From contig JAUDYN010000002.1 of NCBI GenBank assembly GCA_030407005.1, forward strand, positions 1-64,000: DNA of 64,000 nt, written 5' to 3'. The notes below the pieces were generated by a model that searched no databases, was not told the origin of the DNA, and was given only the letters and a program-made list of their open reading frames with translations. Position 1 is the stretch's first letter. Every line of letters begins with the position of its first letter. Source of the DNA: Desarmillaria ectypa. Its lineage: Eukaryota > Basidiomycota > Agaricomycetes > Agaricales > Physalacriaceae. The position numbers and the translations under genes were made by a program. Below are positions 1 through 64,000 of the stretch, one piece after another.

Positions 1-1306
1 CAAGTATGACAGGCACCATGTCGCTGAAAGGCGCGACAATGTTTGAAATACGATTGTCTGAATAGTGGTATGGAAGGTTTCTCGCCCCAAAATTTTCTGC
101 TAGCGCCGCCGCCAGCAGTTCTAACGACATTTACTCCTAGTTTTTCTGCGCGGATCCCGTCTCAATAACAGAGTTTAATTCTGCCCGGACGAAACAAGCA
201 TTCGGATCAGCGGTCCATGCGCTCACGCTGGAATAACCCGTGTGCGTCTAAGAATTTCTATTCCATTGGACATCAATACTACATATACTGCTCTGACGTC
301 GCGGGCACAATTACACAGCTCCGGAATGAATTACTGTTCGACTAATCACGATTGAACTGAATGTTTACTTATCAGTGGACTTGGAATGCTTACTGACACC
401 GTCCCCTGACGACGGCCCTCCTCATGGAATATGACCTTGGTAGAACCACCAGGTGATGATCAAGTGCAGATGGTGGGCCAGTGGCTGCTCAAGGTCGGAA
501 CTCAAAACCGCAGCCCAGGTACAAACGATCTGGCGAACGGATCGCAATCTTGTGATCGGTTCGTAATTCTAAAAGACTTTCTGTAAAGGCTGTTATTTTC
601 ATCAAAGATCCGTCTATCGCATACCTGGGCTCTGGTACACCGTACCGCACAGTCAAACATTGAATTGGCCTCTCGCTGAATTAGAGTTCCCAGTCTTGTG
701 AGGCATTTAGTTGGAGGTGTATCATCGTAGTTACGGGCAGTTGTTCGGTGGTGAGGGTCCAGATTTCGGGCTTCCCGTTGACCTGCCAACTTTAAAAGCA
801 AGTAATGTATATTTACTCTGGGATGAAGGTGAAGGGTGGACGTGGCCGCCACTACTAATCAAAGGTACCGTCCACATTCATGGTGATAGAGCCGTGCTGG
901 TAAGGCACGAAAACGATGAAGCACAGCGAACAACCGTATAATTTGTTGGAAGCAACGTTGAAGACTGCTGGCTGCACTTTGGTAAGATATTAGTGGCCAA
1001 CGCCGATCTTATCCCGGGAAACACCAGACTATCGCGTCTCAAACAATGTGCTCCCTAAATCACCCGTCTGAACTTAATTGTAGACATGCGCATTTCGTGC
1101 GGTGAGAACCAGACATGATAATTTAAGCACCCTCCCCAAAGGCAAGGGCAATAAGTAAGCGATAAGAATACAAAAGAACCACCCGAGTACAAGCTACAGT
1201 TTGTATACTACAATCCGTCGTCCATGGTGGGTAAATCGTTGCTAACAATATGAGAGGGATAAACTGCATTTAATTACAACAATACATACGTGAGACTCGA
1301 AAGAAG
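1..1306. other. No firm gene; two overlapping weak ORFs
   Basis: This stretch lies downstream of the transcription factor gene. Two opposed ORFs overlap: 502-852 (-, 116 codons) and 711-941 (+, 76 codons). The minus ORF contains an intron-like gap (a gtatgc donor after its ARAQ residues and an acceptor near 570), so it could be an exon of a gene cut by the window edge. Neither product shows a domain I recognise and no start context decides between them. Confidence 0.3.
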
Positions 1307-4300
1307 TCAGTTGAATGTGTCATGCTCCATGACGCCCGAATTCTGCAGGAACGAATACCACCGCTCCTGTAGACAAGGCTCGGAAGGAACTGCGAACGTA
1401 GGGAGGCTAACATCCGTTGATGGTATATTGCCTAGCGGAGACGACGGCGGCATCAGATACATCTCCCGCGGATGTTCAGGTCGATCTGAAGTCAGCACTG
1501 GTCGTGATAGACGCCTGGGAGGAATACTCGACGTCGAATGAGGGCTCTGATGCTGGTGCTCCTGTGCCCAATCAAACGCAAAGTTAGGATTGGAAATGGT
1601 CGACGGAGGGCCGGAGGGCCGGCTCCGGTCGTAGGAATATGAGTAATGGGATTGGGGCGTATTGGAATGCTGGTATTCTGCGGCAAAAGGAGGTGTTCGA
1701 TCGGCATCGTAATAGTGGAATACGCTGGGGGGCGAGGAGGCAGATAAGTCGCGCGTCATCATCTTACGCTTGGCCGAAAGGAACCGGGTATGTCCGGCAA
1801 ATATCAGAAGATCTTCATCCGTGGAATCTTCTGCCTTGATAGGCCATAATGAACCCTCCCTGTCTCCTGAAGAAATAGGTGTCGCATCATTTTGCGCAGC
1901 TGCAAGGGCGTGATGGGCCTTTTCACTGAGCTTGGTGAGTATCGGCTGTTATAGGGTATGTAAGAATGAAGCCTAACGCAACGAAATTATATCATCCGTA
2001 CCAGTGCTTTCTTCGCATAGGAGCTGTGGACTGCGGCTTTCGAGAACAGAATACATGCGCGGTTCAGTTCTGACATGGCAGAACCGGCAAGTGGAGACCG
2101 AGGAGCACCTGTGACAACGGTACCGAAAACTACCTATTATCCCATGTTAGGAGAAGCGTACAAAGTGGATGCCCGAAAAACATACAGCTGCGGAAAAGGC
2201 AAAAGTCCACATGGTCCAATATCTACCGCAGGCGCCATTCCATTGGTTGAATTGGTCTCGAACGCATCTAAGAATAGTCGCAGAGGACCGCATTGTAACT
2301 AGCACGGAGGTCGCGTAGTTACTCTTTAGCGGGTTGTCGGGCTTTTCGATCAGGGCCTGCGCGAAGTAACTTCTGTGAACATACATCAACACTGCATGCC
2401 AAAAATTAGCTTCTGCGAATACAACTAAGAAGTCGGACATACCTGACTCCCGAATATGATCAAGAATGAATCGTTGCCAAGAAGTCGGTGTATCACCCTG
2501 TGGGTACAGAGACTCAGGGAGAGGGTAATCGCGAACTTTGCGATCCAGCTCCAAAATGGTCGCGTAAGTAGGCGCCTCTGCAGTGAGCGTATGTGATAAC
2601 ACAAAGGAAACGCATTCTGATGCGAAGCGGAATTGGAAGATACAAACTGAGGACATCATCATTACACGGATGAAGGACGGAGATAAGCGGCGGAGCAACT
2701 TACACTGGAGGTCATTGGCGCTTCCATGACTCGAGTCGTACTCGGGGAAATGGCAATCCGAATATGCCATCGAGAATGAGGGCGGGCGACCGGTGTGAAG
2801 ACTCTAAGAGGTATCATTGAGGTTGGGTGAAACGACTTTGTTCGGGGCGGCGTACCTGCCAGGCATCTGCCACGTAAAGATCAACGAACAGGTTACGACG
2901 ACGTTGAATCATCTTATTCGAAAGACCCCAGCGTTCGCTGTCGCGGTCTGAAAGGTGTTAGAGCCTAGTGTTGGGGTACGAAATGGAATTAACGTACGAA
3001 GACCAATCTAAAAAGGAAATGTCAGTAAATAAACAAAGAAAACGAAGAGAAGACTGACGGTATGCGCCAAGTGGACAGCTAGGTGAGTCAACGACCAGGT
3101 TGTCTCCATAGTCGTACCATTTGCCGCATCACCGCCATTCATAGCGTTGTATATACTCATAAGATGAAGGCACTGAACAGTGACAATTGACGGCTTCTCC
3201 AAGACAGACTGCAGACAGATCGCCGCCTTGGAAACTTGATGGAAGCGTGCCGCTTGTTCAGCGCCGCGTTCCCCATCCACTAAGGACCCAATTGCGAGTA
3301 CAACGAAGAGGAGCGCGACATCATGAGGACCAGTATAATCCTCATCTGAGGACGAGGAACTCTGTTTTCGGTAGATAACCGGCAGCATCTCATCAACCTG
3401 CTCACGCGAAACACCGTGGAATATCCAAGAAAACTGACCGAAGTACACATTCGTCAGCATAAGAGCTTGGTCCCAGACGGGAAGATGGTCCCGTATGACA
3501 TCTTGCATATCATCACTATTTCTGATCGGGGGAAAAGGAAACCCTTGGGAAAGAACAGTGAGATCATTGGCTGGGGATACCGTAGATGTTGGGCTAAGAG
3601 AGCCAAGCCGGGAGTCCGGACTATGGACCTCACTCTCCGGTGACGTACAGGAAGAGGCGAGGAAATAGCTCTAGAAGACTGTTAGAGGCATGACGCGAAA
3701 GAGCTAAAACATATCGCTTACCTCCAAGCCACCGGTGAGTCCAAAGAATCGGGAGACACCATTATCTGAGACGGCAAGGGTACCGTGCATATCTGGAACC
3801 TCGGTCATCGAAGCCATATCCGAGACATCTAGAGGTACATCGGCGCAAGGTGAACCCTCGCTTTCCGCGAAGTCGTCATGAAGGAGTGGATGGGGAACAT
3901 CGGAGAACTGCGCCTGTGTTGTCGATAGAGCATCTTCCAGTTGGCGAATTCGCCCAGTAAGACGTGCAACCTTCCGATGAAGGTGCTCGGTTGCCGCCAG
4001 TACAAAACGTGTACCTTGGCCCGTTGATAGACTGCCTTTGTCAAGAAATGAGTATGGAAAAAGGGGAAGAATATGGTGTCTTACCGTTAGGACATAGAGA
4101 CGCACAACCTCGACGCTATAGGACGGTGTTAGCACATGCAGTGTCGGCAAACAAACGCCTCACCTGGCAGGACTGGCATGGTATCTGCTTGTCGCACTTG
4201 ATTTTGAGCCGCCTACATTCCGCGCAGCTCACCTAAAGCTTTTCAGAGGGCATAGAATAGAATCACGGCAGGTACATACCTCTCCTGGAAACTGACGTCA

Positions 4301-4451
4301 GTGAATGATACCCAATAATGGTAGAGGACGAACCTCTGCTACGTTTGTCTTCGACTTCTCGAGCAAGAGCACTGTCAAACTTGTAGAAGTCTTCAGTGCC
4401 TTTTCGTCGCGTTCGTCGTTTCATCTTGGAATCCGTCAACTCAGCGGGCAT
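1307..4451 (-). CDS. Zn2Cys6 fungal-specific transcription factor
   Basis: Probable nuclear DNA-binding regulator of RNA polymerase II genes; target unknown. An exon at 4232-4164 encodes the binuclear zinc cluster, starting CAECRRLKIKCD and continuing through PCQSCQ. The next exon (4115-4085) completes it with RRGCASLCPN, so all six cysteines are present. Exon 4 (4035-3722) continues GSLSTGQGTRFVLAATEHLH and a short coiled coil. Exon 5 (3670-3059) starts the fungal-specific middle homology region. A 10-nt microexon (3007-2998) and the exon 2947-2856 carry an IGLHRDSERWGL-like stretch, followed by a GRPPSFS motif and NFWHAVLMYVHRSYFAQ. The C-terminal tail (1762-1307) is Ser/Pro/His-rich and disordered. 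Every junction I checked after exon 1 keeps frame with GT/AG borders. The ATG at 4451 begins MPAELTDSK, usual for the family, but the 3' border of exon 1 is uncertain: the best donor, at 4279, does not match phase with the zinc-cluster exon. No internal stop was seen. Confidence 0.93.
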
Positions 4452-7400
4452 GAATAGTAGGAGGGTCGTTTAAGGGAGTACCTCGGAGGATTTGCATAGC
4501 ATTTAAATAGTTGGGAAATTACACACGTCCCGATGCAGTAATCGCAGGCGGCCGAGGAGTGATTTTTGCAATCAATGTCATCTCAAAGTGAATCTGTCAG
4601 TTTTCGTACCACCGATCACTGTTACAACGCGAACCGTGGTTGCCATTCGTTGCAATAATGCCCTCGTGCCCGTCCACGTCCTCTGAGAAGACAAGATAAT
4701 ACGTGGCCCTCCACGTTCCAGTGCCCTGTTATTGTCCAATCCCTGATGCTTTCGAGATTGTCTTATCAGAACAAGCCTCCAAAGAAGCAACACTCTGACC
4801 TACGGCAACAAGGCCCGTATTTCGAACCTTTCCTGTGAATCGACTGCCGTCTTGCTCCGGTATTGTACGCGATTGGTTAACGGCTCCGAAAAGGTCGATC
4901 CATGTGGCCTCCCCGGCCTATGCTTCTTTTGCCCGACATTGCTCAGCTTCAAACGTATGTACCTCTTCATCTAGAATAGATAGATCTGTAAGCTGCGGAT
5001 GAGATAATGCGCCGCTTGAAGTAGGAACGGAACGGAGAATTTCACTCGCCTTCGAAGGCGTTTCAACAGCAAATTAGTCCTGGATGTGCGGCCCGTGTGT
5101 ACCACCCTGTGAATCGTTGACCGTTCTTGTCTGCCTCGCTTAGAAGCGGGTCGCAATTTCAATACCACATCAAAATCCATTCTTTCGGTGCGCTCCTTCT
5201 TCTCCGTTGGAGATCATTGACCTGATTGGCTCTAAAGGAGAAGGATAAGTCATTTTTTTTTATCGCAGGGTAACATTCTCCTCTGTCGCTTGCGTTTAGT
5301 TGCCGCATAGGCACATCATAACGCCTGCGGCAAAGCAGTTAACAGCACAACCGGGTTTTCGAATATATCAATCTATAACAAAGCAAGATTAGGTAGTGTG
5401 AATGGTACTCGTACTCAGAGACGTCGTCACTGAGCTGCCGTCTCCCGAAGGAAGGGATGAACAAATAACGTACAGACCTCCTTCACATGCACTCCACGCC
5501 GGCTATGCGGCATATCAAGAAACGACATCCAGAAGAGTACATCCAGAACGTTAATTCAGTCTGCGGCGGGAGCAATGTGTCAGGATTGTCACGTCAATGG
5601 TCCTGAACGATTTCGTAACGGCTTATGATCACGAACACGGCATGATCCATTGACTGCACTGAATGAAACAAACTCCAGAGCATCAGCGGCTTTGATGCCC
5701 AGTTGTTAGAGCGGAGAAAACATACAAAGAAGGTCTGACATGTTATCTCGGAAAGTAAAGAGACGAAATCAATAAGAGCACGATCTACCTTCCCCTGCGG
5801 ATCATGCACCGACAATACGCCTCACAACCGATCTTGAGGCCGATCGTGAAAGATCCCTTGAATGAGAACTAAGGGACGTGTAGGTAGTATTCAGAATGCG
5901 TAACGTACAAGATAAACAAGTATCCTTCAGACCAACAGTAGTTAGCATATTATGTCAGGAAGGACGGTTACAATGAATTCGTACCTTGATGAGCGCCTCG
6001 AGATCACAATTATGGCGAATTTGAACTAGGAATGATTCCTAATGAATACAGCAAGACACAACAAAAGGAGACCCACCACCACGAGCGTCGGATTTCATTG
6101 ATCCAGTGAACGGAGACGCACCCTATAATTGACCGGCACAAGATGCACATTGCTTACTCCGATATCCGTATACCCGAGAAAAAGGTCGCTCAGCCAGACC
6201 ACGGCGGCCACGGCCGTGTAAACTTGGGGGCCTGGTGTCGGTAAGCATGATTATATTAGAAGAGAGTTCAGACCTTAAAACGCGCATTCCAGCACCACGA
6301 GGCCACGAAGAGCATCCCAAATATATCCCTCATGGACCCAGTACGAACTCCAGTGCTAGATTCGAAAACCTAGCTCTGTCTTGAGAGAATATCCTCGTTC
6401 CTTAATTGTTGGCATAGCCACGACCTTTCTCACGTACAGCTGTGCTTGAACCCAACGATTACACGAAAACTCCGATGATGTCAGGACAAGCAAATGTCGT
6501 GAGATTTGGCCCATTCAATATGTCAGACGTCCACAAAGCCGATAGGATAGATGTTTTTCAACTTCATCAGATGCCACGAATGACGGAAAACTGGTCAAGA
6601 GATCAGTCAGCATTGGTCATGGAAATGCAATAAGAAACCGTACTCAGTCGCATATGAATAATTTCTCAGTGCTACCGACAAAGAATGGTGCAACAGGAGG
6701 AAGCTCGAAAGCATGCAACAGTTGTATTCGGTTATTTACTCAGGAGGATGTCGGCACGCGACCACGTGATCAACGGCAATCATTCGGCGTCTCTTCTTAT
6801 TTCCATGTCGGCGTGTACTGTGGTGCTAGCGTAATCACTGAACTTCATTGAATCAGAGACACATGTTTATACTGGTCCAAAAAATTGTACCGGTAATTCA
6901 GACAAATTTTAAATGCCATTGCATAACCCGGTTATGGCGGTACAACTTACTGTACTGATCACTCTAAGTTTCAACTTGTTCTCCACTGAGGACTTCTACA
7001 TCCGAGCGTTCTCACGTAACTTGAGAAATATAAACTCGGTTATGCCGACATTTTTTTTACAAACATAAAATTGTAGTATTCAATGATTACGGGAATCCAC
7101 CCCTGGTATTTTCCAAAAACAGTAGCACTGTAGCAGCTTCGTTTATTCTTACCAACAACGCTAGAAACAATATCCCAGATCATTAGATATCGAATTCCAA
7201 AAGCTTGGCGTAAATTTGTAGAAATTCCCATACGCCGATCCCGACAATGAATAAGATTAACGATCAATGAAGGACGGGGGAAAAGGACCCGGCGATCTAA
7301 CTCAACCAATGCTTGTTTCGAAAGCAATGACTTACCGTCAATGAACAAGAAGAGTTGAAAATAGCCTGCGGAACTTACTCGACCATTTCGAGTTGGGACT

Positions 7401-10400
7401 TCCCATGACACTGGGTGCGACCTGAAACGGATTTGAATGTATTGATTAATAGTATGTAAAGCGCTCCTATCACTGTGTTCCTTGCCCTCCTTTCCCTAGC
7501 CTCGTGGTGTATTGCTGCAGACACATTCGTTCGTCTGATCATGAACTATGCAATGGGCGTTGGAACGTCCTCTCTTAGAAATGGATATTCATCTACATCT
7601 TCACTGACATTCTCATAGATCTTCCCCCACCCCTGATGACGTCTGCCTTCGTTGAAAAGATATCTTTACTGTCCGCCACTGTCGAGGGAGTCCTTGAAAC
7701 ACTTTCAATCTTTTTGATCTTCCCCATACCGCACAATGCTGAGGAGGTTTCATTTCGGATCCTGCTGGAACTTTGGATGCGATGGAACTCAAGTAGTGCA
7801 AGTGTATGGTAGCTAGTCGCTGCATTTACATGGTCCAGACCTATCTGTTCCAAGCGGAGACATGGAGCGATTCCCTGCCAACACCTCGTACCAACTTCGA
7901 TGACACTAGGTGGAGATATACTATATGGGTACTATGTCCTCCACGACGGTAGCTTCTTCGAAAAAGAAGCTAGAAGACAAAGTCTACCTCATCTCAGAAT
8001 GAAAAAGTGAGTAACAGATGTCTGTGGGATCTACTGCTCGCTGATATCGTGTGCAGGAATATCAACCGACAACTCAGAGTCTTCGTTAGTCTTCGGATGA
8101 TGTACCTTGACGGACCACCACAGAGTAAAGTCAACCATGGTTCGCATAGAATCGCTCTACATTTCTTACCGCGAAGCACACAGACTTATCTTCCGACGAT
8201 TTTTAGGATACTATGCTGAGCCCGAGTGAGACGGGACTGCCTCGATTACTTCAGGGCTTGCTTCGTCTGTCAACCGCCGTTCATGATTCTGATGAGGAGA
8301 TACATTTCAGCACGAAAACGCACTACTATCAACGACCGTCGGCGAACAAGAGAAGTCACAGACCCGGGTTCGGCACGCACACTTAAGCGCTATCCGAGAT
8401 CAACACCACTTGATCATATCATAAGAGCGGTCCCTATCAAAGAATCCCTCTTCTCAAGGTCAAAGGCAAGGTACAGGAGGATGGAGTTCAACTCCGGTGC
8501 TTACAACTAACTCATTATTATACACGTCAGCTATCCCCTGCGCATGACCAACATTTTGACTTGGCAAATAGAGTACACATCAGAATGAAGGGATCATAGT
8601 GGGAAAATAAACATTGACTTACACATGGTCCTGTCAACTCAAACGACGAAAATGTCACTTTGAACACAGGCTGAATATTAGCGTGTTCCTTTCGTGCTCA
8701 GGTCCCAATCTAGGGACGACAGTGCTTCGGATAATGTAGTCATAGATGATTACTGCGGTCAACCTGGATGTGGTTAAAAATAAACGATGCAAAGCCCTGG
8801 AGAAACAGATTATTGCACGCGGTATGGGCTTTCTCGTTGTGACGGTAGGCAGAATATAGAATGCGGAGCCCTTGAAAAGATTTTTAATCCTTACTAGGAG
8901 TGTAATCGATTTCGCATAAATAAAAAATGATCATGACCAAGCATACTTTTACCCATGGGGCACCGTGGCGAGCGGGTTATTGAATAGCCCCCAATGTTGT
9001 AAAGCCGACACCCCCAGAGCCACGAAGGGATCATCAGCTGCTCTTCATTATGTCAGAGGCACTTATCACATCGATAACAAGCAGCATCGTGAATCTGCGC
9101 CTTATCCCGGAATATCGAGAGAAATTAAATCGATAACGGACTGAAGGTTGAACCCATAAGCTATGTATGGTCCATACAACATTGCAAGAACGACGGCCAG
9201 AAGGACAGTGAGTTGTTCATTGCTTATCTACGCTAGAAGGATGCAATCAGAAACCATTCACTATCAGTACGGAAGATGCGCAGCATTCGTATTCCAATCA
9301 GAGAGGCTTTTCCATTAATCAAAGATCGTAGCTGAAGTCCGTGCAATGGAGTATGGAGTATGAAGTGGATGATCGAGTCATAGGACCGACCCTGAGGCGG
9401 CACCTGGAACGTCCGAAGAATGTCCCCACGCACGGACCACTTTTCTGTTTAGAGTCTGGAAGCGTACAGCCTGATTCTGGAGGCGAGAAACATGAGTCAA
9501 GTCTCTGAAAATATTCTCGGAGCTTACCGCGAAAAACCTGGAACGTCGATCACTCGACTGGGACATTATGCGACTTCGAAGTGAACATTTGGTGGCAAGT
9601 GCGGGTGCTTGTAGGCCCGCAGAGCATTCTGAAACATCAAGTCATTCAGCAAATTCTTCCTCGTGTGCGGAAAGAAGTAGCTCATCTTCAATATTTGTTG
9701 TAGAAGCCAACTTAACTTCGTCCAACCCGGGTTAAACGAACTTTGGAAATTGGGTAAGGGTAGCGCCAACCCGATAAGATACGCGTACAGGGTCGAGCCT
9801 GTACAACGGTCCTTCGATGATCAGTGACACAGTTAGCCTACAGACCAATCTCTTCGTTCCGTTTCCTCATTTCTCTAAGGAATGGTTGACGTCGATGGCC
9901 GTCGGTAAATAGCTCTCGCGGCCGAACATTGTCTGCGGTATGATGAATCGGCGTACAAGATATCACCAGCCGATAAGAAGCCATCAGGATTATCGCCACG
10001 TCAGTTTCATCTGAAATCACCGGTGGGTGATACAAGGGCGCATCATCGCCAACGCCGATCCTTGCTTGTGCAGCCGAAAAAAACTCCATCCTGTGGGGGA
10101 TTGGAAGGGTCGTCGAGGGATGTGATCGTTGATTTCCGTACTCGAAAAGTCCCACCCGTATCCGTGCTGTAACCTGAGATGAAGACCTCAAGTCCTGATG
10201 AAATCAAATTTCCTCACCGTTACGTCCGTGATGAAATGGCACGTCTTCCTTTGTGAACCGAAAGAAAAACGCCGGTGTCCCTCGACCGCTGAGCAGGTCC
10301 AATCATATCCGAATCCCAAAGACATATCATTCCGTCTTCTTCAGTGTGGCGTCCTATGCCATGTTGCTTCAGTTGATGGAACAAAGACAGGTGGGAAGAA

Positions 10401-13169
10401 GACGAACTTTTTCGTTCACAACGGGAGTGGACTATTGCTTCCGCGGGTCTGATGGGGGCGATATAGTGGAATAGGAATCCAGAATCGTGAGCGGGTGAGG
10501 TCTTAGGTTGAGGTCAGCGTGGTGTATGGATTGACTGCAATCTAATTAAATTTAGAGTAATGTGCCCGCGTGGTTTTGAAATTTGATGGACGGATGCAAT
10601 GGCCAGCGGGACAATTCAAAATCTTCGCGTGTAGTACTGTATAGGATGCAAAGACACATATGATGCCCGATATTGAGAATGAAAACAACAATCATTGAAT
10701 ATACATACCCACTTGGCTCGCCGTACCATGTGAAACACCTAGAAAATTTCCTGCCGTCTTGATTGACGGCGACATCGCAAAATAATGTCAGTCCTCAAAG
10801 CCGAATTGTGTCCAACATGCCCGGGAGGAGCTAGCTCGGTGCGAGAAGATGACTTCGACCGGAAATCACGATCATCATATCATCTTGAATAGCGTCTCGA
10901 GTGAGGACTGACATTCCCATTCGACAGTCAAGCGGCCAGCTCTCAGAAAGTGGATGAACCAGTAATAGAACTAAGCAATGTGGTGGTGGTTGTGATCGTT
11001 GGAATCTCGTCAAATATGATTGCCTTTCGAGTTCAATCGGAAGACTATGGTACCAGCCAGGACTAGAGACAGGATGGATAGCGAGGCTCACTGAATTCTC
11101 ATGATAGGTGAATGAGAGCTCGATAGGCGAACGATGCAAGAAATGTCACAAATTCTGTGCGCAGCAATGCAGAGAAGAGAGGTGCACATTAATAGAGAGA
11201 GTAATGTGCGTTACAAGACAAAAGCATGTTGGCGGGGTCGTCTTATAGGTAAGAAGTGAGTTCCAATATCGGCGTTTATCAATGTCGGGCACTTCGAGAG
11301 GAAGGCCCCATTCCGGTCACGTTCAATCATAAGTTTACATTCATAATAGCCGACATGAGTCAACGAGATGGTCGGGCCCTCCGCTCGTCGCAAGAAGAGA
11401 ATAGGAGTGTACCTTAGGGAAGCCACATTTAAGAGGTACTTGGATTTACGGAGAAAACTGAAGAGGGCTCTTACCATTAGCACTAGACTGATATCTCATC
11501 TCAGATGCTGGATTGAACAAAACAGAGAAGGGGTCATTGAAGGTGTACTGGTTGCGTTCCAACTTATACTGGAGACTCGGCGCTGGTGGCATGGTACAAA
11601 TCCAGATATAACCATCTTTTTGCATGTCGGAATTCAAAAAAGAGAAATAATATCAAATACCCCTCCTCTCTACTCTACGTTCAGAAAGGCAGACACAAGA
11701 CGCGATGGCGGACGTGATGGTCGAAAATAATAATAATAATCAAGAGTCACGTGATTGCGGTGGATGTCCAAAACTGGACTTGCCCCCTTTCCCCTTACGA
11801 CCATCGCATTATTACGGCCCCGCGATTCTAACAGACCCCTCTACGAAATATATCTACGTATCGTCTTAAATTTCTGAGGCGGTATATCTCGTTTCAGTCT
11901 AAGTAGTCTAATCTTTCTCGGGAATTGATCGTAAATTCTATACATTTCAAAGACGCATTGATCATTAACGGCGATTCTGACGATTCCTACAGCCGTGAAA
12001 AAGCTTTTTTTCTCGCTATTAGGGCCATATTATTCTTTGGATTATTACGTAGTCTCAAGGAAACCTGTAGGCGAAGAGGAGTCCGTAGACGTCTGGTTGG
12101 CTTCCTCTATGAGTCTCGTCTTCGGTTTTCTTCTATAGTACGGAGGAACATCACATATTTGATGCCCGTTTCTACTGTGCCTAATATTAGAAGGGCCAAG
12201 CCTGTATAAGCCAGTCCTTCCTGATAGTGGATAGTATCAATCAATAGCATCTCCACGGCCTGGGTGTTCTTATAGAGGCAGGAAATCAATTCATATGACA
12301 TGATTAATGACATTTGCTTACTATTTAGACTAGTATTGCTACTGAAATATAGATAAATGAGTTAATTTGAAGCAGTGTCATGAACAGACCCTGGGTACTC
12401 TACCAGTACGTTCTATGGACTCCACTCCTTTCAGAACTCTTCATATTATATTTTAGTTATACAGATCTGTCTTACCTTGAACTATCTGAACTCCTTCTCG
12501 AACTGACGACTTTAACGTTCCTCCGTAAATACCTGAATTGAGCATGGGACGATAAGACTGAGCGCCAACTATGGCCCTTAGTAACGAATCTGATAGCGAC
12601 CGAGATAACTAGGGAACCATCGCACTTACCAACACCGTCAGAGAGGATTCGGATAACAAGATACCTTGGCAGCGAGGGCTACTAAAGCGACAATCTACCA
12701 AAAATAAAGAAATTAGTGCACAGAACGTCCAGAACTACTCCATCGAACCTTCAACTGGTGCCTGTGCTGTGGTGAGCAGTGACGGACGTTGTAGATAGCC
12801 TGCAGTGCGACGTCTTTCAAGATTAATAATGAGGATAAACAGCAAACACCAAGCCAACTAGTGAATAGAAAAATGAAGGATTTCAAAGGATATGGGATGC
12901 TCCTTGCATTCTACGCTTATTTTCCACCCTCGTTGGTTGGAACCACGATGCGGCCACCTCACCGGTGTTATTTCCTTTTTTGTGCTTAGTCCGGCCATAA
13001 TAGCAGCAGCATTAGCTAGTGCCTCAGAGAAAAATTCAAGAACGCGGCTCATGTGGCGACGAAGAGGCGCAGCATACGTTTTCTATGCACGAGACCGTTC
13101 TAGACCAGGTAATTAAAACTAGCCCTAATGTTTAATCTCCGGCTGATGGACCAATATACTTGAAACATA
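4452..13169. other. Gene-poor stretch with scattered unrecognised ORFs
   Basis: Nothing here could be assigned. The first few hundred bases should hold the transcription factor promoter. Exon-like pieces include 5594-5815 (-), 6442-6633 (+), 7040-7411 (-), 7593-7853 (-), 9233-10191 (-, with plausible introns), 10831-11139 (-), 11368-11730 (+) and 12107-12313 (-, one hydrophobic segment). None has a domain I know, and I could not join them into a frame-consistent gene. CpG content looks ordinary, so this is not one of the CpG-stripped blocks. Decayed or lineage-specific genes are likely. Confidence 0.4.
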
Positions 13170-13385
13170 ATGTCGACGACGACGGAACCAAATGATGACA
13201 GCCAACTTGCCGCGTGTGGGAGTCCTCCTGTAGTGCATCACGTAGTGCCGAGCGAAATTGAGCACCACCCAAAATTAACATCACTTGATCAACAGGTCGG
13301 CCTTATCAAGGAATTGGATCCCCTCAAGGTCAAAATTCCAGGCACGGGCGATCGACATTCTCTTAGGTCTGCGTCAGGCTTATGA
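13170..13385 (+). CDS. Possible first exon of an unknown gene
   Basis: A 71-codon frame starts MSTTTEPNDDSQ, is hydrophilic, and contains a balanced stretch (EHHPKLTSLDQQVGLIKEL) that looks translated rather than random. It ends near intron-like sequence and may run into the repeated fragment at 13670-14045 on the same strand. No domain was recognised. The evidence is composition and position only. Confidence 0.25.
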   Translation: MSTTTEPNDDSQLAACGSPPVVHHVVPSEIEHHPKLTSLDQQVGLIKELDPLKVKIPGTGDRHSLRSASGL

Positions 13386-13669
13386 TTACACGGCAGGTCC
13401 TCCCTTGAACTTTTAATCTTTGCCAAAAGGATAGAAATCAGAACGGAAAATTGCAGAACGGAACATTCAGTGGAAAAAAAACACACATGCTACCTATTTC
13501 AGTCGGAAATCAACGTTTTAAGCACGGGATAAATATTGATATCCGAGAATTCGTAATTAATCAGGAAAGAGACTTGTGAGAGTCCATAGAACACGGCCAT
13601 TCATTAATTAGGGGGAGTAAAGTTCTACGAAACTCATGCATGTTGTTTATGATTCGAGAGCAGAAAATA

Positions 13670-14045
13670 ACAAGCGTTATATTTGTTCTGAGGCGACTAC
13701 TTGGAAACTTTGTACGGGACGCTTCCCGAGTTATTTTGCCTCGTTCCCGGCGGAAGAATCGTTCAGCAGCTCACCATATCACGGAGGAACGATATATCTT
13801 GGCATAGGACCTCTCAGCCCGAACTCCGTGACGAACGGATTGTTGAATACGTACAAGACAAGACCATTGTTAAGAGCTACGAAACAGGGGCTCCATGGGC
13901 TCTTTCTTATATCCGAACCTTCTATCATATCCAACGTCTTCTCGGCGTGGAGACACTCGGGTATCGTAGCAATAGTCGATAATCAGAAGCATACATCACA
14001 GCTATATTGGAGAAGCGGAGTACTCATGTCTGTCAATAATTAGAC
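13670..14045 (+). repeat. Repeated coding-like fragment, copy 1
   Basis: About 375 bp is clearly similar, in the same orientation, to 27838-28195. In one frame both copies conserve an ETG...ALSY...TFYHIQR motif followed by a shared LGYRSNSRQS. That suggests descent from one protein-coding sequence. Copy 1 keeps this frame open to 14041; copy 2 is broken by stops and indels. The family is not recognised. Copy 1 may be part of a real gene beginning near 13170, or an older duplicate. Confidence 0.5.
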
Positions 14046-16240
14046 AGAACGGCTTTTGCGTGACTTGAGTGGATGCAGTGGGTTAAGTCATTTGTTGACC
14101 TCGAATGAGAGCCCAGAACGTCAGAAACAATGGGACTTTTCCTCCCGGAAACCTTGTGTTGATCAGCTGCTAGACACGAAACAAACAATCTTTGTGTCAG
14201 AACACTCCGGCCCAAAGAAAAGATTGAAACTTGCTAGGAAATTCTAATTACATTGCAAGGTTACCGTGGGCAGCATGCGACTTTAAAGTGAACATCATCA
14301 TTGTGACAAGTAGCGAGTGCTCGCACTTCCACGCCCACATGGGACTCTGTAGAATGTTACACGTAGAAGGAAATGAGAAGCTTACCATCCTCCGTTTCCG
14401 TCGTAGAAGCAAGATTTACTCTCTTAGCGTTGTGTAAACACAAGAGAACCGTAGGGAAAGGCAGCTGTTTACGATAGTACAGCCATATGAAGGAACGTCT
14501 GCTTGGATTTCAGTTGATTTTTCGTACTTGCTAAAGTTTAAGTAGTCGCCTGCTGATCAACCTAGTGAACGAAGGCGTTAATGGAAATGACGCTTTCGTG
14601 CCGTAACACACGTGGGTTCTTTGTCGATAGTCATCTTTAAAGCTCTGTCATATCGTCCCATTTTATTGTACAATTTTGGTATAGCCGTTATATACCGTGT
14701 TACTCACATTGATGGTGGAGCTTTGCTGTAAGATAGATGGCGATGATACCGCGGCGTGTCGTACCCCCTCGGAGTTGCGAGCCCGCAACATAGCCGATGG
14801 CGAAACGAGAAGAAAAAAACCTCCTCGATTCCATCCAATGTCATAAAGCGCAACCTGGATCATCAAACCCACCTGCATCGTGACTAGATTGTAGTCAGCT
14901 ATCGAGAAATTAGTCAACGCAAGACTATATCATCGAGGAGATAGAAGGGAAATAATTTCGCCTGCGGTATCGTCTCGTGACACGCCCGATGAGAAACAAT
15001 CTTTTCACCTGAATGAATGATGCCTTTGAGTGGAGGTACGATTCAAATAGGTTGAGGTTTGTACGAGAAGAATATGAATCAGATTTTTCTCGGGTAACCA
15101 AGGAGCACTTGACAGAGCCATAACGGTGGCATGTATTGCCATATCCTCACTGAGGCCCTCTCCTGCGGCAATTCTGAGATGCCATGGTTTCCCGCTACAT
15201 AAATAATAGCATCATCAGACTTCAGCAGGTTTGTGTCAGTTTCTTGGGTCTGAGAAAATCGAAGCGACATCAAAGCACCCTGAATTACCTTGTGCAAGGA
15301 AAGTAGAGGGCAGATATAAGAAGAACATGGTTTTAGATAATGGCGACAGACAGCGATGCCCCAAGATTTGAGGCCTCTCAAAAGAAAAATAACCAAGTGA
15401 AATAATTCCAATGCTAGCTAAATTGATCATAGGCATCGGTCGTCTTGAACACGGCCGAGATATAAATGCATTAGTTATACCAAAATGTAGCTCGTCACTG
15501 CCTGCTTTGTTGGAGAGAACCAGTACACATCAAGATATTTCATGGATGATGATGATGAGCGAAGATTTCGACAAGACCGGAGGTCCACCAACGAGGATTA
15601 TGTTACAAGACGCCAGGAGTAGGTGGTTGTCGCCGTCTCGGCACCGACCTCTACCTTGGTTCGATCCATCACGGACACACTTCACAAATTTTACCCCGTT
15701 CCATTTTGTACGAGCATGCTATAAGTTTCGACAGGGGAAATGGGTCATAAATTTCCCTGGTTATCCTTTGCTAAGGCTTAAAAGATCCCTTTCTCTTGTA
15801 TGATCATTGAGTATATACGCTGCAGGCGACTCCAAGCACTGTACCTCCAATCTACATGTCAAACTTTCCCCCTGGCATTGGCTCTAGGCCCGGTATGAGC
15901 AAATGAAACCCCCATAACATGGGTAAGCTCGTATTTCATGTCGCCTTAGCTTAAATCCAGCTGCTTTTCCCGATGCTTGAGACATTGCTCACCACCAAAC
16001 CTCTTGCCACAAACCCAATTCCTGTTTCTCAGAGTATAGACATCGATGTGTCCCGTACCATGGGTGATCGGCACATGCAACTGAGCCGGGATGCTCAAAC
16101 TGAGTTTCTCGAGGACCTCGGGAAAATTTATGTACTTAAGTATAGCGCATCTCAAGGTGTTGCAATGGTCAGAAATGAATAATTATAATATCTCATTGCA
16201 CGAGAAATGGCAAAAACGGGGTACTGTATTTGGTCGCAGC
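14046..16240. other. No recognisable gene
   Basis: ORFs at 14056-14247 (+), 14663-14917 (-), 15079-15411 (-), 15411-15803 (+) and 15973-16182 (+) are short and unrecognised. The 15079-15411 product has hydrophobic stretches and a WQYMPPLWLCQVLLGYP run that could be a membrane exon. The 15973-16182 product is a balanced 69-residue frame. No repeat or RNA was detected. Confidence 0.3.
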
Positions 16241-16410
16241 ACCCTATAACTGCATATATCCGAAAGATATATACTTGTGCATTAGTATCATGATATCATT
16301 TGCAAGTGAGATCCCCGAGGCTGAAGAGTGCTTTGAAGCTGTTGAATGAAACGAAAGAAAATGCGTGACAAAATGTGAGATCAGAGATGAAATGGGGACT
16401 AGAAATTTTG

Positions 16411-16470
16411 CGTGGTCACCTGCATGGTACCACGCTTGCGTGCCATACGACCACGCAGCCACGCAAGTTC
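16411..16470. repeat. CCACGC-motif cluster, left part
   Basis: Several copies of CCACGC and its complement GCGTGG lie within about 60 bp. They match the denser array at 16890-17025, some 430 bp away. The intervening AT-rich sequence has no obvious gene. Confidence 0.6.
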
Positions 16471-16889
16471 AACCCTGAATTGAAGTGACTTGTTAGTCGA
16501 CTTTACTTTACATGTTTCTTAACGATAATAGAACATATCCTGCTGATCATTAACATGTCCTCCACAGTGTACAGGTCGCAATTAGGGTTAGTTCCGATAT
16601 TTATCAAAAATGATGGTAAATGTTAGTGTACTTCGTGACAGTCAATTGAAAAGCTTTCAAGCTTTGGGTTTATGTTTCCAAGGTACGTTTGTATCATACA
16701 ATGACATGGTCTATAATTAAGAGAAGGCAATATTGTCAAAGACGGCTAATTCTCCATTTTTATCGCTCAAAGTTCTTTAACTAACACTATTACACACATA
16801 AAATCCTTACCAACCGCCTGAAACTCGACGGAACTATCCAGTCTAAACATATGAACACTACACTTTCTTATGTAGATATAAACCTTGGA

Positions 16890-17025
16890 CCACGCAAGTG
16901 ACCACGCTGGCGTACCACGCCACCACGCCACCACGCCACCATGCAGGCGTACCACGCAGGCTTACCACGCATGACCACGCTGACCAACCACGCCACCACG
17001 CATGCACCATGCAGGCGTGCGTATC
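16890..17025. repeat. Short tandem array of a CCACGC motif
   Basis: About 15 copies of the hexamer CCACGC, or one-base variants, occur in roughly 135 bp. They are separated by 0-9 bases and interspersed with GCAGGCGT or GCATG. Spacing is irregular, so this is a degenerate minisatellite rather than a CRISPR array. Smaller clusters of the same word occur near 16430 and 18437. Confidence 0.75.
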
Positions 17026-17274
17026 AATGGTTTGTGAGAGTACTCGTTATTATACTCCTCTGATAGTTATAATATTATCTCCCACATTAATTATGGAAAA
17101 TTTTGTAATCAAGAAATAGTTCGAAAATATTGACTCTAGACTTCGAACAATTTGGATAGTATAAGTGCAAGGCAGCCGTATTTCGACTATGAAGATACTT
17201 GAAATTAAATGATATATCTAAAGAAGAGTCTGATAAATTGGAGTCAAGTTCTAATATAATGGTAAAACTGAGTT

Positions 17275-18098
17275 TTAGGTTCGCCGACACCGTTTGTTAA
17301 GGATTGGTTGCATAGCTTCAAACATGGTGTGGTCAATATCAAGTTCAAAATCGCCATCCAGCCATCGATTCAACGTCTCATGCAGGTTTTCACTCTTCAT
17401 CAGATCAAGTGCCGTATTTTTCCCGTCGTATGTTAGCTTCGAATTATTGGTGGTAGTGGATACATCCTTAGTGCGGAACTGAAGATATGACCGTTCTCCT
17501 TTTTCCTTTGTTTTCACAGAACTGTCTAGTCCAGGCTGCATGGGAGCAGGCTTCAGTTCCAACGGGGTTGACGGAGCTTTGACTTCGTGTTTGAGAATTT
17601 TGGTTTCTTTGGAATTCTGCGATGAAGTGTCGACTTGTTTCACTGGTTTTGGTACGTAACATTGCACATTTTCTAGAAAATGCATACACCCCTGTCAGTC
17701 ATGCCATGTATCGTGAAGCAATGAGTTACGATGGATACTTACCACTTGCATCGAACACTGGAACATGTGTTAAGATAAAATTGAAGGGGAGAATTCTTCC
17801 AGGAATTGAAGGGTCTTCGTTTCGATGCTCATGCAGGTTTTTCTCCAACCTGTGACGTAGATATTGCTTAATTTTATCCTTGGAAGTGAGAATTTGCATG
17901 AGCTCATTGATTATCACAAATATCACTTACAAGGAGCATAAACATAGCATATAAAGCTTCTTCTTGACTAGAATAAATAGGATGCTTGTAGTTCATCGAA
18001 AACAAAGAAAAAGAGGAATGAAATACATAAGATACTTGCGTAACACTTATCAACAGCATTTCCAACCGATCGAGTGCCTGAAATGAATCTGTTTCCAT
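17275..18098 (-). CDS. Unknown protein, four exons, about 216 aa
   Basis: Four exons join in frame with GT/AG borders. Exon 1 begins at the ATG at 18098 (METDSFQALDRLEMLLISVTQ). Exon 2 starts HPIYSSQEEALYAMF. Exon 3 starts DKIKQYLRHRLEK and ends VPVFDAS. Exon 4 starts ENVQCYVPKPVKQ and runs to the stop at 17275. Phase agreement at all three introns is the main evidence. The middle is helical and basic, and the C-terminal half is Ser/Thr/Lys-rich and probably disordered. There is no signal peptide, membrane segment or motif I recognise, so no function is proposed. The surroundings are AT-rich with a CCACGC minisatellite downstream. Confidence 0.65.
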
Positions 18099-18869
18099 AC
18101 TTCTGTAGTGAAGAGGAAAGGTAGATACATAGATACCAAGGTTGAATGATGTTATAACCATGAGTTGAAGGTCGCCTATTCCAAACATGAAGAGATGAAG
18201 TAACCGAGATAGATAATACGAGAAGAAGAGATTAAAGGTCTGAGGTCTCACACAGGTAGCAAAAGATATTCCTGAACAAATTCACAAAGATATTTATTCA
18301 GAGCCTATGACAGCACTAACAGAAAATGACGCAGTGAACACAACGGTAGAATGGAGCAGAGCGCATTGAGTTGTATTTAATGGAACTTTTATTGCATCTG
18401 TGATTTGTCAACCATGCTGACAATGACTCAGATAACCACGCAGCCACGTTCCATGCTACGACGCAGAATTCTTCTTGCCCAGATGAAATCCCTTCGGGAC
18501 TCACAGGGTCCACTGTTTTAGATCTTGGCACAAATTTGCATATAGCGAATTTTTGACACTCCCCCTGCGCATCTTGCCAAAGCCTCCACCGTTGCTCGAA
18601 AAATCGTTAAAAAAAAGATGAAATACTCCCAAGATATTTTCAACCCGTGCATAAAAGTTTTAGAGGTGAGAGCTCATGTATCATGGTACAGAAAATTATT
18701 GCATATCCCGGCTATCCATAGTATTCTTCTATCGTTGCAAAAGTGCCAGGCATAAAACAAGACATTGAGCTACACATTATTTAAGGACCTATAATGGACA
18801 ATATACGAACCGTAAAGTAAAAATATCGATACCCAAATAAACGCCACGAAACTCCCCAGCACAGCTCCT
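18099..18869. other. Intergenic, AT-rich
   Basis: The stretch between the start of the 216-aa gene and the end of the C2HC gene contains a small CCACGC cluster near 18437 and short unremarkable ORFs only. Promoter sequence for the 216-aa gene is expected next to 18098 but no motif is clear. Confidence 0.4.
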
Positions 18870-19602
18870 TCACCTCCCTCCCTTCCTCCTATAAAACCAC
18901 ACCCCATCCGTCTTCCCCCTCTCCTTCAACCACACCGCATACATCCTCACACAAATCCTCCTATGCATCATCCACGGCCACGGATGGTACGTCCCGCTCC
19001 CCCTCTTATCAAGCTGGCATATCTTCCCGCAGGCCGTGCACCGCACAGACGTCGGTGAGAGCACCTCCGCCCATGCCTCGTCCTCGAAGAACTCGAGACG
19101 CTCTTGCGCCGTTGATCGTCTCTGGCAGCCGTTCTTGGAGTGGTATTTCTTGGGGAGTGCGAGTGAGGATAGAAATTGTGTGTGGAGAGGCATCTCCCGC
19201 GTAGGGAGGGCGGAGGAGACCTGTTCGCCGGGATTGTAGGGAGAGGTGCATTCGAAGTCGTCGTTAGAGCATGAGCTGTTTAGAGAGCTGGTAAGAGCGC
19301 CATAGGTTTAACTGGTTTGAAGAGTTTACCTTTGGACTGGAACGGAGTTTCCGTTCTCTGCCTTCACCCTCTTCGTGGGCCTGCTCTGTGGACTGATTTT
19401 TTGACTTGGTGATAATGCGAAGGATAATGGAAGACTGTGATACTCACGGTATTCCTCTTTTGAACGGACTGTTAGGTGCGTGGCGGAACCACTCGATAGA
19501 AGGCCGATATTCCACGGTGCCCTTGTCCTTCTTCAGCTCCTCGCAGGCCAATTCGGCCAAAGTAGCGAGCTTGCTAAGCTCTCCGTTTTGAGCAGAGTCC
19601 AT
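18870..19602 (-). CDS. Small C2HC-motif protein, family member A
   Basis: Three exons (19602-19448, 19380-19330, 19275-18870) join in phase to give 203 aa. The ATG at 19602 begins MDSAQNGELSKLATLAE, an amphipathic helix. A disordered linker follows. The C-terminal domain has a conserved lead-in (RLEFFEDEAWAE), then RCTACGK, LDKR, WMMHRRIC and MYAVWL. Putative metal ligands are Cys148, Cys151, His173 and Cys177 (C-x2-C-x21-H-x3-C). The same block occurs in proteins at 43764-44171 and 57803-58738 and in a fragment at 28209, so it is a real domain shared by a local family. A zinc-binding role is inferred from ligand spacing only; nucleic-acid or protein binding is equally possible. No named family is recognised. 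Confidence 0.75.
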
Positions 19603-21400
19603 CGAGGAAAGAAATAACCGCAAAGAGGGTCGGACGAGGTATGGCTGTTCAAAGGAATTGAGCCTTTAAACACGATGAAGAGGGTGGCATTCGCCTTGTG
19701 AATGACAATTGTTACTTTTGCTGCCATTGAAGGGAGTGGTGTATGAACTATTGATTCCGTCAATGCCCGAAAGAACACCAGTACGAAAAAAGACCTTTGT
19801 GGAGTAATCAGAGGGGGACCTCTATTCAGGACTATTCGTAGGGATCGTACACAACACTTCTGACTCTGAAGAGCAGGATAAATTGGAGTTGTCACCGTAG
19901 CGTAGCCCGGGTCCAGTAATCTTGGAGGTCCTGAAGAGAACTGATGAGCGAAACCCGAGTTGTGAGTAAAAAGGCGTAAACAAGTCAGATTGCAGAGGTT
20001 ATTGGGGAGAGCGCTATAGCACAGGACTCTGCACTTGTGAGGCGTGTCCGGCAGAATTCGGGGATATTACAGTAGCTCTCGGTCTTTTGCTACATTTCGC
20101 TGGCGAATATGACATGGTTTCACCTCTACCTCGATCCGCGAAAGATAGCGGTGTTCACTGAGTTGATGAACGATAGATACCATGGCGGAGCGCTGAAAAT
20201 TCAGTCAATCAATCAGACTGGTAAAGTGGATAACCGGCTCACCTAAGTGCGGAAAAAAATATTCGATAAGATGGGACGTACATTGAACAATGGAACATAC
20301 TTCACTGGTACAAAACGGCATCCTAAGGCAGTGACTAAGATAGAGGCGTCCTTCTACAATTCATGATACTGATCCAAGAGGATCAGAATGAAAATGTAGG
20401 ACGATAGTAGCAGACAGTCGACCCCCTGGGCCTTATCCTAGGTTGATCCTTTCGATTCTGGAACAGCGTCGAGTTCCGGATCGTCTGTGAATTGCATCCG
20501 TAGATGAATGGATATTTATGAATAAACACAGGTATTTACTCGAGGGATAAGACCAGAGAACTGTAGACAGCCCTGCGCGTGAATGGTCAAAATTAAAGTG
20601 ATCCCAAAATAGAAGGAGGCGAGTCATTCTTCGCCGCTGCCGTCCCGGCATCATCTGCTCTTTGGTTCGAACTGGGATGAACCCGATTCGGAGCCACTCT
20701 CCTTTCCTTTAGCCCTTAGACAATCTTTCTTAGCATATGAATGAAAAACCGTGATTATAAAGCAATCATTGTTGCTCTGCAGCATCACTCCGAAACAGTG
20801 CTTACCACTCCTGTACATACAATATTGACAATACTACACTCGACCCTTCAGTAGCTTCACTTCTCCTAATCGATGCATCTGAAAGTACTCACATTAATCA
20901 TGGTATGATCTACTTCTGTTGGGGGTCTCCAACCACATATGTGGTAGACACACTGATCATGACCGTCTCATCAAATGAGGCGACAACTCATTTACCTCGT
21001 ATCTAGATCTCAACGGCGACCTGGTATCCTGGTATCCTCAGTAATAAACTTACTCCCCCATGATACTGAGAAATTTAGAACTGGTGCTGGCTATCAGTAA
21101 CTTTTTTAGAAACTCCCTCTCCACTCTAGGCTCAGGAAGTATCACCTTCCGCTACGTATTCCTCCCATTCAAAAAACACTATTGGCACCTCCTCATTCTC
21201 AACTTGAAGATTTCCGGGGATCATCAGTCTACCTACCTATGCCAATGTAGACCTTGATCGGAAAAATGTAGATTTTATCAATGTTATGATCAATGCACTA
21301 TCGGGAGAAATTGTACTCGCTACTAGTCCATTATCGCGAACTCCAGTTTGTATTGCAAACATGTTTATCGAGCAAAAATCTGTTCATGTAATATCAAACT
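19603..21400. other. No recognisable gene
   Basis: The first 200 bases should contain the promoter of the 203-aa gene. ORFs at 19533-19895 (-), 20433-20654 (-) and 21060-21257 (+) are short and unrecognised; the first largely overlaps the C2HC gene's first exon. CpG content is normal up to about 21.3 kb and then falls. Confidence 0.35.
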
Positions 21401-24400
21401 TGGTGTATATGCATTTTGAGGAGGCTAAAGCATGACACATAAAGGGCAACTGGGCACATAGAATTTTGCGAGTGGCATTGTGAGCATGCGCTTCCATTTT
21501 CTCGCATGCATTGTCACATTTGCGTTTGTGTGTGCGAGGGTGACAGAAATGTGTTCAAGATTTTTTGTCTGAGAAATACATCCTAGAGTTTTTCAGTGCC
21601 GCTAGAGACATCGGAACATGATACCTTTCAGCAAAGATCAGAAAGTTGAAGACTCTGTTAGTGTTACCTCCTCACAGTTCAATTCAAAACTCAAGGGCCA
21701 AAAATTGAAGCTCAAGAGCGACTCTTTGAACTGAAATGTCTGTTAAATTGATAACATATATAAAAAAATAGTCAAAGGGAATGTCTAATCCCAAGGAAAG
21801 TGGTGTACTTCATTGACAGACTTGGAGGAACATGTTGAAGACTAGTTGAAGGAAGTAAGTAAAATCTCTCCAGCTGGCTGCAGAGGGTGGAGTACAATAA
21901 AAAATTATATCATAAAATTATCAAACACACCTAGATAAAATGATTAAAAGCCAATACTACAAAAATATTAGAAGCAATGAAAAGTTAAAACAGTTCAGCT
22001 CAAGTTAAATGCAAATGTGACACATCATTACATTTGTGAGCTCACTTCTGCTCACTTGCCATTGATTTCCAACCACATGCATCGATCATATTAAGCCTTG
22101 CCTTCAGTTTCTGTATGCATGCATGACTTATTTGTGAAATGTGTGGATTTAAGAGGTGACCAGTTCATCCAAAGTTCAAAAAGGTAAGATTTTGCAATCA
22201 TTTCAATGTGAAATGGTGCTGTGATGGGGGAAAAACTTTCTAAAACCAATACTTATGTGTTTATAACCTTTTCATAGTATTAAATTTCTTCCCTAAGTCA
22301 CAGAAAGCAATAGTCATCTACCAGTACATGTCCAGGAACTCGGAAAAAGTCAAGAAAATGCAAGAAGATGATCCAAAGAAAACACTGCTCCTTTACTAGT
22401 ATCCTTGAAATGGAACTAAGTTTTAATAGGCCACTCAAGCTAATGTATCCATATGCTCGCAAACGCATGCAAGTTGAATGCAAGCGAATGCATTTGAATG
22501 CAGTTGAACACATGCTCGCAAAATTCTCCTGGCCCAGGGCAACTGATACCATCCATCATGACAGTATCTACAGTCACCATCATGATCGTCACTGCATCCC
22601 ATGAATCTTCTTTGCTGGTCAACTTGAGGAAAAACTAAGGGCAGTTCATTGTTGTGATGTGTGGCTGTACATGCGGTTTTCCTATCCTGATAAGTAGGTG
22701 ATCTCTTCTACAGTGATTATAACTGACCTTCAATCATGTAGGCATTAGTGTCAAGGGTTATTATACTGCCATGTCTACTAATTTGTGGTACAAATGTTCT
22801 TTGTCATGATCATCATTCATACTGATATCATTTTTCAGGCCGCTGAGACCTCAGAATATATGGCACACCATCCATTGGCCCTCTACATATTCCAAGTCAA
22901 TCTATTAGAGGATCCTTGCATGTGTGTCCCTTTCTGATTTTTTTCCACCAAATTCCCTGTCTTCTTCTGTGGTACTAATGCTACCAATGCCCCATCTCAA
23001 TTTTCCTTCAAGACCCATGACTGAGAACATCCTTCATCATTTTCAAACTGAGGTATCTCTCCCACCTCATGCTGTGGTCATTACTAAGTTTGATAAAGAT
23101 GTAGGTTTTTGCTACAAAGCATAACATATTTCATGAGACAGCACAGGACAGATACTTTCATGTGGATGGTCTCGCTGCTATCAATCTAGACTATTGACCA
23201 TTTTGAGTGGACCAGAAATTTCAGGGTATGTTGCCTCTCATTCTAATTCCCACTTTGAAACTTCCTGGCTGATAGAGATATCTACATTTATCTCCTGCTA
23301 GTTTGTGAAGGTGCCAATGCCAATGCAGTATTTTACTTCTGCCATTGCCCTGAGTATTCCTTTCAATAAGAGAGCTTCCATATAGTAAGGATGTGCTCTA
23401 TGCATCCTTATCTCTTAACATATGAATCATCTGCTCTGCATGGCACTGACAGAAAAGAGGAAAAAGAGAAGAAAAGCATAGAACTATATGGATTTGTTTT
23501 GCTTAGCTCCTGTTAGTTAAGCCATTCATTTTTTATCTGGCATAGCTACTGACTCTGTAGCATATAAAGAATATATAGTGTTTTTGTAGTATTCCTGTAC
23601 TCTCCCAGCTGGAAAATAGACAAGCATCTAATTTTTCTGGAGACCTTATATATCCAATTAACCCTCTGCTTCAAAAAATGACTGAAGACAGGCAAAGAAA
23701 TGACACAACTGGCCTGTGGTTTCTTCCTTAGATTGATTTCTATTTATCTTGGAATAACATATAAACAATTGCTGTATACAGATTCTCATATCAATTGACT
23801 ATCCTTTCTGCTTGACCTTCCAACTCTTCTTTCCAGTTTGAGGCTTCCTACTTGTGATTGATACAAAGCACTTTTAATATTGGACCTTTTCTCTCAGACC
23901 ATTGATGTGCTCAGTAACAGGTAAGTGCAAATATAGATTACCATGTAGATCAACAATCTAGATATGCAAAGTGACACACACACACAATCATCGATGTTTC
24001 AGTTTTAGGTTGAGTACAGTAGAAGCACTCATGGTTCCCTCTAGATTATGACAATCAGGTAGGTTTGTCAACTAAACACTTCAAATTCAACTTCTAGATG
24101 TGTCTGTATAAGAGAAACTAGTTGATATAATGACTATATGGGACTGGTTTGGTATAAGAGATAGTGGAAATATTTTAAGACTCAAATTAAATTCATCTAG
24201 ATGAGCTGTTAAGTGTATAGATAGTAATTTCACTGATATTGATCATCATACACACTAGTTTGCAAAGAGCATAGTCATTCTGGAGTACACTGACTTGAGA
24301 TGAAGAGCACACTGGCTAGCATGGTGATTCTAAACTTAAAAGCATTCTAGGGCTTATTACAATTTAATATTCAAAGTTTATTCTGATTCAGATGACTCTC

Positions 24401-25278
24401 ACAACATTCAAATCATTTAAGTCAAGAACAAACAAAAGCCTTTGATTGTAGGCAGCTATTGTCTATTAGCACAAAAACTTGGAGGAATGTTTTCCTGCCA
24501 TTAGATGCATTCATGCTACTGATTTATAGTACTTTATCTAGGAGCTTATCTAGACTAATTATAATGGGTACAAGGTTTTCCAAGCTAATTGGTATACATG
24601 CACCTCCAGGATGGGAGTGGTTTGGGTCTGTTTAAGTTGGAGAGATCATCAACATGGAAGGCATGCAGAGTTGACTCATGTAGATGTCACCTTAAGTCCA
24701 TTCCATTATCTAGAGTGATACCTTATGTACAACATTGACTATTTATGCCAAGCATCCATTATAGCTCTTTACTAGGACTTAGTATGGCCTAGAGAGTGTA
24801 TTTAGATGTTATTAAATTCCCAAAATCTATAGGTAGACAGATACCTTGCATATCACCACACAGTGAGAATAGCAGTACATCTTGTCCTAACATATCTTGC
24901 TTCATAAAAGATTGGCATGAGCTTTACTCTGTCCTCTTGTTGATGAATCCCTGAAAGACCTTCAGTCCAGCCAAATAATACATGCCATTCTCTTGCCATC
25001 CCTGGCACTATTTGTGCTCCTTGAGTATCTCTTGAGGGTCATGAAAGCTGTAGACAATGACTCAGAAACAATGCCCCAAGGGGCTGTAGAATAGATAGGC
25101 AATCATTAAATACAACAACTTGCATTCAAAGAGAAGATTTGACTAACTACTATTTAATAACAAAGAAAGCTTTCAAAGCCTGTATGGAAAGCGGAAGAAC
25201 TGATCAAAACTATATGTAAGGTATGTAAGTCGTCCATTGTACAGTATGGAAGGCCAATGGTGATAGGGAGCGTAGCTT
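21400..25278. repeat. CpG-stripped degenerate block 1
   Basis: About 3.9 kb of TG/CA-rich sequence has very few CpG dinucleotides; many 60-base lines contain none, whereas neighbouring DNA has several per line. No ORF over 90 codons is convincing. The right-hand 440 bp (about 24840-25278) aligns in inverted orientation to 39154-39630. There, most CpGs of the 39-kb copy read TG or CA here. The block is best explained as old duplicated or transposon-derived DNA decayed by CpG transition. Its right edge is abrupt at 25279. Confidence 0.75.
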
Positions 25279-26782
25279 CATGAAAGCAAGGATGATGAGA
25301 ATAATCCGTGCTACAATGTATGCAATGCCGCCAACAATCACTAATGTCCCTGAACTGACGGCAAAAAACGGCTCCCAATTCGGTGAGCATGGAAGTAACC
25401 ATAATAGCTTCGGTATATACTTGAAAACCCCCAACTTCCACATTACTGAAGCACAAGGTAAATGGCCTCCTACAAAGAGTCCAATCAGAACTGTGAGAGA
25501 TGAAAACCGCCATAGCACCATTTCAGTGTGTGATGGAAAGTCGAATGACCAAGCTACGCAATGGAAGGCCCCAAATAACGATCCTACACCAATCATGATT
25601 GCAAAGCGTGTCTCCCATTCGTCTCTGATACCAGAAGAAAGTCGATAGGTACCATCTCCAATGTCCCGATGTTCATGTCCAGTTTCCAAGACAATAGGGA
25701 CCGTTACTTCCGCGAGAAACCAGGCCAACCCATTTATTACAGAGTCAAAATTGACAGGAGAAGTAGATGTTTCGAAATCGTTTGTTTCCGACATAGGCCG
25801 GAAGTCATTCAAGTCCGAACCATCCAAAGAGATGTGATACTTAACATTCAGTGGCTTATACCACCACAAGCAGTAGGTGATGATGCTGAGGCCTGCGAAT
25901 GCGAGTGTGCACAGTTCAAGAAGGGTAATGGGGAGATTCTGAATAGCTCGAGCGACGCATTGCGCAATAAACCAAGCTATTTGGACAATAGAGATCGTTT
26001 TTGACAATGCGTCCCCTTTACTTTTGTCCTCTATTGTCTCTGCACTGATTTCCGCCAGGTTTTTCACCAAATTTGGTTGACGTTTAAGTGTGTTAATATA
26101 AACAAGTTCTCCTGGGACATCTACAGTTTCCACTGTATCATGTATACTATCGGGTGAGGATCGAACATTCAGCGGTGAAGTGTCCTCTGACATGTCTTCG
26201 TGAACTGATGATAGCAGTGAATCACGTCGTGCAAAGGATATAGTGTCATGGGCATTGGTTGCTCCATCAACGGCTTCCTTTTTCCCCTTGTAGTAAAAAC
26301 CCCCCATGCTGAGAAAAAATCCATGAGCAAGCGTCGGCTTGGATTCGTCATTTTTCTCTCTCCACATGTGAATCACTGATCGAATGGAAATATCTATTCC
26401 TGTTGGTCTCCACTGTAAGTCGAATAGTTCCCGATGACATGAAGTACTCACCATGACGCAACTCCCACGCCACTATAAATTGTTCTGCGGCCCATGAAAC
26501 GATGGCCTCGGGTGCCAAAATAGCGATGGCCATGATCTTTGCACGTTCAACTACACCAGGGATCGCACCCTTGGTAGTGATGTTACGACCGGGGACATTA
26601 GGATGTACAGCAAGCCAAGTGCATGCGAATATGGTGGCGAGACAGCTCCATACGATATTCCAAAGTGTCCGTCGATCTTCTGGAGATGTAGACAAGCCTT
26701 CACTATCCTCTGGATATATCGGTGCTCCAAAGGCGTGATAAGTGAAAAGGAGAGAGGTGACGACCATAAAAATTCGATCCAT
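25210..26782 (-). CDS. Multi-pass membrane protein, copy 1 (506 aa)
   Basis: Two exons (26782-26452 and 26399-25210) are joined by a 52-bp GT/AG intron that splits a Gly codon, giving 506 aa. The N-terminus (MDRIFMVVTSLLFTYHAFGA) is a likely signal peptide. Further hydrophobic segments lie near residues 38-58, 80-100, 245-263, 270-290 and about 372-430, with one at the C-terminus. Conserved-looking signatures are HPNVPG, LAHGFFLSMGGF, DKSKGDALSK (about residues 235-244) and LWWYKPLNV. I recognise this pattern from a large uncharacterised integral-membrane family expanded in mushroom-forming fungi; its function is unknown. All but the first 14 and last 22 or so codons lie in a tract matching the inverted copy at 37692-39153. 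The final codons lie in the CpG-poor block. This copy has an intact start, so it is the better candidate for a working gene. Confidence 0.85.
25279..26740. repeat. 1,462-bp inverted identical tract, left arm
   Basis: This tract is the reverse complement of 37692-39153, with equal length and no difference in any part I compared, including the intron. Immediately outside, similarity continues but drops sharply on both sides. Confidence 0.88.
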
Positions 26783-27837
26783 GGTGGCGATTCGGGGACT
26801 TTGGGAAGGATTAAGCTGTAACGCACAATGTGAAAGATTGGGATAAACCGATTATATCGACAGCAGGGACTGAGCCTGAGAGATTGGTTGTTTCTACTCG
26901 AATTCTCCTACCATATGTTGGATTATTGAGTGGTGGATATAATACAACATAATACACACCAAAATACTGTGCAGAGGATTGATTCCTTTGGCGTGCTTGA
27001 GCTTAGGGATGCAGGGACCCTCATTAAAAGTTAGCCCAATGAACGTGCCATTTGGAAAGATGTGCATACAAGTAATGTAATAAAAATGGGTCACGGATGC
27101 AGCGAAGGAACGTATTGTGGGGAATCGACGATGGATGTTATGAGAAGGGAGAGTGGGCTGCGTGCCCATTGATAACTATGCTTACCACAGCAGTGTGACG
27201 TGGTTCGTGACATACAGGTTTCTGGGATTTTTACCATACCGGTCTACTCAAGCTGTTAAGCATCACAGCAGTCTGGCAGGTGACGAACTCGCACTGATCA
27301 AAATGCAATGAAGGATCTGGAACAGAGATGGAATTTAGACACGTGCTATTTGGGATACACCCTCCTGATGTAGTATCTGTTGCAGCAGCTCCCGTCGTTG
27401 TCGTCATGGATGGCAGCTTGAGAGTCGCACATTGTTTGTTTCAGACTGTGAGAAGCAGTCTAGTCTACGTCGGGAATAAAGATGGTGTTGGGATTTTGCT
27501 GGAAAGTTCTAAAGGAGCAATGCATCATCATGGCAAACGTCGCTGACTGAGCACGAGAGGAGTAGAAAGTTGTAGTACATTCTAGACTTTAGTGAAAAGT
27601 AGTATAAATATGAACTCTGTAGGAGCCATAGAATAATAAGTTCATATTATCTGGCTGGACCAGCCTGGAGTCTAACCTTGCGCAACACCTAGGATTCCAA
27701 TAGACAGCAGGCATCACCTATGACAGAAGTGACAAGGATACAAATAGGCTCAGGGTTCATCAGGGTCGGCACAGCAGATCCCCCCTGATCTGCCGCCAGG
27801 GAAGGGAAGAAGAAAACAATGAAAGCTACGAATGACA
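26783..27837. other. Upstream region of membrane-protein copy 1, no clear gene
   Basis: The first 50 or so bases align loosely with sequence upstream of copy 2, so this is the ancestral promoter side. ORFs at 26894-27169 (-) and 27328-27546 (+) are short, with no recognised domain. Confidence 0.35.
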
Positions 27838-28195
27838 TGCGCAAAATAAAAATTTCTGGTGCGACTACACACGGACACCTCCTGAGCTATTTTTTCTTCG
27901 TTCCTGGAAGAAGAATAGTTCAGCAGCTCATCATATCACAGAAGGACAATATACCTTGACATGGGACCTCTCAGCCCCAACTCCGTGAGCGGATTGTCGA
28001 ATACGTACGTACAAGGAAAGGATTATTATTGAGAGTTGCGAAACAGGGTCTTGATTGGCTCTTTCTTATGTCAAAACCTTCTATCATATCCAACGTCGTC
28101 TCAGCGTAGAGGCACTCGGGTATCGTAGTAATAGTCGACAATCATAATTATATATCACAGCAATATTGCAGAAGTGCAGTATTCGTATCCTACAA
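27838..28195 (+). pseudogene. Repeated coding-like fragment, copy 2 (broken)
   Basis: A degraded relative of 13670-14045 in the same orientation. Shared peptide pieces (ETG, ALSY, TFYHIQR, LGYRSNSRQS) occur in one frame but are interrupted by stops and small indels. It abuts a fragment of the C2HC gene, so the junction near 28200 is a rearrangement point. The family is not recognised. Confidence 0.5.
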
Positions 28196-28208
28196 TAATC
28201 AGGGGGAA

Positions 28209-28587
28209 TGCTCGACCCGCGCGGTCCGAAGGGATACGATCCAAGCTTATGGATGCGGGACAGAACGAGATGTCAGGAAATGTATGCAGCATGGCTAAAG
28301 AGGAACGGAGAGAGGGATGGGATTTTTAACAACGAATTTTGGGTATCATAGTAATCTCAAGGTGGAATATCATAGGAAATAGACTCGTGTGCTAGGCTAA
28401 ATGTCGTAAAATCACTTTTGCCGCCAGCGGGATTCTTGTGGAAGTCATCTCGGAAAGAACCGGGAATTACCATATCGAACCTGACAGAGTTTGGTGTTGT
28501 TAGTTTCAGAAGGCCAGAGTCCAAGTCACGTCACCTGTCTGAAGCTTACCATCTACGACATCAGGCTTCACCTCTTCATCAACCGTT
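28209..28587 (+). pseudogene. Fragment of C2HC gene plus its 3' flank
   Basis: 28209-28353 is close to the 3' part of the C2HC gene at 43764-44171 in inverted orientation. It encodes GYDPSLWMR-like sequence and the CQEMYAAWLKRNG block, but the His ligand is altered (D in place of H after WMR) and the zinc Cys pair is missing. 28354-28587 matches the 3' flank of that gene (43770 down to about 43535) with more divergence. It is a truncated duplicate and not expected to be functional. Confidence 0.75.
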
Positions 28588-28592
28588 GTGAT

Positions 28593-28840
28593 TGTTGTGA
28601 AAAACAGGGGATGAATAGATCAGTTCGTTCCCAGTTAGTACATGCGCGGTGTCAGGCCAATAGTATTGCGCTTGGCTGAGCTCTGCAAACGCATGCAGAT
28701 GTATGCTACTGTACCTACTTATATACTAAATGCTAATGTACTAGAATCTTCTACAACTTTCCTAATACTTCTCTCTTAATCAGCAAGTTCGGCATGATGC
28801 CGGATTTCCATCATCTCGGCTCAACTCTCAAATCCCAACA
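28593..28840 (-). mobile_element. Solo LTR, family 1, copy A
   Basis: A 248-bp element read on the minus strand begins TGTTGGGATTTGAGAG and ends with ACAACA. It carries a TATA-like tatataagtagg near its centre. It is bounded by the 5-bp target duplication GTGAT at 28588-28592 and 28841-28845. No internal retroelement sequence adjoins it, so it is a solo LTR left by LTR-LTR recombination. The homologous locus near 43520 lacks it, giving an empty site. Confidence 0.92.
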
Positions 28841-28845
28841 GTGAT

Positions 28846-29240
28846 ACAGTACTATTTACTCAACATATTCTTTGTACCACATGAAAATCGATGTCCAACA
28901 CCAAAAAGACTGACGTGCGCTACACGCCTCGTTTTTCGGGCCTCATTCAATGCCTCCGGCCCTCAAAATACCAATTTTCGTCCCTTCTCATTATGCAGGT
29001 TGACATGTCCCATTCGAGGTCATGTTGAGTCATTCAGCCGTCTTTCTAATTCAGTTAGGATTTCCGTTCGGATCAGCGTGAAATTCGGTAGTACGCCCAA
29101 ACAGTTATAATGTTGTTTTGATAATTATCTCATCTTAGACGCCTACAGTCTAGGGAGACATCCATGATCATGAATCAGCAGGACGATGGTTCTCGGCTCT
29201 TTTAAAAGCCAAATAATACTGGTACGGCCTTGCTATGTCC
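28846..29240. repeat. Inverted duplicate of 43160-43520
   Basis: Continuing past the solo LTR, this stretch aligns in reverse to 43520 down to about 43165 (for example the cgatgtccaacacc words). With 28209-28587 it forms a duplicated segment of about 780 bp excluding the LTR. No gene was recognised inside it. Confidence 0.7.
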
Positions 29241-30484
29241 TGCCTGTTTCTTTCTTAACTGACGTTGGCACCAGGTTCGCAGTGCAAAATGAAATTTCCG
29301 AGGTGGGACGTCTCTTTCCTTCTCTCAATATTCTCATCATGTTGCGCTACAGTAGCAGCTCTGCCTCCTTGTATCGGCTATTGGCCTCTGCCGCTCCAGT
29401 TATCCGGGCAGTCCATTGGCTACCATCAAACCCAGTCATTTCAATTATCCTCCGTATTTTACGAAATCCCAACTTCCTCTATTGATTGTCATCAACCGAG
29501 GAAGGTCTGGGCTTTGGCGTGTATACCCAGCTCTGGCAATACCATTATGATTTGACGATCTAACTTTACGCAAACACACCGATTTCCACTGTGGCTCAAA
29601 CTGAGTGATACTGCGTACGTCCATTTAACCGATTCTTGTAAATCTTTCTAATGTCTCACCGGTGATCAATAGGTTGCCGCTACGCGATCCGTTTCGTTTA
29701 CATCACAGATCTAATTTCCTCCGCCGTGCTAGTCAATACTTACCATGAAGCAGTTCGTGAATACTCGTACGTTCTATGGCCTTCCGTAGCGAATTCATTC
29801 TCCTTAACTTGCAGCAATATTATTGTCAGAGGGCGATCAGTCGCGGCAATCATTTTTTTAGCAAATAGCGGCGCTTAAGATCATGGCGTCTATCAGCTCC
29901 CGAAACAAGCGTGGGTGTGAGAGAGCTATTGAATCGCTTGCATGCTGTGCGTCTAGGCGGTCCGTCTTAATGATCATCTTTGATAGGCAGTGCCCATACT
30001 TTCTTTCCATCTTAAAATCGACGACATTTCACTTCATTTCCCCTCGAGCTCATTTTGACACTTTCCTTGAAATGTACAGGTTATGGGACATCGCAGGTAC
30101 TACCTCACGCGATCCTGGAAATCAGTACGTTAATCTGACTTTGGGGCTGTAGTGCTTCGAAGCGAAGGCCTCCATGCCCTTCGCTCAGAAAACTCCTGGA
30201 GACCCGTTATTACCGTTGATGACGGCCGTTCACAGCACATATATGAAGTACGGCTGGGGTCTGATGGGCAGAACCCTGACCAAAAGGCGTCGGGATTCCG
30301 ATTGTGAGTTTTTTTTCTCTAGGCATTTCCTGATATTGACTTTCATCAGACACGAAGCAAATGCTCCTTCAATTACGATCAAGGCATGGTATCGACCCAT
30401 GGCCAGGAGGAGCAAGAAGAAACTGCTCGGAGCTGCGACATGCTCCCTGGTCCAGCTCGAAACTCAGTCACATAGTACGCGCCA
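29241..30484. other. Unassigned; possible small secreted protein
   Basis: The frame 29289-29555 (+) starts MKFPRWDVSFLLSIFSSC and has the profile of a signal peptide; it ends after 88 residues with several Cys. It could be a small secreted protein or a first exon, but nothing else supports it. ORFs at 29883-30152 and 30174-30488 (+) are unrecognised. The promoter of the gene at 30485 should lie at the right end. Confidence 0.3.
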
Positions 30485-31595
30485 ATGAAGCTTACACCGA
30501 CCTCCTCTAATCACACATCTCCAGAAATCGAAGTGTCACTCGTGCCTCAACCCAACAATATCAACACCAATTCATCTTTATCACCTATCATATTCCTCCG
30601 CGTAAAGCCTGCATCGTTGACCGAGCTCCAGGAGAACGTCGCCATCCCAACTCACAACGTACAAGTCTTCCCCTCTCCATACGTCGTCCAATCTCTACCC
30701 CCATCTCCCGATCCTAACCATCTCAGCCCTAACATCCTCGGGCTTTCGATGACGCCTGCGAGCACCGGCAGTGGTGGCAATACTCCCCGTCGGTCGTACG
30801 ACGATATATTTGAGCCTCTCCTGCTATCATCTAGCTCTCTCCTCAGTCCACTGACGGTCCCCAGCCCCCTTCCTCAGTACAGCGATATCGACGAACACCT
30901 CTCAGAGTTCAACCTGGCAGAACGTCTCATCTCATCTTTTACCATTTACCGTGAGCTGAAATGCGCGAAACTAGAGAATGATTTCGAGGCTGCGTTTGCG
31001 AAGCAACAGGAAGAATGGACGTATGTCGCTGCCTTGGTACGTCATTTTTCTAATCATTAACGAACTATGGATCTAAAATATATTCTGTAGCTCCTAGCAC
31101 TTATTGCGTACGTCTCATTTCGACTCTCTCGAGTAACATTCAACTCTAACCAGTACTTCCCACAGCGTGAACACTGCCGTTTTTTCCGTCACTCCTGATT
31201 CCCAGTTCGAAGTGACCTCCTCTGCCCGACTGACTGTAGCCACTTCCTCCATAACCTCCGGGCTCGGACTAGTATGTGACGTATGGTTCATCAGCCGATA
31301 TCGGTTTAGCCATACGTCCACTCTCACGCAAAGATCTCTAGACCTCTTCGGGACGTATTTCTTCTTCTCGTTCTCCGCACGCATACCGATGTTGTGTCTA
31401 TTGGTGTCTTCGATGTGCTTGTTGGCGTTCTTGGGTATCATGGCGTACGTCGTCAGTTCTGATATCGTCTTGATTGTTGGTGTCTGTGTAGGGGTGGGGA
31501 TGACGGGGCAGGTATGGGTGTTCGTAGCGTATTGGTGTGCAAGAAGAGTGGCGCGTGGGATAAGGGTGGTATTCAGAGAAAGGTGTTGCGTGTAA
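30485..31595 (+). CDS. Membrane protein with C-terminal TM bundle (332 aa)
   Basis: Three exons (30485-31036, a 17-nt exon 31091-31107, and 31166-31595) join in phase for 332 aa. The first 150 or so residues are Ser/Pro-rich and disordered, followed by a helix (LERLI-like AERLISSFTIYRELK) rich in charged residues. The rest holds hydrophobic helices: around LLALIAVNTAVFSV, GLGLVCDVWFI, the FFFSFSARIPMLCLLVSSM segment and a final long VGVCVGVGM stretch. This disordered-tail plus helical-bundle layout, with DVWF and SARIP signatures, is one I associate with an uncharacterised Agaricomycete membrane family. Function is unknown. The microexon sits inside the first transmembrane helix. Confidence 0.8.
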
Positions 31596-32463
31596 CATTG
31601 TTTGCTGTCTCATGTACCGCATGCCGATGGAATACTTACGTTGGCTTCGCCTAGAGGATGTTTTAATATAGAATAATTTATCGAGGACATGATTATGTAT
31701 CTGATACAAGTGGATCCCGGAATTATGATTGCAATACTATACAGAAATCCCTCATTGTATTCCTCTCCCACCGCTACTTGTGATGATCTTCTGCTCTGGT
31801 TATTTCTTCTAATCGATCGCTTGCCCCGAGTACTTTTCGGGCACCTATCTACAGGGCCGCTCGCCGCTGAATAAAATTCCACCACAGCTACTTCTTTGGT
31901 GGTCATCAACAACTAGTGAGATCCCTAGGTAATGGCTTCAAGTAACATCCCCCGTACACCATATCTGACAGACCGTCGCAGGCGTCTCATCGTTTCTTAC
32001 CAATTCTAATAAATTTTTGTCAAGACTTTCATGTACCCAATGCATGTGACGGTCATTTTCCTGAGGACAGACGACAAGTACGATAACGACAGAGCGAAGC
32101 GAAGGAGGTGCCGATCACGTGTTTTACTGGAACATTGCGTCGCGTTCCGTTCGAAGCCTAGCCTTTGCCCCGCTCCTACGAATAGACTACTTAATGCTGA
32201 TCGATCGTTGGTGTTGGTTGAATGCAGTTTGTTGTGGTTGGTGTTCATGTTTGTGATCAAGGCAAAAGAAGTTCTGCGGCGGCATTTTATATGGGGAAAG
32301 GGGTAGCTGGTGTCTCACCGCGGCGTTAACGGCCCCGGAGGTAGTGAGACATTTTGTAGACACCTGTATTTGCCTGGATACGTCTATTGGTCCATATGTA
32401 TGACTTGGTGGCTCCGCGAGTGCGAAACACTAGTATAGTAAATTAACACAGTATACGTCCTTG
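31596..32463. other. No recognisable gene
   Basis: Overlapping ORFs on both strands (31610-31912 -, 31689-31874 +, 32006-32260 -, 32031-32306 +) are short and look like mutual shadows. A terminator for the 332-aa gene is expected here but no signal is distinctive. Confidence 0.35.
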
Positions 32464-32973
32464 TGTTATGGATATCGAGTATCCGTAAACTCGGTGCATG
32501 AGTTAACGCATGCTTACACTCGGCCTTCTCGGTCCTAGTAGTGACTCACACATAATTTTCTCTTCCTTTGTCTATTCTTCTTGCTCATACTAGAATATAA
32601 TAGAACATTGTGGAATATTCATGACTCGAGCCCTTTAGTATATAAATACCGTCTGTAATACTGTAAAAATCAATCAATCAACTCATCTTCAACTCCACTT
32701 CATTGTGTGAACTAAGCATCTGATCGGTTACGCCTAGCGTTTGCTGAACAACTCGTTGGATACGCCAAGCGCTTTCCGACACCAATCCGAAGACTCCGCC
32801 TAGCGCTTGTCTTCACCTACAGCCCGTAATAGCTCCGCGCTTACCGGCTGCTTCCTGCAGTAATTGCTTCGCGCTTACTGACCCCTTTACCTCGCAAACC
32901 GGACCTCTCAGGTTTCCTTACGAACCATTGCCGGAACTCATCCTATTCCCTAACGACATACATCTTTATAACA
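32464..32973 (+). mobile_element. LTR-like sequence, candidate only
   Basis: A segment starting TGTTATGG and ending TATAACA contains a TATA box (tatataaatacc near 32640). About 70-230 bp downstream it has five degenerate copies of a GCCTAGCG/CGCGCTTAC-like word. That resembles the U3-R-U5 layout of a fungal Copia LTR. No target duplication was found (flanks CCTTG and TATCC), so the borders and the identity are uncertain. Confidence 0.35.
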
Positions 32974-35199
32974 TATCCTACCTCGCTTCGATCATCCATT
33001 CTCACCCCTCACTCTCATATCCTGATTTCGGCAGATTCCTAATACCTTGGAATCAACATGACTTCTTTCACATAATGCAAGGTCAGCGGTAAAGATGAGT
33101 GTCATAATAGGAGTAACATACCCCTTCGGTGGTGCCATGGTCGGTCTCACCTGTATGTGAAACGGGCCATGTCAATAAGAAGCATCCCCCCACTCTCCGA
33201 TATATCCGCGTTCAGCTAAGGTTAGATCAACTCAGCCTGAGTGCTGCGACGTGAGTTCGATGAGTAGCACTATCTGATGTATTACTGTACCATTGTATAT
33301 GCCCTGTCGACTTGCAAAGACGCAATGTACCACGGAACTGTCAGGCACTTACAATAGTCAGAAAACATCAGACTTAGCGGCATGGACTTGAATCTATAAT
33401 ACCCAATATGCTGGGAGATAACGGCGAGAGCTAGACCAACGAAAGTCCGGGATATGTAAAGATAGGCAGTCCATGCCAGCCCACCTGCACTTTCCCGCTT
33501 TGATGAAGTAAAGAGTATAACATAACGGGAAGGTTTACCTCATCTCATACTTATGCCGAGAAAAACAGCACGCGCATGGCCGGACGATCTGCGACTTTCA
33601 GTCCCAGCGTTTACTATAGTTCCAACAGACTGAATGGAATGATCATTCACTCGACTATCTCAGAAAAAGGACCTTTCGTCCATATCATCCGCAGAAGAGT
33701 TATGATTAAAGCGCGAAGCGGTCCAATTAAATGATGAAAATTCTAAGTTGGACGTTGATCTGAAAGGATACTACATACCTTGTCCGACGTGACGCCTGTG
33801 GAACAAGCAAGCCATGACGAAGCAGTAATAGGACGACAAGCGAAAGAGAATCTATACGATCCTCTGCAAATTAACCAAAGAACACTGGAATCCGATAATA
33901 CGCGTACACATAATGACAATGAAGCTGGTATGAGGGCATCTTTTGAAGAAACATGTCCTTGAGCGACATGAGGACCTCGTTTCCATCCAACAATGACTGC
34001 CGCCCTCCTCGCATTCAAGCCACTCACAAAGATTGGAGAGCGGTCCACAATCCTAGTTAAAGCAGCCATCGAACGACCCAGCATAATAGAAGAAAATTTT
34101 GCCTTGAAAATGTGCATAGCCCTGAGAAGGCGGCACGATTCGGTCGTTGATATCCCTCCCGGTAGAACATCGGGTCTCAGCGCAGGCAATGATAATTCAC
34201 CTGATACAGTTTCAGAATAGCGTAATCATGAATGCAAAGGAAGCACACTGGCGACAAGAAAACAACGCTCTATGACATCCGGGAATTCGGAAACCCCTTT
34301 GCCCCATGCGCGACCGTACTTTTCGGTATATTTGGTACCAATACAATCGTGAGATAAAATAAGAGCAACCTGTGTTATCCTTCGTAAACAAAGTAAATAA
34401 TACAAATATATAATGGGAAAGACGCGGACTGGATATCACTTCGAAGCCGGAATAACAAATATCCGCTGTAGGCGAACGTCAGCCCACTGACAGCAACTCA
34501 TGACTGTGAAGTTGTCCGTGTTATTTGCTGCCATCAAAATATGGGAGGCTATTCAAGTACGTATTCAACAAAAATGTGCTCACCCGAGATAGCTAGCAGC
34601 ACATTGGAGCAAGCATTCAGCTCTCGCCATTTCAGTGCAGGCTGGCAGAAAAACAGGTGCCTTACAGCAGAATGCAGTCAATGAGCCTAAAGCGTGCGTA
34701 ATTTTCGTAGCGCATATGGCAAAGAATGGTCATAGGCGCATGGCTTGTGGCTCCGATATATTCTGCCTTTGAGGTACAAGGTCCGACCGTGACAGAGAAC
34801 CCTGTACGAGTTTCAGGACAAGGAAAGTCGTCTTCTGTGACCGGCGTACTATGTCCTGCTGGGAATCTCATAAATCATTCCACCATATTGCGCCGCAGCG
34901 GTATAAACCAAAGAACAGTTCGGGGCGCAGCATGGCTGGATTGCAGGTCGTACGCACCTTGAGGATTTCAAGGGAAGGCCGCCATCAATGAGCTAGATAA
35001 GTCTCTGTCCCTCCTTCACTCGGCGACCGGCCTTATGCCCCGTCCCAACCGTTTTGATCCAAGGCAGTGCGAACAGCTAGGCTCCAGCTCAACGGTCGTT
35101 ATTTCGTGAGAAAAGTATCATGAATTGGGGAAGGAAGAATATTCGTCTTGGCCGTGGATCGACGAAGATAAGTAAGCAATATGGTGGTCGTAGATTGCA
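32974..35199. other. No recognisable gene
   Basis: The frames 33780-33962 and 33993-34220 (+) are hydrophilic and balanced (for example VEQASHDEAVIGRQAKENL) and could be the cytoplasmic tail of a membrane protein. A long minus frame, 33743-34189, overlaps them. No domain was recognised and splice joins were not convincing. Confidence 0.3.
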
Positions 35200-36260
35200 G
35201 ATATTCGTCATTGGCCTGTGGTAATCCCAACGGAATCAGAAAGACGCCAGCATGAGTTAACTTGACCAAGTATCGGCTAGCTCAACCTGCATAACGAGAA
35301 TAGGCTGCTTTGCTATATCACAGGTTATCAGACATCGGTTTGACGCATCGACAGAATTGAAACGTACCCAACGACAGCAACACCTTTTTCGTTGGTGCTA
35401 GATCGGGTCAAGAAGGTCTCCGTGACAGAATTCTCAGTAATCATCTTGGTCGGTGGAAAGACCTTGATTTCCGTGCTTGTTTCTGCAGTGGCTTTCTTAT
35501 TCTAGTAGGCTAAATTTAAGCCTCGTCAGAATGACAGCGAGCATGAAAAACCAACTCAATATTCTCCTCCTGCTCCCAGGGTTTGTGTTCCTCTTCCTCA
35601 CACGTAAATTCTTCCCTATACAAGAATGTCAGAAAATTGCTACATAGAAAGAGTTGACGGACATACCGAGAGGTGAGCCATCGCGGTCCCGAAGACCTAG
35701 CCTGGCCGTTCACCTTCCTCGACAGCATCTTTGGTTCCTTGTTACTGTATTCACGCTCCACAGCTTCGCGCTGTTCCCTACACACAAACGATGATCAATT
35801 CCTTCAAACGCGATACCACCCACCCAGAACGACTCACCTTTCTCTTTCCTTCTCTCTCATCTTCTTCGTCCTCGCTGTACCGCTATCTCCAGCATCAGCA
35901 TCAGCATCAACCTCGATCCCTAAACCCCTCGCGAAATCTACAAGCTCACGGTGCGAGAATTTCTCCTCCTTCCTCAACATCCCCGCAAAAAGCCACCGCC
36001 TCTTATTGTCCTCTTCTTTGTCTAGAGTCTCACGTTCCTTGCAGTGTCTTTGGAGGCTGTCCAATATGAGGAGGACCTCCCTAGAGTTCCTCGGGTATCA
36101 TGAGATGTGAGACTGTAGAGGGCGGTGGAGCCCTGGATATGTTCTTGTTCTTTCCATCGTTGAGAAAGAAGTGCGAAGATAGACACAGACTTAGACCAGG
36201 AGAGATATAAATTTCAATGCGCACATGTAAGATGGTGTTTACTTTGTCCCCTGGTGTTTC
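35200..36260. repeat. Direct duplicate of 43290-45210
   Basis: Pieces align in the same orientation: 35210-35330 with about 43300-43385, and 35340-36260 with 44240-45210. The core 35392-36039 differs from 44285-44933 at only about six positions. Outside it, similarity falls to roughly three quarters, with indels. Confidence 0.8.
35516..36157 (-). pseudogene. Decayed copy of the 190-aa charged-protein gene
   Basis: The three exons and two introns match the intact gene at 44410-45093. Exons 2, 3 and the 3' half of exon 1 are nearly identical. The 5' part of exon 1 is diverged and about 54 bp shorter. Reading from the equivalent ATG (36157) gives MERTRTYPGL and then a TGA after only 19 codons. 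The next Met of the intact gene is also lost (ATG reads ATA). Unless an unseen upstream exon bypasses the stop, this is a pseudogene. Confidence 0.75.
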
Positions 36261-37600
36261 TTTTTCACATTTTTCAAGAAAGGAGTATTTACTCGGAAGG
36301 CTGGCTAACGTAAATAAATTCGTTTACTCTGTTATATCATCCGCATCTTCATTTTGCGAAGAAATATAACCAGTTTCTGCCGAGGAAATAGACTTCGATC
36401 AGCGCTCAGATAAATCTCGACCGATACCATTTATTTCGGAGTTTTGTGGCAAATGCTACAACCTTCATTAGTATTCGTCTTACGAAGGCATCAAGAAGGA
36501 GATCGGGAGAAAAGTTACTCCACGATATAACATGACCATCTGAGATTATGATGCGGGTGAAACTGTGTCGCGGAGTTTGCTGAGCAAGCTTATAAATTGC
36601 TGAAGACGCGCTCAGCCGCATACGGCAATCCGGCAATCGGAGCAACGTTGAAGTGCGCGATCCTTCGCGCACCTTCTCCTTGAGTCGACAGTCTGTCTGC
36701 TCAGTCAGCAATGAGTCAAACATGGACACTAGTAGATAATAGTATATTCTAGAAGTACACACCTTGTAGTATATATACCGGGCAGACCAGCCCACCAATA
36801 ATGAAGACAGATATTCTCACCCACTTCTCCCACACAGTCAAGTCTCGTGGTTTACCACTACGCTCATAACCTCTATTACACACTCTTTTACAACATAAAT
36901 GCAATGGCATAAGTCATGAGACGATGAACGATAAAACCTCCGAAACCTGCCCTAAAGAGCATGTGATCTCGACGCGCTTCCCGATTCCCCAACTGTAGGG
37001 TTCTCCACTCCATGTCTCTTAGGCTTTTCGTCACACCCACACTCCACCAATACGTCAATGCATTAGAAAATCCAAGGAACCTCATCGATACCTGTATAAT
37101 CTGCAGAACCCTGGATCAGTCACGAGCCGATCACAGCGCTCGGGTGCCTACAGCACGTGCCTTGAAACATACTGCATGATTCATTGATGTTCTTTGACTT
37201 TCCCAACACTCTTATTCGACCGGTAAGGTGACAACCCCAGATGATGCACAGTCCTCTTACGGCCTACTTGACAGTGTCGTGGTACGCATGGCATCAACGT
37301 GCATGCAACCACCTCTCTCCTCTCTCATAACATCCCTGACACATCCTTTTCGTTGCATCCATGGCATTTATTACATTCCCTGGTATGTACATCTTTCCGA
37401 ACAATTCACGCATTCGGTTAACCGTCAACGAAGGATCTCGCATCTGAAGTTGTGAAAAGAATCCTCTATATATATCTTTGGTGCTTATCTTGACATATTC
37501 TATTCACCACTTAGTACTCTGACGCGAATGTAGGTAACTTCGCATACCAATGAGCTCTTTCTTTTCTCAGGATCGGTTCCTGGGGTCAACAGAATATTGT
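36261..37600. other. Intergenic, with a membrane-protein gene remnant
   Basis: 36888-37085 (-) encodes a tail-like exon with RFLGFSNALTYWW, similar to a CpG-poor piece at about 55930-56050 (-) that reads FVGFANALIYGG. Both look like the last helix of a seven-helix receptor-like protein, but only this exon is left here. 36406-36798 (-) is an unrecognised 130-codon frame. Promoter-side sequence related to copy 1 begins near 37600. Confidence 0.4.
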
Positions 37601-37677
37601 ACGCTCCGCTATACAGCTTAATGCTTCGCGAAGTCCTTCAAATTCCCACCATGCGTCAAGTTTTACGGCCACCATAT

Positions 37678-39222
37678 TTTTCCTTTTCACCTATCACGCC
37701 TTTGGAGCACCGATATATCCAGAGGATAGTGAAGGCTTGTCTACATCTCCAGAAGATCGACGGACACTTTGGAATATCGTATGGAGCTGTCTCGCCACCA
37801 TATTCGCATGCACTTGGCTTGCTGTACATCCTAATGTCCCCGGTCGTAACATCACTACCAAGGGTGCGATCCCTGGTGTAGTTGAACGTGCAAAGATCAT
37901 GGCCATCGCTATTTTGGCACCCGAGGCCATCGTTTCATGGGCCGCAGAACAATTTATAGTGGCGTGGGAGTTGCGTCATGGTGAGTACTTCATGTCATCG
38001 GGAACTATTCGACTTACAGTGGAGACCAACAGGAATAGATATTTCCATTCGATCAGTGATTCACATGTGGAGAGAGAAAAATGACGAATCCAAGCCGACG
38101 CTTGCTCATGGATTTTTTCTCAGCATGGGGGGTTTTTACTACAAGGGGAAAAAGGAAGCCGTTGATGGAGCAACCAATGCCCATGACACTATATCCTTTG
38201 CACGACGTGATTCACTGCTATCATCAGTTCACGAAGACATGTCAGAGGACACTTCACCGCTGAATGTTCGATCCTCACCCGATAGTATACATGATACAGT
38301 GGAAACTGTAGATGTCCCAGGAGAACTTGTTTATATTAACACACTTAAACGTCAACCAAATTTGGTGAAAAACCTGGCGGAAATCAGTGCAGAGACAATA
38401 GAGGACAAAAGTAAAGGGGACGCATTGTCAAAAACGATCTCTATTGTCCAAATAGCTTGGTTTATTGCGCAATGCGTCGCTCGAGCTATTCAGAATCTCC
38501 CCATTACCCTTCTTGAACTGTGCACACTCGCATTCGCAGGCCTCAGCATCATCACCTACTGCTTGTGGTGGTATAAGCCACTGAATGTTAAGTATCACAT
38601 CTCTTTGGATGGTTCGGACTTGAATGACTTCCGGCCTATGTCGGAAACAAACGATTTCGAAACATCTACTTCTCCTGTCAATTTTGACTCTGTAATAAAT
38701 GGGTTGGCCTGGTTTCTCGCGGAAGTAACGGTCCCTATTGTCTTGGAAACTGGACATGAACATCGGGACATTGGAGATGGTACCTATCGACTTTCTTCTG
38801 GTATCAGAGACGAATGGGAGACACGCTTTGCAATCATGATTGGTGTAGGATCGTTATTTGGGGCCTTCCATTGCGTAGCTTGGTCATTCGACTTTCCATC
38901 ACACACTGAAATGGTGCTATGGCGGTTTTCATCTCTCACAGTTCTGATTGGACTCTTTGTAGGAGGCCATTTACCTTGTGCTTCAGTAATGTGGAAGTTG
39001 GGGGTTTTCAAGTATATACCGAAGCTATTATGGTTACTTCCATGCTCACCGAATTGGGAGCCGTTTTTTGCCGTCAGTTCAGGGACATTAGTGATTGTTG
39101 GCGGCATTGCATACATTGTAGCACGGATTATTCTCATCATCCTTGCTTTCATGCAATTACGCTCCTTACCACCATCGGCCTTCCATACCGTACAATGGAC
39201 GGCTTACATACCTCACATATAA
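37678..39222 (+). pseudogene. Multi-pass membrane protein, copy 2, start disrupted
   Basis: This is the same two-exon structure as copy 1, on the opposite strand. The coding body is identical from 37692 to 39153. The last 22 or so codons differ at a few residues (FMQLRSLPPSAF here, FMKLRSLSPLAF in copy 1) and keep more CpGs. Upstream of 37692 the copies are only loosely similar. The position matching copy 1's ATG (37652) is out of frame because of a net 1-nt deletion in the signal-peptide codons, and no other in-frame ATG precedes the body. It is called a pseudogene for that reason; an unrecognised upstream exon or start could rescue it. Confidence 0.65.
37692..39153. repeat. 1,462-bp inverted identical tract, right arm
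   Basis: Partner of 25279-26740. The first mismatch on each side is immediate (37691 and 39154), while weaker homology continues outward for tens of bases upstream and about 450 bases downstream. Confidence 0.88.
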
Positions 39223-39782
39223 TTTCGATTATACTTTCGGCTTTCCGTACAGGCCTTGAACGCTTTCTTTGTTGTTAAATAGTAGTTAGTCAAATCTTCT
39301 CTTTGGACGCAAGTTATTGTATTTATCGATCGCAAATTTATTCTACAGCCGCTTGTGGCGTTGTTCTTGACTGCTTGACTCCGGCCTTCATAGCCCTCGG
39401 GAGACACGCGAGGAGCACAAATAGCCTCAGGGATGGCGAGCGTATGACGAGTGTGTTATTTGGCTGGGCTGAAGGTCTGTCAAGGATTCATCAACGAGGG
39501 GACAGAGTGGAGCTCACGCTGATTTATTACGCAGCGAGATACGTTAGGGAAAGATGTATCGTCGTTGTCAGTGTACGGTCAAACGGAAAAGGTACTACAT
39601 CGAAAGTGCATTGTAGCAATTGTAAGTAAGAATCTGCAACCGGAAAGATGAGTTAGAAGCATTGTTTGTGATAAGATCCTACACAGCCATCGGGTACATG
39701 TTTTCTGGACAGAAATCAATCGGAGGAAGAAAGTGTATGTCAGTCGTGTTATTTTGTTGCCTGTATTCAGTCATTTTTCGTA
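39154..39782. repeat. 3' flank of copy 2, CpG-rich homologue of 24840-25278
   Basis: 39154 to about 39630 aligns to the inverted left-hand flank. A 108-codon frame (39303-39629 +) is present here but not preserved in the CpG-poor copy. Whether it is translated is unclear. The remainder to 39782 is unassigned. Confidence 0.6.
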
Positions 39783-41171
39783 TCAGACAGGGCAATTGGA
39801 TATGAGATCCATAGAAAAATTCTGATGCTTCTCTGTTTTCCAGCTAGAAGAGTAGAGAATTACCACCAAATGTCGTACATTCATTCCTGCTAAAGAGTCG
39901 GTACCTATGGACGATAAGATACGAACGGAGATGGTGCTGGAGGATGTAATTGTGCTCGGTTGTGAGTCAGGCAATTTCGTTGCAGGACGATTAAAACAAA
40001 GCATCAGGCAGGAGTTTTAAAACTGAAACGTAATGTTGAGGATGACGGATTCGCTCGCAAAGCAGGGGGTACGCACAAAGGTGCTCTCAATTTCACTGTT
40101 GGAAACTGGGCGGGACTGATGAATGGTGTGCGACATATTCAAGGCAGGCTGGTGCTGGTAGAGGGGAACTTGCGGAAACTTTTTGACGATTATCCAACAC
40201 GGAAACCAAATGCTCCAGTCAGGGCAGGATAGTAACGCTTTTAACAAAGAAGGATCTTGATGAAGGGTGGTATTCTGCGCCAGAAGGGAGTGTTAACATG
40301 CTCATCGCTGTAATCAAGAAGACACCTACCTCGTATAAAGCAAATGTATAGGGAATTGTTTTTACCTAGATGTCCCGAAAACAAGTGGGTTAACACGTTG
40401 CTTAGGACAATGGTGAGCATGAAAAAGGAACGCAACGCGTCGGGATCACGTGCTTTATGGGGAGATTTCTGACCGCGTGAAGCTTTGTACCACGGGTACA
40501 GTTCCAGCATGAGCGATAACTTAACATAAATGGATGGTCTTGGATGCCGGTCGCCTGAAAAATACTATCGGTAAGGGTGACGGTCATAGCAAAGTATATT
40601 CGTACTACCGCCATAATGACCTTTACGAAGAAAAATAGAGCCTGCATCATTGAACGTCAGCTATGCATGTCATCACTACGGGGGATATCGTCTACTTATC
40701 AAGATATGCATCGCCCGCACACCACAATGACGAACCACTCTTTACTTTTCCTCAAGTTTACCTTATATGAGGATGCGTTGAGGAACACGATGATGACTAT
40801 GAAATCGCCATCGGTTGCTTGTACGTGTCGAACGGATGATTTTGAGTTTACCTGAACAGAGAGTTTCCCGATCAAATTATTTGCGGTACAAGCTGGAGTC
40901 TGCAATGATATTGCCAGTATTAGTAAATGACTGTCTATTGGTCGTAAGGTTGATAGAATCTACGCTTTTCGATGAATGGCATCCGTGGGTTTTTCCCGTG
41001 TTCGCCAAAGGTTTTGATAGTGTTTCCTCCATTGGGAGGAATACGGAGTAAGGGATGAAAGGTCCTGAGCTTAGAGCAGAGAAGCAATTCTGAGGGTACT
41101 GACGCTACGAAGGAAGAGGCTGGTGAAGGAGGCAGGGATAAGTAGCTCACAACAAACCAACGACCTATCAC
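39783..41171 (-). pseudogene. Decayed membrane-protein gene
   Basis: Minus-strand frames at 40402-40650 (a VVRIYFAMTVTLT helix), 40241-40510 and 40699-40905 (a FIVIIVFLNASSY helix) suggest transmembrane exons. The stretch 40560-41000 aligns in the same orientation to about 56575-57010. Frames are short and broken, and no start or complete exon chain could be built. The family may be the seven-helix type inferred from 36888-37085, but that link is indirect. Confidence 0.45.
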
Positions 41172-41271
41172 CTTATGTCATTACGACACGTAGGTAGGGT
41201 CCTCTACCACACGCGGACCATGGGTGTGTTCCCGATCTCAGGGACGAGTATCATATTGTCGATATTGAAAA

Positions 41272-41499
41272 TGTCGTAAAAAACGGGGGATGAGGACATC
41301 AGTTCGTTCCCAGTTAGTACATGCGCGGTGTCAGGCCAACAGTATTGCGCTTGGCTGAGCTCTGCAAACACATGCAGATGCTGTACCTACTTATATACTA
41401 AATGCTAATGTACTAGAATATTCTACAACTTTCCTAATACTTTTCCCTTAATCAACAAGTTTGGCATGATACCGGATTGCTATCTCTCAAATTCCAACA
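41272..41499 (-). mobile_element. Solo LTR, family 1, copy C
   Basis: A 228-bp relative of the 28593 element in the same orientation, with small internal deletions. It is flanked by a perfect GAAAA duplication (41267-41271 and 41500-41504). No internal element sequence adjoins it. Confidence 0.9.
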
Positions 41500-41627
41500 G
41501 AAAATGCAGGAGAGGTTCGAAGCTATGCTATGGAAGAGCAGTGCTTGATTGATGATCAGAGGTGTTCATGTTCTCTTCCACTACATGAAAGAAGAGACGA
41601 TATCCACATGAAATAGGGAGCGCTATT

Positions 41628-41870
41628 TGTTGGGATTTGAGAGTTGAGCCGAGATGATGGCAATCTGGCATCATGCCGAACTTGCTGATTAAGAGAGAAG
41701 TATTAGGAAAGTTGTAGAAGATTCTAGTACATTAGCATTTAGTATATAAGTAGGTACAGTAGTGTACATCTGTATGCGTTTACAGAGCTCAGCCAAGCGC
41801 AATACTATTGACACCGCGCATGTACTAACTGGGAACGAACTGATCTATTCATCCCCCGTTTTTCACAACA
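41628..41870 (+). mobile_element. Solo LTR, family 1, copy B
   Basis: A 243-bp LTR on the plus strand with TGTTGGG at the left and CACAACA at the right. It is flanked by a perfect CTATT duplication (41623-41627 and 41871-41875). It retains eight CpGs. It lies 128 bp from copy C in the opposite orientation. Confidence 0.93.
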
Positions 41871-41875
41871 CTATT

Positions 41876-43159
41876 CAATATCCCACGTTGAGTCTAATTC
41901 CGGGATAACAACCGTGACGCAGGTCAGGGGTCCACGGAGCTGTGATCCTCAGCTACACCATCAGTGCAACTTAACAAGAAGAGTGAGTCACTGTTCTCTG
42001 TTTGTTACTTTTCGCAGAGTCACGCCTTACCTGGGTTTCTGGCTTCGTCTTGATTTTCAGCCGCGGCAGTGCTCATTTCGGCGTGACCTCGACCCTCAAG
42101 CTTTTTGTCGTCAAACATCTCCGAAGAGAAGGAGAGCAGCAGTATTCTGATTTTAAATCCTCATGCAGGTCGAAAATAGAGCGAGTGCGTTGTCGTTAGA
42201 ACGAAAGAGCAAACGATGTTAAGGCAGTATTGATGGCTGGTGTGGTGGGATTATGCCATGGAGAGCATGGTATCATTCCAGTGGTCGTTAGGGAACGTCG
42301 AATTGGAGTGAATTCATATGCCGTAGAAAAGTAGCGACGTCGTTCATTGAGCGTTGATACTGAAGAAGTCGTATCGCACTAATGTAGGATGAGATAATGT
42401 TAACATGTAAGAATGGGCACCGTCAACCTCGATATCAAGGATATAAAACTGGTTAAGTAATTCTCCATGACATAATTGGAGTCAACGGGAGGCAAGAGAT
42501 ATAATGCGAAGGGTTTCAGTGAAAGACCGGATTAATATGTCTATCGGCAGAAATAAAAGGCCTGAAGGATGATAGCGAAATTCCTGAAGATAAAAATGTC
42601 GATGTAGGTGACGTATTCAGGGGGGATCATCCTCAGCTGGACCGTCATCGCAGCTTGAGGAAATATTTCTTGCTTTTAGAAAAGACACTCGTTCAGTCGG
42701 TATGAGTTATATTTTTGGGGAAATACAAAGAACGCTTCAATGTGAGAACTTCCAGTGGTCCTTTATTCGAGTTTTTCCGTTTACCTGTGACTGTATGTTC
42801 CACAACGTAGGAAGGGACGTACTTTACATTGACGACTGACATACAACCGACCAACTCACTGCGTGCTCCCACTTTGTTTCGGTTATACACTTCGTGTGAT
42901 GAGTCATAACAGCTGGTCATCCGGGTCAGTTTCTGGGTCCCTTTACGTGTTCAGGGTACCGAGGCCATATGTATACACTGACTGCATATGAAAGGTGGTG
43001 AGCTGATAAGGAATAAAACATAATGGAGTGGATGATACTCAGGGAAATCATATCGCCTAGGAATATAGTACTCTCTCTAAATTCAGAGTTCGGGAAAGGA
43101 TCGTAGCTTGCAATGAGCATGAGATGTGTATGGCTTAGCAGGGGATCAGACCTAAACGA
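41876..43159. other. No recognisable gene
   Basis: Only short ORFs (41914-42150 +, 42002-42199 +, 42693-42920 -, 42926-43120 -) occur, and none is recognised. The right-hand part may be the degenerate end of the duplicated segment that begins at about 43160. Confidence 0.35.
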
Positions 43160-43763
43160 CCAGCATTATCTGGAATTTGTAACAGTCGAAAACCATTGGC
43201 CTGTTAATTTATGATCATAGATGTGTCCCTAAACTGTGGGCATCTAAGATGGGATAATTATCAAAACAACTTTATAACTGTTCGGGCGTATTACCGAATT
43301 TCACTCCGGTCCCAAGGGAATTAGAAAGACGCTAAAATGACTCAACTTGACCTGGAATCGTTCACATAACGAGAAGGGTTGAAATTTGGTATTTTGAGGG
43401 CCGGAGGCATCACAGACATTGAAAGAAGCTTGGAAAACGAGGCGCATAGCACATGTCAGTCTTTTTGGTGTTGGACATCGATTTTCATGTGGTACGGAGG
43501 ATATGTTGAGTCAATACTATTGCACTGCAACGCAATGGAAAGGTGAAGCCTGATGTCGTAGATAGTGAGCTTCAGACAGGTAACGCGAATTGGACTCTGG
43601 CCCTCTGAAACTAACAACACCAAACTCTGTCAGGTTCGATATGGCAATTCCTGATTCTTTCCGAAATAACCCAGAAATCTGATCCTGCTGGACAGCAAAT
43701 CTGATTTTCCGACATTCAGCCGAGCGTGCGAGTCCATTTCCTATGATATTCCACTTCGATATA
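43160..43763. repeat. 3' flank of C2HC gene B, duplicated at 28.35-29.24 kb
   Basis: This stretch is inverted relative to 28354-29240 and lacks the solo LTR present there. Its 43300-43385 part is also related to 35210-35330. A frame at 43517-43801 (-) overlaps the gene end and has no known domain. Confidence 0.65.
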
Positions 43764-44171
43764 TCAGTATGGTACCCCAAATTTGTTCTCGAAAATCCCA
43801 TCCCTCACTCCGTTCCTCTTTAGCCATGCTGCGTACATTTCCTGACATCTCGTTCTATGCCTCATCCACAGGCTTGGATCGTATCCCTTCGGACTGCGCG
43901 GGTCGAGAGATGTAAAACATCCGCACGCTTTGCACTCTACAGAAAAGGCAGCCACTGACGCCGCCCATTCGTCTTCTTGGAGAAACTTCATCCTTTCGTA
44001 CGACTTCAAGTTCCGCTCTTTACCATCTGGATGGTAAGATATTGGCTTTTTGGCGAGGGAATCAAGAAACTGTTTCCTTTGTGGTGTCAGGTCAATACTT
44101 CGAACCCTACCGGCTTCGGTCTTGGAGTTGTTGTCGATAGGTACGAGTCTCGGGCGTTTAGGTAGAGGCAT
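43764..44171 (-). CDS. Small C2HC-motif protein, family member B
   Basis: An uninterrupted 135-codon frame starts MPLPKRPRLVPID. A basic N-terminal part is followed by the family block: RMKFLQEDEWAAS, then ECKACG, LDPR, LWMRHRTRC and MYAAWLKRNG. Ligands are Cys-x2-Cys-x21-His-x3-Cys, at about residues 84, 87, 109 and 113. The N-terminal helix seen in members A and C is absent here, so extra 5' exons may exist upstream of 44171. Metal binding is inferred; the role is unknown. A truncated relative lies at 28209. Confidence 0.7.
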   Translation of the reverse strand: MPLPKRPRLVPIDNNSKTEAGRVRSIDLTPQRKQFLDSLAKKPISYHPDGKERNLKSYERMKFLQEDEWAASVAAFSVECKACGCFTSLDPRSPKGYDPSLWMRHRTRCQEMYAAWLKRNGVRDGIFENKFGVPY

Positions 44172-44409
44172 GATCTTCCTACTAGATCCTGATTTGCTAT
44201 GTTGCCCGGATATCAGTTATTGATTAAGGATTCGACTGACTTGACACGTACTTAACGATGACAACATCTTTCTTTTCTTTCTCTTTGGTGCTAGATCGGG
44301 TCAAGAAGGTCTCCGTGACGGAATTCTCAGCAATCATCTTGGTCGGTGGCAAGACCTTGGATTTCCGTGCTTGTTTCTGCAGTGGCTTTCTTATTCTAGT
44401 AGGCTCAAT

Positions 44410-45093
44410 TTAAGCCTCGTCAGAATGACAGCGAGCATGAAAAACCAACTCAATATTCTCCTCCTGCTCCCAGGGTTTGTGTTCCTCTTCCTCACACGTA
44501 AATTCTTCCCTATACAAGAATGTCAGAAAATTGCTACATAGAAAGAGTTGACGGACATACCGAGAGGTGAGCCATCGCGGTCCCGAAGACCTAGCCTGGC
44601 CGTTCACCTTCCTCGACAGCATCTTTGGTTCCTTGTTGCTGTATTCACGCTCCACAGCTTCGCGCTGTTCCCTACACACAAACGATGATCAATTCCTTCA
44701 AACGCGATACCACCCACCCAGAACGACTCACCTTTCTCTTTCCTTCTCTCTCATCTTCTTCGTCCTCGCTGTACCGCTATCTCCAGCATCAGCATCAGCA
44801 TCAACCTCGATCCCTAAACCCCTCGCGAAATCTACAAGCTCACGGTGCGAGAATTTCTCCTCCTTCCTCAACATCCCCGCAAAAAGCCACCGCCTCTTAT
44901 TGTCCTCTTCTTTGTCTAGAGTCTCACGTTCCTCGCAGTGTCTTCGGAGGCCGTCCAACATGAGGAGGTCATTCCCAGATAGCTCCTCGAGCGTCGGGTA
45001 CTCTGGGTCGCATGAGTGGTCATTGCGGATAATCTCTGAGATGTGAGACGGTAGAGGACGGTTGAGACCTGGATATACTTTTGTTCTTGCCAT
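44410..45093 (-). CDS. Small highly charged protein (190 aa), unknown
   Basis: Three exons (45093-44732, 44671-44561, 44509-44410) join in phase with GT/AG introns to give 190 aa. The start is MARTKVYPGLNRPLPSHI. The centre is strongly charged and helical (an EERETLDKEEDNKRR run and HRELVDFARGLGIEVDAD), and the end is Glu-rich. There is no membrane segment or recognised domain. A nearly identical but broken copy lies at 35516-36157. It follows C2HC gene B on the same strand with about 240 bp between them. Confidence 0.7.
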
Positions 45094-45378
45094 CGTTAAG
45101 AGACAAGTGCGAGGAGAGACAACGACTCGGACTAGGAGAGGTATGAATTTCAATGTGCACACGCGAGAGTGTGTTCACTTTGTCCCCCGGGTGTTTTTGT
45201 TACATTGTTCCAGAAAAGGGTATTTATTTGGATGGCGCGCGCAGATAAATGACATTGTTTAACCTGATTCAATAATTGCTTGTTTGTTTTGCGATACGTT
45301 CTAGTCTTGAAGGACGAAACAGTCACGAAGGCGACGGACCTAGTGCCTATGTCCTGTACACAGAACCTGAGAATAGAG

Positions 45379-45870
45379 TGTCCCGATGAGTCTTCGGTCC
45401 ATTATTTTATGGATGTACAAGAACAGTGTTACAATTTCATCTATTTTTCATGATTATCTTATCTTTTATCTAGGCGCTGATCTTATCATATCTAATCTCA
45501 GCGCCTATCACGGACCACAGACTGGTTGCCTCGTCGTTACCAAATGACAATAAGCCCTTGTACTATGGTTCATGATAGTCACCTGGTTCTACCTATGCAT
45601 TCCTTGTTTCACACATGGACACATCATTTCACTTACTATTATTAGACCCTGCATTTTAGTATATAAGTAGGATAGCTCTTGCTGTATATTCTTCAGCTTC
45701 AAGCTAAGTTTAATTCATACCAAACTTTCTTGTTGACTCCTCCTCTTGCCTAAAGCCAGCCTTTAGTCTCGACTCATAGTCAACAATGTTCTTGGACTCA
45801 TTGAGTGACTGTATGAATGGGATACAGCCCAGCATTTACCATTGTTGTCTGGTGGAGTTTGGGTCTAACA
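45379..45870 (+). mobile_element. LTR-like sequence, candidate only
   Basis: The segment from TGTCCCGATGAG to GGTCTAACA contains a TATA-like tatataagtaggat near 45660 and a perfect 10-bp hairpin (45471-45480 with 45498-45507, loop 17). Ends and layout fit an LTR of about 490 bp. Flanking 5-mers do not match (TAGAG and AATAG), so it is unproven. It marks the left border of CpG-poor block 2. Confidence 0.4.
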
Positions 45871-46890
45871 AATAGTGACTAGATTCAAACATGACTCATC
45901 ACCTGCCTATAGGCTACAAGTGGAGGAATTCAAAATTTCAAAATGCAAGTCAAGATATCATGTACATCATAACTTTTGGAACCAAAGTCTACATAAGTAA
46001 TGTGAAGAGTGAACCATCTTACAAATGCATCAAGAATTGGTCAAGGAGAGCAATAGTTTTACTCCCAAGATGTCAGAATATATACACATAGTGTACACCA
46101 AGAATCCTCTAGTTTGTCAAAAGTTGAACCATGCTGACTAGGTAGCTAACAGGACCCCCATCACAATCTTCCCTGGATAGCACCAGCTTGATCTCAATAT
46201 CAACATTCAATGAAGCATTCAGAGAAGACATGAGCTACTCCAACCTCCTCATAGCTGTCCAATCAAGTGGCCTAAGGTTTACATGTCTCAATTGTCTATC
46301 AATCCGAGGTTCAACCATGTCAAGGATGACATTGACATCTATGATGTCCAGCATGACTGGGTTCTAGAATGATAGTGTATAGAGGTTCAGTAATATATGA
46401 GGGCAAATTTCAGGTCAAATTATTATAATGTGGGGAGATATGACATGCAGGATAGCATCACTACAAGATCACAGTAGTTGCAGCTCAAAGCCAAGTCCAG
46501 GACAGTTAAGGTGTTTGAACACTTTGAACAATTAATAAAGTCAAGGAGAAATGACTGAGACAATGTCATCCTAAATCAATTTGACAAAATTTCAAATCTC
46601 AGTGACTGGAGATGAGGGGCTATTATTGTCTCCAAAGTATCAATCTGGTATGATGTTATATTGAGATGCTATAGGAAATATATCTCAACCTGAATAGAAT
46701 ATAGAGCATGATTGTTATCTGAATAGGAGATATGTATCATGAGATCTATGATGCTCAAGCATACACTGGAAATCTGAAGTAGAATAGATTCATTAGGCAC
46801 CATTGAGTGTAGGCTATGGAGTCAAGCAAGAGATATTTGCATAAAATCTTCCCAGATCAGGGTGGGCACAGTTAGATCCATTGTTTGCCA
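45871..46890. repeat. CpG-stripped degenerate block 2, left part
   Basis: About 1 kb with almost no CpG. No intact frame exceeds 66 codons. The sequence resumes at 55027 on the other side of the Gypsy element, which interrupts it. It looks like decayed transposon or gene sequence of unknown type. Confidence 0.7.
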
Positions 46891-46895
46891 ATTTT

Positions 46896-47318
46896 TGTTA
46901 GGCACCGCCTTGAGCACGTGACTTGGGACAGTCAGCTGATCCTCTCTGGGCCGTTACGCGTTCGAACGATCACCCAAGTGAGAGAACTACGCTAATAGTC
47001 TTTAGTGTAGTGCGAGTAAGGAGTTTATAGTGTTAATTAAAACAAGAGATAGAGTACAATGGGCTAATATACTCTGTTTATATAGTATTCCTACGGCGTT
47101 ATATTTAGGTGAAACGTTACAGTCCATGCACAAACGGTGTCGAAGTAGGACGATCCGGGAGGATCATGGAACCAATGAGAGTTGTCTGGGGTGACAGACG
47201 GTGAGAACAAGGGTGGTATCCGGCGAATAGCTGGATACGAGTTGGTTTCTGGACTAGATTAGATGGATGAGTCATGGATATGACTCGGATAAGATAAGAT
47301 AACGGAAAAATCGTAACA
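46896..47318 (-). repeat. 3' LTR of the Gypsy element
   Basis: 423 bp running TGTTAGG...CGTAACA. It differs from the 5' LTR at four positions, and retains CG at each of the four. Confidence 0.95.
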
Positions 47319-47331
47319 TTACCCCCTTGTT
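47319..47331 (-). other. Polypurine tract
   Basis: On the minus strand AACAAGGGGGTAA directly abuts the 3' LTR. It is the expected plus-strand DNA primer of an LTR retrotransposon. Confidence 0.85.
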
Positions 47332-47350
47332 AAAGCAGTCGTCCCGACTG

Positions 47351-50300
47351 CTAAGGTTCTTCCAAAGGGGTGTCGTATTGTGTTGCGATTTGATTGACCC
47401 AATACTGATCAATCAGCTTTTTCCATATTTCTTCGTCTGGATTGATGATCCATTTGACACGTCCATCTGTTCTTTTGGCGAGGTAGGCTACATCGCCGTG
47501 TTCCGAATATTCGTGGTCCAGTATTTTGACCACTATTTTCCTGGTTGCGATTTTTGGAGTATATACGGCGCGGTTTATGTTGGCCTTATACTCTTGGATC
47601 GCTTCCGAGGCGTTCTTCATTTCATTCTCTCGGACCCATGAATTGTGTTCACGAGTCCATCCCTTCCCTAGATGGTTGTCCTCGCTTGGACCGTACCTTT
47701 CTGGTGCGCGAGTCCAAGACTTCTTCGATTTCGTACTCTTCTTGTCCATCGATGAGGTCGGGAGGAGGAGGAGGCGGTTGTTCTTGGTTTACAAACGAGG
47801 GTGCGACATATGGAGTCAGCAGTTTCTCATTGAACCGGGGATGAATCTTCCAGTGGGGTGGCAGTTTTAGTTTGTATGCTGCCAATCCTGACTTTTCAAC
47901 GATTTCGAACGGTCCCGTTCGTTTGTCATCAAGTTTTTTCTTTGGTCGTGGAAGGTGAAGGTTGGCGGTATCAAGCCATACCTTGTCTCCAATTTGGTAC
48001 TCTCGTTGAGTCTGTTTCTTTTTATCATATTGCTCCTTCATTTGCGTTGCCGCCTTTTCCAATGCTTCATGGACCTCCTTATGGACTTTGGCCATGGTTT
48101 CCGTAAAGTCAACGGCTGTAGGGTTTACAAAGCCGGTTTTCTGTATTGACTCAGGGATGAGTCGAGGATTTCGTCCGTATAGGACCATGAAAGGACTCTT
48201 GCCTGTAGCCGAGTGAACTCAGTTATTGTGGGCAAATTCTGCGAGTGGTAGCCATGCTACCCAGTCGGTCTGTCTATGGTTGACAAAGATATGAAGGTAT
48301 TTTTCAACCTCCTGGTTGACTCTCTCTGTCTGCCCGTCTGTCTGCGGATGATAAGCTGTAGACGCGTTTTGAGTGATATTCAGCATTCAATATAGTTCTT
48401 TCATGAATGCTGAAACGAATTGGGGTCCTCTGTCGGAGATGACCACCTGCGGCATTCCATGCTTCGCATATACTTGGTTGCGAAGGATTAACGCCCATCC
48501 TTCTGCTGATAGTTCCTCATTGCATGGAATCAAGAGGATATTTTTGGAAAAACGGTCTATGATGACTAGTAGAGCGTCAAATCCATCTGACTCCGGGAGT
48601 CCGGTGATCATATCGACTGAGATATGTGTCCATGGCGTATCAGGAATTGCATTGGGGTGAAGAGGGGCCGCCTTGGCCTGTGTATCGCTCTTTGTCCTTT
48701 GACAAGTTTCACATCCTTTGATGTAAGATTCTACGTCCTTCTTCATCTTCGGCCACCAATACTCACGGAGTATGAGTTCTTTGGTTTTGGCGATTCCAGG
48801 GTGTCCAGCGGTGATATGATCATGGAATTGTGCAATGATCTCTCCGCGTAACATTGAGTCGTTGGGAACATAGACTCGTCCGTCGTACCACAGGATTTCG
48901 TTCTCCTGTGTGATTCCTCTTTCATGGTTGAGGGATTTTTCGATTCCCTGGTCCCACTGTTCCTTCTGTTTTGTTGCGTCTCTTATACGCGTGATTCTTT
49001 CTTCCGTGGTTGGCATTATCAAGGCGCGGAAGTGTTCTGGGGATAGAATGACAATATCTTTGTTGTCTTCTTTTCCCTGATCGTGATCATCTCGTCTACT
49101 GAGAAGATCAGCTTTTTGATTAGCGGTTCCAGCTTTATGTTGAAGGATAAAGTGGTATTCCGCTAGTTCAGTGACCCATCGCGCTTGTCGGCGATTCAAC
49201 TTCTGGGGTTTTCGGAAGTATTGGAGATTCTGGTGGTCAGTCCAGATCTCGACGGTCTCTTTGGCGCCCATGAGATAATGACGCCATTCTTCTAATGCTA
49301 GCATGATGGCTAGCAATTCTTTGTCATAGATCTCGTAATTGCGCTCGGTAGCGGTGAGCGCCTTGGACATAAAGGCAACGGGTCTCCATTTGCCTTCTTT
49401 TTCTTGGCTGAGAACTGCGCCAATGGCTCCGTCACTTGCATCTGCTTCTACTCGGAATTTTCCATCATCCGAGGGAATCGTTAGGACTACGTTTGTCGTC
49501 ATCAGCTTCTTGATTTGATCAAACGCCTGTTCTTGTTCTGATCCCCAGGTCCAGTCTACTTTTCCGGTTAACTGGGTGAGGGGGCGGACTATTTTGGAAT
49601 AGTCTTTGATGAACTTTTGATAGAAGTTCGTGAATCCTAAGAAGGATTGTAGTTCCTTCTTTTTCGTTGGGGTTGGCCATTCCGCTATTCCTGCTATCTT
49701 GACTGGATCCATGCGAATGGCATCTTCGCTTATGATGACCCCAAGGTATTCCGTCTCGAGTACCTCAAACTCACATTTCTTGGCTTTGAGGAACAGCTTG
49801 TTTTCTCGAAGTCGTTGGAGTACTTGTCGTACTATGTTCCGGTGTTCTGTTAAGGATTTTGTGAAGATAAGTATGTCGTTGAGGTAAATGGTGACTTTTC
49901 CTCCGGCGATTAAATCCTTAAATATGTCATTCATCATCCACTGGAAGGTGGCTGGTGAGTTGGTGAGCCCGAAGAACATTACCATGGGTTCAAAGAGCCC
50001 TCGATTAGTTCTGAACATGGCTTTTTCTTCGTCTCCGTCTTGAATATGGACATTGTTGTATCCCCATCATACATCTAGCTTGGAGAAGTATTTGGCTCCT
50101 TGTAATTTATCGATAAGCTCTGAGATGAGTGGAAGGGGATAACGATTCTTTATCGTTATTTCATTCAGTTTTCGATAATCCTGGACTGGTCGTAGGGAGC
50201 CATCTTTTTTCTTAACAAAGAAGAAAGGAGAGGCGAATGGGGATTTCGAGGGACGAATACGTCCTGAATCTAAATTCTCATCTAAGAATTTATCCAATTG

Positions 50301-52190
50301 TTCCTGCTCATTGCGATTGAGCGGGTACACCTTGCAATCTAAGGTAGATTTTGTGTTGGGGATTAGCTCGATGGCATGGTCCCAGGTTCTTCGTTCTGGT
50401 AATTCGTCAAAGCTTTCTTTAGCGAATAAATCTCTAAAGCTTTGATACTGAGGAGGTACGAGTTCCTCGAATGTCTGCTCTGGTTTCTCAGCGTTAGCTG
50501 CAGCTGCTAACTCATTCACATGATGGACGGCACGAAGGATGATTTCTTCTTGCATATTGACAGCAAGAATACTTTCTCCTTCTTCGAGCTCTTCGTCCCA
50601 TCGGTCTTCTTCATCTGCGTCTGGCAGGGTGAAGTGGTTCTGGACACAATGACATCGTCCGAATGTCAAGGTGCCCGCCTTCCAGTTGACGAAAGGGTTG
50701 TGGCGTTTAAGCCAGTCATGTCCCAAATATACGGTTTTGGAACCTAAGTCGGTGACTGCAAGATCAATGCGTTCACTATGTCCTCCAATTGTCATTCGCA
50801 GTTCTACAAACTCGGTGACATCCCCTGCTTTGTTGCGTGTTCCATCGGCATTATAGACTGGTATAGGGGCTGCAGCCTTCCTGGTGTCCAACTGGTGTTG
50901 TTGGACGTATGTTCGGTTGATAGAGCTGCCCGTGCAACTGCTATCCAACAACGCTCGGGTTGTCAATACTCTTTTCCCGGTACATGGGGAAAGTTGAATA
51001 TCTACCAAGAAGTCTCGACCGGAACTCTTGGTGCCTCGAATATAACAAATGGGTTCGTGTAATTCGTAGAGGTGTTCCCGGGCCAGGCTTTCTTCTGTTT
51101 GTAAGCTTTGGATAAGCTCATCGTCGATTTCTCCAAGTCGTTTGGGGTGTACCCAAATGGAAAGAACCGCTTTGGCGTTTGCCAAATTTTTGGAGTTGCA
51201 TATAGCGCGCATTGTCCAGTCAATTCTGAATGGTTTGAACCATTGGAATTCGTCTTGCTTCCCTGTACGTTCAGAAGACTTTTTCAGCTTTCCCGTACAT
51301 TCGAAAGCAATTGATACCCCCTTGTTAAGATCGGTATCAGTTTTGACACTTCCCGGTACTTTCGGAAGGTCGAGTTTCTGTTTTTCCGGTGTTCTGCATA
51401 TCGGGGTACTGGCTTTGGATTGGCTGTCTTGCCACATCCTAAACGCTGTATCATCTTCTTCGTCGGGTACTTCAACGATGGTAGTTCTGCTGAAATGCCC
51501 CCTTTTTACCACCTGGGCACTAGCAGGATCCTGTCCCTTTTCCTCGGCCAGCACCACTCGCGACGGAGTTTGAAGTTCCTTGGTCATTGACTCCCAGCTA
51601 GTGCCTAAGGCGACCTTCACATGGTTGTTGACCCTGTGACTTGCCGGCCCGGTTTGGTACTCAGCTTTGTCAAGTTTTCCACTCCCTGGACCGGTTCGTC
51701 CGGGTAGAGCCTGGCCTTGGTTAGAGGCACTGTCCTGGTCCTCCACTGACCCTGGCTGAACTGGTGAGCTTGCCCCGCTGCTCGAAGCGGGTACTGGGAC
51801 GGTCGGACTTCTGGGAGGCCCGGGGGCGTCCCGCCTACTGGTCCCTGCTCGTCACTGTGCGCTCAGCGGTGTATCCAGTGAGCACTGCTTGTTGGACTTT
51901 GTTGCGGTGCCAACACCACTTGGCAAGTCCCGCTCCAGTTCATTGGAGGCTCGGGATTTGTCACTACAGATACTGGTGTCAGCGTCTTCTAGTAGTATGA
52001 CATACCTGTTTGCTTTTGTTGATTCTTTCTTTGTCTTCGGCTTCGGTGAAGTCATAGATATATTTTTTGTAGGTATTTTTCTGTCTTTGTAATAATCAGT
52101 CTGACCCGCGGAAACCGAGGACACACCTTGAGACTTGGGCGTGCAAGGGGAATCGAACCCTTGATGCCCTACTCTTTTACCTCCTCGATC
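47351..52190 (-). pseudogene. pol: pol polyprotein (PR-RT-RH-IN-chromodomain), disrupted
   Basis: One reading frame runs from the gag overlap to 47649 and then changes frame to the stop at 47351. Protease is near 50.9 kb, with LLDSSCTGS where a D-S/T-G is expected. Reverse transcriptase follows (KKDGSLRPVQDYRKLN; YLNDILIF where YxDD is expected). RNase H has EADASDGA, YDKELLA and WTDHQNL. Integrase has an HHCC finger (HITAGHPG...CETCQ), a core with VDMITGLP and SDRGPQF, and [10 protein letters not shown] after a stop. A chromodomain spans about 47741-47600 and a chromo-like repeat about 47540-47390. In-frame TGA codons lie at 51852-51854, 50067-50069, 48387-48389 and 48219-48221. A net loss of about 5 nt shifts frame inside the chromodomain near 47680. 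Not functional as it stands. Confidence 0.93.
52144..52163 (-). other. Hairpin just after the gag stop
   Basis: A perfect 6-bp stem (CAAGGG with CCCTTG) and an 8-nt loop start six bases after the gag TAG (52169-52171). The loop reads TTCGATTC on the minus strand, like a tRNA T-loop. The pol frame is open through this point, one base back from gag, so the hairpin could act in gag-pol expression; that is inference. Confidence 0.5.
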
Positions 52191-54540
52191 TTGGAGGTGC
52201 TTGGCACCACTGCGTCAGTGGGCCCCACGTATCTCACTACGTTCTTCTCTTTTCTTGTAGGGCAATCCCTGCTCAGGTGACCCTTTTGGTCGCACCTGAA
52301 GCAGCGCCCCTCGGCTCGTTGCTGGTCTACATCCATAGGCTTCCCCGCCCCCCCGTACATTGTCCACTTACCGGTTCCAACATCGCGACCGGCCCCTCCA
52401 CTCCCAGTACTTGGCTTTGCAGCCGAGGGACTCGTCACCCCAGCGGTGTTCTTGCCGCTGGGTTGTTGTTGTTGGGGACGCGGGCCCTGCTTCTGGCCAT
52501 CCCGAGGCGTATTTGTGGTCTGGTCAAAGACCCACTTCCGCTGCCTCTCTTCATACATTCGTAGAATGCGTTCCTTCCATTCAGGGTATGAGCGTGGAAT
52601 GCTCACCCCCATATTTGAAATAAAGGTGGTGTACGAACTAGGCACCCCTAGTCGTACCGCCTTTACCATCGCTCCCCGCTCCGCTTCATCGGATCTCCGG
52701 CCCGCTAGCTTTGCTTCTTCTTCCAACTTCTGGAAGTAGTGGGAGGCGGGCTGTGCTCCCATGCGCAAGTCGAACATGCGCTTTTCGTGTATTTCCTCGA
52801 TCGCTGGATCTCGGAATTGTCTTGTGACTAGGTCGACGAAGTCGGCCCAGTCGGGGTATCGGAAGTGGGCAGCGGTGCCGTCAAAGGCATCGCCTACCCA
52901 ATATTCAGGTCTCTTGTAGACCCACCAGTCCTTGGCGGCACTCTCAAAGTGGGATGTCGCGAATAGTACCAGGTGCGACGGCACCTGGAAATAGTGTCGG
53001 AACACTTCAAAATAAGCGATACAATCGCCTATGAAGCGTTCAATGTCGTCATGGTCCCCTTTGAATGGGGCAGGGACCTTGACAAGGGTCGGCTTGATGC
53101 CCAGATAGGGGGCATCAGCGGCGGCATTCCCGACCGGATTTGGGATTGGGTCAGGTGGTCCCTGACCAGGAGGAGGTCTTGGGATCGAAAATCGATCCAG
53201 CCTGTACCCCGGGTACCCTCTTGGTGGTCCCGGCGGTCTTCCTCTTTCTGGCTCCTTCTCTCGCTCTTGGACTCGGAGATAGTCCGCCAGTGTCTTGCGG
53301 GCGGCGTCCTCCTTGTCGAGCTCACTGCGCATTTCCGCTATGCGCCGTTCTTTCTCCTGTAACTCAGTTCGCATCTGCTGCCGAGTTTCTTCTGCTGTGG
53401 CAGGATTCCTTGGCGCCCCTGTGGTGGCGCTTCCTGCCGGCGGGACTGAAGATTGACTGGTCGCGATTGGCACGAATCTGGTGATTGACGATGAGGGCCC
53501 TGGCATTGCTAGGGCCTTCCATCGGTATCTGGATGGGGTCGCCCCTATTGAGGGCAAGCCACTCATCCATTTCCATTCTGGGTTCGTCCCAGAGGTCTCG
53601 GGCTTCAACGTCCCTTCGTTGAATTTCCCATGCGGCGGTCCGGTAGGGACCGAATATTCTCCGATCGTAGTCGGAGAGTTCTGGCCAGGTGTAGTTGAGC
53701 CCGTTGGAGTTGAAGGGATTGTCGGGGGCCTGGGCAACGGCCTGGGTGTGGTTTCCGACGAGGCCGTCGTTGGACTCGTCATCGGAGATTTCGATGATGG
53801 GGAGGGAGGAGAGGGAGAATTCTTCCTCGCTTGGCCACCGCTCTCGGCTCCACGGGCCGTAGGGGTGGGTTCGATCCATACCGGGATCGTCGGGGTGGCG
53901 GGGTTGGGGTTCGTCGGAGTCAGATCCGTTGTTGCTGTTGCTTTCGCTGTTGGGCGACGAGGAGTCGGATCTTCGCCGAGATGGACGAGGGGCGGGGGTT
54001 CTTGGACGAGGGGGGGGGCCGGGGTATGGGGGCGGGGGTTCATCCCCATCAGACCATACGTCCCCCTCGTGTTCCTCGGTCTCCTCGGGACCGAGTGCTG
54101 GTTGCTCCATTGCGACGGTGGGTCGTTCCATCCGGCGCCGGAGTAGGAGGGCTCTCTCATTGTAGGCGAGAGCGTTTCAGGCAATCTGGGCCCGAAGTTC
54201 TGTGATCCCCTGAGACGGGGGTCGCAAATTAGTGCTCTCCTCGGAGGAGGAGGAGGAGGGCCCGATGATGAATCGGGCCCGGGGATGAACGAGTGGTAGT
54301 TCCTCTCGTTCTCCCAATCTTGCGGGGGGTATCCCCCTGGGAAGGTCATTTGTTTCGGGCGGAACGGGGTGGGGCTGTGGTTCTGGTCTCCGGGGTTGCC
54401 TTCTTAGCAAGGCCCGGAGTTCTTCCTCGTAAATGAGTACGGCGAGGACCGTAAAGAAAGATAGTAATATGGCACCGCCAATGGCGACGCCGAGGGAAAC
54501 AGTTCGGGGTTCTTGAGAGTTTCTGTCTTCTCCGGACATG
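52169..54540 (-). pseudogene. gag: gag polyprotein, disrupted
   Basis: The first ATG downstream of the 5' LTR is at 54540 (MSGEDRNSQEPRTVSLG). That frame carries a hydrophobic helix at residues 14-37, is cut by TGA at 54177-54179, continues in the same frame to 53364, and has normal protein composition (for example YTWPELSDYDRRIFGPY). The rest of gag lies in a different frame ending at 52169. It contains a coiled coil (RIAEMRSELDKEDAARK), a capsid-like helical region (FKGDHDDIERFIGDCIAYF...DWWVYKRP) and a CCHC zinc knuckle (CFRCDQKGHLSRDC). The second frame is open back to 54349, but its upstream part is Ser/Pro/Thr-rich and is probably a shadow. The frame change, near 53.48 kb, could be an indel in this copy or programmed. 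Confidence 0.85.
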
Positions 54541-54584
54541 AGTTCTTCTATACGGCTAGCGTAATAGAAGAGAAGTTGGTTGGA

Positions 54585-54598
54585 TATCTCTTGTTTTA
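54585..54598 (-). other. Primer-binding site, self-priming type
   Basis: The 14 nt next to the 5' LTR read TAAAACAAGAGATA on the minus strand. They are perfectly complementary to 54741-54754 inside the same LTR. No TGG start, usual for tRNA-primed sites, is present. Confidence 0.75.
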
Positions 54599-55021
54599 TG
54601 TTAGGCACTGCCTTGAGCACGTGACTTGGGACAGTCAGCTGATCCTCTCTGGGCCGTTACGCATTCGAACGATCACCCAAGTGAGAGAACTACGCTAATA
54701 GTCTTTAGTGTAGTGCGAGTAAGGAGTTTATAGTGTTAATTAAAACAAGAGATAGAGTACAATGGGCTAATATACTCTGTTTATATAGTATTCCTACGGC
54801 GTTATATTTAGGTGAAACGTTACAGTCCATGCACAAACGGTGTCGAAGTAGGACGATCCGGGAGGATCATGGAACCAATGAGAGTTGTCTGGGGTGACAG
54901 ACGGTGAGAACAAGGGTGGTATCCGGCGAATAGCTGGATACGAGTTGGTTTCTGGACTAGATTAGATGGATGAGTCATGGATATGACTCAGATAAGATAA
55001 GATAATGGAAAAATCGTAACA
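54599..55021 (-). repeat. 5' LTR of the Gypsy element
   Basis: 423 bp. On the minus strand a TATA box (around 54780-54788) is followed about 30 nt later by the self-complement TATCTCTTGTTTTA (54754-54741). The transcript is therefore expected to start at or near that complement. It carries TG or CA at the four sites where the other LTR has CG. Confidence 0.95.
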
Positions 55022-55026
55022 ATTTT

Positions 55027-55606
55027 GGCTTTGAGCAAAGAGTAGTGTGAATAAGGATCTAGATGCTGAATACATTAATTACTGGAAATGTGCGATTTTA
55101 ATAGGCACAGAGAGGGTGATACTGAGAGGAGCATCTCCAGAGCAATGGGGATCTCTGTGAGGATTTTGTTCAGGATGCCTGAATCAGAAGGTGATATGAG
55201 CCTTGGTATACTGAGGATGACAATTGTGGACCATAGCAACTTTGACAAGAGGGTAATACTTCTCCATGTGCTGTTTACTTTCCTGATGACCCAGGTGCTA
55301 TCAGAGAGATAAAAGGACTGCACTGACCTCTTTCTATCTAATGGATAGTGCTTGAAGATTTTTTAGAGGACATTCACTGGAAGGATGGTTGATGGATCCA
55401 TCACATGTGGCCCTAGTATGATTAGGTTACTTGTTATAAAAGCCATTTTCATGAAATACACTCACCTGAACACTGAGCAAAGTCTGGTGTTGATTATCAA
55501 TGATGGCAGTTCTATAAGAAGCCTGGTTGTGTGGATATAGATGGTATTTGTTTACACATGTTTTTTCAGCTTTGCTGCCCTGTTGCCAAGGCATTGAAAC
55601 AAAATT
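55027..55606. repeat. CpG-stripped block 2, right part
   Basis: Continuation of 45871-46890 after the Gypsy insertion; almost no CpG. A 74-codon plus frame at 55088-55312 is hydrophobic at its end, but nothing is recognised. Confidence 0.65.
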
Positions 55607-55854
55607 TGTTGGAATTTGAGAGTTGAGCTGAGATGATGGCAATCTGGCATCATGCCAAACTTGCTGATTAAGAGAGAAGTATTAGGGAAAGTGTAGAAGA
55701 TTCTAGTAAATTAGCATTTGGTATATAAGTAGGTACAGTAGTGTACATCTGCATGCATTTGCAGAGCTCAGCCAAGTGCAATACTATTGGCCTGACACCA
55801 TGCATGTACTAACTGGGAACAAACTGATCTCTCCATCCCCCATTTTTTACAACA
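55607..55854 (+). mobile_element. Solo LTR, family 1, copy D (CpG-free)
   Basis: A 248-bp LTR with TGTTGGAATTTG at the left and TTACAACA at the right. It has a perfect AAATT target duplication (55602-55606 and 55855-55859). It contains no CpG at all, while copy B has eight. Confidence 0.93.
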
Positions 55855-55859
55855 AAATT

Positions 55860-57060
55860 AAAATAGCAAACAAAATTGGAAATTGTCCTCAAACTAAGAC
55901 ATAAACACAACAAAAAATGAGATATATAACCATTCGAGGTCACTGTGAGCCCCTCCACATCATCTCTCTTATACTTTTTGCCACACTTTCATTCCCCCCA
56001 TATATCAGTGCATTTGCGAAACCAACAAACTGTGTCAGTGCCTGCATGATATTCAGAACCCTAGATGAATAACTCAATGCAATTACAGATTCCTGGTATC
56101 CAGAGTACTATGATATATGTGATTTGATATGCATTCAAAAGCAAGATTCTCAAGATTTTCTTTTGCTGGTCATGAGGATGAGGGGAAACACTTGCAAAGA
56201 TGCTTCGAGGTGAAGATCAGTGATTTTTGGTTTCAATGTACATGTTTGAAGATTGATTGTAGGGCATCTTGATGTGGTACTCATGCATCTGAATCAATCC
56301 AGAGAATTGTTCACTAAGATTGTGGAATCTGTTGTGCATGTTCATTCTTGAAAGAGGGGTACTCCACATTGAAACTAAGCAAATGACTTCATCTTCATAG
56401 ATACATGGGTATGTATGCATACAGTCATGCACCATGTACTAGGGTTAATTGAGCAACACGATCATCTAGACATACCTATCTTGATGGATATGAACGGGAA
56501 ACACCACCCGTGAGTCAGTACATTGCGCACATAGACAGCCTTGCGTGTTAGCCAGCTGAGAGATGCTATCAGTGGGAAATATGATCATAGCAAAGTATTT
56601 TCATAACACCAATTAACAGACATCGCAGTATAGTAGCATTTTCCAAATGCAATGAAGCCTGCATATATATGATTATCAGTCAGCTTAGGTTATAATCACT
56701 ACAGAGGATATTGCCCACTGGTCAAGAGAGGCATCACCCAGGTACAGTGACAGTCCATGACCACGAACTTGTCTTTGGTTATATGTCATCTATGAAGATC
56801 ATGAGAGTGAGGATCATAATGGTGACTACAGAGATTGCCAGGATCGACGTATTGGTCACCTGTACTTGTCGTGGTTTAGCCTCGAAATACATGTATGGAC
56901 CGTTTGATATTATCTATAGAGTTGTTTGATAAACCCATTTGCGATACAAGCTAGAGTTCGTGATAACGGACTAGTAGTGAGAACGATTGATCTAGATTTT
57001 ACATCCGTCGAAGCCTTGAAAGGCCTGAATATTCCATGTGTATCATGTCTTCCCATTTTA
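55860..57060 (-). pseudogene. Decayed seven-helix-like membrane-protein gene
   Basis: Minus-strand pieces read FVGFANALIYGG near 56.0 kb, similar to the exon at 36888-37085, and an ILAISVVTIMILTLMIFI helix near 56.8 kb. The stretch 56575-57010 aligns in the same direction with 40560-41000. The left part (to about 56450) is CpG-poor and the right part is not. Too broken for an exon chain. Confidence 0.45.
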
Positions 57061-57802
57061 TGGCTCTACTACACATCCGTCCACTGCAGCCTGGCTGATC
57101 TATGATCATGGGGAAATGGCTCCAGTATCCGACGACCCACGAGGTTCTTGGTTATTGTAAGGACGGGATGGCCAGTATTTTTGATAACTGACCATGTTTG
57201 TGTAACAGACGAAAAAGGAGCCATTGTTGCGCTATAAATTGAGGTACGGATGGATAGTTGCCTTAGGTAACAATTTGTAGCTCGCGCCGCAGCAGACGCC
57301 ATGGGAATTAGTATGCAAACACTCAGCAGCATATTGTCTTGATCCTTGAAGCATAGCTATTCTACAAAGAAATTTTACTAAAACATAAAAGCAGTGACAT
57401 TGTATGGTCGGTCATCTTGGGAGTGCTTTGACGATGAGATCTTGGTAAGCGGTTCCGTTATTATCATTGATAACTACTTACGTCTTTCGCAGTATCCAGA
57501 AAACTATCCTTACTGGTGTCCAGAATAAGCGCATTCTTGTGCTTCAGACGCAAAGTCATCGTTTTGTTCGTCCATTGATTGTCAATAGAAATGGTGCCTG
57601 CAATGTTTTATTTCCTGTATTGGGGAACAGTCTCAAGACAATGTAGAGTGCCACCCATCCCTCATGTATTTCCTTTCCCTTCAAAAGCCGAAGACAGAGC
57701 CGCATCCACTTTCCTCAGTATTGCGCACTTCGCACCGGCCTCACGCCCAACACCAACTCTCCATATTTCTGCCGTTCAGTCATTCCCCCTCCTCTAACAG
57801 AG
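57061..57802. other. Intergenic; promoter side of the 57803 gene
   Basis: 57069-57332 (-) begins MLLSVCILIPMASAAA, like a signal peptide, and runs 87 codons with no recognised domain. Pyrimidine-rich sequence precedes the ATG at 57803, as in many basidiomycete promoters. Confidence 0.35.
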
Positions 57803-58738
57803 ATGCCATCCTTCGAAATTGAATGTAGCGCGATGCTCACCCTCGCTGACTGCGCTGCCGAGCAGATCCCCCTCTGGCTCAGAAAGTACCATGAAGATGG
57901 TTCTGGGAAGACTTCTACGGCAGAAGACACTTCGGAGAAGAATAGCAGCTGTGGAGGTCGTAAGAGAGCTTCATCGTAAGCCTTACCGAAATTGTTCATT
58001 CACAGCACACTGACTGTATATCTAGTGTTGATGGGGACGCTGGACGTCCCGGTCCGTCGAAGCTTGTTAAGTACGAGGCTGGTCCAATGGTTTTTCAAGT
58101 GTATGTACTTACTTTATCTCCGTTTCAAATACTGAAAGCTTTTTTTATCTTAGCCCGAGACTTACCGTCCATCGTTCCGAGCAACCTGTTGGTGCAATGA
58201 AGGCTTCTGGTGCCGTCAGGCATGTTCTTTTTATTTCTCGTTGTTCTTCTTGTTTCTCCTAACTTATTTCAGTGCTCCCATGCCTCGTCGTATTGCTCCA
58301 CTGCCAAAACGCGGTCCAAGCGTTCACTCAAGTGCCATTCAAGACACTGTCGACCTCAGCTGGATTCCCAGGACGTACCGATTGCTAGTACCGAACGACA
58401 CGTTGATGCACAGCCGATTTATGTCCGAGTGTACCTATCCGATGCCTATCTACGACGAATATGGTACTGTCAAGAGGAAGAATTGCGAGACACGCAAGGA
58501 GTTCCTGGACAACGATGAATGGGCTAAAGTCACCGAAGAACATAGGGTCGTATGCAAGGGGTGCGATAAACCCGTGGCGCTCGATCGTCGCAATGGCTAC
58601 TACTATCCGAATTTCTGGGTAAAGCATAGATCGCTTTGCGCTGGGATTTACACGGTTTGGCTCCAGGGGAAAGGGATGAACCCCAATTCAGACAAGGAGT
58701 GGTTCAGGAAGCACAAGCAGTTAATTGAAGAGGACTAA
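57803..58738 (+). CDS. Small C2HC-motif protein, family member C (259 aa)
   Basis: Four exons (57803-57975, 58026-58100, 58154-58219, 58273-58738) sum to 780 nt and keep phase at each junction. The N-terminus (MPSFEIECSAMLTLADCAAE) is a short helix like that of member A. A basic Pro-rich linker (MPRRIAPLPKRGPS) follows. The C-terminal block has RKEFLDNDEWAKV, VCKGCDK, LDRR, WVKHRSLC and IYTVWL. Ligands are Cys-x2-Cys-x20-His-x3-Cys. The third intron has a GC donor (GC-AG). Intact and probably expressed. Molecular role unknown; metal binding is inferred from spacing. Confidence 0.8.
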
Positions 58739-61700
58739 TGCCAAATTCCAAGCCTTTGAACAAATAATATTTCTTAGTATCTTATCTCACATTCATTGCA
58801 TATAGTTTATCGGTCTTGAACTTTTTCATGTTTGACTGTTTGAGCCTTAAGCACTCGTTTAAACTTGGTTTATTGTCCATATTTTACTTTAAGAATTCAT
58901 ATTTAATTGTAATTTTCATCTGTCTATGAAATCTAAGGAAATTATTGTTAGACTACTCCTTAGAATATCGGGGGATTAATGGTAATCGGACCGGGGTCCC
59001 TTATCTGTCAGTTCCCAAATCGGGTCTGATATGGTTTGGTTCAGTTTGTTTCTGAAGCCGTTGCCGAGATGAGTTCCGAGTCTTCCGGCATTCAGGTTTC
59101 CTTCCAACCACCATCACCATACCACCTCATTTCCTTCCCAAACCTCCGTCGTAGTCAATGCATTGCTTACTTTCTGCCATCAATGGCCATTTAAAGTCCG
59201 TTCTGAGGGCTACCATGAGGACCACAGGCCGGTTAGCTTGATAACTGCAATAGATCATATTGCGCATTTTTCTCGCACATATAGTCACATCCTGATAAGA
59301 ATTCTTAATAATTATACTTTGTGCGCTAATATCTGTCTGCTACTGGCACAGATGTCCTTAGACAAGCTTGGCTCTCATGGTTGGCCATCGAATTTCTCGA
59401 TGAGGGACGCGATTTTTGTATTCCTGAGGGTCCGACGCTGAGATGCTATATCGAGGGGGGGGAAGAACACTTCATGGCGGTTATATACAGTCGTAAATAG
59501 GCGCGACTGCTACCCTTATTCCTATTGCTCAAGGTGATCTGCCTTCCTTGCATTTCCTGTCTATCGTGTATCTCATAATACATTCCTGTGTGTAGGAAAT
59601 TGTAAAACAATTTGAAGGCCTCAGGAGCCCTTCTTAGGCACGAACGTACGTTCTCTCATTTTCCGTGCTATGTTTATTCTCAGTCGCGTACACAGCTGTC
59701 TCCTCGTTTGACATTTTGTGGTAGTATATTGCCGCCGTTTTGTCTCAAAAAGTATCTTCCTGCCGAAATTTAGGATATTCAAGGAGGTAAGACAAGAATA
59801 CGAGGCGATATATGTACGCTGAATCTAGGAAATGGGAACGAAATCTGGTTATCGCTACCGCTGCCGCCAAGGACCGCTACCCGCAACAAGACCCCTCCTA
59901 CAACGTGCAGGTGATGCTGTAAAGGATGTGTTGTTTCCAAGCTTGACATCGTCTGTTGCGAGCCCCAAATTGCCACTTCCGCTCTTCGGTCCCTGGTATG
60001 AGCGCGTTGCGACCTCGGAGGGTTCATCAACCATCAGTGACTATATTTATATTCTTGAGCAGCAGTGTATGATTTATGTATGTTGTGTGGTTCGTTTATC
60101 TTTGCGCTATCCATTGCTAGGCTATCACTGATAGTGGACAGCGTCTACGTGAAAAGGCGGCCAATACTTCTACAACCTTGCTAAAGCGGACGGTCGGACT
60201 TGCGCATCTGATGTGATATTCTTCTTTCAAAACCGCCAGAAACTACCAAAAGATCCTATTCCGCAGACTTCGCCTGTGTTCCCGTAAGCATCTTTCTCGT
60301 GGTGGTTACCGTTCTCATGAATGTATACCCTAGGATCGCCTGTCACACCCTGACATTCGACAAGGAAGTCTTCAGTCACTTGCGAAGAGAATGAACTAGA
60401 CTCTAATGTCGGCCCAGAAATCATTTCTCGATACAAGTGCTCAACCGGAGCCTGTCCTTCGCCAAGCACATTCCTAAACCATCGTATATGCGAACTCTAT
60501 TACACAAACGTAGTTTCATGGCTCTAAACTTCTCCTAGACGAGATTCTCCGTGTGTAAATATTCTGTGTCTTCTCGAACTAAGGCGTACACCAGCAGAGC
60601 AATGGTCTTCCCCGCCTAATCTTTGATCATCTTAATATTATGTTCTTCGGCATTTGTTAATGCTGGCCCTAAATCGTTATCTCTCCTTTAGGTCCCGCCA
60701 TACAGATTACTTTGGGGTGAGAATGCTGTCATGCTTTCAATGAAAAGGTTTCACATGTACAGATCCAGGGGCATCCAAGCTGAGGGAGTTCTGTTGATTT
60801 GTATATGGCCTTGATATTTATTGCAGGTTCTGATCTTCGATAACGGATAACGGTGTTAGGGAAGTGCTCATGATATTTGCCCCTGTCTAATAGGGCATTT
60901 ATCTGATTTGGACGTCAATGCGACAGGGATCGGGAAGAGCTCTCACCATCGTAGACTTCTCATAAGGAGTTTCAGCCCGTGCCGTGACTATTCGTTGTGA
61001 TGGAACATCGTCGCATCTGATGACCAACGAACAGCATTCACTGCCGTAAATGACAGACTCTTTTACACCCATGTCGCGTTTCTATTTCCTCCGCGATGGT
61101 TATTTCCCGTCAACTGTTTCCGGATAAGATCATCCATTTTACTGAAGACGCTGGGGAACTTAGCGGTCGATCCAGATCGCGTGCGAAGAAACCCAATCTC
61201 GTAAAATAAGGATCTCCAGTCCACACGTACGATCCTCGCATCCTTTCATTGTACGATAGCGACTGCCTTTTAAGAGGTTTCCTGCGCTGAATCGCGACAT
61301 AGCTGTATGTAGCCTTTTCTTTTGATTGTTTTCCTGGAGATGCTGACTCGGATCTGCTCCAGGGTCGAGGATATGTTGCAGATCTTATCGTTCCTGTAAG
61401 AATACTTTCCCCTTACGTCTTCGATGTCAGGGAGACGAGCGGTTTTGTGAGACTATCGTTGCAAGTAACTCAACGTGTTGTTCTAACTCTTCGGTAGTGA
61501 TGCTAGAGCGGTACGTCGCCCCACCCCACGGGGTTCACCATCATATGCATGGTAATTAGGACGGAACAAAGCTTTGAATCATGGGTTGTTTTGTTAGGAA
61601 TTGTCGGTACCTATAGGCTGATTGATCATCGATGGCCATCGTCATCAAATGGTCCCTGCCATTGGTCCCGGGCCAGCTTCGTCATTTTTCATTTTCGACA

Positions 61701-62666
61701 CCTATTTGAGAAGGTATCGGCTTTCAATGCGGCGAGTCCCTTCCGCGTGACGACATGGCAGAGTGTGCTTTCTCCCATGACAGCGTGACAGTTGGAGGGC
61801 GGTAGGTATCTCATTGATCGCGGGTCCATTCTGAGCATTGTCTTATTCCTTTCCTGACGAGACTTATGAACCTTTCTTGTACCCGACGTCGGCTGATTGA
61901 AGAGGAATACTGTAACACGCCCCGCACCGTGCGTTAGTTTACGCCTTAGCCATGAAGCCGTTGCTCCGCTCTAACGCATCCTCTAGCTTCTCCCGATGTC
62001 CCACTTGCAATGACGACAGAATGCCATTGTAGAAATCGTAAATAGGTGCCACCGTGCAATCACGACCTAGGTGTCACCAGTCACTGTACTTCGTAAGTTC
62101 CTTCACCGTTCGTGTGCTACACCTGACTTATCTTGGAACAGATGCTTCCTAGGTTGAGAATACGGTTATTACTCTGCGCTATGCGGCCAGCTTAACGGGG
62201 AAGAAGGGGATGTCGGCGGATATAATAGGTTCCGATATTATGTTTTCTTTGATGCATTTTAATCATGATACATTACAGAAGAACTTCGAACAGAGTCCAC
62301 ATAGGGTTTGATGAAGCAAACGATTATCAAACCCGCTACAGTAAGCAAATCAGCGCTCACGACGACTTTAGAAAGGCCCTTACGAGACACCAGAAGTACG
62401 GGACGAAGCTGCGGTATTAGGCAAGCTTCTTTCATGAGGTCAAACCATCTGTTCATCCATGTACTGCGCGGTACACACGGCACCGTCTCCCCGAAGGATA
62501 TTGTCGGTCTGCGATCTCCGGGATATCACAATTGCTAGTTCACGGCATATGTCGTTATCTCCTATGTTTCAAGACGTAGATGGAGAGTCGCTTGTGCACT
62601 TGAGGAGAGGTTACTGATGGAGACCCATATCTCCTTTGACAAGCGGTCGGGACTCTAGATTAGTAG
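58739..62666. other. Unassigned; possible multi-exon gene at 59.8-60.5 kb
   Basis: Exon-like plus-strand pieces include one ending at about 59910 (SRKWERNLVIATAAAKDRY), one around 59912-60040 (FGPWYERVATSEGSST), one at about 60135-60215 (LREKAANTSTTLLKRTVG) and a short one before 60285. A minus frame at 60227-60469 also looks balanced. I could not fix the splice phases or name the product. ORFs at 59163-59441, 61549-61788 and 62259-62483 are unrecognised. No repeat was seen. Confidence 0.3.
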
Positions 62667-63478
62667 CATTTCTGGAGTGAAGGGTTTTTGACGGCCCAAT
62701 ACCCACCGTCTACTTCGCCATCATCCCCGGTTATCGATGATGTTCAATTTAGATGGCTAGACCTTGGTCCAGCACCTGCGGTCAGTCAAGTCATGGCCGA
62801 AGAAACTATTCACATTCATGCCCTGCCGATATCTCCAGTGTTCAAGTGAGTACTTCCCGCTAGCGGCGAGGTCTCCCTATTTGACGCGGGTGCTTAAATT
62901 GATAGTTTGCCCTCCTGAGGTCTCTTTGTCTGAGCGCAGCCTGAGTGATACTGCAGGAGGAATCAGCCAAATAAACGACCTATGAAACGAGGCAAGACAT
63001 ATGGGGATGAACGTGTTCGTTTGTTCTCTCTTGTTCGTGACACGTCCTAACGGTCCATTGCAGGAGAGCCGAGTTTTGCTACTGCAGGGAAGATGAAGCA
63101 TGGATGCCTCTACTATGTCCAGACCACGATTCAGGCCTGCGGACTTGCAAACATGCAGACGTTCAAGAGCATTTCGCTTGTCAAGAAGCTATTGTCTCGA
63201 GTTCGATTCCTTCTCAGGTACACTTATCTGCTATTTTTGTTTCACGGAGCATTCACGATGGCTCATTCTTAAGAAATTTCGACCGTCGAAAATTGTACTT
63301 CAGGTCTCAGGATTACAATATAGAAGCTAGTAAACAGCTTCCTCTGACCATGGTCCCGGAGGAGTATCCAGTTTCTTCTGACCACTGCCTTTGTTGCCGT
63401 CGGTTATGTTGGCGCCCCTTCCCTGAATCATTATTCGACAGACACCTGATCCCCAAGCATCTGATAGATTTTCGATAA
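62667..63478 (+). CDS. Cys/His-rich protein, partial model
   Basis: Three exons join in phase: 62667-62846, 63064-63217 and 63311-63478 (stop). Product pieces are VIDDVQFRWLDLGPAPAVSQ, then a Cys/His cluster (FCYCREDEAWMPLLCPDH, TCKHADVQEHFACQ), then CLCCRRLC...FDRHLIPKH at the end. The spacing suggests two metal-binding modules, the last resembling a C2H2 finger, but no known family is recognised. The 5' end is incomplete: the first exon here starts after an acceptor at 62666, and the 217-bp gap before exon 2 may hide another exon. Confidence 0.55.
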
Positions 63479-64000
63479 CACCGTTTGCCTCTGCCCTTCA
63501 CCGGGATCGCCTTCGCAGGTGGATGCGCCAAGGGATTACAATCCGGTACACGCCGCACAGGGTGAATCTCTTACCCTGATGGGCTATTTGGGTAGGCACT
63601 AGGTCTGAATTCCGTGGTAGAGGAAGCCTAAGACGGTGGTGTGCAACGGGCGAAGGAACAGACTAGTTTACGCGGCCTAGGGTTAAGGTTAGGTCTAATT
63701 TTAGATGTAGCTTTTCACGCTCTTGAATTCTACCTTCGCAAGTCAACCGATCGGGATTAACCCAGATCTTTCTCAGCTTTCTCGGTGCCTATTCTCCGTT
63801 ATGAATGAACCCTTTGTGCGAACAGAGCTACGGATTGCGACTAACCCAGGCTGCTGAAAACGTCACCGTGTTCTATTGAAGATAGAGGTGCACCTAACCC
63901 TGGAACCGTTGCTTGTATCATATTTCTTGTGCATGCTGAACATCATCTACGGCCGCTTGGAACGCGATGTGGTTCCTATTTCTCGACTTGAGGCTTGTCA
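63479..64000. other. Nothing recognised at the right edge
   Basis: CpG-normal sequence with no ORF that stands out; the minus frame 63313-63558 is a shadow of the gene before it. Confidence 0.4.

Follow-up and report, generated by a model that had tools for sequence, protein, structure and literature searches.

The window analysed here, 64,000 nucleotides of a contig of the basidiomycete Desarmillaria ectypa, contains two genes, A and B, which on the evidence of their sequences appear to be old mirror-image copies of a predicted membrane-protein gene. Gene A occupies positions 25210-26782 on the minus strand, and its model, which was inferred from the open spliced frame, from hydropathy and from an alignment that included four further paralogous loci of the genome, comprises exon 1 (26782-26452), a 52-bp intron (26451-26400) and exon 2 (26399-25210), with a predicted product of 506 aa containing several hydrophobic segments. 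Gene B lies on the plus strand at 37651-39222 and has the same structure, with its intron at 37981-38032. Compared with gene A, the ATG of gene B (37651) does not share the reading frame of the remainder of the gene, and the interval from the preceding stop to the core shared with A showed no in-frame start; the core itself is fully open in B. No Pfam match was obtained for either of the 414-aa open frames that lack exon 1 (P0001 and P0002) or for 10 further ORFs, a search of the PDB by sequence with the P0001 copy returned no match, and neither Rfam at gathering cut-offs nor ARAGORN gave a match within the window.

The most conspicuous feature of the pair is an identical core. Its copies in A (25279-26740, minus strand) and B (37692-39153, plus strand) are reverse complements of equal length, as the initial annotation had stated, with no difference at any of 1,462 positions, and the spacer of 10,951 bp calculated from the coordinates agrees with its description of inverted repeats about 11 kb apart. 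When the 40.6-Mb assembly was searched at the DNA level with the core, very common words being skipped by the tool, four matches were reported, namely the query itself, its partner and two matches of 55 and 83 bp. Homology continues in register past both ends of the core. On the 3' side, A 24876-25278, which takes in the last 22 codons and the stop of gene A, and B 39154-39558 are identical at 327 of 403 columns (81%, 76 mismatches), while on the 5' side A 26741-27075 and B 37376-37691 agree at 197 of 308 columns (64%, 111 mismatches), rising to 70% in the 94 columns closest to the core. The 3' homology resumes beyond an insertion present only in copy A (23892-24855, ends approximate, roughly 0.96-0.98 kb), which is composed of pieces matching other contigs, in an outer block (A 23522-23891, B 39586-39928) with 341 aligned columns at 73%. 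The earlier description of lower-identity homology beyond the core was therefore right for both sides and too short in extent, since homology on the 5' side extends for about 330 bp instead of tens of bases and the 3' homology has this second block. The identity profile, proposed at the same time as a check, is not smooth and steps sharply at both core ends. A maintained chromosomal palindrome of the Y type, defined by long and uniformly near-identical arms, was rejected, as only 1,462 bp are identical and the adjoining sequence is only 64-81% so.

Chance does not account for the core. When the 2,173 alignment columns, 187 of them mismatches, were permuted 10,000 times, an identical run of 1,462 was never reached (maximum 179, mean 64). 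As a control, 15 repeat pairs in 120 kb were picked from the repeat listing, pairs of a 250-bp element and four others being left out, and only A/B and a pair designated C1/C2 exceeded all 2,000 permutations; the observed run was reached in 31 of 2,000 permutations for an LTR pair, in 44, 45 and 100 for three further pairs and in 185-1,787 for the other nine. C1/C2 is a second mosaic pair, in direct orientation, with one mismatch in 527 positions between the C1 tract (35513-36039) and the C2 tract (44407-44933). The A/B core spans 231 fourfold sites and the 52-bp intron, all identical between the copies, and thus neither selection on the protein nor an RNA-templated copy explains it; cDNA-templated copying was ruled out by the presence of the intron. 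Strong purifying selection would suit a core that lies entirely inside the inferred gene and is almost all coding, but the silent sites and the intron are unchanged as well, and the adjoining last 22 codons, just beyond the tract, differ between the two proteins, which makes this explanation scarcely credible.

The two copies differ in their CpG content on the 3' side. A CpG-eroded domain (21373-25186; 19 CpG in 3,814 bp, o/e 0.14) adjoins the tract of copy A, and its edge, placed by a two-state HMM with parameters chosen by the analyst, lies 92 bp outside the tract edge. In the 3' flank, B is CpG-normal, with 25 CpGs (o/e 1.15), of which A keeps two among its own three (o/e 0.19); the identical core has 62. 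Of the 23 CpGs lost in A, 18 are now TG or CA. Counted by copy, TG/CA losses stand at 18:0 for the 3' flank (p=7.6e-6), and the outer block, which is eroded in A, gives 7:0 (p=0.016); the 5' flank, at 9:5, shows no significant asymmetry (p=0.42). Among 13 such comparisons only one more was significant, with 8:0 (p=0.008) for a repeat copy, at 55.6 kb, that is likewise located in an eroded domain. In 250-bp bins of the eroded domain TG/CA is raised in most and TA is not, and among the 38 C-to-T-type differences between the 3' flanks 20 fall outside CpG, nine of them in CC. The last eroded B-CpG site is 24 bp from the tract edge, and erosion enters the coding sequence of A. Against a link between the two edges, A retains two of the five B CpGs that come last before the tract, and the HMM edge falls outside it. 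Abrupt edges are also seen in eroded domains elsewhere, so that the closeness of the erosion edge to the tract edge could be due to chance or to the 3' end of the gene. The idea that the core might be a CpG island surrounded by eroded sequence was ruled out, because the A 5' flank shows no erosion (o/e 0.71; bins from 26751 to 27500 at 0.67-0.84) and erosion adjoins one end only.

Methylation is the presumed cause of the erosion. The stretch 21700-24870 has 28 matches, comprising the query, the B outer block and 26 elsewhere, and of 10 of these repeat places that were examined three are eroded (o/e 0.00, 0.00 and 0.07, one of them only 55 bp) and seven are at 0.76-1.07, so repeated status alone is not enough for erosion. 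As to a candidate methyltransferase, PF00145 exceeded its cut-off at four places. An LTR element at 46.9-55.0 kb offers a parallel to the tract in A: its internal CpG ratio is 0.88-1.18 between eroded stretches at 0.04 (left) and 0.15 (right), so that sequence recently inserted among eroded DNA still shows a full complement of CpGs. The C1/C2 pair was expected to provide a second case of a tract at a CpG edge, because its right-flank o/e is 0.48 for C1 vs 0.95 for C2, but it was dropped, its TG/CA losses being 6:2 (p=0.29).

Since the decay of the A 3' flank is in part accelerated CpG loss, its 81% identity overstates the age of the flank. The same inflation could be invoked for a simple recent inverted duplication whose flanks diverged fast through CpG hypermutation; however, when CpG columns are left out the flanks remain at 84.9% (3', 352 columns) and 68.2% (5', 261 columns), the whole flanks hold 23 (3') and 42 (5') transversions, and the 5' flank is without significant CpG asymmetry, so that such a duplication is extremely improbable. 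An assembly artefact, in which the core of one arm was filled in or polished from the other, is unlikely, if less so. Cross-polishing would yield exact identity over 1.46 kb, but it homogenises only nearly identical arms, and the immediate flanks, at the identities given above, have stayed distinct; moreover, the assembly is contiguous (32 contigs in 40.6 Mb, the source contig being 4.37 Mb), which suggests long reads spanning the 2-kb repeat.

The mosaic is best explained by recent ectopic gene conversion between A and B, in either direction, a reading to which we assign a probability of roughly 0.87 on the basis of sequence comparison. It is favoured because the identical core stands in register within diverged homologous flanks on both sides, and the proposal made in the initial annotation is strengthened by the failure of its testable rivals. 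Core divergence has a 95% upper bound of 0.2%, vs about 17% in the 3' flank (Jukes-Cantor, CpG columns left out), which, if the clocks are equal, would date the conversion to about the final 1-2% of the time over which the paralogues have been separate. According to the proposed history, an old inverted duplication would have produced the divergently transcribed paralogues A and B, whose flanks diverged before repair templated by one copy rewrote at least 1,462 bp of the other, the intron and the greater part of the coding sequence among them. Separately, the repeat-bearing DNA 3' of A would have lost nearly all its CpGs, as far as the last codons of gene A, with the tract starting about where CpGs reappear.

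As to the direction of transfer, B is the somewhat more probable donor, because CpG erosion in A ends about where the tract begins; conversion from B would have restored a CpG-replete gene body in A as far as the point where the eroded domain sets in. The C-terminal residues outside the tract are split on this point, two of five pointing to A as donor. Two differences in the last codons, which A has retained, fit B as donor: a Y in A faces H in B and in all four paralogues, and an S in A faces P in B and in two of the four. At two further differing residues the C27 paralogue sides with the L and T of A against the S and A of B. A reasonable but less favoured possibility is therefore that A was the donor and B the recipient, or that several events alternated, the CpG edge being near the tract since erosion stops near gene ends; the weight given to it overlaps that of the best explanation, of which it is a variant. 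The out-of-frame start of B, unless that shift arose recently or is a consensus mistake in a T run, suits A as a working donor, and together with the fully open B core it fits a decaying B overwritten by A; the sharp edges of eroded domains elsewhere are also in keeping with this. Against it stands the eroded site nearest the tract, as A would be CpG-intact just beyond it by coincidence. It was further suggested that CpG erosion and conversion act against each other at gene A, B-templated repair having reset a body into whose coding sequence the erosion of a silenced repeat domain was advancing from the 3' side, and divergence by CpG decay fixing the tract ends. This suggestion is tentative and on balance doubtful; both it and B as donor are weakened by the two C-terminal residues that favour A and by the finding that only three of 10 repeat places are eroded.

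Ectopic gene conversion is an established process, and the event would be of a familiar kind. Among Caenorhabditis inverted gene pairs, a near-identical part accompanies a diverged remainder, one example having 100% identity in the first 297 nt and 59.6% overall, and it has been inferred that the inverted-repeat structure is actively maintained (PMC1803023, in the sections available). The divergent and convergent pairs described there have in common with A/B that they are inverted homologues with a near-identical part and a strongly diverged rest; their identical arms, however, include intergenic sequence and the 5' ends near the centre, whereas in A/B an 11-kb spacer lies between the arms, the gene body forms the core and a CpG-eroded domain is next to one edge. 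In Aspergillus, local paralogues in one fungal chromosome region likewise share identical or highly similar parts, and according to the authors it could not be established which was donor and which acceptor in the ectopic conversion (PMC12844118); their study compares two species and its main text is without the terms inverted, RIP and methylation, whereas A/B come from one genome.

The A side resembles the CpG-biased, RIP-like decay of Basidiomycota, which converts CpG to TpG and is linked to repeats (PMC4014442, PMC4352252, as far as these texts were available). It has been reported that CpG mutations are commoner nearer repeats and that RIP leaks into neighbouring single-copy DNA, as plain methylation followed by deamination does not (PMC4014442). 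Hypermutation in that report affects genes and repeats alike, whereas the copy A side shows sharp domains, and gene conversion does not occur as a term in the available text of PMC4014442 and PMC4352252. In Zymoseptoria tritici, gene conversion is commoner in H3K9me3 heterochromatin, with RIP active in the same genome, but those data come from meiotic products, and the abstract makes no mention of a tract between paralogues that ends at a decayed domain (PMC10294615). In the literature searched, as available, no report was found of a conversion tract that ends at the edge of a CpG-decayed domain. What is new here is that the 3' side of copy A lies in a CpG-eroded, repeat-bearing domain whose edge is 92 bp from the tract. 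The value of the locus lies in this setting, in which CpG loss acts as a clock beside one arm and not beside the other, so that two questions can be put to a natural test, whether genes are saved by ectopic conversion from mutation linked to repeats, and whether decay limits conversion; if erosion and conversion do oppose each other at gene A, paralogues would evolve in concert only as far as the boundary of a silenced domain.

The inverted paralogous genes A and B lie near the start of a 4.37-Mb contig (assembly of 40.6 Mb, 32 contigs). As the initial annotation had claimed, they share an identical core: none of the 1,462 positions differs between 25279-26740 (minus strand) and the reverse complement of 37692-39153 (plus strand). 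The homology described past this core was also recovered, in register on both flanks: 327 of 403 columns are identical in the gene's 3' flank (81%; 84.9% of 352 with CpG columns removed) and 197 of 308 in its 5' flank (64%; 68.2% of 261). Beyond the 3' flank, copy A has roughly 0.96-0.98 kb of inserted sequence that is absent from B, and A/B homology then restarts in an outer block (A 23522-23891, B 39586-39928; 73% over 341 columns). Since diverged homology continues in register beyond the core and past the insertion, A and B stem from an old inverted duplication that exceeds the core, the two genes being transcribed away from each other. Besides the query and its partner, a DNA search of 24800-27000 against the assembly reported two short matches, 55 and 83 bp long. 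When mismatches were permuted along the A/B alignment, the longest identical run in 10,000 trials was at most 179.

Ectopic gene conversion between A and B is the most likely origin of the core. On this reading, one copy suffered a presumed break or stalled fork, and repair that used the inverted paralogue, 11 kb distant, as template replaced at least 1,462 bp; the copying was DNA-templated, since an intron lies within the identical tract. Zero differences set a 95% upper bound of 0.20% on core divergence, against a Jukes-Cantor distance of 0.17 for the 3' flank with CpG columns excluded; given equal clocks, this dates the event to roughly the final 1-2% of the time over which the paralogues have evolved apart.

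In the inferred model of gene A (minus strand), exon 1 runs from the ATG at 26782 to 26452 and is separated by a 52-bp GT-AG intron from exon 2, which continues through the stop at 25210; the predicted product has 506 residues and several hydrophobic segments. The 414-aa open frames of the pair had no match in PDB or Pfam, and relatives are encoded at four other genome loci (C2, C5, C27 and C31; 30-52% identity in aligned pieces). A Fungal_trans domain is present elsewhere in the window and, together with the gene structure, points to a fungal source; the protein family suggests an agaricomycete. No A/B difference occurs in the core, which spans 470 whole codons, all of the intron and 231 fourfold sites, and the last 22 codons, directly outside the tract, differ at five residues: A has tyrosine where all four paralogues have histidine and serine where proline stands in two of the four, at two more residues A agrees with the C27 paralogue and B does not, and the fifth is uninformative. 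Gene B is structured as A, except that, compared with A, its ATG does not share the frame of the remaining gene (37651-37691), and no in-frame start was seen from the preceding stop up to the core. This difference could reflect a genuine lesion, a recent change, an alternative first exon or a consensus error in a T run.

For comparison, 15 repeat pairs (alignments of at least 200 bp) were taken from a self-comparison of positions 1-120000 of the contig, omitting those of a ~250-bp element together with 23541/39909, 36593/92643, 49060/99407 and 91646/109153, and each was permuted 2,000 times. The observed run was reached by no permutation for A/B and for a second pair, C1/C2; it was marginal for an LTR pair (31/2,000) and for three further pairs (44, 45 and 100), and was reached by 185-1,787 permutations for the remaining nine. 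The A/B run is neither chance nor a general property of local repeats. C1/C2 (35348-36301 and 44232-45236, in direct orientation) flanks gene B, and its own-genome search reported two copies only. Mismatches change stepwise along it, from 4/118 columns in the left shoulder to 1/527 in the tract and 39/200 on the right; it looks like another conversion tract, possibly built by several events of different age. With both pairs beyond all permutations and this stepwise profile, two recent homogenising events probably occurred within about 20 kb.

The window contains further repeats. The ~250-bp element (28593-28840, 41272-41488, 41628-41870 and 55607-55854; also at 104541, 105016 and 109279 of the contig) is MITE-like, with short terminal inverted repeats (TGTTG...), pairs 86-97% identical and 5-bp flanking duplications in four of six copies examined (GTGAT, CTATT, AAATT, CATGG). 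Another locally duplicated sequence is represented by pieces at 13717-14043, 27873-29223 and 43159-43907, which are 77-86% identical, direct and inverted; one is broken by the 250-bp element. A Ty3-like LTR retrotransposon occupies 46892-55021, with Pfam matches to RT, RNase H and integrase, weaker gag/protease-type matches, and LTRs of ~427 bp about 99% identical.

A CpG-eroded domain extends 3' of copy A over ~21.4-25.2 kb, with 19 CpGs in 3,814 bp (o/e 0.14) according to an HMM run with parameters of our choosing; 26 partial matches to the sequence of this domain lie in other parts of the genome. The 3' flank of B has 25 CpGs, of which two are kept in A and 18 are now TG or CA. Such losses (A:B) stand at 18:0 in the 3' flank (p=7.6e-6), 7:0 in the outer block (p=0.016) and 9:5 in the 5' flank (p=0.42); among 13 comparisons one other is significant, for the copy of the 250-bp element at 55.6 kb (8:0, p=0.008), which sits within an eroded domain. 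Erosion reaches the A coding sequence: the nearest eroded site lies 24 bp outside the tract, and two of the last five CpG sites before the tract are retained in A, while the core has 62 CpGs. The HMM puts the domain edge at 25186, 92 bp from the tract edge at 25278/25279. In the first 120 kb of the contig, 14.9 kb belong to five eroded domains, and near-CpG-free kilobase-scale stretches, some with abrupt edges, occur at contig positions 96580-103345 (loci L014 and L036) and at repeat loci L011, L021 and L022. Copies of one repeat vary by location, with CpG o/e near 1.0 (e.g. L019, L026) or 0.0 (L022), and since seven of ten repeat places examined lack erosion, erosion tracks location, not repetition alone. 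We infer methylation as its cause; PF00145 methyltransferase matches are found at four places in the genome. CpG-type decay in basidiomycetes is tied to methylation and deamination in PMC4352252, and PMC4014442 describes an agaricomycete in which CpG mutations are commoner near repeats, yet genes and repeats are alike affected.

As to the direction of transfer, B is somewhat the likelier donor. Had erosion gone further into A, its CpG-replete core would come from B, and the Ty3-like element (46.9-55.0 kb) offers a parallel: CpG o/e is 0.88-1.18 inside and eroded immediately outside, at 0.04 on the left (45541-46891) and 0.15 on the right (55022-56840), so a young element seemingly landed in an older eroded domain, and DNA newly placed in such a domain resembles the core. 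Against this reading of CpG content, abrupt edges are likewise seen in eroded domains at other loci, and most of the repeat places examined are uneroded. Transfer from A would instead suit the lost start frame of B. Whether B, still slightly favoured, or A was the donor, decay-driven mismatch could have halted strand exchange, pinning the tract end at the domain edge. C1/C2 lends no support to a general edge rule, because its TG/CA losses, at 6:2 (p=0.29), are not significantly asymmetric, and we keep the proximity of tract end and domain edge as a hypothesis from one locus in one genome.

Ectopic conversion between paralogues is an established process: Caenorhabditis inverted gene pairs likewise combine identical parts with strongly diverged remainders, as described in PMC1803023, and local paralogues of Aspergillus provide a recent fungal case (PMC12844118). 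The A/B pair is a clean new example, whose less familiar element is a tract end near the edge of a decayed domain.
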